Position numbers and translations under genes: made by a program. Under the pieces are notes generated by a model. The model did not search any database. It saw only the letters and a program-made list of their open reading frames with translations, and was not told where the DNA came from. This document shows, in pieces, positions 1-64,000 of a stretch of 64,000 nt of DNA. The stretch comes from Kappaphycus alvarezii (taxonomy: Eukaryota; Rhodophyta; Florideophyceae; Gigartinales; Solieriaceae), in NCBI GenBank assembly GCA_002205965.3, contig NADL03000754.1:496001-560000 (forward strand), in the 5' to 3' direction. Position 1 is the first letter of the stretch. Every line of letters starts with the position of its first letter.

Positions 1-1
1 C

Positions 2-594
2 TTCCGCACTGTCCCCACCCTGGATTCCCACGGACACCACGCCTCTGTCTGTCCCTGTGCCGACCACTCCATTCGGCGCCACAACTGTGTTCGCGACCGC
101 CTCATTTCCTAGGTATCACGCTTATCAATTAGGATTCGCCCTGTCCGGGAATGGACCTTCCCGCAAGACTTGCCCCGACCCTCCAACTCCCGCCGCCGCC
201 CGACATGTACATCGATGATGACCAGTTCTCCCCCGTGCCGCAGGGCTACGACGTCACCGTCATCATCCCCCACTCCGCTCCATACGCCCAACAGCGGACC
301 CACACGCCCCTCGCTGCCCTTACTGCATCTGAGCGCGCGAAATCTCTCCGCTATGGCCACCTCTGCGCCGAACTTTGTATCGACTTCCACCCGATGTCTT
401 TCGATATATACGGGTCTGCCGGTCCCGGTGCCGAACAAGGTCTGTCCAGAATTGCTGAGTACATCGCTCTACGGAAAGGCAGTAGTCGTGACTTCGAGCG
501 CGATCGCTTGTTCACGATTATCAGCTCGCTCATACAACAACGAACTTCTGTCGAGATCAACCGACGACAACTCAACCGCTCCTGGCTCGGATAG
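2..594 (+). pseudogene. LINE family B C-terminal fragment (zinc motif + RLE-like domain), frameshifted
   Basis: This is the C-terminal end of a non-LTR retrotransposon polyprotein. From 2 to about 112, frame 2 shows a His/Cys cluster (GHHASVCPCADHSIRRHN) like the zinc-binding motif that precedes the RLE endonuclease in R2-like LINEs. From 151 to 594, frame 1 is open for 147 codons. It carries an R/P-D-x-Y-I then D-V-T-V pattern, equivalent to the RLE catalytic RPD...DV signature, and a later MSFDIYG segment. The minus-strand protein at 4262-4895 has the same order (RMDIYI, DIAVDVTA, VGIDIYG), so both belong to one family. The frame change near 115-150 and the missing RT show a 5'-truncated dead copy. 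The family assignment rests on motif recognition; the shared organisation of the copies is seen directly. Confidence 0.6.
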
Positions 595-599
595 ATTTT

Positions 600-681
600 T
601 CCCCCTTTGAGGGCCGCTAGGCCCCCCCTTTCCTGATTGGTAAAGTCTTCTTCTTCTTCTTCTTCTTCTTCTTCTTCTTTG
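600..681 (+). repeat. LINE-B 3' tail ending in a (TTC)n microsatellite
   Basis: A C-rich stretch follows the LINE-B stop codon. Then comes GGTAAAGTC, which runs straight into about eleven TTC triplets (646-679). The same junction (GGTAAAGTC followed by TTC repeats) recurs at 50273-50294, so the triplet run is a LINE 3' tail rather than a random microsatellite. Confidence 0.6.
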
Positions 682-1030
682 TATTCAGGTCTTTTGAATG
701 AGTCTGGGTGGGTCTAGTAGAAACTAGTTCAACCTCTCGAAGAATCAGTCTTATATACTGTTCGCTATGCACCCGACCCTTCCTCCTCTGATGTGAAACT
801 TATCGACGATACCCATGCCTGACGGATCCATTGCTGCATTCTGGGTCCTCGATAAAAATTCATTTCCACTGCAACGGCTAGATAGACTACAGATGTCAGC
901 GAATGGAGCAGTAGGGTCTTGCTTACTGTGCAAGGAAACAGTTGGACTTAGTTACACCCATTGCTCTGTTCCGCCCGCATTACTGTGTCGGTTCAACTTT
1001 GTCAGTCGAATGTGGTTGTCTGGAAAACTT
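682..1030. other. Intergenic, nothing recognised
   Basis: Short overlapping frames occur on both strands, but none shows a domain, codon preference or repeat relation. I see no gene here. Confidence 0.4.
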
Positions 1031-1036
1031 AAGGAT

Positions 1037-1085
1037 AGATCGAATGTATCTTCCAAGAGTAAAAACACCCAAACCTTCCCCCCAT
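1037..1085 (+). repeat. Solitary 3'-terminal module, subtype 3
   Basis: Contains GATCGAATGTATCTTCCAAG, then TAAAAACACCCAAACC and a CTTCCCCCC end. This is the module found at LINE-A 3' ends, but no LINE coding sequence precedes it. No target-site duplication was found for this copy. Confidence 0.65.
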
Positions 1086-1460
1086 TGCTCTCGCAATGAC
1101 AGGAATTGCAAGAATTCTGGAGCATCTGGAAGAACTTGGTGTGGTGTCTCGGTCGTTAGTGTTAGTGTTTTTTAGAAGAGGGAGATGAGCGATGTGCGGG
1201 CTAGAATCATCGACGAGAGGAATCCGGGGTATTGAGATTGCGGTATGGGGAGATGCATCACTATGCAAGGGCGGGTGTGGAAGGAGAGTGGGTTTGAGTT
1301 CCTTAATGAAACCATAGTAACAATGGGGAAGTGGGTAGAACATGACGGCGAATTGAGGTCGACGAGGAAAGGAAAGTACAGGAATCCAATGAGGCAGTAT
1401 CACTCAGCAATCCGGCAGTGTTGCTGAGGAATTGATTTCTCGTCGATATTGCAACAGTAC

Positions 1461-1624
1461 GATACTGCAAACACAGTGGAGTACAAAAGGCACAATAGCT
1501 AGCTAACGTCCGGATACTGCACGCAACAGTTGAGTACAAAAGGTGCAGTGGTTAGCGTCCCGATACTGCACGCACAGTTGAGTACTGTACTGTACAACAG
1601 GTACTGTACAGTGGCTAGCGTCCC
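1461..1624 (+). repeat. Three tandem units of about 50-62 bp
   Basis: Units begin at 1461, 1513 and 1562 with GATACTGCA, share CAGTTGAGTAC (CAGTGGAGTAC in the first) and end near GCTAGC or GTTAGCGTCC. The third unit is longer because a GTACTGTAC/GTACTGTACA run has expanded inside it, linking it to the GTAC islands elsewhere in the window. Confidence 0.7.
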
Positions 1625-2210
1625 GTAAGAGAGTTACACCTCCATATGTCTGTGGTACAGTAAAGTAAAATAATTAATACTTTATGGCATCAGTATAACG
1701 GGTGTCCGCTGCAGCAACGATTTGACAAGGAGTTCTGGACTTAAAGTAATGAAAATTTCAGCGAGCAAGTTTTGTGCAATTGGAGCTTGAAGTCGTTACG
1801 GCTACGATAGTTGCTTGAACAACTTTCCTTCTATTGCAGGATCCATTCTGAACCACATGATTCCATTCAAATTCTTCAAGCTTAAATCCTCTTTTGAATA
1901 ACGGTCCGTCAGCTAGGAGATACCAGATCAGCCTGGTAAGAAATGCAACTTTGGCAGTGTCAGTTTCTGAAATGGGACTGCAAGCTGAAAGCGAGCCTAA
2001 GACCCACAAAAAAGCCCGTCAGAGTAGACTCCATATCACAGCTGTCTATTTTTACTCTATCCACCAAAGAAATAAATCCCTTGGAGCCGCTCCAGCTCGA
2101 CAGTTCATTGCCTCCCCATCCTCCAAGTCAAAAACTTTCACCTCGCTAATTTCTCTTTCCTGTATTTTTCTTAAGGCCAAGCCAAGGTAATCGTGCCCTT
2201 TCAGTACGCA

Positions 2211-3626
2211 ATGAAAGGTTGGCTCAACACCCGTATGAAACCGCGTCCCCGACGCGGAGAACCATTTTACTTCCGTCTCCAATGGGGAATTCTCTCTTGC
2301 CATCTCACCGAAACCTCAGCCGCCGTGGCAAGGTACTTCATCCATGACGCCAAGGTCTATTCTCCTGACGATTCCCTCGAAATACACTTACAACTCGGCC
2401 CCCTTGGTATACTCTACGCCTCAGAGATCTCTTCCCCACAAGCAGCCTCCAAACACAGTGCCACCCTCATTGCAAACTCGCCAGCCAATTTTCACACATG
2501 GTTTTCTTGTTTACGCGGTGTAATCAATCGAAACTTTTATAAGCGTTATCGTCTTGGCCCCGTGCTGAGAAAAGCTTCTCACGCAAATGTGTATTATGCC
2601 ACACGTGAGGAAACCGCATACAAGCATCCGTTTGCTGTCAAGCGAATTTCATTGCAGCCTGCCTCTCCCGGTGACGATTCTTCCGAAGCAACTGGACTCA
2701 AGCTGCATCACATCTCGAAAGAAATTCAACTTCAACACAAAGGTGCATCCCACTCGTCCTATATCACGGATGTGTACGATGTGTTTTTCGACGGGTTCTT
2801 TTGTCACATCATCATGCAGTACGGAAACAAGAGTTCCTTAAGCCACCTGCTCCTCGCACGCGAGGGTATCCTTCCCGAAATCCTTGTACGAAATGTTATT
2901 ACACAAACTGCAATGGGCTTGCTCTCCTTGCATCAAAGTAACATTGTCCATCGAAATATCAATTGTGATAACGTGATTATGCGTCAGTCGATTGGCTCGG
3001 GGCTGTCAGTACTATTGTCTGACTTTGAGTTTGCCAGAATGTGGCGTCCGGCTATGTCCGACTCCGTGGACACATTTTGCCAAGGCTTAGTGGGTACAGA
3101 GCAGTATCTCGCACCCGAGGTGGCACGTGGTGACAAGTACGGTGCCCCGGCGGATGTCTTTTCATTGGGCGTCGTTTGCCATATTTGCTTGACAGGAGAG
3201 TTCCCTTTTGCTAAAAACGAGAATTCTGAGGGCAGCGTGTCACAGGAAACCAGATATGACATGTTGGGGGTGCTGGACAAGTGTGAGCGCATTTCAGAAG
3301 AAGCTGTAGGCTTCTGTAAGATGTTGTTGAATATGGATTGGAGGAAACGTCCGAATATGGCTGGGGTGTTGCAACATCGTTGGTTGAGAGAGAATAGAGA
3401 TGACTGGATGGAACAAAGGAGAAAGATGGGTACGGGGAATGAAATGGTGAATGGGCTGGTTGTGTTTCGAAGGATTATTTATGCGGTTGTGGCGATAGAA
3501 AAGTTGAGGCGGATTGGACTGAGGGAGAGTCTAGAGCAGAAAGCCTCTGTCTGTTATCATTCTTCAAGTAGCGAGAGGGGTGCAGGAGCGGATGTTCCAG
3601 TGCGGGTGAGGTGCTTTGGTAGGTAG
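2211..3626 (+). CDS. PH-domain protein kinase-like protein, probable pseudokinase
   Basis: An intronless frame of 471 residues from ATG 2211. An in-frame GTG lies 18 bases upstream at 2193, but the PH-like opening MKGWLNTR supports the ATG. Residues 1 to about 110 look like a pleckstrin-homology domain (a membrane-lipid or protein-binding module). Residues about 112-395 are a CAMK-like kinase fold. The VAIK-type lysine (Lys144, FAVKRI), a plausible helix-C Glu171, the APE motif (LAPEV) and the DVFSLGV segment are kept. The glycine loop is degenerate (GPVLRKASHANV), HRD is HRN (Asn249 replaces the catalytic Asp) and DFG is DFE (Asp271). Loss of the HRD aspartate usually abolishes phosphotransfer, so a regulatory or scaffold role is inferred. 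The frame is intact for over 1.4 kb amid decayed repeats, which argues for selection. Target and partners are unknown. Confidence 0.85.
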   Translation: MKGWLNTRMKPRPRRGEPFYFRLQWGILSCHLTETSAAVARYFIHDAKVYSPDDSLEIHLQLGPLGILYASEISSPQAASKHSATLIANSPANFHTWFSCLRGVINRNFYKRYRLGPVLRKASHANVYYATREETAYKHPFAVKRISLQPASPGDDSSEATGLKLHHISKEIQLQHKGASHSSYITDVYDVFFDGFFCHIIMQYGNKSSLSHLLLAREGILPEILVRNVITQTAMGLLSLHQSNIVHRNINCDNVIMRQSIGSGLSVLLSDFEFARMWRPAMSDSVDTFCQGLVGTEQYLAPEVARGDKYGAPADVFSLGVVCHICLTGEFPFAKNENSEGSVSQETRYDMLGVLDKCERISEEAVGFCKMLLNMDWRKRPNMAGVLQHRWLRENRDDWMEQRRKMGTGNEMVNGLVVFRRIIYAVVAIEKLRRIGLRESLEQKASVCYHSSSSERGAGADVPVRVRCFGR

Positions 3627-3780
3627 AATAGATGTAGCGGGGCGTAATAGAGAGAAATACCTAGTGATTCCTTGGCAAATGAAACCGAATACTGAGCACC
3701 GAGCGACCGAATAGATCGAAAACATCTTCCATATTTCAGCCGCGTGAAGGAGTCCATCGCACCAGGCCTGATATTCGCGC
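3627..3780. other. Spacer after the pseudokinase
   Basis: No gene seen. A LINE-A fragment begins immediately after it. Confidence 0.4.
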
Positions 3781-3781
3781 A

Positions 3782-4252
3782 ATGGGACGCACTGGCGCAA
3801 CAGACTTCTTCAATGTCACCTTCGTCAACCCCCTAGCGCCCTCGAACAGGAGAGTAAGGACTTTCAACCCACTCACCTCGCTCAACGCAGCAAGAACGGC
3901 GAAACACAGAAGATACGAGTCCTTCATCCCGTCTTCCGCCAGAAGGCGGCATAGATCGGATATATCTTCCAAGATTAAAACACCCAAACCTTTCCCCTCG
4001 CTAGTAGGCTGTCCCCGTCCCCATCTCTACCCTCGGAGGATGACACCCGGACGCCCACGCGTTGCTAACCGATGTCGCACGCAACGTCGCTACGAGGGAA
4101 AGGGAGACCTAGGCAAAGGTCAAACAAGTCTTAACACAGCGTCATGCCGCAGCGGCAGCGATGTCCAATGTGGCGTGCCTGTTGGCTGGCCTCCAGCCAG
4201 TTTTCTAGCGTTTTGACGGCTTCCCGCCAATCCTTTACATTGTAAGCTTTTA
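3782..4252 (+). pseudogene. LINE family A RLE-domain fragment interrupted by a terminal module
   Basis: Encodes GATDFFNVTFVNPLAPSNRR and then FNPLTSLNAARTAKHRRYES, the RLE signature shared with copies at 21713, 22689 and 42531. Compared with the 22689 copy, about 57-60 extra bases (3944-4001) sit between TCTTCCGCC and AGTAGGCT. They consist of the subtype 3 terminal module, after which LINE homology resumes (frame-shifted) to about 4216. The LINE-A 3' untranslated tail then stops near 4252, where an antisense LINE-B 3' end begins. This is a dead, 5'-truncated, nested copy. Confidence 0.7.
3944..4001 (+). mobile_element. Micro-insertion of subtype 3 terminal module inside LINE-A
   Basis: The insert contains GATCGGATATATCTTCCAAG, TTAAAACACCCAAACC and TTTCCCC. 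Its limits are defined by comparison with the uninterrupted copy at 22838-22862. It has the same orientation as its host. No clear target-site duplication was seen, but insertion is evident from the comparison. Confidence 0.7.
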
Positions 4253-4261
4253 CCCACGTCA

Positions 4262-4895
4262 CTGTGGGCGGTAAATCTTTATGGGTTGTACAATGTCGCA
4301 CAGAAGCGTGCGGAGGGTATTCATAAATTAACTACAGTTGCGGGCGGCGGGTAGAAACCTGTCGCGCCTGCATTATTTGGAGACTAAATGCAAAACGGGT
4401 AACGAAGTCACGGAGCTCCTGTTGAGGGGAGGAACCGCGACGGGAAGCAGCGAAGGAAGCAAGGCGGCGGAAAAAACCCTTGCCGTCGTCGCCCAAGGCG
4501 CCATAGATATCAATCCCGACGGGGGAGAGGAGGATATCGTTTTGGTTGCAGTAAGTGCCGTAATGACGATGTTTCTCGCGCTCTGCGAGTGTTACGGCAG
4601 CGCCTGCAGTAACCGTACTTGGCGAAATGTGGCGGCGTGCGGAGGGGTGGGCAGCAGTAACGTCGACGGCGATATCGGTACTGTGAAGCCCGTATGCAGC
4701 GGGTATGTAAATGTCCATTCGTGGCGCGGGGGACTCCGAATGCCCAGATGAGTTGGGAACCTGGTAGAGGAGCGGATGTTCAACGAGGGCGACGATCCCA
4801 ACTTCCTTACAGTAGCGGGCAACAACGTTGCGGAGGATGTGATGACGACGAGTCATTCCGTCTTCGTATTTGCAGGTCAACGCGTGTTAACCACT
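4262..4895 (-). pseudogene. LINE family B 3' end: zinc motif, RLE-like domain and tail
   Basis: The minus-strand frame from about 4895 to 4332 reads HALTCKYEDGMTRRHH (zinc-binding motif), then RMDIYI, DIAVDVTAAHPS (RLE-like Asp positions) and VGIDIYGALGDDG. The longest frame is 182 codons but opens at a non-ATG codon because the element is 5'-truncated. The sequence after the stop ends with TACAACCCATAAAGATTTAC near 4265, and the copies at 56.2-56.9 kb end the same way. A stop codon lies just before the HALTC motif. The product would be the endonuclease part of an R2-like LINE protein that cuts target DNA for target-primed reverse transcription. Confidence 0.65.
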
Positions 4896-5349
4896 TGGAT
4901 CTAAGACGGGTGCGATGTCGGCCAAGCGGCGAGAGCAGACCGGACAGCGAGTAGATCCAGGGAATAGCGCGATGCCGAGACGTAGAGCCAGAGCGACTTT
5001 CCACGTAGAAGAGGACATGTACGTACCGCGGTGGGGTGAGGAAGCGAAGAGAAAACAGACGAGGCGGAGGACGTGCGCACGGAGAGGAGCCGTGCTCGGT
5101 CGTGGGCTGCCGCGGACGAGAACAACCTATCGGACTTCGATAGCATGAGTTCAGTTGTGATCGCAGGCTGGAGCCTTTCGCCGGGGAGATTTTTCACAAA
5201 TGCACTGAAAGAGTTTTGAATGCCCATGCACCTGGCCGACCCGTGCTCGCGCGTACTTAATTTCGCGAGCGGCTTCGTCGAGAGGCTAGAGCGGATATTC
5301 TATGGTGAATTTTGCACTGAAAACCCGGAGAAAGCAACAGGGATCATTT

Positions 5350-6135
5350 ACAAGTATATGTTGCCACAGAAACTACGATAGGTCATGTCGGACAGAATCG
5401 AGTTCGACAAACCATTGAAGAAAGACGTCAGGGCGCTCATCAAACTTGCCCGCATAGAAGCCGGCTCGTGACAGACACAGTATTCTGCGTCCACGCGCTC
5501 GGATGTAGGACAAGACGGCCAAAAAGATCAAAAAAATTCGTAGGGCCGAGATGCCAGGAAAATGCAACGCCAAAGAAGAAAAGAGTGCAAAACGTCCAAT
5601 ATTTCTCTACCCTCCTCATCAAAAAAAGGTGGACGGCATCTACTGCGCGACTGCGCGACACGCTCGGAACAAGAGAAGCCGGCATTGCTCGAGAAGTCCA
5701 AGGCCGAGAAGGGCGCAAAGAACAAAACCCAAGGCACCAAACGCGTCTCTAGTGCGGAAGAAGATGACCAGACAGGAAACAGTGTGACGTTCTACGCAAC
5801 CTACGGGGACAATTCGAAGGACCGATTTCTCGCTGATATCGGGGCCGACGCCAATCTGGCTGAAAAGTAGACCCTCATAACGCGGATCGAGCAAGCCGGT
5901 GGCACTTTGCAAACGCAAATGCTGGGCCGGCCAGCAACATTTGCACTCGCTGTAGGAAAAGGCCGAGATGGCAAAAACATCGCCATCGTGTGAAAGGAGA
6001 CCTCAACTCTCAATATCGAGTTACACGTGCGTCACGGCTGCTCACTGATACTGCGCAATCTCAGGCTATTGACGGTTGATCTCAAGAACGGTAATAATAT
6101 GTGCGGAAGACCCGCTTTTCTGACTGCGATGAGAC
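5350..6135 (+). pseudogene. LTR-retrotransposon gag/protease relic (gypsy-like)
   Basis: In the frame 5562-5867 a Cys-poor remnant resembling a zinc-knuckle region (HLLRDCATRSEQEKPALLEK) is followed by FLADIGADANLAEK. That segment matches the D-S/T-G-A-D motif of retroviral-type aspartic proteases, with Ile in the middle position. After stops, the pattern LHVRHGCSLILRNLRLLTVD and then GRPAFLTAM continues as in the protease-RT linker of Ty3/gypsy elements. Several stops and a probable frameshift upstream of 5562 show it is dead. No LTRs were recognised. The assignment to gypsy rather than another LTR group is moderate. Confidence 0.45.
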
Positions 6136-6224
6136 AACTATTCCCAGAGTTACGGCCTTGGGCCTCATAACTTGAATGCTATCAGTTTTTGCTCCTTCGC
6201 GGCCACATTCTTGTGTAGAATTTG

Positions 6225-6299
6225 TTGTTGTGCTGTCAAGAGATTCCAATTGTTGTGTTATCGAGAGATTCCCATTGTTGTGCTAACGAGAGATTCCCA
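6225..6299 (+). repeat. Three tandem 25-bp units
   Basis: Units start at 6225, 6250 and 6275, each TTGTTGTG followed by a variable YTRWC and GAGAGATTCCCA (AAGAGATTCCAA in the first). No gene overlaps. Confidence 0.75.
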
Positions 6300-6663
6300 T
6301 TCTTGGTGAATCATTCCAGATCGATATGGTGGTCGATAGACTAAATATTCGGAGTCCATGCAGTGAAATTGATCAAGCAATATCGTCAAGACAGTCTAGG
6401 AACTGCCGAAACATAGTTCAAACAGATGGCTGGGAAGGAATAACGAAAGGGATCGTTGATTACTTGAATATTCCCACTGGACTGTCTCCTAAGACTTCCG
6501 TGGCAGCATCAATGGTACTGCTGTAGCCTAGTTAGGTGGGTTCCCGGGGCTACGAATTGGGTTATCAGAATTGTCTACTTAAAGAGTAACTGGCCTGTAC
6601 AATGTAAGATAAAAAAGGTGACAATCAGTTCCGAAAGCGGTGGTGCATCTACATCAAAGAACA

Positions 6664-7660
6664 TAGATTGTTACGATTCGCTTCGTCATATTGCTATGTA
6701 AACGAGCCCGCATTCCTGTGGATAAGTAGTCACAACATAAGACGCGTCTGTTGGACCCAATAGGGATAAAACCTCGGAGGCTTCCTCTTCGACCTGGTGC
6801 TGCACCCTATTATCCTCAAAATACAATAGCTCTTCAGTTCAGAGGAAGGGGAGAACAGAGATCTGGCAAAACTGTTACTTCAAGTGTGGTACCACGATGA
6901 CGGGTATATTATCGGGCGCCACGACCATCTCGTCCAAGCCATCGAAGTACTTCCCTCTGTGGATGCTGAAAGCCGAGGATTGCACTTGCAGCTGCCAAAG
7001 TACACCGTCTGATGGTCTACAGTCCCTCTAGGGTCAGTACAGAGTCTCTACACAGACGTTTTAAAGCAAGATTACAGCGAGGGTAATTCCGTTCTGACCG
7101 CCCCCGTAGGTAATAAGGAATACACCACACGGTCCTCTTAGAACCATGTATTATCTCTCAAACCATTCCTCGAGCCCATCTCTGACCTTGAGAATAGGTG
7201 TCTGGCGTTCCGGCTACTGCGTAACTGTTTTGTCGTTTGCAAAGTAGGTTATTTTTTGCGCGTACTGCCCCCATCCTGCACCGGAGAAGGAGCGGAGGAT
7301 TTTGACAGGATGATGGAATACTGTTTTCGATAATTCGTAGGGGCAGTACTGGAATCGGATGTATTCCATGAAGTCCAGCTGCCGGTCAAACCAAAGGACA
7401 AGAAAAAACAATCTCTTGGGCTCGGACTCACCTCCGCGAAGAACATTGCGGCTGCGTCATTCTTGGCTTCTAGCTCATCATCTAGCAAGCTTTACAATAT
7501 ATTGCTCCCAACTCCTTTTAAGGAACTGCTAACATACGAAGCAGCTGCAGACGCCCATTGGAGGTGTTCGGCCTCCTGCTTTCCGTCTATATTTATCCCG
7601 TTCAGTGTAATTTGCTCGCAAAAAACACCATCGCCAAAGACGCTGACGAACGCAATTTGA
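6664..7660 (+). pseudogene. LINE reverse transcriptase, C-terminal half of palm and thumb
   Basis: Read across several frames, the segment shows FLWISSHNIRRVCWTQ, then LGGFLFDLVLHPII (after the GDP-type motif, where a stop replaces part), WYHDDGYIIG (the YxDD catalytic motif, here HDDG), RGLHLQLPKYTV and later LGLTSAKNIAAASFLAS. This order matches RT motifs 4-7 and the thumb of R2-like algal and fungal LINEs. Many stops and frameshifts mark it as a pseudogene. The missing upstream palm half is not found nearby on this strand. It probably belongs to family A or B, but the window does not show which. Confidence 0.6.
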
Positions 7661-8555
7661 TAGTGGTAAATCGTCGGGAGAAGAGATAGCCGGAACCAAT
7701 TACCTCAAGAAGAAGTTGTTTCAAGCACAAAAGTGCTGCTGTGATATAGTTCAGGGAACAAAAAGGAATGGGCAAGGAAGACAGTTGAGAGGGCTACAAG
7801 CAAGTATACAAGGAGCAGGGTCTACCACTGTTGCTCTGTGATCAGCGTAAGAAAAATGGTTCGTGGGTCTGAAGTTGACTCTCATTTTCCTACTACTCGG
7901 GACTTGACTTGAAGTTGCCTGCCAACTTGCTTGACATCCACAAGAGGAAGCAGTTTAATCAGCTTATATAGACTTTTTGGCTAACCATAAAGTCTCAAAT
8001 AAACATATTCAGTACCACAAAATACACTAAAGGGGATCGTGTGGACGAAAGACACTAGTAGAAGATATTTCTTCAAGGTAAATATCTAGGTGTCAGACCC
8101 ATGCCCGCCACCCATCGGCCAGGGGTGGGAATTGATGCGGCAATTATATAAGCCTTTCATGGTCACCCTTAGTATGACCCATAATCTGGACGTGTACTGA
8201 AATCTATTAATGACAGCGTGTCTTAAAATAAAAAATAAACCCGTGAACTTGCCACACTCATCCAAATTGAAAATATATCTCAAATTTAGATACTTTAAAA
8301 GTATCTCGCAAATTCCAATACAATATCCGAAATTGGTCCTCTTCTAGATTTTTTTCGATTCAAGTTTAGTCCACATCAACCGGAAGCGTAGAAAAGGGCC
8401 ACGGATGTGACAAGGGGGTTGGAAAGGGGAGAGGCCAGAAACTTGGTTATTGGAAAGGTTGAGATGGAACTCGAGGGGACCTCTTCCTAGCTGGATGAAA
8501 CGGATGTCTGCGGCGGCTTGGGACGAAGAAGGAAAATTTTACCTTCACCTGCATT
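7661..8555. other. Intergenic, nothing recognised
   Basis: No coding signal seen. A small hairpin (AGATACTT, loop TAA, AAGTATCT) lies at 8287-8305. Confidence 0.4.
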
Positions 8556-9048
8556 TCAAGCATTCAGGGCAGGGGAGAACTTCTCCTGAAACGAAAGCAA
8601 GAGAGGATGAAGAGCAAGGGCAAAGAGCAAGTGAACGACGGGATCATCTTCGCTGAGTGCCCTTTGAGCAATGGACATAGTGGTGTCCGAAAGCAAACTC
8701 TGCAGGAGCATCGTAACAGGAGTATACCCACCGTGTGAGGCCTGGAGCATACGTTTGTGTGGATTCCAGAATGCGCTGCCTAGAAATGAAATTGAAAGCG
8801 TTGCCGGCGTCAATCTGGACCAACACGTGGTCCGTAGAACTTGGAGCTTTGGGAAAGACGACGCACGGAAGAATTATTACATCCATGCCGTTCCTGACGC
8901 CTACCCCGACATGATGGGGCATAAGTTAGGGGCTTATGTGTTTTATTGTTCCGCAAACTTAGAAATTAGGCGGTGGAAGGGATGCCCAGCAGAGAAAGGA
9001 CGAATTTCTCCGTTTGGCTTCGCCAGTGCAGTAAGACTGCCTCCGCAG
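8556..9048 (-). pseudogene. LINE reverse transcriptase, N-terminal half of palm
   Basis: Minus-strand frames show in order KPNGEIRPFSAG (RT motif 1), GVGVRNGMDVII (motif 2a region), VLVQIDAGNAFNFISR (catalytic motif A with Asp), a wobble at SKGTQRR, and DPVVHLLFALALHPLL (motif B after GDP). At least two frameshifts separate these blocks. The order is that of LINE RTs associated with RLE endonucleases. It is complementary in content to the plus-strand RT half at 6664-7660, but lies in opposite orientation, so the two are not one continuous gene. Confidence 0.65.
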
Positions 9049-9059
9049 AAATAACTGTG

Positions 9060-11900
9060 GCACGCGGCGGGTAGATCACCGTTCAAACAGAGATTGAGGA
9101 ACTTTACCAGAGCATGAATGCAATCTCTCCCGAATCAGTAAGTCACCCCAAATTTGCTTTCCCCATTAGCGATATTGGGCTTAATACGGCCCTTAGACTA
9201 TAATCCTAGTTAGACTGAGGCCAATAACTGGAAACCGGCAGCCTTTTCGGGGGGATAGTTTCTCTTCCATTACTTGAAGTGGTCTGGTGAAGGAGTATTT
9301 TGTGAGCAATTAAATAATGGCGATTCTCATATAATTTTGTAGGAATTTCTATGCCATTCAGTAGCTAGGTACTATAGTAAAGTATGTTTTTGTTATTTTT
9401 GTCTGTTTATCGTTATTTTTTACTTTTTTGTTACAGCTTGTAGCTCAAAAAGCTTCTTCACGAACTTTTTCATTTATATTATGGCTCTTTCACGCAATAA
9501 GAGTGGGACCGCAATACAGCTTGACAACTCCGATCACCTTCTTCCTACCGCTACTGCCTCAATATCATTTTGTGACATTTTCACACATAATTGTAACGAA
9601 GATTTGTGTCAGCCTCTATATGTTTTCTTCATTCATTTAAGTAGCTTTTTTAAGTAACTGAGGGTAAATATAAATAAATGGAGTTTTGCAATTAGTCGTA
9701 GGGTTTTCTAGCTGGAAGATAATCATTGCCCAGATATTTGTTAAAATAGATAACAATATCTCTTAAATTACATTTTTGAAATAGAAACTAGAAAAAAATA
9801 CTCATTTCTTTCAAATCACAATCGCAGTAATTTGTATCTTTCTGTCAATAGCCCAAGTCCTCTTTCTGGTGATTCTGTCATAAATGTTTCTTTTTAAATT
9901 TCAAATACCTGATTTTTGCAAAATATTTACTTTAATAATCTCTATATGAACCATTTGAATTTATGATTGTTATTCAAACAGTAGGTAGCTTTCGGATGAA
10001 GTCCAGTCGTCTTCAATTCAATTTCAATGATCATTGCTGCCTCATCATGAGATTGCCTTTACAGCTCTCTCAAAGACGGGCCTTTGATTTTCATTATCAT
10101 TATTTGAAGTCGCTAGTTTTTTTCTTTCCACGACTATGTCGTGTTATCTAACGCAATATTACGGTTAAAAGTACTCCGTGAGAACACACATCAGGATATT
10201 ATTAATTTTTCTTTTTCTGATTGTTTCCCCAGTTCAAGAGGTATTTCTAGTCCGATTTCGGTACATATTTCAATATTTCCCACTCTTTTATTCTGCTATT
10301 TGAATTCGAAGATTAACTCTGGAATGATAAGATGGAGACCAATCAATATCGCTCCATTTTCTAGCCTTTCTGTAGAAGAGGGTACTTCCATTATGGCTTT
10401 TTATTACTAAATATCTTTATTGTATCTGTGGAAGAGAAGTTAATCAATATTTCGATTTTCAGAATAAAAGTTTGTATATTTTAGATATTTTCCAACACCT
10501 GGTTTCTGTCCTCATAGTTAGAATGCCTTTATCGGCTTAACATGATATATATTTTTTAATCAATATGTGAGAACATAGTTACCTTTTATTTCAGATATTC
10601 ATTCCACTTTTAGGGCGATTTTTTAACCACTAGGGCACTGTAGGCCTAGTAAAACGTTTCGGGAAATGGGGGTTGCAATTTTGGAAGTTCTAAAATTGAG
10701 ATTTTAAAATCTTGCGCAAAGTACTCCGGAAAGTAATTATACAAAGAACAGAAATAATTTTGTAATGTAAAATAATCTTTTAACTCACTTGGCCGCATTT
10801 TAGTTAATTATATCAAATTTGAAATTTTCCAGTTTTAGTCCGAACCAAGAATCTTTACAGATCCATAATGTATTTCGAAACTAATTTCAAATTATAAGCG
10901 CTACCTCGAATGGATTTGAAAACGTTGGGTCTTGTAACTCATTCTCTTTTTTCAACTTATTTACCGATGCAAAAAATAAATACGAAGGTTTAATTTGATT
11001 GTTTGGTTGGTTAGCTGCTTGATTGGCAAGTTTAAAATATGGTGGATGATTTGGGTATTATTTGTTTATTTTCTGTCTCGTAATTTTCCTTATATAGACA
11101 TTCATGTGAGATCAAAACCGAAATATCATATTTTTTGCAATTCAATTAAAACAGTTTCCGGAAAGACTACGAAAATGAGAAGTATCATTACTGTTCTAAA
11201 TTATTGTAGGCCATTTTTATATTGAAAAACTACGGTATCTTGTAAAGGTCACTCACCCAACATTTTGGTTGCTAAAGTTGCACTCCTATATAATTTCTTT
11301 CAATAAAAGGCATAAGTAGCGGTCACGGAGACCTGTAACGCTATTAGAGACGAGAGTAAAGACCTAGTAAATATCCTATAATATGGTTAATCCCAACCTT
11401 TGATCCCTTCCTTGCTCAAAATCCCTCTTTTTGCCGAAAAATAAATGTTCTGGGACGGAAAATAGGACTGAAGGATTGGGTTGATGTCGAATGACCTATT
11501 TTTTGAAAAGCTTTTTGACTTTTTTTCCCCTGATTATTCCAATAAAGGAAACATTTTTTGTAATTTTGGTAAGCGAATCGGTTGGGCTATGTTAATTCAG
11601 TGTCCATTCTATATCACTCACCGGCATTCCATCATAGCTCCCCGCATGTCTTGAAATTCCACCTTGAGACTTTTTCCGTTGTCTAATTTTTCTTTCGAAT
11701 AACACAATAAGTAGTTTTGAATCCGCAGACATGGTGACTCTAAATTTTTTGTCGCAGAATCTCCAGATCTCGTTAATTTGCAAGTCCACAATTCACTACA
11801 TTCACGACAGCGAAGTTGTTCTCAAATAACACAGATCTTTTTAATCTTCAAAACATCTTGTTGAGTACTACTATTTTTTTCGTCTTCCTCCGAAAAGTGT
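9060..11900. other. AT-rich gene-free stretch
   Basis: A sharp shift to AT-rich sequence with only short random frames and long T and A runs. I recognise no gene, RNA or repeat of the other families here. Confidence 0.5.
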
Positions 11901-12239
11901 TCTTTCATTTCGAGCTCATCCCCTGAAAATTCTATCCATCCCGAAATATTGCTACATTCAAGAAGCTTTAAATCCAGATAAGCTGATATCTGCCAACTCC
12001 TTGGTCTCTAAAAGACCTCTCGTGACGTTTTAATTCCTAAAAGTCCTAGGGGTCTCGACGGGGCTGCGGCAATGGTAACTAATCGCGCCACTTTTAGACC
12101 AATGACTAAAACCTATCTCGAATCCTTAATCGTTTATCAAGTTTAGCATCTCGCCAAGTTCATCTGAACTTTCTACTCTTTGATAGCTTCATGCAGGGCA
12201 TGATGTTCTGTATAGAGGACAAAGATTTTTTCGACAATT

Positions 12240-13720
12240 GCTTCCGTGGTCTTTAATAAGAAAGGCATGAAATCAAACTCATAATCCCATTGCCAAGAAG
12301 CGAAAATAGTGCTATCCTCGGAGCTTTATATATACGAATTTTCCAATACTCAGACGAGATATCAAGCAGAGCAAAGAAATTCGGATCCGCTACCTCTTCA
12401 AAAAGTTCTTCTCCATTACGCGATGTCCAGCGGTATGCCTTCATCAACTTGCTTAGCTTACGGTAAACATTACGCAATCGGGGTCTCCCACCCTCTTTAC
12501 TCGCCATCCTCACCGGAAACTACCATTCTGAACTCAACTACGGTATAATAAGTGCATCAAAGAACTATTATAACTCCTTCTCTACGATTTATTTGTGCTT
12601 GTACGACGAGCGTTGAGTGTTTCAAATTATCATCCTTCAACCAAGAGGAATAATCAACCAGCTGCTAGGTTGTTCAATATAGAGTTTATCTCATTTTATC
12701 CCTTCCGAGTCATTACGAGGCTTCACTTGAGGTATCTACCTCAGTGCTTTTTTTCAGATATTAACCTTCTGAGTCAAAATATAAGGCCAGTTCGGGCCAG
12801 TTCTGCCTCCTTGCCTTTCCCTGTAAAGTCTTATTCCTTTGATAATTACCTTAAGTCCGGGTCGTACAGCTCCTTATTCAGGATAAAAGGCGTAATGTCA
12901 TGTTTGGAGTCATACTTACCATCATTTTCATCCAACCTAGACATAAACGAAGCATTATACTATTCTGCACCCGAATAGCCTGGATAAATGACATCCTCAA
13001 TATAATTGCACCCTCCTTAGATCGCAGGAGGCTACAGGGTATTGAAAAAAAAACGTACTTCATCTTAACCGCCGAGTGGCCAGCTGGATAACGAATTAAG
13101 AGTCTGCTGTAAAGGTTTCATAGTGGAACTGTCAATAATGGCATCTACTGATTGTTGCGCACCACCAAAAATTACACTGATACGGCCAAAGATCAGCAGG
13201 ACACCGGGACCCCTTCCACGCTACCAGCGAATTAAGCAACCGTCCCATCAGCGACAGCCAGGTGTGCACCTGCAGCCGTCGGGACTTGTTACATTTTCTC
13301 GCAAAAATCTCATGAAATGGGATTAGGAACGGCGCACATGTCTAATAATGCATAAGTATCAGTCCCAACCACTTTCAAGGCAAATACGTTCAACCTATTA
13401 GTTATTTCAAGTTTATAGAAATGGGGGTCTCGTTTACCGGCACAATCTTCACAACGAACCTTTTTCGATGCTTTTTAGCCTCATCCTTATCTCGGGATAA
13501 TGCTTCCCGGAGGCAATACCTAAATAAGCTAAAGCAACCCCCAAAGAAATTTTGTACTTCAACCGTGATTTTGGGTCTTTCCTCCTTCTTCGGAGGCGGC
13601 AAAATACCATAAGGTAGAAAATAAACCGAAGCCATATTGGTAAGGGCATCTTTGTCCACATTTTTAGTGATTTCTCTGTTGAATGAAGCCCTAATGATCA
13701 TTCATTTTCTTCCCAGCGGC
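12240..13720 (-). pseudogene. Ty3/gypsy-type retrotransposon relic (gag?-protease-RT)
   Basis: On the minus strand, 13701-13402 is an open frame of uncertain (gag-like) identity. It is followed near 13400-13310 by NVFALKVVGTDTYALLDMCA, an aspartic-protease pattern in which the usual D-S/T-G-A is D-M-C-A. Further on, 12513-12253 encodes NGEELFEEVADPNFFALLDI then SSEYWKIRI, matching the Ty3/gypsy RT motif around LDLxSGYWQI. The domain order protease then RT on one strand fits a gypsy element. Stops are frequent and no LTRs were found. The AT-rich sequence to 14.8 kb may contain its gag, but I could not prove it. Confidence 0.5.
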
Positions 13721-14990
13721 CAAAATGTCCACCGTATGGAAACTCTGAAGGTCCGGCATATTTGAGTCATTATTGCTTCCTTCCAAGCGCCAGTTTCGTT
13801 CAATTTCGGCTAGTTTCTCAGTTTGCACTCAACTCCATCAAGCTTCCATCACGAAGATAGGTTTTTCCTTTAATTTCCATTCCCACAAACCATACAAAGT
13901 GTTCTATTGTGAGTTTCCTGAGTACATTTCTTGGCGATGAGACCCTTCTAGCCATAATGAATGAAACAAGTAATTGTCCTCCCCCATTTCCGAAGGTCCT
14001 AAAATCTCGAATTGCTTCTTGCCGAATAAGTATAGTACCACTACTTACCCGGAAAATTGATCCATTTTATCATTCAGATACTCAATATTGCTGGCCCAAG
14101 TTTATATTTCTTGCAAAATCATCTTCTGGGGCCTGAACGCTAACTGGGCCATATTGAAGCCAGGGAAAGCAATTTCTTGGCCAAATCGGAAATCTGCAGT
14201 CCCCTTCCTGATCATATTGTATTTCTTTAGGGCCCTGTTCGTGACTATTTATTTTAACTCGAACTTCGAGCCACTGCTTTCGTAGTACTGTAGTACAAAC
14301 GGATCAGTATCGTGGAAGCTAAACCTAATTTATAGGAAAATCACCGTTTCCACAGAACCACTTATCTTGTTTGGTCCAGTGTGGTGAGTTTAGATTCATG
14401 CGCCTCCTAATACCGATTATTTTTCAGGGATAATTCAGCGAGAAGCTCGCCTTTGACTCTTTTATACTTCTTGACTATTTTAAACACACTGAATTCTAGT
14501 TGCTGAACTTGAACTTCTTCCTCCCCATATGGCAAGTAATCTTGATTTAATTCTCAACGTCGGTATTTGTACACATTGAGAAATTCCCAAACGTGATAAG
14601 GAAGCATGCTTGTCGCAGAAAGGGCATCCGTGGAGACAGATTAGAGGGTGTTTGGTATCGGCCATGTTGTCGGGCCTTAGACTCAATACCTTCAAATGAT
14701 TTCCTTTTTCCTTTCCTTTCATTTTGTCTTTCTCTCGTCCAAGCGGAACCTACTTTATTTTCTCTAAATGGTGGGCACTTCAAAGCACTTTTAAAGAGCA
14801 GGGGGTAAATGAGGGGATTCGCTTACTGTGACAGGTACTTTGGCTGTAACCCAATCACATTTCATATCTGAGTGTTACAATGGGTGCATGTACTGTAGTG
14901 AGGAGCCTTTAAAGTGAACCTCAAGGCCACTCATCAGAAAGCCTGCATTGGACATAGTAGTACAGTACCGTGCAACCACACTTCCCCTTA
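13721..14990. other. AT-rich spacer before copia LTR
   Basis: No gene supported. Possibly the decayed 5' part of the minus-strand gypsy-like element, with nothing definite. Confidence 0.3.
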
Positions 14991-14994
14991 AGAG

Positions 14995-15178
14995 TGTTTT
15001 CTGGTTGACCATTACCTCCGTTTATTATTTGTCTTTGGCCTCGCCTGTGGCTTTTGTACACTATTTCTTGCTAAGGGCAGTCTTTCTTGGGTTCTTTGTT
15101 GCTTGCAACCTTTATATCCGTTTTCTGTGTTATTTCTTGGTTTTTTTGTCAGTCCCAGGTGAAAACGGAAAATCAAGG
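14995..15178 (-). repeat. 3' LTR of minus-strand copia element (approximate right edge)
   Basis: Plus-strand TGTTTTCTGGTTGACCATTA and the following TTTGTCTTTGGCCTCGCCTG pair with TGTTGTGACGTCGACCGTTA and TTTGTCTTTGGCTTCGCTTG at 19592 onward. In the element's own orientation the LTR ends in ...ACA. The right boundary is uncertain because the two LTRs have diverged. Confidence 0.6.
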
Positions 15179-18100
15179 TTGTGAGTGGTGTGGTGGTGAC
15201 TGGGAGGGGAGTTCTTGAGTTTGTGGCTGCTGGGTGGATTGAAGTTCAGGTCTGGAATAGGATTCACCTGCATCTGAGCGCAATGCTGCCAGAGCTTCAG
15301 TCGCCGAGGGTCTTGGTGAAGACGTCAGCGATGTTTTGTTGTGATGGATGTGCGTGAATATGACGTTGCCCTCGTTCACATGATCGACGAGGTGGTGCAC
15401 AGCTATGTCTGTTAGCTTCCAAAGTTTGGTATGAGATGTCTATTGGCAACTTGGATGGCTGACGTGTTTTCAATGAGAAAGCTAGTATGGTCGGGTGTCA
15501 ATAATGCCGCAGTCAGCGATTAGAAGGCGGAGCCAGAGCGTTTTTTGGACAGCGTCGGAGCTAGAGAGATAATTGGCTATACGCTTGGATTTGGCTACTT
15601 TAGGCTGTTTGGAGTTTGAACACACGATGGTAGAGCCCCACAATATGTGTATGATGCCTGATCGAGATTTCCGATCAGCTGAGTTGGCGAAGTCGGCATC
15701 GCTGAATGTAGCGATCGGGTGGCATTTACCATGGTGGTTTTGGCCGTTGTGATAGGAGATGCCGTGGTTGACGGTTGCCTTTAGATATTGTATTAGCAAT
15801 TTGAGTATGACTTTGTGATGTTTTGTGTGGTAATGAATGACTTTGGCCAGTTTTTTTACTTCAGACTGTATATCTGGCCTTGTACGGTCTATCAGTGGCG
15901 GAGATCACCAAGGATGCTTTGTTATTGAGACGTGAGATCGAGTGGGAGCGGAGATACTGTGAGCGCGTGATCCCGGTTGGTGTGTTCTGGCCCGTTTTTT
16001 AAACGTGGGTTACACTGCGTCATGCTTCATTTGTGCAGTGTCCTTTGGATGATTTTGGGGTGTTGATATATATGTTTGTCGCCGTTCTGGGCAGTGTCGA
16101 CATTCCAATTTGGGTTACGTAATGGGGTGTTCTATTCTAGTTATGTTGTAATTTCTGAGCAAGTTTTAGAGATTGCTGGGAGCTTTTTTGGAGGTTGAAG
16201 CGTGTAAGAAGTCGTTTATGCTGACCATTATGAGGGTGGCGCTGCCGTTGTCGTTTTTTTGGAACAGGCAAGGGTCCGCTTAGCTGGTTTGGTGTCCGTG
16301 GTTGGTGATATGCGTGAACGGACCTTGGTAGTAGGTGTGCGCGGGTGAGAGTGCGCCGAAAATGTAGCGTATAGGAATTCCGATTTCTCCCGTGTGTAGC
16401 AAATTGCCATTAAATCTGGGCTTTCTCTGATGTAGACGGACTGATAGTGTTGGTAGTTCCGTGCAGGTGTGTCGCGGAGATTTCGATATGGCCAATGTGC
16501 CACGGATGATGGACTAAAATTGCTGATAGGAGGCGTATTTTAGTTTTCTGCGCAATGTATGAGGAAATTTGGACATTTCGTAGTGCAGATGTGGTTGCAT
16601 TTTGTGACCTCTAACGGATCTGCGGGATTTCTTTCGACGTCGAGCGACGGTCCATTTTTGTACTTGTAAGTAATTTTAAGCGGGATGAATTTGGCGGAGC
16701 GGGGGACCGGTGGTCATGGATCCAGCGTGAGGTGTTCTTTTTTTCGAATGTGTCCAGCTCTTTGTCATGTGCCGCTGTCCATTGTGTTCGTCGTTGTAGA
16801 GGCGGGTCTGGGCTGGTATTTGGGGGAGGGTCGGGGAGTCGGGAGGGAACGGTTCGGAGTGCTGCAGTCGGTGACAGACGGTTATGTGGCCGTTTGGTAT
16901 GGTTGGAAGTCGAGGGTGCGTGCAATGATGTATATTTCCGTTTCGGTGTGCAAGACGCGGATAATGTAGTCGTATATTGGACACATGTATCTGGCGAGCT
17001 TCGCGCCGGGTCCAGCTTCTTCTTTGGTTTGTGGATGGAGATGTGGCCCATTCACCCAATTCGAATAGTCGTTATGGGTATGTTGTGGCGTAGTGCCACA
17101 CTTTGGCTGGGGCTTTGCCAGTGATAGAATGGTGTATGAAGTTGTATTTGTGTGCTACATCTTGGAGTGCGTCTTCCCATAACTCTGAGATGCTTTCCTA
17201 TTTGTAGAGCCGCCCGCGTCGCGTTGAGTAGTGTGAGATTGATGCGCTCTCTGAGGCTGTTTTCTTGTGGTTGTTAGGATGTGCGTAGTTTGATTGTGGT
17301 GTCTTGTTGGTAGTAGAGGTTGAGCCGGTCGACGGAAGTGAATTCTTTGGCATTATCTACGCGCACCGTGTGGATGGTATAGTGCGGTTTGTGTGAATGA
17401 TTTCCGTGCATATGTGGGTGAACCAGGACACTTGCTCTCTTCTTTGGAGGAAGTAGACGTTCAAGATGCGGCAATTCGCATCGATGAAAGTGAAGAAATG
17501 CTTTCTTTTTGTTTTGATTATGGTACGATGGGGTCTCATGCGTCCTAACTGGTATAGCTTCCCATATTGTCGTGTTTGCGGTTGGATTTGTGCGGGGCTT
17601 GAGCTATTTTGGCGCTATGACATGGATAAAATGTGATACAAGGTGGTAGTTTTCTGAGAGATGGAGGTAGGAGAGGTAGGGTGTTGCGCTTGGCAATTTT
17701 TTTGCGTGGTGCATGGTGCTGCGTGGTTGAGCAGATAATGCAATTGTGGCAGAGTTATGAGGGTCTGGTGTTGCGCTTGTGGGGTATGCGTCGGGTTTTT
17801 AGTGAGCAGCGAAGTGGTTTCTTGAGGGACTTGAAGCGGATGTGGGGATGTTTCGGCGTGATGTGGTGGTATTAGGTTGTTGCGGGGAATTGTTGGTGGT
17901 AAGGAATGTTGGTGGCGGTAGAATGTACCTTGCGGTTCTTGGTTTGGTCTTAAGTTGTGCAGTATATGGAATAAGCGTCGTTCGGGCTGAAACATGAGCG
18001 TTGGTGTGTTGAACCTGTAGCAAGTATGTTTGGAGGCTGTGGTTGAATGGTGCCCTGACTAGTGTTCGAAAGCCGTCCGGTGTGGTATTCAGAACAATCG

Positions 18101-19330
18101 CTAACTTTTCGGAGAACAATACCGGTCCGTGGCGTTGTGTCAGGGCTCTGACCGAGACCGTGTTGTGCGTCAGGTCTGAAATGGCCAAGGCTGGAAGTCG
18201 AACGGTCTTATCCTTCGGACTCTTGAGAGTGATTGCGCCATGGTTTGCACAGACAGTTCGGTCATTACTGGCTTGGGCGGTGGGACGGGATAGGGAAGGG
18301 GTTTCATTTTTGTGGAGGGGTAGTTGGTGAAGATGGGGTGTGCTGCGGAGTCTGGAATGAACTTACTGTAGAATGATGGGGTCTATTCTTCTTGTTCATT
18401 GGTTTCCGGTTAAATGAGCGCGTGTAGTTCTTGTTCTATTCTTCTTGTTCATTAATTCCCGGTTAAATGAGCGCGTGTAGTTCTTGTTCTAGTTATGAAT
18501 ATTCTATGTTGACCTCTGTGGCGAAGGCGTTTGTTTTGCGGTGGCGTAGGTTGGTGGGTTCGCGGCACTTCTCATCAGTGTGGCGCGGGCTGGAGAATCC
18601 GAGGGCCCCATATTGTTGGCACGGTGTGAATCGATGACGCGGAAGTCTGCTATCTTGGAAGAATGCACGCACCTGCTTGAGGAGTTCTATGAGTGTATTG
18701 TTGGTGAGAGCTGCGGTTCTGGGGACCTCTGTGGAGCTGCTGATGAGCGGAGTGTGGCGAAGTTCTGAAACTCGTTCTATTCGAAGACTAAATCTTTCAC
18801 ATCTGTCGGCTTGCTGGTCGGTGCAGGGACGGGGTTTCAGCGGATTCCTTCCATCATGAATTCGACCGTGTTGCTGGGCTCTCCTATATGTGGTTATTTG
18901 GTTTCCATCATTTTATCCCTGACTTTCTCGTGTTTCGCGGCGAATGTTGTGACATCTGTGTCCGCGGTAAACCTTATGTTCTCGGCTGGTAGTTTGAGAT
19001 ATTTTTGGTCTTTGGTGGTGTCGAGGTGGGTGGTGAGAGATTTGATTGGTTTGTGGGGGTCTCTACAGCAGCGGGCTGGATGACTGGAGCAGAAATCTCG
19101 GCGGGAATTGAATCAATCAGGGTGCTGAGAATTATATCGCCCTTGTTGTAGAAGTTTTCATGTAGAACAATGTTGGTCGGTAGCGTGAGGTAACCGATGA
19201 AGTGTTTCCGTGCTAGTATGGAGGCTGATTCTCCGCGCACGGAGAGTAACCAGAGTGCATAGTGGGATAGGTCCAGTTTTGCGATTTTTGGGACGTAGAT
19301 AGGTTCTATGGTTGCGGATGGGGTTGTGTG
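15173..19330 (-). pseudogene. Copia (Ty1-type) gag-pol, decayed, minus strand
   Basis: Read right to left: gag-like KIAKLDLSHYALWLLSVRGE (around 19300-19230); a low-complexity Thr/His/Pro-rich stretch (18.2-17.6 kb); integrase core with THICTEIIHTNRTIPSTRC and VDNAKEF (17540-17300, keeping the D-N-x-K-E-F signature); the start of RT (QWTAAHDKELDTFEKKNT, 16.8-16.7 kb); and RNase H with DADFANSADRKSRSGIIHIL and KTLWLRLLIADCG (15799-15482), ending HHLVDHVNEGNVIFTHIHHN near 15400. This is the PR-INT-RT-RH order of copia. Frameshifts separate nearly every block, and the central RT catalytic motif was not seen. The coding strand is strongly A/C-rich and G/T-poor, unlike the other copia element at 45 kb. 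Confidence 0.7.
18382..18490 (+). repeat. Two tandem 53-bp units inside the copia relic
   Basis: TCTATTCTTCTTGTTCATT begins at 18382 and again at 18435. Both units continue through CGGTTAAATGAGCGCGTG. They differ at about four positions. Confidence 0.8.
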
Positions 19331-19591
19331 GTTGGTTGGGTACGGCGGGAATATGTCCTGTGCGGTGATCTTGGATAGTCGGAGAAGTTCTTGTGTAAGC
19401 GAGGCGAAAGGTGCAGCGGCTGCACAGAGGGCAGCTCGGCGGCCTCGAGGTTTGTTATGCTGGGCAATCGACAGTTTGGGATGGGACGGATCCTGGGGGG
19501 TATGTGTGCCGCCGTGTGAGATGGTGTTGAGAAGGCGTGATGTGTCGGATAGGTAGATGGCAACGCCGGTTAGCGTATTATCTCCATACCT

Positions 19592-19765
19592 TGTTGTGAC
19601 GTCGACCGTTACCTCTGTTCAGATTTTGTCTTTGGCTTCGCTTGTTGCTTTTAAATACGATTTCTTGCTTGGACAGGCTGTCTTGGTAGCTTTATCAGGG
19701 AGGACACCAAGAGATACTGTACTCCTGGCGGTTGCGACGTACAGTAAAGTTCGGTATCTCCGGAC
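19592..19765 (-). repeat. 5' LTR of minus-strand copia element (approximate right edge)
   Basis: Homologous to 14995-15178. Beyond its inner edge (reading minus) the sequence is AAGGTATGGAGA, which resembles the TGGTATCAGAGC primer-binding site of many copia elements. The outer edge is not resolvable. Confidence 0.55.
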
Positions 19766-19800
19766 TTGAGGCCCTGGTGGCCCGGACGGCGTACTCTACG

Positions 19801-19835
19801 GTACTGTACAGATCAGTACTGTACAGTACAGTACC
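19801..19835. repeat. GTAC-palindrome island
   Basis: Overlapping GTACTGTACA and CAGTACTGTACAGTACAG palindromes. Similar islands occur at 1581-1612, 21577-21603, 22314-22340, 26451-26486, 26565-26623, 28871-28935, 29382-29445, 29529-29541, 31281-31300 and 34108-34147. Confidence 0.8.
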
Positions 19836-20056
19836 CCACCCAATCATGTGTGCTCAATCCATAACTAAGTGAGATGAATTTGCGTACCGTATACTGTCCT
19901 AGGGACAGCTTGTCCCGGAACCAGAAGCATGGCATCAACCGCATCGGTTCTGAGCGAAGGTGTGCCCCGACACAAGCAAGACACTTCACCACCTAACGTA
20001 CCTCCTTCCTGCTAACTCCTTGCCCACATCGGCAAACGAGAGGTTTTCGCACGCCT

Positions 20057-20614
20057 ATGCCTCGCCAAGTATCCAAGAAGCCAAGTCGACCTCGAGCTTC
20101 CAAATCTCCCTCCAAAAAGCGATCCCAGCGTTCGACCGAGCAGGCAGGCGCCAAGTCAAAGCCCACTTCTACCAAACCCAAACGGACCACCTCGAGAACG
20201 AACAAGCCAAGTTCCAAAACCACAAAATCCAAAGGCACGAAAAATCCCACAAGTAAGCAACCTCGGGGCCAAGACAAGGCAAAGCGCTCATCAAAAAACC
20301 GCTCCAAGTCTACCCGAGCAAGGGCCACACCCAAGGCCCCAGCGACAGCACGGAATCGTGCATATCCACCGGGAACGTACTTTTCGGAGCATGGCGGGCC
20401 GTCCACCCCGTACAGACCGTCGAAACCCGTAGCCCCATACGCGTACCCGACGCAGCAGGCGCAAGCGGGTTATTGGCCTCCGAGAAGAAAAAAATCCAGG
20501 TTTAAAGTGTTGAAGATTTTGTACAAGGGACCGAAGTTGGTTTATAAGACGATGAAGAAAACAGTGAATCTCTTTTTGGAATGCTTGGTATGCTTTGAAA
20601 TATTTGATGAATGA
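20057..20614 (+). CDS. Basic Lys/Ser/Arg/Pro-rich hypothetical protein
   Basis: An ATG-started frame of 185 residues. Residues 1-100 are almost wholly Lys, Arg, Ser, Thr and Pro, with many S-K-x and T-K-P repeats like linker-histone or SR-type tails. Residues 101-150 are Tyr/Pro-rich (AYPPGTYFSEHGG and PYAYPTQQAQAGYWPP). Residues 150-185 form a basic/hydrophobic end with KSRFKVLKILYKGPKLVYKT. The composition suggests nucleic-acid binding or a basic structural protein, but no domain family is recognised. There is no signal peptide. The upstream 130 bp is free of repeats and holds no obvious TATA box. The frame's C-rich codon use differs from the flanking repeats, which supports a real gene. 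It could still be a low-complexity chance frame. Confidence 0.5.
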   Translation: MPRQVSKKPSRPRASKSPSKKRSQRSTEQAGAKSKPTSTKPKRTTSRTNKPSSKTTKSKGTKNPTSKQPRGQDKAKRSSKNRSKSTRARATPKAPATARNRAYPPGTYFSEHGGPSTPYRPSKPVAPYAYPTQQAQAGYWPPRRKKSRFKVLKILYKGPKLVYKTMKKTVNLFLECLVCFEIFDE

Positions 20615-21660
20615 GATGCAAACGGCATGCAGTGGTCCGGATCGGATGGCGGCTTATTCCGCAGTTGAGTGGCCTGCGGAGTTGGAAAATAGGTGAGACC
20701 TTTTGCGGAAACGTGAAGTGCATGTAAAGTATTTGCAATACCCCGCCCGAATTTAATTGTTCCATGGCTGTCCCTTCGCGCGCAATCACTTGACCGTGTG
20801 TTATTATGATTCCGTTGGTGCATCAGTCAAGGAACAGAGTTGACCCGTGACTCTTGCAGCGTGTAATGACTTTACGGGGGTGCCCTGGAGTCAAAGCACA
20901 GTCAAGTGTGTTACATGCTAGCTGTTCGTCGTGTTGGAACATGTCCTTGAGGGAGCTGCATTCTGGCTTGAATTTGCATGCATCGTACCGATCTCATATG
21001 ATTGCGTCTTTTTGGAGTGCATGTAACGTATAGGCTCGGGGCGGGTGCCGAGCCGTGTAGTGTTCAAATCTTTTGTTCGGGAAGTTCCCAGAAGAGATAT
21101 CACGCGTGCCGGAATATGTATCCCACTCGCATTCCGATGGTTGCTAAAAGCTTGCCCTCATGCGAACCCGTGTATGGAATGATGTCATCGGATGTGCTGC
21201 TGTTGAGTAAAAGAGACATGACCGACCTCGAATTGTAAAAGTAGTCAACTTGATCGAAGAGCGGCTTACGTTCCATCGGGTGGTACTATTGTACAGCCGT
21301 CTCAAAGTCCCAATATTGGTTTCTGCTATCTTTCTCCTTTTTTGAGAACCGTACGAAATTGTACTGGCCGCAACGGCTTGTCAACCCGTTTACGACTGCA
21401 ACGTGGTGATATTACCGCTGCGGTTGAACACATCTTCACTCATATTTTCAAGGGTTGTGTCATCGAATACCCAAACGCTTGATGTTTTGGAGTGAACAAT
21501 GCGGTACGGTAGTACAGAACTGTGAATTTATTTTCACTTTTAAGGGGTTTCTACCGGGCGAGACAATCCAAAAGCAATACTGTACTTCACAGTACAGTAC
21601 TGGATATCAACATCAACAACACCAGTCGCAGGAATCTTGCAATTGAGAGAATGTAATTTT
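20615..21660. other. Intergenic with one GTAC island
   Basis: No gene recognised. The only structure seen is the GTAC island at 21577-21603. Confidence 0.4.
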
Positions 21661-21712
21661 AGTTTGTATGTATAAATTGTAATTACTCAACTGGACTGCG
21701 CTGTGGTTTGGC

Positions 21713-22072
21713 TGTGGAGGGACTGACACCTTCAACATCAAATTTGTCAATCCTCTCGCGCCATCGAACAGGAGAGTCAACACGTTCAACCCGTTCACCT
21801 CCCTTAACGCAGCCCGAGCGGCGAAGCACAGAAAGTATCAACCCTTCATTGCAACTTCCTCGCGAGGCAGACTCGTCCCCGTGCCCATATCCACTCTCGG
21901 CGGTTGGCATCTAGACGCTTATGCCGTCATAACCGAAGTGGCAAGAAGCGTTGCAGTCAGGGCCATGGAATCATTAGGGAAGGTTCGCGGGATATTCATG
22001 CAAAGGCACGCTGCGGCCGCTGCCACGTTCAACGCGGCCTGCCTGCGGGCTGGCCTCGTGCCAGCCTTGTAG
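21713..22072 (+). pseudogene. LINE family A RLE-domain fragment
   Basis: An open 119-codon tail starting in CGGTDTFNIKFVNPLAPSNR, through HRKYQPFIATSSRGRLVPVP and ISTLGGWHLDAYAVITEVAR, ending in AAATFNAACLRAGLVPAL before TAG. It shares the RLE core (D...N/D-x-K/T-F) and the C-terminal AAC-L-x-A-G-L signature with the other family A copies. It is 5'-truncated, lacking RT and zinc motif. The tail at 22181-22224 follows. Confidence 0.75.
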
Positions 22073-22180
22073 CGACTTTGAACCGCATTAATTCCGAGTC
22101 TTCTCTCATGCCGACCACTTGTACCAATTATTTGGAAGAAACTTTACTTCATTGAGTATTGATGCGCTTTGAAACATAGG

Positions 22181-22224
22181 CTAACCTATTTTTCAATCAT
22201 TAAAACACCCCAATTTTCACCCCT
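22181..22224 (+). repeat. 3'-terminal module, subtype 1, of the 21713 LINE
   Basis: GGCTAACCTATTTTTCAATC, then ATTAAAACACCCCAATTTTC. It lies about 110 bp after the LINE stop codon and shows that subtype 1 modules end family A elements. Confidence 0.75.
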
Positions 22225-22688
22225 GTGGTTTGGTGGACACGTGTGGCTGCAAAACACGTGGTGGTGGCACTTGGTGCGGATAAATTAGATGCAACTGCGG
22301 GTCAGGGTATAAATACTGTACGTACATGTACAGTACAGTGTATCCTCGTGATGGACATATTCTGCAGTCTGCAAGGCGTTCACAACTCTGATGCCTTGCT
22401 CGGTATTCGCCTAAATCCCAGTGGTTTCCCATGTTCCTTGTTTCAAACTAATCCATCCGATGGGGGCGGCGCAAACGCTGCGCTATGTGCCCAAACACTA
22501 TCGCCGATTTATCTCGTTCGCAAAGTCTGCATAAAGGTAGAGGATGAGGGCCCTATCTGAGGTGACGCATAGCCACCACAGCTGCCGTAGTCAGCAGTAA
22601 TCTTAAGATACTGGAATATGCATTGCAAAATTGTCTGGTCATGAAACAAGGTCTGGAACAGTCGTTCAAATAGTCCGATATTCGCGCA

Positions 22689-23057
22689 ATGGGACGAACT
22701 AGCAGAACAGACTTCTTCGACGTCACCTTTGTCAACCCCCTAGCGCCCTCAAACAGGAGAGTGAGGACATTCAACCCACTCACCTCGCTTAACGCGGCAA
22801 GAACAGCGAAACACAGAAGATACGAGTCCTTTATCGCGTCTTCCGCCGGAAGTAGGCTAGTGCCCGTCCCTATCTCTACCCTCGGGGGATGGCACCCGGA
22901 CGCCCACGCGTGGCTAACCGACGTCGCACGCAACGTCGCTACGAGGGCAAGGGAGAGCTACGCAAAGGTCAAAGAAATCTTAACACAGCGTCATGCCGCA
23001 GCAGCAGTAATGTCCAATGCAGCGTGCCTGTTGGCCGGCCTCTCGTCAGTTTTCTAG
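22689..23057 (+). pseudogene. LINE family A RLE-domain fragment
   Basis: A 122-codon open fragment: RTDFFDVTFVNPLAPSNRRV, FNPLTSLNAARTAKHRRYES, VPISTLGGWHPDAHAWLTDV and ACLLAGLSSVF. It is the closest relative of the interrupted copy at 3782 and is used here to define that insertion. The ATG at 22689 is not a true start, since the domain is internal to a LINE polyprotein and the copy is 5'-truncated. Confidence 0.75.
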
Positions 23058-23084
23058 CGTTTTGACAACTTCTCGCCAACCCTT

Positions 23085-23172
23085 TACATTGTAAGCCTTT
23101 ACCATCACGACATCCCTTAGGGAACAGCTGACCATATTTTTCATGCATTAAAAACACCCCAAATTTCCCCCA
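23085..23172 (+). repeat. LINE-A 3' tail with subtype 2 terminal module
   Basis: Runs from TTTACATTGTAAGCCTTTAC through CCCTTAGGGAACAGCTGACC to ATTAAAAACACCCCAAATTT and CCCCC. It directly follows the 22689 copy. CCCTTAGGG is a short perfect-arm hairpin candidate. Confidence 0.8.
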
Positions 23173-23298
23173 ATAGTCTGTTCACGGTTCATTGAAAAAA
23201 ATGTTATCCGGGATTACAGCCTACCTGATTCGTTATTGATAGACTTGGCAATTAGCAGTCAGTGAGTGTACACTCCAGAAACATTCTGAGTAAAAAAA

Positions 23299-23416
23299 AT
23301 TTTAATCATTACAACACCCAAAGCCTTTACCATCATGACATCCCTTAGGGAACAGCTGACCATATTTTTCATGCATTAAAAACACCCCAAATTTCCCCCA
23401 AAGTTTTCCCCTCATT
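23299..23416 (+). mobile_element. LINE tail inserted within another tail (nested)
   Basis: An outer module (TTTTAATCATTACAACACCC AAAG, then TTTTCCCC) is split by 23324-23396. That insert is nearly identical to 23093-23170 and carries the subtype 2 module without LINE coding sequence. A 7-bp duplication CCCAAAG flanks it (23317-23323 and 23397-23403). Confidence 0.7.
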
Positions 23417-23599
23417 AGAAAAAAGTTCTCTTTCTTAGTGCAGATAGCGCAAGAACTGAATTACAGGGTTGATATTCCGACAGCTGGTGAAGGTAGCGGG
23501 TTTGCGAGTAGGACTTTGCCCAAGTTCTATCTTTCTGGTACCCAGGCGGACGACGCGTTGGCTTCTGTTCGACGGGACTTGTGTTAAGACCACTGCAGC

Positions 23600-23860
23600 A
23601 TGTTCGTCTAGGTGCTAACCTAGATTATGCCTAGCAAAATTATCGAACCATTACATCATTTTTGGTAACAGACTTACTCTGATCTAGCTAGAGTTTATAT
23701 GTTCCTAGGCTGATGTAAACTTTTTACATCGTTCGGATCATCGAACCATCTTCCTCGATCATCTATTATTAAAATTGGTTTTCTATTCATATTTTTATTT
23801 TAGTCTATTCATGAAATTATTTATTATTCAATTTGTAACTACTTATTCCTGAATATACCT
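23600..23860 (+). repeat. Solo or truncated LTR related to the 58-kb element
   Basis: Aligns with 58130-58330: CATCATTTTTGGTAAC / AATCATCTTTGTAGC, ACTCTGATCTAG / ACTCTGACCTGG, a TATA-like TTTATATG / TATAAATAG, ATCGAACCATC / ATCGAACTATC, and ATTTATTATTCA near the end. A short gag-like match (FLQPQLYLRSSDGVK against PQLYGRALDIRK) follows near 23970-24020, so part of the internal region may persist. Confidence 0.5.
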
Positions 23861-24029
23861 ACCTCAACAATTAAACAGTTTGCAAACCCCATCCCAACAG
23901 ACCATGTACCAGTTATTTCCCAGGATTGGGCATAAAAGTCGCTCATAGAGAGCGGAAAGATATGGGTCATTTCCTTCAACCGCAGCTGTATCTCAGATCA
24001 TCAGATGGCGTTAAATGTTACCGCACTAT

Positions 24030-26450
24030 AAAGAATTAGTGTTGAAGCTTTTTAAGTAGGAAGCGGGATGAAGGGCGGCAAGTGCACAAAACAATAGAAT
24101 ATTCAAAGCGTTGAATCACTCAGGAAGCATAGATGGGGTACTTAATCGCGAAAGATCTACAAATGACTGCCAGTTTTCCTGTTTCCAGACGAAGAATTCA
24201 AAAAGCTCTGCCTGAATAAGACGAGATCAAGTATCGCAAAACAAGTAGAAAGAGCCCAAACTGCAGGCTCAACAGACGTAATCACATCTCGCCTGGTCAC
24301 GCCGCTTCCGAATCAAGAGCGAACTTCTATGGGTCAAGGTTATATTGTCCTGAAAAAATCAACAGTGACAGTGCATGCAGTCTAGAGTATTACTCAAAAG
24401 GCTTGTCAGACAAATCATGATGATTTTGTACTCTTTAAAATGGAGGTGTCTCATTGATGGTGTGGGCGTTTGTTTCATTTCGAGGTGCGTCGTAGTTAAT
24501 TCTTTTTGATCTCGAATTGAATTCGACAAAGTTTTGAGAGATTCTTGACAGCTAAGCCCGAACATAGTAGCTTTACCATTTGCAGCTACTATCTTCGGGA
24601 TCGGCAAACATATATTTTCGACTAGATAAGCTCGCAGTCACACATCTCTAAAAAGTAGATCCATTTGCGTGCTATCATGGCCTGGTATTTACAAAAAGTA
24701 GAGGCGAATATTATGAAAAAAGCTTGAAATTTTCTCACAGGATATATATACGAGCGGCGAATGTAATTTGAGACTGTCAATGATTTAAAGGCTACTTTAA
24801 GGGAGAGATTGAGTCAGATGCTGTAATATATAAATACCTTTTCAATTTTTATCAGAAGATTGGAGTAAAACGTTGAAAGAGGCATCAGACTCGCTGCTAA
24901 ACGAACAGTGGAGACGATCAAAGTGGTTTTTCGAAAGTTGGGGCAAAGAATCAATGGAGTGCACCCAGATTTCCCAGAGAATCCAAATTATCTCTCTTTT
25001 ATTTAGACAGTACTGTACCTCTACTCTAAAACTTCTATGCTTTTGATAACTTTGTAGATCTTACTAGAAAATAGAGATTCAACTATAGAATTGTACTTTG
25101 TTGAATGAAACTATGTAAATAAAACGATGACGGTGAGCTTTGTGTCACATAAAAACATTGAAAGAAAATCAAACTTCCAAATTCATTCCAGACGATGCAC
25201 TTTAACACTACTGCATATCTTTCAAGAGTAAAACAACCAATCCTTTTCCCCTGTTTAGTAGAGTACTGGAATAACAAAAGCCAATAAGTCTCATTTACAG
25301 AGTGTTTACACAGGAGGCTTTCTGATATTAGTGAGCTTACGCAAAAACAGAATTCTGAAAGGTCTGCAGAAATAGGTAGTAAGATAAATTTCTGAAAAGT
25401 ATTTCTGAAATTATTTTCTGAAATTTGAAAACGTGTTTACGCATGAACTGGCGCGAAAACTCCTACTGCACGATCTTTATTTCTCACAACCATTTCTCAC
25501 GGGTCTTCACTAACTGGTCACATTTCAGCAATTTACCTCACGACTTCATTCCAGAATTCTGCAATTGAATTACAGACTGTAATTCTATTGCTGAAATTTG
25601 GCAGTTTTGTCTCTGAATTCTTTGTGCGTAAGATCTCTATTATGTATATGCATTTTCGGCAGCAAAACTCTTGTATTGCATTTAAATAAGGGCGAAACTG
25701 TTGAAGGCACCTTTTGAGCCCCATAAAACTGCTTTCTATTTATATCTTATCTGCAGTGATAGGTTGAAAATATGGACTCCAACACAGGATCGGGTTCCGC
25801 AACTATCTGTGAATGTGGTGCTTCGGATCGAAGGAAGCTGGCCTCGAGGTGGAGGTCTCCCAATTTGGGGAGGCGGTGTTAACGGTACATTTATCACTGA
25901 AAACGTAGCCTGGTATTCAGATCACTGGGTATAAAAATATTTTCAATCTGCGCGTAATCTTCGAAAATTGTACCCCCGTGAACACAATAGCTGTCCGCAC
26001 AGACAGGACTTGCAGCGAAACACACCTGATTTCTTTATAAAGTTAAAAAGCATCATACTCTGCGATTTTCCCCACACAAAAAAGTACCGAAAGGAGATGG
26101 GAATGCTAGGGTAGTTTACTTCATCGTCTGACACTTCTAGCAGGGGAATCCAAAAGCACCAATAGCGATTTTCTGCTTTCATCGATTTCAATGGTCCTTT
26201 CTCTCTCATTCTCAACGTAGAAGTGCGGATATTCGTACTGTACTCTTGACACTGGATAGAGATGTCCAGGCTAGAACAAGTGGCTCCTTCTGCTTTGTTC
26301 TGAGTCCAACTTTCCACCTTGTGCATCCCTTTTGTTGCTCTCCCACCGCTAGTCGATTGTCCCAGATCAGGTGCAATCTCAGGAGATCCCGCCGAATTCC
26401 ACGCTTGACACCTGTCGAACGCCTGTTTGTGTGCGGTTTGGCATATCCAG
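24030..26450. other. Mixed region without a supported gene
   Basis: A subtype 3-like terminal module lies at 25213-25251 (CATATCTTTCAAGAGTAAAA, then CCTTTTCCCC). A 205-codon minus frame (25943-26560) exists but lacks any domain and crosses a GTAC island, so it is not called a gene. Confidence 0.4.
25213..25251 (+). repeat. Solitary 3'-terminal module, subtype 3
   Basis: CATATCTTTCAAGAGTAAAA followed by CAACCAATCC and TTTTCCCC. No LINE coding sequence is adjacent and no target-site duplication was found. Confidence 0.55.
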
Positions 26451-26623
26451 ATACAGTACTGTACTGTACTGTACAGTTCGGTACTGAGGTTTGAAAACCC
26501 TGACTCACGGCACAGTTTGGTATCAAAACACAGCCAATTAGAAAAGTGCAGATGCAGCATGATCTGTACGTACGGTACTGTATGTACTGTACTGTGCTAT
26601 ACAGTATAATATGCACTGTACAC
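26451..26623. repeat. Paired GTAC-palindrome islands
   Basis: 26451-26486 is ATACAGTACTGTACTGTACT followed by GTACAGTTCGGTAC. 26565-26623 carries a second run with GTACGTACGGTACTG and TGTACTGTACTGTG. These are degenerate (TACAG/TACTG) palindromic runs. Confidence 0.75.
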
Positions 26624-27122
26624 AGTTGGGGACCAAATCATCACTTTGGATTTACCTCTCTATGTGCATTGAAAAAACAAGTTTCAGTTTATTATCTAGC
26701 CAAGGCTGGTGCAAACCTGCAGTTACTGTATATTGACTCTGTTGAGGCCAGGTACCAAAGGCCAGGTGCCTACCAATTCAAAGTGCCTCTCGCCTTGCTG
26801 TCTGAATTGTCTGGTCATGTCAGCAGCCCAACTTCAAAGAGGCCATAGGTGAACATGCAAACAGGGCCTCGGCGACATTTCTCGGCTGATAGGCTGGCAT
26901 GTCGTCGATGCCCAGGGCGGTAATCGGTCCCGCAACGAGGCCCCTCACAGCTTGTGGTGAACTTGTCAACTTGTTCAACACCAGTATACCCCACTGTCAA
27001 ACTCGCTCGACATTCACAGGCCTCTCAACTCAAAAGAAACAAACTTTACATCTCACGACTACTTCCCGATTCCCTTTGACCCCCACACAGTTGACCCCAA
27101 AATACTTACTACTTGCGATATC

Positions 27123-28157
27123 TCAGCCTTCCACATCCTCCTCTACCCTCTTAATGTCCCTGACACACAACTTTCTCCCCGGCGCAGGCGGCTTTGTACT
27201 GCGTTCCTTGAGCGCCCTCCACAATTTCCTCTCTGCATTCAATCGAGCATCAATCTCAGGCGGCAGTTTAGGGTAGTCCAACGTACGGTTACCGACATCA
27301 CTGACGTTACTCTCTCCCAGAAACGGCACAATCTCCTTGTGCATATCACCCTTGAAATCATCTTGATACAGGTCCACCACCTCATCCACAATCTCAACAA
27401 TCCTCGCAATCCTCTCATCCGTGTCATCGCCACATCGCCTGCCCCTCCCATCATAATAATTCAGCAGCACACATTCCGGCACCCTTGACATCCACTCTGT
27501 GTAATTCACCCTCCAGTCAATCCCATAATGCGTCGCCTTGTGCTGAATATTGTAGCGATACGCGCTCCTCCAGCGTTCCATAGGCTCCCTATTACTGGTT
27601 ACCACATAATAATTCTTCTTCTTCAAACATTCTACAGTTGAAAAATTAGCACTCAAATGCCCCAACAATTGCCTCGCCTCAACATTCCCCTCACACACCC
27701 CGTCCGCATACGGGCCACAACTGAGCAAGCCACAGCGATAATCCGAATGCCCCAAAGTAGCCACCCACCACCTGGCCGCCTCTGTCACAGCGGTACTGCC
27801 CGTTTTCGGGGGCTTGTAATACAGAATAAACTCCTGACACGCGCCCGGTCTCACCGACTGATCATCCGAGGTATCCATTTTCAAAACCGCCTTGACAGGA
27901 GTCTTTTGTGCGGGCAGAGACGAGGAGGGGCGAAAGTTGAGCGAGGAGGAAGGTTTGTCGTCAATGGAGGACGAAGAGTAGGGATTATCGGGAATGAGGG
28001 AGGAGGCGACGGCGCGAGCGGTGTCGGTGACGGGCTCGGTGAGACGGGAGGTGGGGCCCATGGATTGTAGCTTGAGATATATGTCGATGAGTAGGACGAT
28101 AATGCCGACGACGGCAAAGTAGGGGAGGTAGGGGCTGCTTCTTGTGCGCAACTTCAT
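27123..28157 (-). CDS. Type II membrane (Golgi-type) sulfotransferase
   Basis: An intronless ATG frame of 344 residues. A short basic cytoplasmic head precedes one membrane segment (residues about 12-29, YFAVVGIIVLLIDIYL), as in Golgi sulfotransferases. A Ser/Pro-rich stem follows to about 105. The PAPS-binding 5'-phosphosulfate loop is YKPPKTGSTAV (Lys118, Ser121, Thr122). The 3'-phosphate loop is SNREPMERWRSAYRYN (Arg190, Ser198). Both spacing and sequence fit carbohydrate sulfotransferases, which transfer sulfate from PAPS to sugar hydroxyls in the secretory pathway. NFS, NYT, NVS and NRT are possible N-glycosylation sites, and many Cys residues lie in the lumenal part. In a red alga the likely substrate is a cell-wall galactan (inference). 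Length and motifs are complete and no decay is seen. Confidence 0.85.
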   Translation of the reverse strand: MKLRTRSSPYLPYFAVVGIIVLLIDIYLKLQSMGPTSRLTEPVTDTARAVASSLIPDNPYSSSSIDDKPSSSLNFRPSSSLPAQKTPVKAVLKMDTSDDQSVRPGACQEFILYYKPPKTGSTAVTEAARWWVATLGHSDYRCGLLSCGPYADGVCEGNVEARQLLGHLSANFSTVECLKKKNYYVVTSNREPMERWRSAYRYNIQHKATHYGIDWRVNYTEWMSRVPECVLLNYYDGRGRRCGDDTDERIARIVEIVDEVVDLYQDDFKGDMHKEIVPFLGESNVSDVGNRTLDYPKLPPEIDARLNAERKLWRALKERSTKPPAPGRKLCVRDIKRVEEDVEG

Positions 28158-28870
28158 GGTGGGAGGGGAGATGCGAGGTGAATCGGGAACGCAAGGTGAA
28201 GGAGGGGTTCGAGGTGAGGGTCGGGTTGAGTTGGGTTGGAGTGGGGGAGAGGGGGATGTCGGAAATTGGAGTGGTGAAAGTATAAGGGGCGTGTGGGTGT
28301 GTGCTTGGGACAGTGGAAAGAAGTGGTCTCTGGGTCGTGCGATGTTGAAGAGGTGCGGAGCAGGCAGAGGCGTATAAAAAAGGTGGAAATTACGGGTTGC
28401 CGGTGCGGTTGCGTGGTAGGTCGGAATGCTGTCAATGGCAAAACTGGGAATTTTAATTTTTTTTCGGTGTCAATCCAAGTAGGCAGTGATGTTTCAACTG
28501 TTCCCCACACACTGGTTTCAGCACATGCTAATTCGCGCTGGTTTCTGTCCTTTTTCTGGGAGAGTTTTGGTTTTTGGGAATGATGAAGTGGTTGCAAAGG
28601 CAACCACGGCGGCTGCTAGTGTCAGGAGGGTGGATTTGGTGCTGCTTTTCCAAGTTGCAACGTTGACAATTGCAATACAATAATCTATAGTATTCGGGAT
28701 TGTTTGGATGACTTGACATGCAAATTTTCGAGTTTGTCACTTTTGGCGGGTTTCGTAACGCGGAACATTACAGTGACGGCTTTGACCACAACAATGTGTT
28801 TCGTGCAAGGTGAGGCCGTGATTGACACCATTGGCCCGACTGGGGTATTGAACCTTTTCAGTTTGCACCA
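28158..28870. other. Upstream region of the sulfotransferase gene
   Basis: Purine-rich on the plus strand for the first 200 bp (pyrimidine-rich 5' leader on the gene strand). No unambiguous TATA box in the gene's orientation. Confidence 0.3.
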
Positions 28871-28935
28871 ACTGTACTGTACTTTATCCTAATGTACTGT
28901 ACAGTACAATACAGTACTGTACAGCACAGTACATC
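28871..28935. repeat. Longest GTAC-palindrome island
   Basis: ACTGTACTGTACTTTATCCT, then ATGTACTGTACAGTACAATA and CAGTACTGTACAGCACAGTA. It can fold into several alternative hairpins. Confidence 0.8.
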
Positions 28936-31930
28936 ACAAGTGGAGCTGCATATGGTAAACGTCATCAACATGTTCCAAGTACAGTACGGTTTATAGTTTA
29001 TAAACTTTATAGGGTATTTGGGTAGCAGCGTTTATTGTAGACCAACGACCAAAGGATTCGACAAGCTGTCCATTAATTCTAAAATAATCATCCATTGCTC
29101 AAGAATTGCTCAAGTCACATTACGCAGTAGATAGGGTAAACATGAATTATAAGTGTCATACTATCCAATGACCTGCTGCAGGTGATGTCTTTGCGATAAT
29201 CCCCCATTTTATTTCTTTTGTACCTTATCGACTCCCGGAAGTGGCTCTCCACTGATGATTCACCTTTTTGTTTTGTTTTATTTCGACGGCTCTGGTTCTT
29301 TTTGCTCGTTGAATTTTTGTGGTTGTAGGTGGTTGAAGCGGTGGCAATTTTGACGTTTGGCGTCGGGTACACAGTAAAAACTACTGTAGTACAGTATCTT
29401 GTACGGTACGACCATTTAAGGTCATGCTGTAATACAGTACAGTGAAGTATCAGACTTTTAAACGGGTTGTCGTACAGAACAGGCCCATTTGCACTACATT
29501 GCAAAATGGGCGTTGGCAGGGTCTGCCATACTGTACTGTACAACACATCAGCTCAACAATTCAACTGCTGCCGCCTTTCAAACCGCAACACCCTGTGGAG
29601 GGTGGCAACGGGGAAACCTCCCTTGTGCTGCTCGGCCAGCAGTAATTTTATCTGCTGCAATACCATGTATACAAAATTTCACAGAAATAAATGCAGTTGA
29701 CTATGCGGTCCAGCACAAAACTGCACTGAACAGTATTGTACAAGAGTCCACAGGAACAGCAACCAGTAGACTCAAAAGATACATGTACAATAGCATCTAA
29801 ACCACGTCTGCTGAGCGAGTCCTTTTTAGAACAAAAACACCAGGTATGTTCTTGCATAACTCGTGTGACTGTGACACAAGCGAGTCGTGCCAGCCTGCGA
29901 TCCTCCTACTACACGAATAAACTACCCCACTCTACAGGACAGCGAACATCCAATTTGCAAGTCGCCGTCTTTATGTTTCAGTTCCACGAATTGGCCAGCT
30001 TCTGCCGAGCATCGTACAACGTTCCCTCTTGTCTTCCAGAAAAATTCTGTGGACAGCACACTACTTACAGTACTTACCAAATGAACCCACACCGCAGTAA
30101 TGTACCGGCATTACAGATTGCATCACATTCCCCTTTTTCAATCCCGCAAAACACACACCTCGAGTGGTGGGTGTGCAATGGAGTGCGAAACAAGCATCAA
30201 CCATTCCGTTGAGAAACCCAAGGGTCGTTACTACCGCCGCGCAGAATGGTCCACCACAAGATTGACACGCCTTACCAATCGAACATCAAATCAAACACCA
30301 CATCTATGGTTATGTCTTCCGCCATGTCATCCATCCATACATCCACCATATGCTCCCAATATCTGCAGTACACCCGCACGTAATCACCCCGCCCCTACCA
30401 CCTCACGCGGTTCACACCGGGTCTAACACGGACCAGAAACCCCACTAGGTCACTCATGTTTGGTCGCCATGGAGGCCCCCGGCACAAAAGCAGGCCTTCT
30501 GAGTGGCCTGTGTCTGCGTTGCAGGGTTTCTGTTTGTCCATCGCGGGTAGGGTTGCAATTCATAATCTTCTATTGCAGTCGGCACTCTCGGGTATGTTTT
30601 CCGGAGAGGAAGGTCTGCTGCTCGATGGATCATGGGTCCACAACATGCTTGCACGGCGAACATCTACCATGTGAGCCGTCTCGGGTCTGTCAGGGTTGTG
30701 GGGTGACGTTTCTATATGAGATAATAACAGTAATTTACTCATCTGTTGTTTCGATTCTCGAAAGGGGTCAACCACCCAACAAACCCTGCCGCAAGGCTTG
30801 GTGGAGCTCGGGCTGATGCAAATGTTCATCTCCAACGGATCGCATTCCCGCGTTAAATGCATACCACGGATGGATAGAACCAATATGCAGTAAGCGGGTT
30901 GATACATACTGTACATGGTAAAAGCATCCAGGATGTACTGTAATTGTCAAAAGGTAAAAGTGCACGCAGGATTGCCTACAGATTTCTTACTTTTGTGCTA
31001 CGTGTAAAGTACACAATTTATTGTCCTTCCAGAGTCCACCACTCCCCCTCCTGAACAATTCATCTCCACAATCGCCGCCCGCTTCTTGATGGAGGCCTGC
31101 ACGGTTTGCCGCAGGATTCGTGAACGCTGTAGTTCTATCCACTGGTCGTCTAAACCAATGACCGTCTTGTCCCGAGCACGGTCGCGCGCCGCTGATATGG
31201 CATATTTGAAAAGTTCCAAACTGTAAGGTCAGCTTCGTCATTACGCTCCCCCGAAAATCATAGAAATAAATGAGTCCTGCGTACAGTACAGTACAGTACT
31301 TTTCTACTATTTCTATTTCAGCTTACTGTATCCGGTGCATGGCATGCATTTTCCCTGCTCTGACGTGGTCTCTTAATTGTGTTTAGCGATTCTTTTTCAA
31401 CGAAACGCCACAGTGATGGTCACCTCCAACGCGTCCTGTTTGTTGACTGGGCTATTAGTTACTTTCAAGCAAGGGGGGGAAGGTTGGGTTCATTAATATT
31501 TGAAAGATGCCAGTGGCTGTGTCCCAGGATACTCCGTGAGGTAGCTGAAGGTCGTAGTGATTTCTATTCCGTAACCTCCTCTACAATGCCGGCTCAGGAC
31601 CAGCCATTCTAGCAGGTGGACACTCTCTATTATTCGTACTGCAGATCCTGCCACATGGTCTGAATGCAAGTTTAAGAGCACTCATGACCTGTGCGCCATT
31701 CGCAGTAAACTAACCCCACCACTCCTTCAGGTTTCCTCTTAGCAGGAAATTTAAGTATACCAACCCATGCAGGTAAACACCAAAAAACCCCACCACCCTC
31801 TTTGTTGTGTTTAGGCAAGCTTGGTAGGATCCTTCAGGGCAAGAGTCACCACTATTCCCTGCTTGTGATTGGTAGCTTGTAGATAGCTCCTAGGCAGCAC
31901 CTAGGTAAAGAAACCGACGGATGCAATTCA
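28936..31930. other. Region with GTAC islands and no supported gene
   Basis: GTAC islands at 29382-29445, 29529-29541 and 31281-31300. Several 60-160 codon frames on both strands show no domain. A minus frame 31219-30998 (73 residues, helix-rich, MELFKYAISAARDRARDK) is the most protein-like but unrecognised. Confidence 0.35.
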
Positions 31931-32219
31931 CGAAGCGGCTCAAGCATGCATACCTACTAGCGACAGCGAGAGATAAGCTTTTCGCTCTTCGACGGGACTC
32001 CCCGGTGCTAAACAATCGATACACTGCGCATCATGCCCGGTCCTTGTGACACACGCTGATCCGAAAGGGTTCAAGACTACTGTCAGGTACTGCTCTTTGC
32101 ACCTAGCATCCCGTGCTCTAGGAACAACTGCCCGGAAACCCTGGACATCTTCAGTGCCAACCTCATCCACTGCTGGCATGAGCGAGAGCGGATCGATCGT
32201 CACGGCCGCCATGTTACAA

Positions 32220-32740
32220 TTCTCACCTGGCCTTGCCAAAGGTGCTCGGCACCCGGTCATGGGGCCCGGTCCTAATGGTCAACATCGCACCAGGCCAGAT
32301 TTCAGAGCTAGAGGGAGCACCGGAGGGGCAGACTTCTTCGACGTTACATTCGTGAATCCACTTGCTTCCGCAAGCAGACGGGCCCGATATTTAACGCCTT
32401 GACATCTCTAAGCACCACGAAACGTCAAAGCTCACAAAAGTATCAAGAGTTTATCACTACGCATGCCAGGTCCCGACTGATCCCAGTGCCAATATACACT
32501 CTTGAAGGGCGGCACCGGACGCATTCGCGTCGTCGGGTTGATTTTGAATGCCAATTTATCCTACAGTACTACTACGATACCGGAAATTCGTACGTGAGCA
32601 CCCCCATTTGTAATGAGGGGGAAAAATTGGGGTGTTTTCATGATTGAAAAATAGGTTAGCGTATTTGTAATGATATCTCGAGAAACAATTTGCAATTTAA
32701 TCTGAAAAAAGCCGCTTGTTTGCTGGCTGGCCTCCCTTCC
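32220..32740 (+). pseudogene. LINE family A RLE fragment carrying an insertion
   Basis: Frame one gives LAKGARHPVMGPGPNGQHR, RTRPDFRARG (the RPD catalytic motif) and GGADFFDVTFVNPLASASRR. After a frameshift near 32390 it continues KYQEFITTHARSRLIPVPIY. The family's C-terminal signature AACLLAGLP resumes only at 32705-32735. The roughly 140 bp between carries foreign sequence, including the module insertion at 32617-32662 and a Tc1-like terminal sequence near 32562. Confidence 0.65.
32617..32662 (-). mobile_element. 46-bp micro-insertion of subtype 1 module
   Basis: Reads (minus) ACGCTAACCTATTTTTCAAT, then CATGAAAACACCCCAATTTT and TCCCCC. It is bounded by a perfect 11-bp direct repeat ATTTGTAATGA at 32606-32616 and 32663-32673. 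Nothing but the terminal module lies between the repeats. Confidence 0.85.
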
Positions 32741-33123
32741 ACCTTCTGGTAGATTGGAGTGCCATCCACAGCTTTCGACGCATCGTACGGTTTCGCAATT
32801 GGCTTGACAATGATACGATATCTACGCTTCGGTACAAATTTACTGGATACCAACCCACATATCCACCACAGTAAATTAACCCCCGTTTACTCCATCTGAA
32901 AATCTACCATTCGCATCCTTTTCCAGGCTTATGTAATGGAGCAAAAGAGTTTTAGCAATAATGACTTTTATAAAAAAATCTTTCAAAAAGGCTACCAAAC
33001 GTGGAAATTCGTATGTAAGCATTCTCTTTTAACTCTCAATAATTTCTCTTTGTGAGCAGATCCCAGCTAAAAAACTTTCTCGGACACTTGCTCACTTCCT
33101 CGGCCAAATTCAGAGCAAAAACA

Positions 33124-34110
33124 ATGACAAGAGGGACACTTTTTCCAGATAAAGAGAGGGCACAAATTGACGTTTATAAAAAAGAGAGATTCAACCGCAA
33201 CAAAATAGCGAAAAAACTCAACCGCTGCGCGAACACAGTTCGCAAATACATGAGGGACAAGAGTGGATACGACAAAAGACTATACACTAAGGGCAATACA
33301 AAACTTGACACCAGAGCTCGCCGCATATTGGTTCGAGAGGCATCCAAACAAAATTTATCTTCATCTCAGTTGCGATCTTCGCTTCAACTCGAACTTTCTG
33401 CCAGGCTTATTCGCCAAATACTGAACTCACAGTACCATTTGAGATATCAGAAGATAAAGCAAGCGCCGTCGTTGACCGATGTGCACCAGAAAAATCGATT
33501 GGAATGGGCCCGAAAGCGCCATGCATGGACACTTCAACAGTGGAGGCAAATTATTCTCTCTGACGAGAAAAAATTCAACCTGGATGGTCCTGATGGGATT
33601 GGGTTTACTGGCATGACTTGAGAAAAGATGAAAGGGTGTTTTCTCGTCGCCAAATGGGAGGTTGTCTGACTGTCTGGGGAGCTTTTTGTGAGGATGGTGT
33701 GAGTAGATTGGCTATCTTATCTGGAAAGCAGAATGCACAGACGTACATAGAGACATTGGAGGCCTTTCTATTGGCCTTTGCAAGCTCTAAATTCTTCGGA
33801 CAATGGAAATTTCAGCAAGATAACGCATGAATTCACACAGCTGCGGTAACTAAGTCATGGCTTGACGACAAAAATATATCCGTTTTGGACTGGCCTGCTT
33901 GAAGTCCGGACCTTAATCACATTGAGAGGTTATGTAGTGTGCTTGTAAGGCGTGTTTATCACGATGCACGACAGTTTGAGACCCTGGATGCTTTAAGAAA
34001 TATCCTTTTGGATGAATGGAACAAAATAAGTCGCGATATGTGTTGTAAGCTCGCTCAAAGCATATAAAACCGGTGCGCGGAAATTTTAGAGAGCTAGAAG
34101 AAGGCACTAC
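33124..34110 (+). pseudogene. Tc1/mariner transposase relic (DD34E type)
   Basis: Opens at ATG 33124 with a helix-turn-helix N-terminus (RAQIDVYKKERFNRNKIAKK). The catalytic triad is visible as SDEKKFNLDGPDG (first Asp), FQQDNA (second Asp) and SPDLNHIER (Glu). Thirty-four residues separate the second Asp and the Glu when stops are counted as positions. One base is missing near 33604, so the frame shifts before WHDLRKDERVFSRRQMGG. In-frame TGA codons lie at 33828-33830 (DNA-stop-IHTA) and 33900-33902 (WPA-stop-SPDL), positions where Arg is usual. A candidate left terminal repeat contains GTGGAAATTCGTATGTAAGC (33001-33020), echoed at 32582-32600. No matching right terminal repeat was found. 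The element is inactive. Confidence 0.8.
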
Positions 34111-36340
34111 AGTATTGCACAGTTCTGTACTGTACTCTAAGTACAGTGCGGAAGGGATACTGATAATTCTTATTTCCTTTTATTTTTTTTTCTTTTCAAT
34201 TACTCAAATAATTACTCAAAATATCTAAAAAAGCCCAGTAGGCCTAGAGTAGTAAGGGTCTCATCTTCAGTAACCCTTCGTGATCCAAGTTCCTGTGGTG
34301 TGTCCGACTCATGAGGTGTTTGCTGAGGTCTATTTTCGATGCCACTCGCCCACCACACTCGCACCTGAGCTGATTCGCCCAGAAATTAGAATCCGATGGA
34401 TTCGAATATCGGATCACGCGTTCCTGTGTTTAGATCTGGCCTTATGAGCTTCGAACTGATCCTTGTTCGGCGCGTAACAGTCAAAAAACTTGCAATAGTA
34501 GGTCGGTGTCTTTTTTCGCGATTTTCCTTCTTTCGTTGCTTATCCTGACTAACCTTCATGGTGGTCAAGCAGTTGCGCCCGATGTCGGCTTCAAGGACGG
34601 GTCGAGATAGTTCCGGAATAACTGTCGGGATACGAGACCAATGGGCGATTTTTCGGGCCAAAGAGAGTTTGGCTTTGATTAACCTTGAAGAGACCAGTGC
34701 CTGTTGTTTCTTAACGGGGCCGCTCTGAGAACAAAGAGATCAATTTTGGAAGCTTTTTGGGGTACCCGTGTCAGCGTCTGCTCGATCGTTCTGGGGTTTG
34801 GGGTCGCTGGGGTTTCCTTATCGTTCTATCCACAGGATGTCTGCTACGGAGTCTCAATTCACTTTTCTTCTCACTTACAGCTGTTGATTCGTCCCTACTT
34901 CCCCTCTTTTGATTTATTTCCTCTTTGCTGACCTCTTTTGCCTTGTCACCGATATATCTGCTCCTCGGATACTCTATACGGCCCGAGTCAGAGGATATCG
35001 TTCCCTCTGGCTTCTTTGACCCTTCTTATCTTTATTAGTCCCTGCCTTTGCTGATAAAAGAGTCGATTATGGCGTCAAATTCTTCAGAGGATTGACTTGA
35101 CGCCGAGAAGGGTTCCTTTTGCACGGCGGGGATTTTTTGTCTGGTGTAGGCAGCTAAAGAGCTGCGCTTGCAAGGCGTAGAACGACAGTAAGCGGGGTCT
35201 AGCTTGTTTATTAACTCCCAATACACAACTTTCCTTTTTACCTCTTTTCCTTCTCTTTAACCTTCCCCTTTTTTAGTTTACCACATCTTTTGTGACACTA
35301 GGGCGTAATTTTCTAGACGTATTCTCACTTACCTGAGCACAATAAGTCCTCCGCTGTTGTATTTCACTTCACAGGCCTTACTGATTTACACAATTTTTCT
35401 GTATCTACTGTACTGTAGATTCAAATCACTGGTATCCTTACAACCACGGCTACTAGGCACTTTGCTGTCATTACACTTTCCATTACAGTTCTAAACACAG
35501 CGTTTGACCCCATTAGCACACTTGGAATAGTTACGCGCGAGTTTCACACTGAGATAATATATCATTGCTTTGTCAATCAAAAGTTTTCTCGCTATCCCAT
35601 GCCACCTAGACTAATGTACTTCTTTCATCTTGTCAGAGTGTGTCACTCGTGCCGACTAAAATTCTGAAAGCGCTACTTACGATACCGTCAGGGCTGTTTT
35701 ACGGGAAAAATTTGAATTTGCTACTGTTAGACTACATTTTCCTTTAGTATGTAGCTAGCTTCAGCTCTATATAAACCCTGGTCTGGAGCGGCCGGTTTAG
35801 CCCAGCCAGCCTTAACCAAAGGTTCAACCACAGTTCTACGTAGATCTGCTCTTGTGCGCTTAACACCCCACATCTACCCTCTGTAGAGAGGGTTTTTAGA
35901 GAACTAAACTCTCAGATATAGCCAGACGACGCCCTTGCATACAAAATAGCGACACCGCCCGAAGATGGACACTGAGTGGGTAAAGAAAGTCAAAGTAGAT
36001 GTCATTAGTTGCGATTGTTGTGAGGGTACTTGGGTTGGAGTGTTTTTGGATATAGGCCTCATCTTTTTTGGTGGTTGTTCTCTGCGGTGGGCAGTCGAGA
36101 CTCGTTTTTCCCCTTGCCATCGCCAGTACTGTAGTAGGATAGGATATTAGTGGCTCTGGTGTGTCTGTAAAGTATGGGTGATGGTGAGCCACCAATTTGT
36201 AAATCTCTGCTGTACGGCAGTAGCCTGCTGTCCAAGCACTTGCCGTTCAACAAGTGCAGTAATGTCTGTAAGCCTATGCTAGCTGTAGCTGTCAGCAAAA
36301 GCAACAGAGTGTACTTATTATAACAGTAACTTAGGGAACA
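34111..36340. other. Region without a firmly supported gene
   Basis: On the minus strand near 34390-34270 one frame reads LRCECGGRVASKIDLSKHLM then SRTHHRN, which fits a C2H2 zinc finger, but it is short and unflanked by a clear gene. A minus frame 35250-35038 (ending SSEEFDAIIDSFISKGRD) is also protein-like but unrecognised. A TATA-like CTCTATATAAACCC lies at 35766-35779. Confidence 0.3.
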
Positions 36341-39300
36341 TAGACCCAAAGATATATTGTTAAAGACAAGATAAGTTCCTATATGGTAGAGGTCTCGTTC
36401 TGTTTTCTTACTAAAAATGGATTAGGACTCAAAATAATTTAATACCAAATTTATTTAAGAATCAATCAGTAGAAGAGCCACAACTCGGGCTTATGGCCCC
36501 TGAAATGATGACATTCAAAAATTTTCGGTAACCAGTTGGAATTTCTATCCATAAAACATTCAAAACTCCTCTTTTAACCTCCCTTTCCAGGTTAGACAGA
36601 ATCTGTAGGCGTTTTCAGACACAATAACAGGATACCGTAGTATAAACTTGCTACAATTTTCCGCATGAACTTAGACGAATAAAGTTACGGTTTTACATTA
36701 ATATTTTGGATTGATCCTCTTCAAATTCAAAATCCCAATAATTTTCTTTATTTAGTGGTTTACAGGTTGTTTGAGAAATAGAATATCATAATTTAGTCTC
36801 AATACAGTAATTTGAGTTCTCACATTACCGAAAAGTCGTCTCATACGTCAAAATCCAAATACCCCTAAATCCCATAATTTTGAATTTTGGACTTTCCACA
36901 GGGCTCAGAACTTATTCGTCATTGTCACTGAAGACATATAATTTATTCAAAAACTTACATAAGACGAAGAAAATGTGACCATTTTCAAAGGATTATGAAC
37001 TAACTATACGGATATACCATAACTGAGAAATAAAATTTCAAAGGTGACGGGTAAACGACAAAAAAACCTTTCAAATATTCGTGTTCTCAGATTTATTTCT
37101 GGGTTTACTAGGAGTTTTTGAAGAAAGGCTCTGTAAGAGAAGAAATAGAACCTTGAAAAGATACTTTTGTAAAAGAAACAAGTAATAGAGAGTAATAGTC
37201 TTCGAGGGGGATGGGAACTTTTAGATGGAGAGCGATTACGCCAAGAATAGTATAATTTTCCATTGAAGATAATGACTTAAGTACTAAATTCTACACAAAA
37301 TATCGACATATAGGAAGCAGCATCTTCCAAGAGATAGATTTATATCTTGTTGGCCAATAACGAATTCGACTTACATTAGCGTGTTGATGACAGAGTGAAA
37401 TCAACTCTGTAATTTTTTGGTGTTATAAAATTTTCGTAGGTGTCTTCCAGGCAGCAAGGAGAATTTCGCCATTGCGTAAGATAAAGATTCACGTAAGTGT
37501 CATGTGAGACGAAATAGACTTCAGAGAATATTCCAAAAGAAATGGGCGATTTTTATCATTTTTGTGATATTAGAAAGGAAATCAGTATTTCCTGTGTCTC
37601 AGTGAATCATGATGAAAATTGGCGACGCATGTGGTGAAACCTACTGTAACACTACGAACTTAAAGCGGGTTAAATGTTTTAATGTTTTGTATCTAAAAAG
37701 CAATTTATTAGCTGCAATCAATTCGCGCGTTCGTAAATGAAATACTCAGGAACTGAGTAACTATCTAAACCTCTTTCAATATGAGGGGATATGGAGTAGT
37801 AGATTTTTTCCTATCACATAAAGTTAGGTAACAAAGGGATATCACCAAATTAATATGTAAAGAATTCACTAAAATAATAATAATAAAGTTTTTGATGACT
37901 TTTCGATGCAAATAATGGCTATACTTCTATCGAAAAGATTATTTTCCATTAAAATTTGTTACTATTTTGGATAAAGTCTAATTGAAAACATAATTGATAA
38001 CATTGTCTGCTTAACGATGCTATAAATCGTCGCAAGGTAAAATTTTCTGTTTAAATGCTTATCCAGAAGATAATTTAATGCATTAAAATTCTCTCTTTCT
38101 ATCTCAGGAGAGAAATAATATTCCCACTTTATTTTTAACCCAAACTCAATTGGTCCATTATTTACACAGTATGTAGAGATTTTTTATAGATTAAACGATT
38201 TTGCACCTATTTTTGATATCCCTAATGTAATGCTTACGGTGCTAATACCGTAAATAAACCTTTTTCTGAAACAAATTGTAGATTGAGTTCCTTCGAAATA
38301 TGGACCAACAATTCCATAAAAACGAGTATTAATTCTTGTAATTTTGTTCTAAATTTATGCAATTTGGTGTCTCAAGGCAGGTCGAATGCAGAAGGATGTG
38401 GACAAGAAACAAATACTCAGAGAAAAGCACTGGTTGCTCTCACATGAGCAGAAAAAATTTACAAGTATACTTCTTGCTCTAAAATTTTGGAATATTTTAC
38501 TCTCACCAGACCTCGTAGCTTGAGATTGGTTGTTTCTATATCATGAAAACTACAACTTCATTCAATCAAAATACATTTATTATAGGCGTTTATAATCGTA
38601 AAAGTAAATATTAGCTCCCTAAACGTCATAAATGTTAAGCAAAAAGAGGAGAACTGTATCAAAAAACACAAGCTGCTACTCAGGCATCAGTTGACAGATA
38701 TCTATATTAATATAGGATTTCAATGAGCCAAAGAGGCCTATAGTTGGGCAGAAGTTGTAATCTTAGAATTCAATTCGATAAGTACTTGTAATATAATTCT
38801 GTTTCTACGTCCCGAGGGAGCTGTTGGTTTATTATTGCAGTAAGAGATAGAATTTATTTTAGAATGAGCTTCCGTAAAAGTATCTTGAGATGTAAAAGAG
38901 AGAATCACAATTAATAATATTTAAGTATTCAATAGTTTAAAGTTAAATTGCCAATTTCACTCTTCTGGTCAGCGACAAATAAACTACCCTTTTCTATTGC
39001 TTAAGTGATTACGTCCTTAACTAAATTACCGATAGCTCCAATATTAATTTCTTTTCTCTGCGAAAAACTTTTTTTTTGTGGCAATTCATTGATTGAAAGT
39101 CTATATACGAAAAAAGTAATTATCTCCAAACGATCAATACATTGTAAACCATATAGATTAACGTTAAAATATCCCCTGTTCTTCATAAAAATCATCCTCT
39201 CCCAAAGTGCCCTTACCATACAAGATGAAGCAGAATTTAACTCCGTGGAAGTTTAGAGAGGGATTAGGAACTCTTAATGGAGGATTTAACTGTAACGAAA

Positions 39301-42300
39301 TGAAATACAGGAAACTATCAGCATAAGTTATTAGAACAATGCTAATGTAAAGCAAGTAAGATATTCATAAGTAAATAGCCGGATTATGAACTCTTTGCAT
39401 AAAAATATATATAAGTGTGGCCTTTTGTAGATGAATTTGGAGTGTTGTATAATTGAAATGAATATTTAGATGATATCATAGGCCCTTACCTGGATGGCGA
39501 TGAGTATGGGGAGGATATGGGGATAAATATCAAACTATTTCAGTTTAGTGTCCTTCGTTCACAAGATTGCATTGAGAGATTCTATGGTACCTATAGTGTC
39601 TTCTTGAGATGAAAAGAGATGTAGGAAAAGTTGATCAAAGCCAATTCAACTGATTCTTCTGAAAGAGGACGAGAAAAATTTGAAAAAAACTACGCGTAGA
39701 CTAATCAGCCCACTTATTTTTTGAACCTAACTCTCCCCGAAGTTCAAATGTTCCGGTATAACATCCATGTAGTTTTTCATGAGAAATTTGGAGCTCTCTG
39801 TATTCCTCCTTCCACAATCATATGATCAAACTTGTCTGTCACTTACTACTAAAATTAAAGGAGGGCTGTTGAGGGCAGTTTATTTGTAAGAATTTCAATC
39901 CATCACCGTACAAGTCGAAAAGGCCCTAACATTAGTCTATAAACTAATCCACGGGTAGTTCTCAAGACAATAGTGACGAATTTGTACGGTTTCATTGTAT
40001 TATTCAGACAAAGAGATGAAATAGAACCTTTCGAAACGTTTACCAAATGTCACGCCGATTAAAAGAGGAGTATTTAATTTGATCAGCCAAACTTGTTTAA
40101 TCATAGAAAATATCTTAAGATACTCAGGAAAAAATTGCTTCAGATACTGGCCTATAAATGTGGTCAAAGCACTCAGTCAACGTATATGGGAGAACAACCT
40201 CTAGATATTATTAATTGCACGTTTTCATTCGGTTAGTTGTGATGTTCTTACTGAAAACAGACTTTTATTGATCTTTGATCTTTCTACCCGATTCGAAAGT
40301 CAAAATGAAACTGTTCAAGGCTGGAGATGCCGTGAAATCTCTTTTGCGGTACATCAGGGAGATAATAAAGGTCTATTAAAGTCCGTTACAAATCATAGTT
40401 AATTTCTTCCAAATTTTATTCAAAAGAGTTTGGCTTCTTTCTCATTCGACGAGCAAGTACTTTAAGACAAATAAAATTATACGATATTTCCTAAAATTAT
40501 TTAAAATACTCTGGACTATTATATACAGGACAAAACTCCCGGTCGAATTTTATGATTAAACTTAGTACATTACTATAAGGAGAAAAAAGGCAGAAAAGCA
40601 GGACATAGATTCAATATAAGGTATATATTTAATTCAAAAAACCGAAACTTTAGAGATCTTGAGCTAACCGATACGAAATTATGGTACACAGCTGCCCAAT
40701 AAATGATAGAAATCTATCGAAGAATTATTGGAGGAATAAAAAGTACATCAGACTATTTCTATCCTACGGTAATTAGAATTTTTTAAGTAGAGAAAAACAA
40801 AAAAAATCGTTAGAATACTGATTGAAACGTTAAAGAAGAATAATAAGGGATCTATAAAGTATTTTATAGGATCATGGAACCATTATCTAGAAGAATGAAA
40901 TTCCAAGAGCATGTATTTCCAAAATTTCTGCCTCTAATTTTCCTTTTTGAATACAGAAATATTTACTACACATCGTGCTTTTGCCCCTTTTTGTTCTATT
41001 CGATAATAATACACTACAACTTCTAATCAAATCGTTTCCAATATATTCTTTTAAATAAAAAAGTATTCACGAGATTGATCACAAAAACTAAGACTTCTCA
41101 GCACCACTGAGGACCATTTAGCGTTAAAAGGATGAGCTCGGCAGAACGAAAGGGAGTCCGCAGAAGCTACAAAATTTATAACTTACGAATCTTCAATTAC
41201 ATGTATATAAAAAATAATAGCACAATAAAGCATATTATTAGTGAAATTTTTGTTTCCAAGAAACTTTATTAGGTTCTTGTACTGCTGAGCAGAGACCCAT
41301 CTTGTTAAAACCTTTAGAATTCCGGCAATCTAATTTAGAAAAGTTTTGGGTTAGTTTTATATTTCACTGAAGACTTTTAAGGAGTGTCAAATAGAAACTT
41401 AACCAACTAAGATGAAACGCGACTATAATGAGGAAATTCAAATCTGAAATTTGAGAGCGAAAGTCCTCTGAGCTTCCACACATATTATGACTTAGAAAAA
41501 CAGCATGAAGCATATTTGAAAAATTGATGGAAGTGCTCATATGCAGGACAATCAAGCAAATCTGGCACATGATTTTGCATCAGGTCTTCTTTGAGTCCTA
41601 AAATTTCTTCATTTTGCTGCACGAATTTATAAATCAAGGAGGACCGCCGCGGAGAGGAGAACTATGTATTCATCCCCACCCATTATAATTATCAAAGTCA
41701 TTATCGGGCACGATAAAAACTGTATACAATTCAAAAGCTCAGAAATGGAGTAAATTTCGCTATATAGCTATGTAATATGATGAGAAATCATTTCCGATAA
41801 ATGTACGTAATTATAAAAATGAAAATTAAGTGGGCTTCAAGGATATAGGAGAACAGAGCTGAGCCGCCTCTTGGCAAAAAAAGCTCTACCGATATTTTTG
41901 TCAGTCGTAAAGTACCTTATCCAGCAGTAAACAGAATCTAAATCCCACATCTTCGAGAGTCGACTTTAAGTGCATTTTACGTACGGTAATATTTTGCTCT
42001 TTTTGTATTAACGAAAGGGAAGAAAATATATTGTATTTATACGAAAAGCAAACAAACACACTAGTGTTCCAAGTTTTCAATGCAGCAAACTATATGAAAA
42101 GTCAATATGTGTTAGTGATACGATTTTATTTCTCAATTCCAAAATTTCACAATTTTACGAAACTTCAGGCGACAGTTTTGAAAGAAATAAAAAAGATTAC
42201 CTTATGTACCGAAAATCTATAGTAATTCGATTTTTCCGATTTGATCGGTTAGATGTCTAATTAAAGATATAATTTAATCGGATTATAGTGAGGATATAAT

Positions 42301-42480
42301 CAATACTATTTTATTTATTTGTTTGAAATAAAATTAAGGAAAATTGCAGATGTAATTTTTTTTGGTGTAAAGTCGCAATTGTTACTTCTTTACTAAACAA
42401 GAACAATATTTTTGCGCATATAAGATTTTTAGGCCATGTGTGTTGGTTCACGGATTTTTTATTATTCGTCCTTTCTTAAA
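36341..42480. other. Gene-free AT-rich block
   Basis: Six kilobases of AT-rich sequence with no frame over about 83 codons, no GTAC islands and no LINE modules. Nothing recognisable was found. The sharp compositional edges suggest a distinct repeat-decay compartment. Confidence 0.6.
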
Positions 42481-42530
42481 ATATAGTTGACTGGTGGCAA
42501 TAACGTTACATTACTTGCTAAATAATTTAT

Positions 42531-43073
42531 ATGGTCTTCGACTGCCACGGGGATCACCTCATGCACTGCCTGCATGGTGAGCACCGCACCCGACGACACA
42601 ACCTTCAGGTCGACCTTCTCGCCCAAGAACTCCAGAAGGCAGCCCGTCATCCGGCTATCGAGCGGCGACAGGGGCTTCACCGCACAAGGCCGGATATCGA
42701 GGCAATGGGTAGCAACGGAGGAACGGACTTTTTTGAAGTCACGTTCGTCACTGCTCTTGCGCCCTCCAATAGGAGAGTGCGTACTTTCAACCCACTCACC
42801 TCCCTCAACGCAGCCATCTCCGCCAAACGTAGAAGGTATGAACCACTGCTCGCGACTGCTACTAGAGGGAGGCTTGTGCCTATACCAATATCCACCCTTG
42901 GAGGATGGCACCCAGACGCGTACGCGGTGCTAACCGATGTCGCGCGGAACGTGGCCGTTCGAGCGATGGAGACCTATGGGATGGTTAGAGCGGTTCTTAC
43001 CCAACGGCACGCTGCTGCGGCCGTCATGTCCAACGCGGCATGCCTGCTCGCCGGCATTGAGCCTGCCCTGTAA
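42531..43073 (+). pseudogene. Best-preserved LINE family A 3' end (zinc motif + RLE domain)
   Basis: One open frame of 180 codons. It begins VFDCHGDHLMHCLHG and RTRRHN, the Cys/His zinc motif that precedes RLE endonucleases in R2-like LINEs. It then shows ARHPAIE, RTRPDIEAMG and GGTDFFEVTFVTALAPSNRR (the catalytic RPD and D-x-F-F-E-V pair), HRRYEP-like KRRRYEPLL, STLGGWHPDAYAVLTDVARN and ACLLAGIEPAL. The protein would nick target DNA for target-primed reverse transcription. The copy is truncated just upstream of the zinc motif, so the RT is absent and the ATG at 42531 is incidental. The intact frame suggests a fairly recent insertion into the AT-rich block. Confidence 0.8.
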
Positions 43074-43149
43074 GGAATGTCATCTACTGTAGTGTTACCT
43101 ATCAGCGACGACTTATCCCGCATAACGCATTAACCGCGTGGATATAACC

Positions 43150-43192
43150 GACCACATCTTCTATACGTTAAATTATCCCAAAAATTTCCCCC
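43150..43192 (+). repeat. 3'-terminal module (subtype 2-like) of the 42531 LINE
   Basis: ACCACATCTTCTATACGTTA, then AATTATCCCAAAAATTTCCC and CCC, about 75 bp after the LINE stop. Confidence 0.7.
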
Positions 43193-43199
43193 CTTTATA

Positions 43200-45300
43200 C
43201 TAATATAAACAGTTTAAATCTGAAAATTCCAATTTTATGTGACTTGTTTGTTCTTTAATTGAATCTTCTCCATGCGAATTTTACAAATTTGATTTAAGCC
43301 CAACCAAATTACGTTTGAGGTAATTTTAATCTCTTTTCTGTTCTTTTTAAATCAGACGGTGGTTTTAATAAAACATTCAAGCCTTTTAAGTTGTATAATT
43401 GTCTCTCACTCTCTACTTTCGCCCAAAATTTTAGCATGAAGTTCCATTTAGCGCTAGCTGCGGTTTTCTGTAGTTTTTTCTGGAATGAATTTACAGAAAG
43501 AACTTATGTAGAGTATATGGATCTGAGAAAAGTTGTAACGCTTTCTATAGAGAAGTATTGATTTATAGTATTCATTTCACCGATAGATGCATCACCCCCT
43601 AAAATAGCATTTATGGATCGGTTTCAAAAAGAAAATACCACAGCCATGTGACACTTTAAGATTAAAAATTGGCCCGGAAATATTAAAATTGGCCAACTCT
43701 CTTCTTATTTCTAACTTAGACCTTAAACAATTTGGAGAAACTTTGCCCACAGTCATTATTCATGCTCTTATAATATTTAAATTATGTTAAAAGCTAATGC
43801 GTAGTTAGAGTTTATACTTTAATTGAGGCAAACTGTTGATGCGATCTCATCTGCACTCGCTGAATCCAAAAACGCTCTCTCTCTCTTCGTACCACATATT
43901 GTGCCCTACAAAATTTTAGAAAACTCGGTCGGATCTTCATCTATTGCTGCTCATTGAATTAAGAGCTGATTCCGATAGAGATGAATTAAAACTATGTTTA
44001 ATCTATATTAGGACACTTTATCACAGTATGTAGTAGGAATGTAAAACGTAGTAAGTCAATGTACCATAAAAACTTGATGAACCAGGGAAAGATATAAATT
44101 GGAGTCAAAAACACTTTAAAATGCATTTGGGTCACGTTAAGCTTCAATTATTTACCGGTTGTATCAGTCGCTGGCCAAGTTCTACAAACTTAAAATATAA
44201 ACTGGATCTTAAATCACGGTTTGGAGCAATGAATTTTCCGGGGAGCATTCTTTCTTGCAGGTTTTAAAAACTATATGTACCTCTTTCCTGTAGTTATGTC
44301 GAATTTTTTGCGACTTGTTGCTTTGTTATTCGTTATGTTGGATCAAAATACAGGAAATATCTATATAGAATTAATGAAATAGATTATAGCATTTTAATTC
44401 AGGTACGCCAAAATAAATTATATCGTTCCAAACTTTCTGAGTTTTACCGTGCATTTTTCTCTCAAATATTCTACAAAGCATGATTTTTATTCAGGAAGGA
44501 TCAACAAATTATTTATATTATGCACCATGTAGTGTTTTTTGGAATAAACATATGAGGAAAATACAGGCATTAATCTCTCCACATATTAATCTAGTCCATC
44601 CTTAAGCCATCATATATGCCACTCAATAACTGTCTTCAAAACTCTGGTAGTAACAGGTTGATAATATGAACGCTAATTTATTATTGTGCATATAAATAGT
44701 AAATTATTCATAAAGGTGTTCTGCCATGATTTCAGTTAAGAAAGAAAAGACCAATTAAAACTGGCTTCTTAAGACTTCGTTTAAGCAATATTTAAAACTA
44801 ATTATGATTTTTAATACCTATATACATACATTTCAGTAATATAAGAATGAAAAGATTATTTTATACGTAACAAAGTTACTAATAGAACAATTTTCTTTTC
44901 TTCTTTTATTCAGCTGAAATTCATAGTCATATGGATTTTTTAAACAGTGTTATTTTTAGCATTTTTTCTAATCTATGAATATTATGCTGAAATAAAGTAA
45001 TCATGTTGGATCGACTCGCTACGTACCTTTTTTTTGCAATATGATTTTATGAGTATCTAAAATTTGGACTTTCAAGTCAAGATAAGTAGTTGCGGAAGCC
45101 TTTATAATTTGCGATTCTTACTTTATACTTTGAAAAGAATAACGGGAACAATAAACTGCATTTCGCTAAGACTAGGGATTACTTCATCTTCCTTTGTGTA
45201 TTTTTTTGAAACTTTGCTTGCAAGTGACAACGAACAATTTAATTCCTTCAATAAGGAACTTTTTTTCAAGATATTCTTGGAAGTAAACCCTCCAACTGCA
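43200..45300. other. Gene-free AT-rich block
   Basis: AT-rich with only short frames. No LINE, GTAC or copia motif seen until the LTR near 45309. Confidence 0.55.
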
Positions 45301-45308
45301 AGACAAGT

Positions 45309-45412
45309 TATGATGAACCTCTGAGTAAATTTTTAAGACAAGGCCAGCGAACTTAAAATTGCATTCCCCACCTTCCTTATCCAACCTTTCCTCTCAGTCT
45401 CCCAATCCAACA
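45309..45412 (+). repeat. 5' LTR of copia element (recognisable 3' part)
   Basis: Matches the end of the 3' LTR: AAATTTTTAAGACAAGGCC / AAATTTTTAAGACACGGCT and the TTGCATTCCC block, ending ATCCAACA. Upstream of 45309 the homology fades; a TGTTGGA at 45004 could mark the original start but this is uncertain. Confidence 0.75.
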
Positions 45413-45414
45413 GT

Positions 45415-45426
45415 TTATGGGCCCAG
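45415..45426 (+). promoter_or_regulatory. Primer-binding site matching internal initiator tRNA
   Basis: TTATGGGCCCAG starts two bases after the LTR end. It is complementary to the anticodon stem-loop of a typical eukaryotic initiator tRNA-Met (CTGGGCCCATAA, from general knowledge). This is the half-tRNA priming mode known from Drosophila copia and yeast Ty5. Confidence 0.7.
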
Positions 45427-45939
45427 GACACTAACCTTTGCTGCTTTCTTTCGTTTCTCGCGGCCCTTCCGCAACGCAGTTCATCCACTTCGCTCTTTCT
45501 GATCATGGTCGTCGTTGCGTCGTGTGTATTGATTCAGTTGTTTGTTGGTGTAGGTATTCTTCCTTCGTATTGCGTCTCCTACCGAGGGCGTTGTGGTGGT
45601 AGCGGTTCGAAGCTGACTTTCTATCGAGATTGTGTTTTGCCTTTCTTTTTAGGCTTTTTTTTGTCGATCGCCATCACTGTTTCTTGTTTTTATTGCGTCT
45701 TCATCTGTTTTTTGATTAGGTTCTCTGTCGCGTTTTCGCGTGTGATACGTGAGGTTGAGGCTGTTGGTGAGAAGTCTGGGCATCTTCCTTTGGTGCTCAG
45801 CGTTTGTATGTTTGATAATTATTTGGTGCCTAGTGCAACCAACAGTTGATCCGTGACTCGGGTGGTTCCGAGTATCCAAAGGTTAGAGGTCGGACTTCTA
45901 AGCCATCTTTTGCCACCTGCGTATTCAATTCGTGCACCC

Positions 45940-46620
45940 ATGGATTGCTTTAGTGGTATCAAGATTGAGAAGCTTTGCGGGGACAGCTTCCACGTCTGGA
46001 AACAGAAAGTCGAGCTGGTGCTTGCGCTCAAGAATCTCGATGACCACCTCGACATCGCCAAACCGATCGATGAGGATAAAATTTCCAAGTTGAAGAAGCA
46101 TGACGTAAATGATAGGGCCATCATTGGATTCACTCTCAGTAAAGAGCATTTGGATAATATGAGAGACATCGACCCCGCTGGCGATATGTGGAAGGCAATC
46201 TTGATGTTTTCTAGCGTAAGACTCTGCTCAACCGGATCAATGCTAGAAGGTCGTTCTACACTGCCGGGATGCATGGTGAGGGGAAACTTTTACAGTTCGT
46301 AAACTGCTTCCGTCACCTCGCGTCAGATCTAAAGAGTATGGAAGTCGCAGTTGCGGAGGAAGGCATTTGTATGGTTATTCTATGCGGAATTCCGGAACGC
46401 TTTGAGCACCACAATGACCATTGAAACCGCGATTGGAGCTTGCACACTCGGTCTTGAATTTGTGAAGAGTCGTTTACTGCAAGAAGAACAGCGCATGAAC
46501 GATCATTCTAAAGAAGAGTAGGGAGTTGAAGCGGTATTGGTTTGCAATTGTGATCTACTATTGCGGCAAATATTGTCACATCCAGAAGAACTGTTTCAAG
46601 AAACAACGCAATGAAGCGAA
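45940..46620 (+). pseudogene. Copia gag (UBN2-type) with zinc knuckle, frameshifted
   Basis: From ATG 45940: MDCFSGIKIEKLCGDSFHVW, then KQKVELVLALKNLDDHLDIA and the HLDNMRDIDPAGDMWKAIL region typical of copia Gag (nucleocapsid-forming). A frameshift near 46220 moves to SFYTAGMHGEGKLLQFVNCF and HLASDLKSMEV. A knuckle remnant YYCGKYCHIQKNC lies at about 46553-46605. Its first Cys is lost and the usual G-H has become C-H. The preceding 530-bp leader carries a hydrophobic 114-codon frame (45505-45849) that I consider untranslated leader. Confidence 0.75.
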
Positions 46621-46734
46621 TTAAGCTCAGGTTTCTATTGCTAACCTAAGTATTCGTAGCGGTCTCAGTGATGAGAACGCTGCGGGTAGTGGTGATTCTG
46701 ACTTTGTTTGTCTGTTTGCGACAGGTGCACACAA

Positions 46735-47660
46735 GACCACCAACAGTGACTGGATTGTTGACTCTGGCGCCACTACGCATGTGGATTTTGATGACTCGGT
46801 ATTTTAGACGTATGAAAGTAAGGTGAATTCTTGTGTGAGTATTGGCAATGATTCCAAGTTTCAGTCTCATGGTCACGGGTGTGTCGAGTTTTACCTAAAA
46901 GTTGAAGGGTGAAAACTTAAGTGCAAGTTGAACGAAGTAGTACATGTGCCAAATCTGTGGTACCATTTTTTATCTGTGTCCGCAATTTGCGACTTGGGAG
47001 CACGAGTGGTGTTCGACAAGCAGAAGTGTCAGTACACAAGGGTTATACTGCGATTGCACAAAGCCGTCGAGTGAAAGGCCTTTACTACTTGTGCACTGCA
47101 GATGACCAATTGATGCACCCCAAGAACCCACTACTGTCCAACTTGTCACTCTTGCATGCCCGAATGGCTCATGTGAACGTAGAAGCTTATCAAGCAGATG
47201 GTTTGAAATGGTGCCGTATCAGGACTCAGGATGTAGATGTGTGTGACTTGTGTATTTTAGGCAAATGTACACGCGCTGCGACTCCCAAAAAAATGGAGGA
47301 ACGATCACACAACACTTTCGATCTGGTACACTCGAACATGTTTGGTCCAGTGAACGAAGGTTCCTTGAGAGGCTTGCGCTACTTCGTCACATTCATCGCT
47401 GATCACAGCCGGGTTTGCTTCCTTTACATGGTCGAGACCAAGGATGAGGTGTTCCGCATGTTCATAAAGTGGCCTAGGTTCGTTCAGCACCAGACTGGTA
47501 CTCGAGTTAAAACCATCACTGCATGTGAAGATATGCTTTGAGCACTGCGTACATAAAACGGCGGTGAGTATTTGTCCAACAAGTTCTCTTCCGAAGTCGA
47601 ACGTCTAGGAGTTGAGCATCAGCGCACATTGCCGTACAATCCCCAGTGGAAAGGGCTTGC
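46735..47660 (+). pseudogene. Copia protease and integrase
   Basis: DWIVDSGATTHV (around 46750-46785) is an intact copia aspartic-protease active site. After stops the integrase begins: LLHARMAHVN...CDLCILGKCTR gives the H-H-C-C zinc site, then DLVHSNMFGP, where the first catalytic Asp of the usual H-S-D is Asn. YFVTFIADHSR follows. The second catalytic Asp, normally before NGGE, is replaced by a TAA at 47555-47557, just ahead of NGGEYLSNKF. Integrase would therefore be inactive. The open frame from 46921 to 47541 does not start at a true initiation codon, as it is part of the polyprotein. Confidence 0.8.
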
Positions 47661-47779
47661 GGAAAGGGTCAAACGCCCCTCATGGACTCGGATGGGTTAA
47701 ATTTGCATCAAAACAAACCACCTAGGAGCTTCTGGGCTGAAGCAGTAAATATTGCTCTGCATGTGCGCAACAGAGTAAC

Positions 47780-48470
47780 CTCAGAAAGCAATGATATATC
47801 TTGCAAATGTGTTTATGTGCAAAAATATGAGGCGATTCCATCTGGTGAATTTACTGTGAGGTATAAGGCTCGTACAGTTGCTCGAGGGTTCCTGCAGATT
47901 GAAGGGGTCGAATTAATGGAGACATATGCTCCTTTGGTGAAAATCACATCTGTTAGAATGATCTTGTCCATTGCTGCAGTACAGGACTATCATTTACATC
48001 AGATGGATGTGAAAACTTCGTTCCTCAACGGTGTACTCGACGAAACTGTGTACATAGAACAGCCACAGGGGTTAATTGAACATGTTAACGAGGATCTGGT
48101 ATGTCACTTGAGCAAAGCTATCTACAGTTTGAGACAAGCTCTAGGGTAGTGGCACCCAAAAATTTATTCGTTTCTTGTTGACCAGATGCAGATGAAGCCC
48201 AACAACTCAGATGAGTGCGTGTACACCGAAGTGATCATGGGATATGATGTTATTATTGCCCTGTATGTGGACGACTTGTTGATTGCAAGTCCGAGTATAA
48301 GCACCTTGAGGCGTGTGAAAATATGACTATCAACTTATTTCCGCATGAGGGATTTTAACAGGGCTCAAATCGTTCTCGGCTTTAAGATTCAACGCGATCG
48401 GGCAAACAATATGCTGTATCTGACTCAGTCAGCGTACACGCAAAAGGTCTTGTAACTGTTCGTCATGACG
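47780..48470 (+). pseudogene. Copia reverse transcriptase
   Basis: RYKARTVARGFLQIEGVELM, ETYAPLVKITSVRMILSIAA, QMDVKTSFLNGVLDETVYIE and SKAIYSLRQALG are canonical RVT_2 motifs. After a stop near 48148, IIALYVDDLLIA carries the catalytic Y-V-D-D. A stop follows in the connecting region. The reading frame 47646-48149 also includes a few upstream residues of the integrase end. Confidence 0.85.
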
Positions 48471-48479
48471 TTCTCAAAA

Positions 48480-49250
48480 CATGTTGAAACTCACATGTAC
48501 TCTGGTGTTGACCTCAATGAATGCGACACGACACCCACTCACATTCCATATCGTCGGGGTATTGGTTGCCTCATGTATTTGTCTTTGGGTACTCGACTGG
48601 ATACTTCATACGCAGTGTCCAAGCTGGTCAAGTATATGGAGAAACTGGGAGAGAACCACTAGAAATTGGCCAAAGCGCCTTCTTCGGTACCTGCATAGCA
48701 CTCATTCGTTTGGACTCAAGTATGGCTCCACTACTAATACTGAGCTGTTCGGGTATGTGGACTCTGACTGGGCAGCCAACAATGCTACTAGCAAGTCAAA
48801 TAGTGGCTACACCATTATGATGAGCGGTGCTCCATTGTCGTGGAGCTCGAGCCAGCAAGAGGTTATTGCTTTGTCTAGAGCTAAGGCTGAATATGTGAGT
48901 CTGTGCTCGGGAACAAAGGAGGAAATCTGGCTTCGGCGACTTTGTAGTGGAATATGCGACATTAGTAAGCTGTCTGTTCAAAGCTTTGTGAGGATAATGG
49001 TAGAGCCAATGACTGTGCATGTGAACAGCCAAGGCTGCATAGACCTTGCTCCCAATCGGGTGATGAAAATGCACACCAAGCACATAGATATCTGATTTCA
49101 TTTTACTCGAGATGCAATTCGCGACAAGTCCATTACATTGCAGACCTTCCCTATGAAGAACATGGTTGCTGATATGCTGAAAAAGCCACTTGGTCGTGTG
49201 AAGCTCCAGAAGTTCCGCAATGAATGCGAGCTGCTCTTCATAGACCTTTG
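48480..49250 (+). pseudogene. Copia RNase H and C-terminus
   Basis: LFGYVDSDWAANNATSKSNS, SGYTIMMSGAPLSWSSSQQE and ALSRAKAEYVSLCSGTKEEI form the RNase H domain; DSDWA holds one catalytic Asp and KAEY the Glu (usual EAEY has K here). VNSQGCIDLAPNRV and HTKHIDI follow. A TGA after HIDI and further frames complete the end up to LLFIDL near 49250. Confidence 0.85.
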
Positions 49251-49261
49251 AAGTCAATGAC

Positions 49262-49272
49262 AGAGTGAGAGG
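49262..49272 (+). other. Polypurine tract
   Basis: AGAGTGAGAGG immediately before the 3' LTR TGTTGGAG, the expected plus-strand primer position. Confidence 0.7.
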
Positions 49273-49598
49273 TGTTGGAGATTGACCTCAGGCTGTCACT
49301 GAAACCTAATGTTCCGGTTGTGGGCGTATGAAGAGATTTGGAACACGTATGTGTCCGATCAATACAGCCAGCACATTGCAAACGATAACAAGATGATGAT
49401 TGGTAGCACTGAAGTGTCTCTAGTTGCTGGTGTAGATTATTCTGGATTTTGGTGATGACAATCAGTGTGAGTTCGTAGTAGTGTATAAGCTGTGGTTGAT
49501 GAAACTCTGATTAAATTTTTAAGACACGGCTGGCGAACTTAGAATTGCATTCCCTACCTTCCTTACCCAATATTTCTTCTCAGCTTCCCATTCCAACA
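49273..49598 (+). repeat. 3' LTR of copia element
   Basis: 326 bp with terminal inverted TGTTGGA ... TCCAACA. Its last 90 bp align with 45309-45412. No target-site duplication is evident. Confidence 0.85.
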
Positions 49599-50272
49599 TC
49601 AATTACTGCCTGGTATATCATATAGAGAGCAACCAAAGTTTTTCGCCCAGTTTTTTCAAAATTGACGAATATTTGAAAAGATATCTAGATTCTTTGGAAG
49701 GGTACACGGCCCTGGAACTCTATCATGTAGAAGATTGAGACGCTTTCCAGACAAAGACGGACCCGGAACCTAGTAAAAATGGACAAAAAGAAGGGGAAAC
49801 GAGTAAATGCTAGAGGTGTAGAAGAGATTCTGAAAATCCGTCAAAATTTGAATCTTTTGAATCTTTATTTATGAAGAATAGAGTATTTTGAAAGAAATGA
49901 GGGCGTATGGAACATTCGGATATATTTGTTGAAATCTCACCGAATACACATATATTTCACAATACTTAAAAATATTATCGCGGAACATGTTGCTATGAAG
50001 GGGCGCCTAGGTTTCTATTTTTTCAGTCTCTTGTCATGAGTTGCTCCGGCTAATATGAATAGTTAAATGGTATTTAATTTGAGACTTCGAGATTATCCAA
50101 CTAGTGTATAGAACCTGAGAGAGCCACACCCATTTAGAACGGCCACGTAAATTTATAGATGATCAAAACTACAGATAAGGCATTTTCTGTAATTTAAGGT
50201 AAACTTCGTAAGTCAAAATATTTCGATCAGAATTAGCCACCAGTTTAAAGTAGTAGAGCTTGATCCTGCTTG

Positions 50273-50294
50273 GTAAAGTCTTCTTCTTCTTCTT
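50273..50294 (+). repeat. LINE-B type (TTC)n tail
   Basis: GGTAAAGTC followed by TTC repeats, as at 640-681. No coding part of the LINE is recognisable upstream. Confidence 0.55.
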
Positions 50295-50358
50295 CTTGGT
50301 CCTCCGTTGAAGTCTCACATATTATCAGTCACTCGTTTTCCCGCGGCTCTTTTACCCA

Positions 50359-50389
50359 TCTTCCAAGAATCAAGAACCCAAACATTCCG
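50359..50389 (+). mobile_element. 31-bp micro-insertion of terminal module
   Basis: TCTTCCAAGAATCAAGAACC, then CAAACATTCCG, flanked by a perfect 11-bp direct repeat TCTTTTACCCA (50348-50358 and 50390-50400). It is the shortest member seen: a 5'-shortened, partly diverged subtype 3 module. Confidence 0.75.
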
Positions 50390-50939
50390 TCTTTTACCCA
50401 GAATACTGAAATAGTACTAATTATATCGTTCAATAATCAATTACGTAAGGTTTAGTAATGAGTGTTTCGAAACGCCAACTTACTCCACTGGTCATTCTTA
50501 TTTATATATTGACATTATTAGCTAATCTAGCCGATTTATATTAACCGAAAATATTTTTTCTATTTTATTTGATATGTCAAGTGACTTCCCCCCAGCCAAC
50601 CCGTGACTGCTTCATGTAGCATCGGAGACAGCTGACCATGTCTTTCAAATACGAAATTACCCTAAATCTTACCCCACTTCAAGTGGTGACACGAGAGACA
50701 ATATTCGATATCTTCCGGCACCCTGAAATTTCCTTTCCGGCAGATCCATGCATGTTCCTTAGTGATCAAATTTTAGCTCTATGTTTCAATAGAAGTACGA
50801 ATATTGCATTTAGTTGCGTTGAACTTCAAAACTTGGAATGGTAAGAAGTTCGACACAGAACAGCAAATACAGATACAATAATATATGGTATGTATTTCCC
50901 GAGCAAGAAACTGGGAAGACATCTTTAAGAATCTGCAGC

Positions 50940-51095
50940 AACAGTGGTATTCAATGCATCATGCCTGTTGATAGGCTTTGAGCCAGCCCTTTAGGCGCAC
51001 GAGTGACACTACCAATTATCCTGAACACGTTTAGCATACACCGGCGGATAGCTGAACCGCACCTTTCAAATATTAAAGAACCAAATCGTCTTGTT
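50940..51095 (+). pseudogene. LINE-A extreme 3' remnant
   Basis: AATGCATCATGCCTGTTGAT and GAGCCAGCCCTTTAG match the family's last codons. CGGATAGCTGAACCGCACCT and TTTCAAATATTAAAG match the 3' tail. Confidence 0.55.
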
Positions 51096-51144
51096 TAAGA
51101 ATCATGCACCCGGGTTGATGCACAGTAGCTGAAAATTGATTGTG

Positions 51145-51410
51145 ACCAGGGGAGGATGGGTACTTTTGAGACGCGTGTGGCACCTGGACGCATTCCCGGT
51201 GCTGACAGACGTGGCTAGGCATGTCACCATACGAGCCGTGGAGACCTTTTGGCGGGTGCGATCTGTTCCTACGCGAAGACACGCTGCGGCGGCGGCTGTT
51301 TCGTCCAACGCAGAATGCCTTACGGTTGGCCTCACACCAGCCCTGCGAGGTCGTACCTCATGACTCTGCCTCATTTTCAGACTCTCTAAAACACAGACCT
51401 GCCCCCCCTT
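51145..51410 (+). pseudogene. LINE-A RLE C-terminus and tail
   Basis: WHLDAFPVLTDVARHVTIRA, then RRHAAAAAVSSNAECL and GLTPAL. The tail ends CTAAAACACAGACCTG with a C-run at 51402-51408. The copy is severely 5'-truncated. Confidence 0.65.
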
Positions 51411-51539
51411 GACTTCGGAAAATAGCAGTCCTACATCCCTAATCAGTAAAGCAATCCAAACCCCCCCTTTGAGACTGAAGATTTGTTATTATATTGCTTC
51501 GTTTTCGTTCTTCTTCAATTCGTATGGATCAGTAAACAC

Positions 51540-51589
51540 AATTGGGAAAAGGTTTGGGTGTTTCATTCTTGGAAGATTTATCCGACCTA
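51540..51589 (-). mobile_element. Solitary subtype 3 module, about 50 bp
   Basis: Plus strand GGGAAAAGGTTTGGGTGTTT, then CATTCTTGGAAGATTTATCC. A 7-bp repeat TAAACAC (51533-51539 and 51590-51596) flanks it, weaker than the best cases. Confidence 0.6.
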
Positions 51590-52029
51590 TAAACACTGTA
51601 AACGCAGTCAACGCTAAGTGGTGAAGTTAAGGGCACAAGACGCCGAGCTCAGCCTTTTGCCTACGCACAGAAATGCTTATGACTAAAGTATCTCACTAAA
51701 TGAATATACCACAGAACGCTTAAGATTCCTTACAGTTGCACCTACACCATAGGTAATGACGGGAAACGTGACGGGACACGCAATGCGCTGTAGGCAGCCA
51801 TGTTTTACGATCGTTTCGCCGGAACGAACTGAAGCTTTGAAAAATGATCCGGCTTATTCCAGGATAACGCCACCAAGGATTATTCAGGCCGAATTGTTGG
51901 AAAAGAAAATCAAATGGTTAAATTCATATGTGTCAGAATGCGCTTATTGTTTCAGTGCTGAATCCCTACAGACCCTTGTTTCTTCTGCTCATTTCAAAAA
52001 AATCAATTGTTTCTTTCTCCTGTTCCTCC

Positions 52030-52345
52030 ACTGAAAGTGGTCAGGTTGGTCCTCTCACTTCCCGCCGTGGCACCCGGACGGTGGCACCCGGACGCTTATA
52101 GGGTGTTAACCGACGTCGCGCGGAACGTGGCCGTTAGGGCGATGGAGGCATATGGTAAGGTCCGTGCGGTACTCACTCAGAGACACGCTGCCGCGGCCGT
52201 AATGTCCAACGCAGCCTGTCTGCTGGGGGCCTTGAGCCAGCTTTTTAGAGTAATTTAAGAGGTATCACTCGGCACCCTGTAGGATATTCCGGGCCACAAA
52301 CGACCATATTTTTCAAATATTAAATCACCCCACATTTTCCCACTT
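52030..52345 (+). pseudogene. LINE-A RLE C-terminus and tail
   Basis: WHPDAYRVLTDVARNVAVRA, GKVRAVLTQRHAAAAVMSN and AACLLGALSQLF. A short tandem duplication (GTGGCACCCGGAC twice, 52066-52092) lies at the truncated 5' edge. The tail with ACCATATTTTTCAAATATTA and AATCACCCCACATTTTCCC ends near 52342. Confidence 0.75.
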
Positions 52346-52349
52346 CCCG

Positions 52350-53118
52350 CCATGTTGCTCCATACTGAGAGCACTAAAATTTTAGGATCTTTGCACTAAT
52401 GCGCACTGAAGTGCTCAAGGTGTAAGACGATACTTTCTTGTTTTCTCAGAGCCCCAACTGTTATTCAATAGTATAATCGGAGTTGGGCCTATGTTCTGGG
52501 ATTTGTCTGCCTCCGTTTTTTTCTTTGGCAGTTAATTCGCGTTGATTTTGAAGGTAGCAATATAATTAAGGCCTATTTTAACTGCGCAAGGTCCAATCAA
52601 TCCGTTTCGGTATGGAACGGGTCACAGGGCAGTTGGATAACGCCCAAAGCCACCAATATCCCTTTTTCTGGCCGTAAAACTGTTGGAACAAATGGCTGGT
52701 GAACCTCGAGGTCAAAATGGAGTTGCATGGTACCTGAGGCCGAGGGTTTTTAGGTTTGGAGGAATCCTAATATAACTAGCATTCTTTTAATTTTCGGGCC
52801 CTGAGAGGGTTTCGAGTACATTATTTTCAGGTGAATTTGACGAAATGCGTTGGTAAGAGGTATTGGCGTTAAAGCAGGACTTGCACACACGGCCGCAACT
52901 CTTGTACATTGGGATGGAGATTCTTGCAATGATGCTAACTGGAAAGAAAACTTACTTCATACGGTTACATACTGTTCGTCATCACAGCTTGCAACCATGC
53001 AATAATTTCAGTCGCCAAGAGAAGATTCCTGGCATATGATACTCTTTATTCAAACTTTTAGTGGAGACCAGACTATACTACCCATCCTCTAACGTATGGC
53101 CTATTAGTTGTTCAGGAA
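52350..53118. other. Upstream region of the 469-residue gene
   Basis: No gene, module or GTAC island recognised. It must hold the promoter of the following gene, but no TATA box stands out. Confidence 0.35.
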
Positions 53119-54528
53119 ATGAGTTTGGATCTTCGAGACATTGAGAGGGGTGTTGGGGCAGATTTAATGCGTAGGCCGATTGTTTCCAGTATTGTCAATG
53201 CATGCATTCTTCGCTTTTATTGTGAGACCCTCGGTCAAATTGAAGAATCCGCCCTCGAATCAGAGGAAGATGGCGAAGACTCTATTCTTCGTAAAGATTG
53301 GTTTGTGCCATTGGTTGCCTCAGCGACATATATTGTTGTGCATATCTTCATGGCTGTCGGAGTACTGGAAACAATATTCTGGGTATTGACGGCAATAATC
53401 TTTAAGCTGTTCCGACTTCCAAGAATTTATGCTTTCGAAAAACTCATTTTGGACGTAAAAGTGCTTCTCTCAAAAGGAAGCGTTCGACATGTCGAAAAAA
53501 CCATTACATTTCGTTCTCGTGACGGCACTGGCCTCCAAGAGCTGCAGGCATCTCGAACTGGTTTCGGAGGACTTGTCCTTACCACAATCACATGCGATGA
53601 CATCATGACAAGAGACACAAAGGCCCTTTTTCGTCTCATCCGCTACATTAACAAGCCTACAATCTGTTACTGGAGTGAAGGATTTGTAATTATGGCGGGC
53701 AACCACACCGAGATAGTTGATGCTCTTTGCAACATAGGGACGAAGGCTGCGACAATTGATCTTGGCTGGCACAAGGATATACAAGAGAAAACGGTGTTCA
53801 AACTAAGCGCAAAATTCACCAAAGAAGTTGTCCCAGAAAAGGAGACTTCAGTCACAGTAATTAGCAGACGAAGAATTGTGGTGGAAATTGAAGCTGAGGA
53901 GAAAACTGAAGACATGGAACTACTTGTGCAATGCATGGATCAGTTTGCTGCAGTATGCGAATCTGGTGAGAGAGGGGTGCGGCAGTTTAATGGGAAGCGT
54001 ATATCTATCTATGGCGTTGGTATTGTTATTTCCGTCGCGTTAATTTTCCGATATGAAGGATTTGAGGGTCTAGTCAAGCCGTCCGCAGATGTTCTCACTC
54101 TTGCCGTAGGTGCGTACACACTATGGATGACCCTCGGCAAGAGTGCGGCCCTAGGTGAAACAGAAGAAAAGACAGTACTTCATATCCCAACGCGGAAAAA
54201 TTTGCTGATGACATATCACGGACTCGCAGATATTGAAAATAACGTTAAAAACGTGTGTTGGGTGCCAGATATATACAGAAGTCCTAAAGAAGTGGATGAA
54301 GATCGTGAGGAAGTGGACGGATCTATTACAATGCTTGAAGCAGCTATTTGTCTAAGCATTTTCAACCACTTTGGACATCTTGTGAAATGGAAAGGAAGAA
54401 GACTGAAGCTTGACGTGTTCAGAGTGACAATGGGCCTGAGGGCATTGCACATATTGAGAGCGTCGATAGGGTCCGTACCGTCAATGAGCTTTCTGGAATA
54501 TCGGCTGGTTGCATCGCTCCAATGTTAA
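53119..54528 (+). CDS. Unrecognised 469-residue membrane protein
   Basis: A complete ATG frame without introns. Residues 1-60 are acidic near the end (ESALESEEDGEDS). Residues about 63-98 form one or two membrane segments (LVASATYIVVHIFMAVGVLE then TIFWVLTAIIFKLF). Residues about 110-280 are a soluble middle with mixed alpha/beta character. ISIYGVGIVISVALIFRY (about 299-316) and VLTLAVGAYTLWMTL (about 327-341) are further hydrophobic segments. The end is an amphipathic region (ITMLEAAICLSIFNHFGHLV). I recognise no family or catalytic motif. Intactness over 1.4 kb in a repeat-rich setting suggests function. A lineage-specific family is possible (inference). Confidence 0.7.
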   Translation: MSLDLRDIERGVGADLMRRPIVSSIVNACILRFYCETLGQIEESALESEEDGEDSILRKDWFVPLVASATYIVVHIFMAVGVLETIFWVLTAIIFKLFRLPRIYAFEKLILDVKVLLSKGSVRHVEKTITFRSRDGTGLQELQASRTGFGGLVLTTITCDDIMTRDTKALFRLIRYINKPTICYWSEGFVIMAGNHTEIVDALCNIGTKAATIDLGWHKDIQEKTVFKLSAKFTKEVVPEKETSVTVISRRRIVVEIEAEEKTEDMELLVQCMDQFAAVCESGERGVRQFNGKRISIYGVGIVISVALIFRYEGFEGLVKPSADVLTLAVGAYTLWMTLGKSAALGETEEKTVLHIPTRKNLLMTYHGLADIENNVKNVCWVPDIYRSPKEVDEDREEVDGSITMLEAAICLSIFNHFGHLVKWKGRRLKLDVFRVTMGLRALHILRASIGSVPSMSFLEYRLVASLQC

Positions 54529-54689
54529 GAATTGGCTATCCTAAACTCATCCCTTTTGGACCCCCCTTAAACCAGAACCTGTTCAAGGCACAGCAAATCA
54601 ACAATCGAGAGAAGATGGACATCAGGGCGATACCACAGGCCATATTCCAAAAGATACTTACATTCATATGTAGCTACGACAAACAGACA

Positions 54690-54741
54690 AGGGGGAAAAA
54701 TTGGGGTGTTTTAACGACTGAAATTTAGGTTAGCCTATGTT
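54690..54741 (-). repeat. 3'-terminal module, subtype 1
   Basis: Plus strand GGGGGAAAAATTGGGGTGTT, then TTAACGACTGAAATTTAGGT and TAGCCTATG, close to 22181-22224 reversed. No LINE coding region is seen to its right and no clear target-site duplication. Confidence 0.7.
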
Positions 54742-55690
54742 CCAAAACATGCAGACTTCAAACATCTCGTGATCATCTGCAAAACGACAAATTAGAGAAA
54801 GCAATTGCAGCCCTGCATTTGTTTTCTAGCTCTAACTGCAGCTTGCTGCGAGAGATTGAAATTCACAGTCAGAGGCTATTGCCAACAATATACTGAATGC
54901 TCTTCTGAAGTTATGTCTTTCCTGCTAACGCCAGAGTGGTTTCGCCAATTTCTAATGGTCTTCGTATGGATCCGACATGATTTCCGTGGATGCATTACTT
55001 CACACAACAACTGGCCTCACTTCAGGAAATTACCTTATTTTCAAAGTAATAAACTACTCACTCTCCCCCCTTACACAACGCCCACCTCCTAAACTCCCTC
55101 CGTTTCAGCCCCCCGGAGTTTCACAGTAATCGCATCCACTATTCTTTACTTTGCAGCTTTAATAAGATAAACAATGGAGTTTATTCAATCACAACAATAG
55201 TTTGCATGCAATCACATCTTCATGTGATACGTAAAGGGAGATATGCACCAGTCTTGTCTTGTTTGTCTTCAGGGGATATCAATCAATTTATGGAGTCGAT
55301 TCGTAAAGTATAACGGAATCGGACATCGAATCGAACGGGAATCAACTAGGAAGGTGCACAATGCAGTTGTACTGTCTGTTTGGCCGCAGCTGTTTTAGCC
55401 CTTCATGGGACCTATCGGAACCCTCCGATTATTGAATTGAAAGGTCTGGGGCCGTTATTATTGGCCCCTTTTTTCAAGTGCAAGCTATGAACGGATTTGG
55501 CCCCAAAGATTTTTGAAGTCAAGGAATGTTACGAACGTCTGTAAGTAAATTTCTGTGTTATTAAAAAGTTGCAAAAAGGGAGAAACCGACCATTACTGAT
55601 GCAACTGTGACGGTGTAGTGAGCTCGAAGTGCAATGCTTTCTGTCTCAAGTTTCGTTTCCAATCATGGGTTCATACTTGATCACTCAGTT
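54742..55690. other. Intergenic, nothing recognised
   Basis: No gene or repeat relation seen. Confidence 0.35.
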
Positions 55691-55694
55691 ACAG

Positions 55695-55870
55695 CGGGGG
55701 AATGTGGGGTGCTTTAACACTTGAAAGATATAGCCAGTTGTGGCCCAGAATATCCTAAAGGGTGACCAGTAGTATCTCTTAATTTTCCCTAAAAACCCGG
55801 CTCAACTCCAACCAGCAGGTACGGTATGCTGCGTTGGAAATTACATGGTTGCGGCAGTTACCGCAAGAAC
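55695..55870 (-). pseudogene. LINE-A 3' end, minus strand
   Basis: The terminal module (GGGGGAATGTGGGGTGCTTT, 55696-55715) is followed, reading right, by TGTGGCCCAGAATATCCTAA. This matches the reverse of 52275-52303. The complement of 55800-55840 then matches the last RLE codons (ACGCAGC...GAGCC). It is the only antisense LINE-A coding remnant recognised. Confidence 0.6.
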
Positions 55871-55889
55871 AGAAATGGTTTGTTCCAAG

Positions 55890-55932
55890 GGAAAAGATTT
55901 GGGTGGTTTAGTCTTGGAAGATATATGTGATC
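55890..55932 (-). mobile_element. 43-bp micro-insertion of subtype 3 module
   Basis: Flanked by TGTTCCAAG (55881-55889) and TGTTCTAAG (55933-55941), a 9-bp duplication with one mismatch. The insert contains only the terminal module, GGAAAAGATTTGGGTGGTTT then AGTCTTGGAAGATATATG. Confidence 0.75.
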
Positions 55933-56097
55933 TGTTCTAAGTAACCCAGAGGACTTACCTCTCTCGCAAAGTTGAGGCGGAAGGAAAAGGAGCCAAATGC
56001 AATACGATTGCCCCTTTCCCCTGGACACGCTCAGTTTTCAGCAGTCTCTTTCAGTAGCTTGACAGCAGCTCTACCGTGGCCAGCATCTCCGTTACAG

Positions 56098-56140
56098 GGG
56101 AAAAAGGCTTGGGTGTTTTACTCTTGGAAGATATATCCGA
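56098..56140 (-). mobile_element. 43-bp micro-insertion of subtype 3 module
   Basis: Flanked by a perfect 10-bp repeat TCCGTTACAG (56088-56097 and 56141-56150). The insert is GGGAAAAAGGCTTGGGTGTT then TTACTCTTGGAAGATATATC and CGA. Confidence 0.9.
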
Positions 56141-56179
56141 TCCGTTACAGTAAATAAACCCTTCCTTTCTCTACTGTCA

Positions 56180-56570
56180 CTCGCCACATCTCGTCAAGTA
56201 CGGTTACCGCAGGCGCTGCCGCGACACTCGCAGAGCGCTAGAAACATCGTTATTTAGGCACTTACTGCGACAAAAACGATATCCTCCTCTCCCCTGTCGG
56301 GATTGATATCTATGGCGCCTTGGGCGACAATGGCCATGGTTTTATCCGCCGCCTTGGTTCCTTCGCTGCTTCCCGTCGCGGTTTCTCCCCTCAACAGGAG
56401 CTTTGCTACTTCGTTACCCGTTTTGCATTCAGTCCCTCAGTGATGTAGGCGCAACGGGTTTCCCCCACCGCCTGCATTCGTAGGCAATTTCTGAATACCT
56501 TCCCCACGCTACTGTACCAGACTGTACAACTCGTAAAGATCTACCACTGATTATAGTAGATATTTAGGAC
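56180..56570 (+). pseudogene. LINE-B 3' end, plus arm of an inverted pair
   Basis: TVTAGAAATLAER, HRYLGTYCDKNDILLSPVGI and DIYGALGDNGHGFIRRLGSF match the minus-strand protein at 4262-4895. The tail ends TGTACAACTCGTAAAGATCT near 56542. A stop (TAG) replaces Glu after LAER. Confidence 0.7.
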
Positions 56571-56619
56571 GGCTATTTTCCGAAGACGTATGGGGGACAG
56601 GTCTGTGTATTAGTGGTGG

Positions 56620-56900
56620 TAAATCTTTATTAGTTGTACAATGTTGCGCAGAAGCGTGCGGAGGGTATTCGGAAATTAACTACGAATGGGGGCGACGGGT
56701 GGAAACCTGTCGCGCCTGCATTACTCGCAGACTAAACGCAAAACGGGTAACGAAGTTGCGGAGCTCCTGTTGAGGGGAGGAACCGCGACGGGAAGCAGCA
56801 AAGGAAGCAAGGCGGCGGAGATGCCTTGCCGTCATCGCCCAAGGTGCCATAGATATCAGTCCCGACGGGGGAGAGGAGGATATCGTTTCTTTCGCAGTTA
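56620..56900 (-). pseudogene. LINE-B 3' end, minus arm of the inverted pair
   Basis: The complement of 56624-56700 matches the plus arm's tail (TGTACAACTAATAAAGATTT). The segment up to 56900 encodes NDILLSPVGTDIYGTLGDDG on the minus strand. The two arms point at each other tail to tail across about 60-80 bp. Confidence 0.7.
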
Positions 56901-56946
56901 GGGGGAAATGATTTGGTGGTTTACATTTGAAAGATACGTACGGCTA
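56900..56946 (-). repeat. 3'-terminal module next to the LINE-B 5' truncation
   Basis: GGGGGAAATGATTTGGTGGT, then TTACATTTGAAAGATACG. It abuts the truncated 5' edge of the minus LINE-B copy. Confidence 0.55.
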
Positions 56947-57033
56947 AGTTCCGGAGTTATCGAGATAGTGACTACGTTGTAAACATGAGTTAGCATGTGC
57001 GGCAGACCGCCACTCACCATCGCTACTTACTGA

Positions 57034-57620
57034 ACCACCGCCTCCGCAAGGTCCATCTCTTCTGCTTGGTAAACTGCGTCATCGACGCCGTCGCCGTCTT
57101 CAGAGTTGAAGTCAGACCAATCCATCCATGTCAAAGGCACCCAGAGGTGCAAAGTTCCGTACGGCCCCGTAAGAGCCAGGCCGGTGGCCATCTCCGTCCC
57201 CGTATGACCTCACCGCGCGCCCAGTTGACGTCTGCCCATAGACGCCTTCGGGGGTATTTTTGATAGGGACGGCTTCCAGGGAAGATAGGGGCTGCTCATC
57301 ACCAGATGATGACAGGCGTGAGGGGTTCGCTAGACACGAAGGGTTGACCGGGGGATTGTCCCTGTCGGGAGCCCACGGAGCAGAGTCCACTTGCAATAGG
57401 TCCACATTAGTCGCAAAATCCGAGCCCTTACTAACCTCGCCCGCGCGCCCAGCTGACGCCTTCCCCTAGACGTCTTCGGGTGTGTGTGTGATAGGGGCGG
57501 CTTCGAGGGAAGATAGGGGCTGCTCATCACCAGATGGTGACGGGCGTAAGGGGTTGGGTAGACACGGATTGTTGACCTTGGACTTACTTGCGTTCAATTG
57601 AGACTTAAGAGAGATGGCCA
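57034..57620 (-). pseudogene. Hypothetical protein with internal duplication, one nonsense codon and one frameshift
   Basis: A minus-strand frame runs from about 57620 to 57112 with one in-frame TAG at 57466-57468. Two repeats of roughly 48 residues share NP-x-R-x-S-x-SGDEQPLSSLEA-x-PI and TPE-x-V. The second has Tyr where the first has the stop. At 57112 a frameshift leads into an acidic tail, DWSDFNSEDGDGVDDAVYQA then EEMDLAEAVVQ and a stop. The N-terminus is lost or lies beyond the inserted module at 57623-57670. I do not recognise the protein. It could be a host gene or a transposon accessory frame. Confidence 0.45.
57208..57577. repeat. Two direct repeats of about 142 bp
   Basis: 57208-57349 and 57435-57577 share GGGAAGATAGGGGCTGCTCA then TCACCAGATG and the flanks GCGCGCCCAG and GTTGACC, with about 85 bp of unique sequence between. 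Confidence 0.8.
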
Positions 57621-57622
57621 AG

Positions 57623-57670
57623 GGGGAAAGGTTTGGGTGTTTTACACTTGGAAGATATATCCGATCTATC
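57623..57670 (-). mobile_element. 48-bp micro-insertion of subtype 3 module
   Basis: Flanked by a perfect 10-bp repeat GATGGCCAAG (57613-57622 and 57671-57680). The insert is only the module: GGGGAAAGGTTTGGGTGTTT, then TACACTTGGAAGATATATCC and GATCTATC. Confidence 0.9.
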
Positions 57671-58129
57671 GATGGCCAAGTGAAGAGCAGCAAAGTGCCG
57701 TCTTGCGCGTTGTACCGGTAGTGCGATGCCCAGCAAAGGGGGAGAAGAAAAAATCCACCACCACAACCGTGGAGAGCCATGGGTTTAGTATGAAAATTGA
57801 AAAATTATCTTTACAAGTATTGGAACACTATTTAATTGGTTTTCGATATGGAATACAGCGATGAAAAATTGTGGAACAATTTCTATCAGAGGTCAACAAT
57901 TTTTTTATTTATTGTGAATCGTCGAGAATAATTTCATCTATGTTTCACTAGCCCATTTTTATACTGTATTACTCGTGAAGCAATTCTTATGTCTTTCAGT
58001 TTGATTTTATATTCTGCAGTTATAATTAATGGAATTATATTGCCAGCAAATTATTATTCGGATTAATGCTCATCTGGATAATTATTCTATAATTATTATT
58101 GAGCATGAATTTGGTCTACAATAATTATT

Positions 58130-58330
58130 ATACTGCTGGAATCATCTTTGTAGCGTTCTACTCTGACCTGGGGTATAAATAGTCTAGGCTTTTAGATAAT
58201 TTTAGCAAGCCCCGGGCCATCGAACTATCCCCTTCGATCAATAAATATTGGTTTCATTTTTATTATTATTCTCAATCCTATTCAGGTAATTTATTATTCA
58301 TTTATTTGGAATTATCTATTTTGAATCTAC
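58130..58330 (+). repeat. LTR/leader of the AT-rich copia-order element
   Basis: Matches 23600-23860. Contains a TATA-like GGTATAAATAGTC (58170-58182) and an AATAAA (58241-58246). The exact LTR borders are not resolved. Confidence 0.5.
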
Positions 58331-58354
58331 GAATATCATTTAATTTTTATAGCT

Positions 58355-59290
58355 ATGGGCCCAGATCGCCCCGAACTTCCTTCAAGGCCGAAATTTTCAT
58401 GGGATCTCAGAGCGGCTCCTTTGAGGGATGGTAAAGGACCTCAAGAAAAATATTTTGATGCTGTACACAAATGGAAATGTTTCTGTGATTTATTACCAGC
58501 ATTCAATTTTAATAAGGTTCCGGAATTAGTACAAGATCTTGATTTATAACCACAATTATATGGACGAGCTCTTGATATCCGTAAGAAAATTCCAGATACA
58601 GAAATTAAATCTGAAAATGGTGCATCGGCGATTGCCAACGCTATTCATATGGTGGATTCTCTATCATCAATATCTGATACATTTCAAAAATTTCTGTATC
58701 TTTTGCACACTACTGGTGGTGATAATGAGTCTTTCAAAAATTTGAATCGCGGTTTAATGCTCAAATTGCCCGATTTCATTCATCTATTGGCATCTCGAAA
58801 TTACTTGAAGCACTGGTATCATTTCAACTCCTGGCTAACTCGAAAATTAATTCAAACCAGCGAGTATCTGTTTTGGCTGCTGCATCTCCGAAGCACAATG
58901 AAGAAGCCGGTATGGAAAAAGGAAAATTTTCAGAATTAATTAAATATTCCGAAATATCATCTATTATTCCTGCATTCGATAAACCGAAAAACGTAAGAAA
59001 AGATAATGGGAATTCGCAAAAATACGTTCCTTCATATCAAATAAATATTTCGTATGGAGAAAAGAAAAACTTCAAGAGAAACCCAAGCATAAACTACTCC
59101 CTGAAGAATTCGCAGCACTAAAGGAAAGATCAACTTGTGATCGATGTAGTGATAATGGAAATTTGGCTTATGAAAAAGATAAATGCAACGGTACTAAAAA
59201 TTTTCCAAAAATTGAAAATACCAAAAAAATCAAAAACAAAAATATGCGTGGTTCTGTAACATTTCATATGGCTAAAACTGTGATTTATTC
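58355..59290 (+). pseudogene. Gag of AT-rich copia-order retroelement
   Basis: ATG 58355 opens MGPDRPELPSRPKFSWDLRA, then KYFDAVHKWKCFCDLLPAFN. A stop at 58547 is followed in frame by PQLYGRALDIRKKIPDTEIK, ASAIANAIHMVDSLSSISDT and later segments. CDRCSDNGNLAYEKDKCNG (about 59134-59190) looks like a zinc-knuckle remnant. The sequence is very A/T-rich, matching its AT-rich surroundings. Confidence 0.55.
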
Positions 59291-59299
59291 CCCACCAAA

Positions 59300-59670
59300 C
59301 TAATTTTACTCTGGCTCGTTACTTGATGATGGAGCACCGTATAGTGGAATGGGAATTGCTGAATTACGAGCACTTTCAAAATTTATTTTACCTGAATGGA
59401 CTGGAAAACTAGATGATCTTCCAGAATCTATCAAAGAAACCACCTTCTTGCAATATGGAAATGGAGCTCATCCAAGCCAAAATAGAAAAACAATCGGCTC
59501 TATATTTCTATAAGCTATTTCAGATAATTCTAATAAAGTCAAAATAAGGCATCTGATAATTCGTGGATCATCGCAATGGATTATCGGAAGAAATGTTACA
59601 AAAAAGTCAAATATTATTCATATGGCCGGTAACCAAATAGAGTTCAATTCCGCAAATAATTAAACCGACT
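59300..59670 (+). pseudogene. Aspartic protease of the same element
   Basis: FYSGSLLDDGAPYSGMGIAE has D-D-G-A in place of the usual D-S/T-G-A. HLIIRGSSQWIIGRNV, a typical protease C-terminal G-R-N/D motif, follows near 59560-59600. A TAA precedes FYSGS and another interrupts the middle. Confidence 0.6.
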
Positions 59671-59698
59671 CGATAACATTGGTGGATCATGGTCATCA

Positions 59699-61250
59699 TT
59701 GCAATGTTCCGGGAAATATATTTACACAAACCTCCGACCGTATGGAAAATTCATTTCTATCAACTATTTGTTCCAACAATATCAGTACAACAAAAAAACA
59801 TGTTGGGCGGAAACAAAGAAAATAATTAATGAGGTCTACAAACATGTATCTGGTCACTCAAATTATGATTATATGAAATTATTTTGGAAAGAAATTTTAT
59901 CTGGGACAATGAATGTAAAAAATATTTATCAAACATAGTTGACACCTGCAAATTTTGCAATGTCACAAAAAAACCATCTCATTCTCGTACAAAATGTAAA
60001 AGTTCTCTTTCTCGCGGATGTAATGAATTGGTATGTGTGGATCACATTTTTGTGGAAAATTTGGATATTTTTCACATCATGGACTCAGTTACCAGATATT
60101 CTACTGGTGCTATTGTGCCCTCCTTGAAAATGGAAAATTGTATTCATTGTTTTGAAACTCTCTGGTTAACACCCTTTTGGGACCCTAATAATATAATGGG
60201 AGATCAGGCGCTTGAAAATGATATTTTAAAAAGCTATCTAGAAGAAAAAAGGATTTTATTTTGTCCTATCGGTTCTCGCCGCCACAGCAAAAATTATATT
60301 GAATAGAAACACAAAATATTAAGAGATATATACCTACGCTTAAAATTATCCGAACCACAGGGAAATGATACTGTTCGCGTTTCTCGAATGTTTCAAATAT
60401 CGAATGATTTACATGGAAACGATGTTGTCTCTTCATACGAGCTCGCCACTGGTCACATCAGACCCATCGATAATACTGGTCCTCAAAATATACCGAATGA
60501 TTTAAAAAGTGCTCATGATGAGCTAATTTCCAAGAGGAAATTAAACCTTATCCTGAAATCGAAGTCTGTGACCGATATTCCAATTAATATTGGCGATATT
60601 ATGGAAACTTTTATTCATAAGCCAAACCAAAAAAGAGGATCGTGGTCATCTACAAAACCAGTCTTAAAATTTGACCAAAAAGCTCTTATTTTTACAGTTT
60701 CTGGATACAATGGAAGAATTATTAACGTAGCATTAACGCAGCAAGACGTTCTTCACTCAGTCTCATCACATGAACTTGCGTATCAAATTCAAAAAGCAAA
60801 TGAGTTATTGAATGAGTCAATTGGTAATTCTTTTGATGAAATTTCAGAAAATGGTGAACAATTAAGTACTTATGAAATCAGGAATTTATGTGAAAACAAT
60901 ATTGAGGAACATTTCGATGACTTTGGTTTTAATCAAACTGAGGCAGAAAATGATGAAAATACTTCAGAATCTAAAAATTTAGTATTTCTTGAAAATGAAC
61001 CGATTGAGACCGAAAACAACTTTCTTAAGCCTGAATATTTAATTCACATTCCATTGAATGAAAATTGTGCTACTGATGCTCATGAAATTGAATTATTACC
61101 TGGAACAGAATTGAAATATTCGGAAAAAGAAGATGTGGATCTTTATTATAAGAGGTTTAGATCTAAAGAGTTTTTACTCCATCAAGCATCGGGACTTCCA
61201 TCTCACATTATTTCAAATGATTACAGCACAGAAAAAAACAATTTGTAAGA
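59699..61250 (+). pseudogene. Integrase with long C-terminal extension
   Basis: HVSGHSNYDYMKLFWKEI and CKFCNVTKK give a His/Cys zinc site. VCVDHIFVENLDIFHIMDSV, TRYSTGAIVPS, NIMGDQALEND and GSRRHSKNYIE provide the D-D-E triad (Asp in VCVDH, Asp in GDQ, Glu in NYIE). A TAG follows NYIE, but the frame reopens at 60307-61248 with an acidic 300-residue extension ending LPSHIISNDYSTEKNNL. Unlike most of the element, this extension is uninterrupted. Integrase before RT gives copia order. Confidence 0.7.
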
Positions 61251-61254
61251 ACTT

Positions 61255-61570
61255 GTTCGAAAATTCATATTTCAGAACTTTCTCCGGACTCAAATGTAAT
61301 ATCCAGTCACGTCTTATACAAGATTAAATTCTAGACACGGTGCCTTTTTTCAAGGCACGGATTGCTCCGCATGGAAATGAGGTCAAGGAGAAAACAACCT
61401 AAAGACAGATTCAGAAACTTGTTCCCCAATGGCAATTAGAATTATTTTATCAATTGCTACAATTTTGAAATGAAATTTGTCAGAGGCCGATTTCAAATCA
61501 GCATATTTGCAAATTAGATCAGCACAACGGAAATTTTATGTAAGAACGCCTCGAGAATTCACGGAAAATA
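61255..61570 (+). pseudogene. Start of reverse transcriptase, truncated
   Basis: Across frames: NVISSHVLYKIK, FKARIAPHGNEVKEK, and SEADFKSAYLQIRSAQRKFY then VRTPREF. These match the first RT motifs of copia-like elements (K-A-R-x-x-P-H-G, D-x-K-x-A-Y-L-Q). RT stops there and no RNase H or 3' LTR follows, so the element is truncated at about 61570. Confidence 0.6.
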
Positions 61571-61693
61571 TAATTATTGCTATATTTAAGGCGAATTCTA
61601 ATTGTTACATTCGGTTTATACATTTTTGGTCTTGGTTTAAAATCGGTGGTTTATATCCCTCAGTTATTTTTTATGTTTTCCGAAGAGTCATTA

Positions 61694-62545
61694 TTACAGT
61701 CTGTACACAGAGATGGCTGCACGAAACTGGGACGGTTTGTGGTTCTGGAAGGTAGAGAGAACAGAGACACGAACGAAACGCTTCTGACTACCTCCGAAAA
61801 GGCTGCGGGTGGCATTACGAACAGTGCCTACAAACTTATGGGCTAGGCGGGCGTCGCCGAGATCGCAATGCTCAGACAAGCCTTGACGTCTGAGGCGGGG
61901 AAGGCGGCGAATAGGATGAGTCCAGGCATAGCCTTTGGCCGCTGGAGGTTTGACCGCTTGCAGATACGGGGCCGGGGCTTTGGCCTAAGGACCTTCGTTA
62001 GGCAGGTTGGTGTCGGACGCGAAAGGAGAACATGGTGCCGAAACATCAACGCCGACAAGCGCGTTCAGAATATTCAGAACAGACCTAAAATGGATGTGGT
62101 TTTGGAAAGACGGCTTCAGCGCGTTGAACGTAGAGGTTTGCAGGGCGAATTCCAGGAAAAGACCGTTTGATGAGGGGTCTCAAGCAGTGAGGCGGACTTC
62201 GTAAAGAAATCCAGCGCGTCGTTTAAAAGAGCAACGACGGGGTTTTCTGTGAGTGGGAGCGAAACGGCTTTTTTTTGGCGCCATATAGTGTGGTGTGACG
62301 AGGGTTGGCACCAGGACCGACACCGGAAAGGTAACGAATGGGCGATACAGCGAGTGCAGGCGCGAGATCACTCGGGTATTCGGGACATCACAGACAAGAA
62401 ATCGTGGTACCCAGAAGAGGATATGTTTGAAAAACAAAAAGAGAGAGCAACAAAAACAGGAAGGATGAACGCGTTTCGCGATAAGAAACCCGCGAGCGCT
62501 GGTGCAAGACATGCACGGTGAGTGTCGGTGCGGCGGAGATGACAA
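61694..62545. other. GC-richer block with unassigned frames
   Basis: Open frames on both strands (62249-62521 plus, 62545-62180 minus, 61879-61694 minus). The last contains CDLGDARLAHKFVGTVRN, faintly like the N-terminus of IS4-type transposases, but this is too weak to call. Confidence 0.25.
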
Positions 62546-63482
62546 GAGTAAAGTGGGATAGAGACGACAGAGAATGGTTACAGATGTTCATAATAGGTCG
62601 TAATGTACAAGTTCCCTCAAGATCAAATAACTAGAGAGTCTGATAATAAGGCAGAATCTGAAGGAAGCTGGAGAGAGGAGGTCCTCAGTGCCTTTTTTGC
62701 TGGCCGTGGTTCGAAGACCCTGGCCACACTTTTTATGATCATAACAGAAAATATGTGATGTTCGTCTAGCAGCAGAGAAGTAGTTAATTACTATTGTTTT
62801 CTGCATTGTGCACCTCGGCTACCCTGACGGTCTATATTAAGCGATTCAATGGCAATCACTTAGGTACGGGGGCGTAACTATTGGACAGCATGGCTTCCGC
62901 CAGAGTCCTGTACAGGGACATATGATTCTAGGTTTCTGTCAGAATCAAGCGGGACAATTTCACAGGGCTGGTGTGAGTGTCGGGATAACAGAGCCCGTTT
63001 ACTTTGAGTTGACTGGCTAGATGAAACTTTGTGAAACCAATGGCTCTTTCTGGCCGCTACTCGGCTGAACCCCGGTATTTATTTTACTCTAGGTAGGCTA
63101 GCAAAGACAGAACTACATTGACTAAGGATAACAGGGCGAGGTCTGTAGGAGACCAAAGGCCTGTGAAACAATGTAGATTCTAAAGTTTCGCTACCCAGCC
63201 AAGTATGGCAGCAAGGATACTACGATAGAAAGCAGACTTCGCCCCAGCAGGATAGACCTAATAGAGGAAGCGCTACCTATAAGGGGAGCCTAAAAGGGGA
63301 ATTGCATCATCACCCTATTTGAATGTGTATAGTGTGGGTGGCTAAGTTTCTCCCATACATTATTTGACAACTCAATCTACTATACTGTGCCTGACTTGAG
63401 TGGAATCGACTGGGCCACATTGGATATGATTAACAGTGAGTCCAGCGGTAAGGCATGCTTCGCTGGACGAAACCTGTAGTAA
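62546..63482. other. Intergenic, nothing recognised
   Basis: No gene or repeat relation seen. Confidence 0.35.
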
Positions 63483-63540
63483 GGGGAAGAATTGGGCTGT
63501 TTAATGATTGAATAATAGGTTAGCCCATGTTTCAAAGCGC
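63483..63540 (-). repeat. 3'-terminal module, subtype 1
   Basis: GGGGAAGAATTGGGCTGTTT, then AATGATTGAATAATAGGTTA and GCCCATGTTTCAAAGCGCAT, matching 22168-22222 reversed. No LINE coding sequence to its right. Confidence 0.7.
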
Positions 63541-64000
63541 ATCAAACAATTGTACAGTAAATGAACCCCCGTTTTCACACTTACTTCTTACTGCACCATA
63601 CTGATTGAATAGAACTGCCAGTTCGATGGAGATCGCGGGAAATTTATTTGCCCCCGGCATGAGCTAGATGAAAAAAACCAAAGGGGAAAAAAGGGGGGAG
63701 AAAAGGGAAGTGGGGGGAAGAAAGAGAGGATGTTGGCCTTCCTGGCAGGCCAAAGCTGCGGGAGGGATGCCAGGCGGCTCCTCGACGGCAAGCGACCGCC
63801 TGCGAGATCGGGGTGGGGAGAAAGTAAGCAATAATGAGCTCATGAAGATCGCAGGACTCGTCAGAGTATGTCGAAAACTGATTACAGACTAACCTAAACA
63901 TCTAAGTACTCCACCCAAATATTCCCTTTTTCGTATTACTCGCACCACTCCCCTCTGAGCTCAACCCGGCCACTGCGTGGCTCCATCAACATTTTGCCGC

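Follow-up and report, generated by a model that had tools for sequence, protein, structure and literature searches.

The locus raises the question of whether insertions of 31-48 bp, which consist of nothing but the 3′-terminal module of a LINE and are flanked by direct repeats, form a discrete minimal element or are the shortest products of LINE integration. To answer it, we analyzed the whole stretch of 64 kb (denoted the window), together with further copies of the module fetched from the same genome. Our preferred reading, to which we assign a probability of about 0.78, is that these micro-retroposons are extreme 5′-truncated copies of several related LINE families, whose early stop most likely lies with the enzyme complex itself.

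Micro-insertions in the window

The earlier note had described five such inserts with flanking direct repeats, and all five were recovered at the same positions, with the same lengths and repeats. They are listed here with the other features of the window that bear on their origin (TSD, target-site duplication).

32617..32662, minus strand (RNA sense): subtype 1 micro-insertion, 46 bp; perfect TSD ATTTGTAATGA at 32606-32616 and 32663-32673
50359..50389, plus strand: micro-insertion with a divergent module, 31 bp; perfect TSD TCTTTTACCCA at 50348-50358 and 50390-50400
55890..55932, minus strand: subtype 3 micro-insertion, 43 bp; TSD of 9 bp with one mismatch (TGTTCCAAG / TGTTCTAAG) at 55881-55889 and 55933-55941
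56098..56140, minus strand: subtype 3 micro-insertion, 43 bp; perfect TSD TCCGTTACAG at 56088-56097 and 56141-56150
57623..57670, minus strand: subtype 3 micro-insertion, 48 bp; perfect TSD GATGGCCAAG at 57613-57622 and 57671-57680
3948..3997, plus strand: subtype 3 micro-insertion, about 50 nt, within an older LINE-ORF repeat; its own flanking repeat has decayed (3 nt exact)
51544..51590, minus strand: subtype 3 micro-insertion, 47 nt; flanking repeat GTGTTTA, 7 nt exact
968..1083, plus strand: longer subtype 3 copy, about 115 nt, with an 11-nt TSD CCCATTGCTCT; the module is as in the micro copies but not solitary
22675..23171, plus strand: longer copy, about 500 nt, belonging to a related LINE family; the ORF C-terminus precedes the 3′ module
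42522..43073, plus strand: C-terminal part of a LINE-type ORF, open over 183 codons; H..H..C finger-like stretch, then RPDI-x10-DFFEVT

Read in RNA sense, four of the five inserts terminate in conserved sequence of the form ...TTAAAACACCCCAAATTTTTCCCCC, with the duplicated target directly after it. The exception is the 31-bp insert at 50359, which has a divergent 3′ stretch and only a weak match (11.7 bits, E 0.021) to a module profile derived from 16 copies in the window. With this profile 19 copies were identified in the 64 kb; E is ≤ 3.4e-4 for 17, and the other two are weak (0.021 and 0.22). By eye, the window copies sort into three main subtypes. The description of the inserts as holding nothing beyond the module is accurate for these five, but not for the window as a whole, where copies of ∼115 nt and ∼500 nt occur too. 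A paralogous copy of the older LINE-ORF repeat, at about 22660-23120, does not contain the 3948..3997 insertion, and the empty site lies near 22850.

The window also holds other repeats and ORFs. A repeat of about 365 bp is present once at 4270-4634 and as two inverted arms at 56182-56545 and 56615-56901 (86-89% identity), and a module copy, 56901-56936, sits at the outer end of one arm. Two 159-bp repeats form a tandem-like pair (57193-57349 and 57419-57577, 84% identity). A repeat of roughly 630 bp (7658-8089) was also seen in the fetched stretches L009, L010, L011, L018, L019, L021, L022 and L027; in L018 and L021 it borders on LINE pieces at almost identical positions of the ORF. The ORF at 27123-28157 (minus strand, 344 aa) has no Pfam match, is 76% identical to a EukProt transcript protein (GFKZ01) and has 12 further relatives; the ORF at 2193-3626 (plus strand, 477 aa) is a protein kinase (Pkinase, E 7.8e-39).

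The module ends longer copies behind an ORF

Aligned from the 3′ end, the subtype 3 copies follow one common sequence that reaches far upstream, with lengths from 38 to >580 nt; 580 nt was the longest piece looked at, so the upper length is a lower bound. A constant 3′ end is combined with a variable 5′ end, as for 5′-truncated LINE copies, and in longer copies an ORF precedes the 3′ module. In the subtype 3 consensus the stop codon of this ORF lies 124 nt upstream of the 3′ end. The C-terminus of the ORF is conserved among the subtypes (about 70% DNA identity) and is matched by 20 database proteins at E ≤ 0.001. The module had been taken for a LINE-type 3′ end, and its position behind the ORF at the end of longer copies bears this out.

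The C-terminal ORF and six relatives gave no match in Pfam, and the C-terminal ORF gave none against PDB sequences; its structure prediction is poor (mean pLDDT 43.7). An ORF of at least 100 codons with an RT motif (YxDD-like) was not found in the examined stretches of 2 kb or more. The finger-like stretch and the RPDI-x10-DFFEVT motif were recognised by eye only; they resemble the H/C finger-like stretch and RPD...D/E-V motif at the restriction-like endonuclease end of R2/R4-type LINEs, a likeness that neither these database searches nor the structure prediction bears out. Searches of the window with Rfam (gathering scores) and ARAGORN (bacterial code) gave no match and hence no indication of a tRNA, 5S or 7SL head, such as ordinary SINEs have. 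Collectively, 3′-anchored 5′ truncation, TSDs and the ORF make a strong but not complete case for regarding the parent elements as probable LINEs.

Further module variants (...AGTRAAGCACCCC...CCCC) were noticed beside the common sequence AAATAGCCGTCCT in two fetched stretches (L021, near 6457; L032, near 194); they possibly represent a fourth family.

Flanking repeats are target-site duplications

The longest exact repeat shared by the left and right flanks of each copy was compared with that found after the flanks had been dealt out anew. Over the window and the fetched stretches, exact repeats of at least 7 nt flanked 40 of 100 copies (1.05 expected) and repeats of at least 9 nt flanked 28 of the same 100 (0.16 expected), a set that included five near-duplicates and three copies of other subtypes and whose breakpoints came from a first 5′-end reference that included non-consensus sequence from one copy and was later replaced. 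Without those eight copies, repeats of at least 9 nt were present at 26 of the 92 sampled subtype 3 copies (0.12 expected), and an independent copy set yielded 18 of 49 (0.07 expected). The corresponding figures are 4/21 for subtype 2 and 1/20 for subtype 1, the weakest of the subtypes, with 0.00 expected for either. A looser search of 144 subtype 3 copies revealed an exact repeat of 8-13 nt at 54 (0.91 expected); an exact TSD of at least 8 nt is absent in the other 90, for which age and mismatches could be the explanation.

The first bases of the 54 exact TSDs of 8-13 nt are mostly C, T and T (30, 32 and 27 of 54), where a leading C can be part of the C run of the element itself. At the 5′ junction an overlap with the target of at least 1 nt was seen in 38 of 54, a figure that has no control for comparison. 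Duplications of at least 8 nt accompany micro copies (17/43) about as often as longer copies (37/101), which points to one integration route for both.

The earlier note had allowed that the repeats might be chance, in which case the inserts would be unrelated conserved motifs with fortuitously similar flanks. This is next to impossible, because the excess of TSDs amounts to two orders of magnitude and a paralogous empty site exists for the 3948..3997 copy; chance repeats are ruled out by these two observations, and the flanking repeats are real TSDs.

Abundance in the genome

The genome searched was a 336-Mb assembly of 884 contigs. Subtype 3 was found at 7,424 places with a 24-mer (≤2 mismatches) and at 4,775 with a 32-mer (≤3 mismatches), subtype 1 at 733 and subtype 2 at 1,160 (≤1 mismatch for each), counts that include places duplicating one another. 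Reversed-pattern controls gave 0 matches in all four genome searches. Searches with one exact pattern each in a genome contig and a viral contig collection gave no match.

Positions 52632-62659 of the window recur at 99.5% identity on contig C60, together with the module copies of that stretch; this 10-kb counterpart (G000:C60:410005-420004, L012) is either the alternate haplotype or a segmental duplication. Matches were also seen at regular steps of about 12.8 kb on G000:C3 (29745, 42512, 55274, 68029, 80787) and of about 10.5 kb on G000:C827 (105621, 116141, 126676), which suggests long tandem amplifications carrying a LINE copy.

Length distribution of the copies

Lengths of subtype 3 copies were determined in a sample drawn from 100 listed places, out of the 7,424, with an exact 24-mer at positions 11-34 (contigs C1-C42). 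The final sample of 86 combines 56 places outside the 32-mer list with 33 others, minus three near-identical duplicates, and leaves out 11 further places (nine on C3, one each on C4 and C5), some of which repeat a C3 copy. It is the least biased length sample that we have, and gave the following numbers of copies (median 116 nt).

34-37 nt: 0
38-41 nt: 4
42-45 nt: 6
46-49 nt: 8
50-53 nt: 2
54-57 nt: 1
58-112 nt: 19
113-120 nt: 11
longer: 35

Very short copies are clearly in excess: 20 of the 86 lie at 38-54 nt, and 38-52 nt holds 20 copies against 7 at 53-67 nt (binomial P 0.0096, uncorrected). The other two families contain the same size class. Among the first 20 listed places of subtype 1, nine lie at 42-50 nt and make up all of its class of ≤54 nt; in subtype 2 (n=21) nine lie at 36-50 nt (9/21 at ≤54 nt), within a broad distribution that runs on to 70 nt. 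Scaling the sampled shares to the genome counts suggests, as a rough extrapolation, roughly two thousand micro-insertions in the genome.

That the distribution has a true peak, and not just a steep fall or an excess of short copies, is likely but unproven, since the mode is drawn from small samples, with no correction of the tests for how the bins were chosen. It has to be weighed against plain 5′ truncation with smoothly falling lengths, in which short copies would be the commonest and least harmful and the mode would come from the lower limit of the search pattern. The wide length range fits such a course, copies of 31-32 nt exist (the 50359 copy, L024 and L063), and in the three families pooled the rise from 36-41 to 42-47 nt is only 8 v 15 (P 0.105); the lower length edge is indeed partly set by the 24-mers searched, for which copies need at least 34-36 nt. 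We nevertheless consider smooth truncation rather unlikely, because subtype 3, although all copies of at least 34 nt were eligible, has none at 34-37 nt and 4 at 34-41 nt v 14 at 42-49 nt (uncorrected P 0.015), the pooled numbers drop after 53 nt (30 at 42-53 v 14 at 54-65 nt, uncorrected P 0.011), and a separate cluster stands at 113-120 nt (11 of the 86, v 1 at 105-112 nt, uncorrected P 0.003). Alignment-derived lengths can run a few nt long by chance, as for the 48-bp copy at 57623, which scored 54.

An earlier peak test in 6-nt windows had indicated modes at 44-70 nt (20 copies vs a null mean of 12.2, P 0.0038), 90-130 nt (11 vs 5.4, P 0.0004) and 150-220 nt (7 vs 3.7, P 0.012) among copies mostly picked by the 32-mer. 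The 24-mer sample is preferred because the 32-mer needs at least 44 nt.

Probable truncated LINEs rather than a discrete element

The earlier note had itself set the rule that randomly distributed 5′ ends and a continuous length range up to full LINEs would make the inserts truncated LINEs. By this rule, the wide range up to long copies identifies the micro-retroposons as 5′-truncated LINEs and not as an autonomous micro-element, although the positions of the 5′ ends are uneven. The main sequence variants are common to micro and long copies. At the variable site of the module, GAGT and GTGT occur in 17/29 and 4/29 of the micro copies, in 26/32 and 1/32 of the copies of 55-120 nt and in 25/38 and 4/38 of those >120 nt, in a sample that was partly picked by a pattern carrying one of the variants.

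The clustering of the subtype 3 5′ ends near GATAGATCGG would fit a micro-SINE of about 48 nt, a discrete and non-autonomous element with a LINE tail and a source gene of its own. Such an element is very improbable all the same. The longer copies carry on past this cluster in common sequence and have the main variants in common with the micro copies, the 5′ ends vary over about 17 nt, and the size class seen in the other two families would call for a further two elements of this kind. The micro copies show neither a defined 5′ end of their own nor a source gene apart from the LINE. A discrete or autonomous minimal element, as entertained at first, is thus not supported, in view of lengths of 38 to >580 nt, of the variants and of the scatter of the 5′ ends. 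What stands of the uniform 5′ ends reported for subtype 3 is their non-random position; the uniformity is approximate, with breakpoints over about 38-54 nt. Likewise, the suggested fixed RT stop survives not as a single fixed point but, more softly, as an early zone in which stops are preferred and which is seen again in each of three families.

Proposed mechanism

From what was observed, namely the module with its TSDs, the range of lengths, the surplus of very short copies, the genome-wide counts and one paralogous empty site, we infer target priming, the identity of the reverse transcriptase and an abortive step. Target-primed reverse transcription (TPRT) would start at the element's 3′ end. 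In a large fraction of events synthesis would stop within the initial 38-54 nt, yet the stub would be joined to the target and leave an insertion of 30-50 bp flanked by a duplication of 8-13 bp. The stop would correspond to abortive initiation before processive elongation, rather than to one template roadblock. Because the same size class is found in three families that differ in sequence there, the early stop most likely reflects a property of the enzyme complex; it looks tied to the distance copied more than to sequence. The cluster of subtype 3 copies at 113-120 nt may be a sequence-set stop.

In the consensus strings, the final 36 nt lack G altogether in subtypes 1 and 2 and contain two G in subtype 3; their predicted fold energy is 0, and the 44-nt subtype 3 string has a predicted fold of −2.4. 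This G-poor 3′ end without a predicted fold makes recognition as a stem-loop unlikely. Folding of the 124-nt 3′ end is no more stable than that of shuffled sequences (z 1.06), and a roadblock hairpin at the stop zone was rejected on this ground.

Alternatively, the template might already be short: if LINE RNA were cut at the edge of its protein-bound 3′ end, a fragment of 40-50 nt could be fully copied. A protein footprint would give the same size in families of different sequence, and 5′ ends spread over several nt, as seen here, would be in keeping with it. The cluster at 113-120 nt would be left unexplained, and we regard a short template as improbable, though less so than the micro-SINE.

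The early stop of the enzyme complex can be put in a stronger form, which we offer tentatively and at somewhat less than even odds. TPRT may pass a discrete early checkpoint, comparable to the abortive initiation of RNA polymerase, at which about a quarter to half of the sampled integrations (20/86, 9/20 and 9/21) would end within about 54 nt of the RNA 3′ end, mostly at 38-54 nt and on any template; stubs would be joined efficiently, and insertions of 30-50 bp would be among the commonest products. Provided that the stop zone does not depend on sequence, the genome preserves a natural record of the points at which LINE reverse transcription fails and of how short a cDNA still integrates, and this bears on the workings of 5′ truncation and second-strand capture. 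Insertions this short likely escape the usual repeat annotation and pass as small indels or conserved motifs.

Comparison with known systems

R2-type LINEs encode a restriction-like endonuclease of the PD-(D/E)xK type and have a C-terminal H/C finger-like stretch with an RPD...D/E-V motif. By eye, the C-terminal ORF described here appears alike, with a finger-like stretch followed by such a motif; unlike those of R2, its copies are not site-specific, and the sampled ones lie in different flanks. In stringent-type LINEs, and in SINEs with a LINE tail, the 3′ end is recognised as a stem-loop. A conserved 3′ end common to several families, presumably the recognition site of the reverse transcriptase, is found here as well, whereas its last 36 nt are almost without G and have no predicted fold. 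Tailless retropseudogenes are likewise short retroposed pieces, but they derive from other RNAs and are without a tail, whereas the insert studied here is the LINE 3′ end itself.

For R2, copies truncated because reverse transcription was incomplete have been reported (PMC7650587). The closest likeness is offered by CR1 of Anolis carolinensis, for which many severely truncated insertions under 50 bp with their 3′ ends kept were reported; truncation was ascribed to a premature end of reverse transcription, and its probability is said to fall with distance from the 3′ end (PMC5389967). CR1 differs in belonging to an animal clade, and no mode at 40-50 nt is described in the part of that account drawn on here (PMC5389967). 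An earlier report of such a mode was not found in the literature searched, a search outside which most subscription journals lay. Taken together, ultra-short LINE insertions are already known in kind from Anolis CR1, and what is unusual here is how early copying stops, and at how similar a length.
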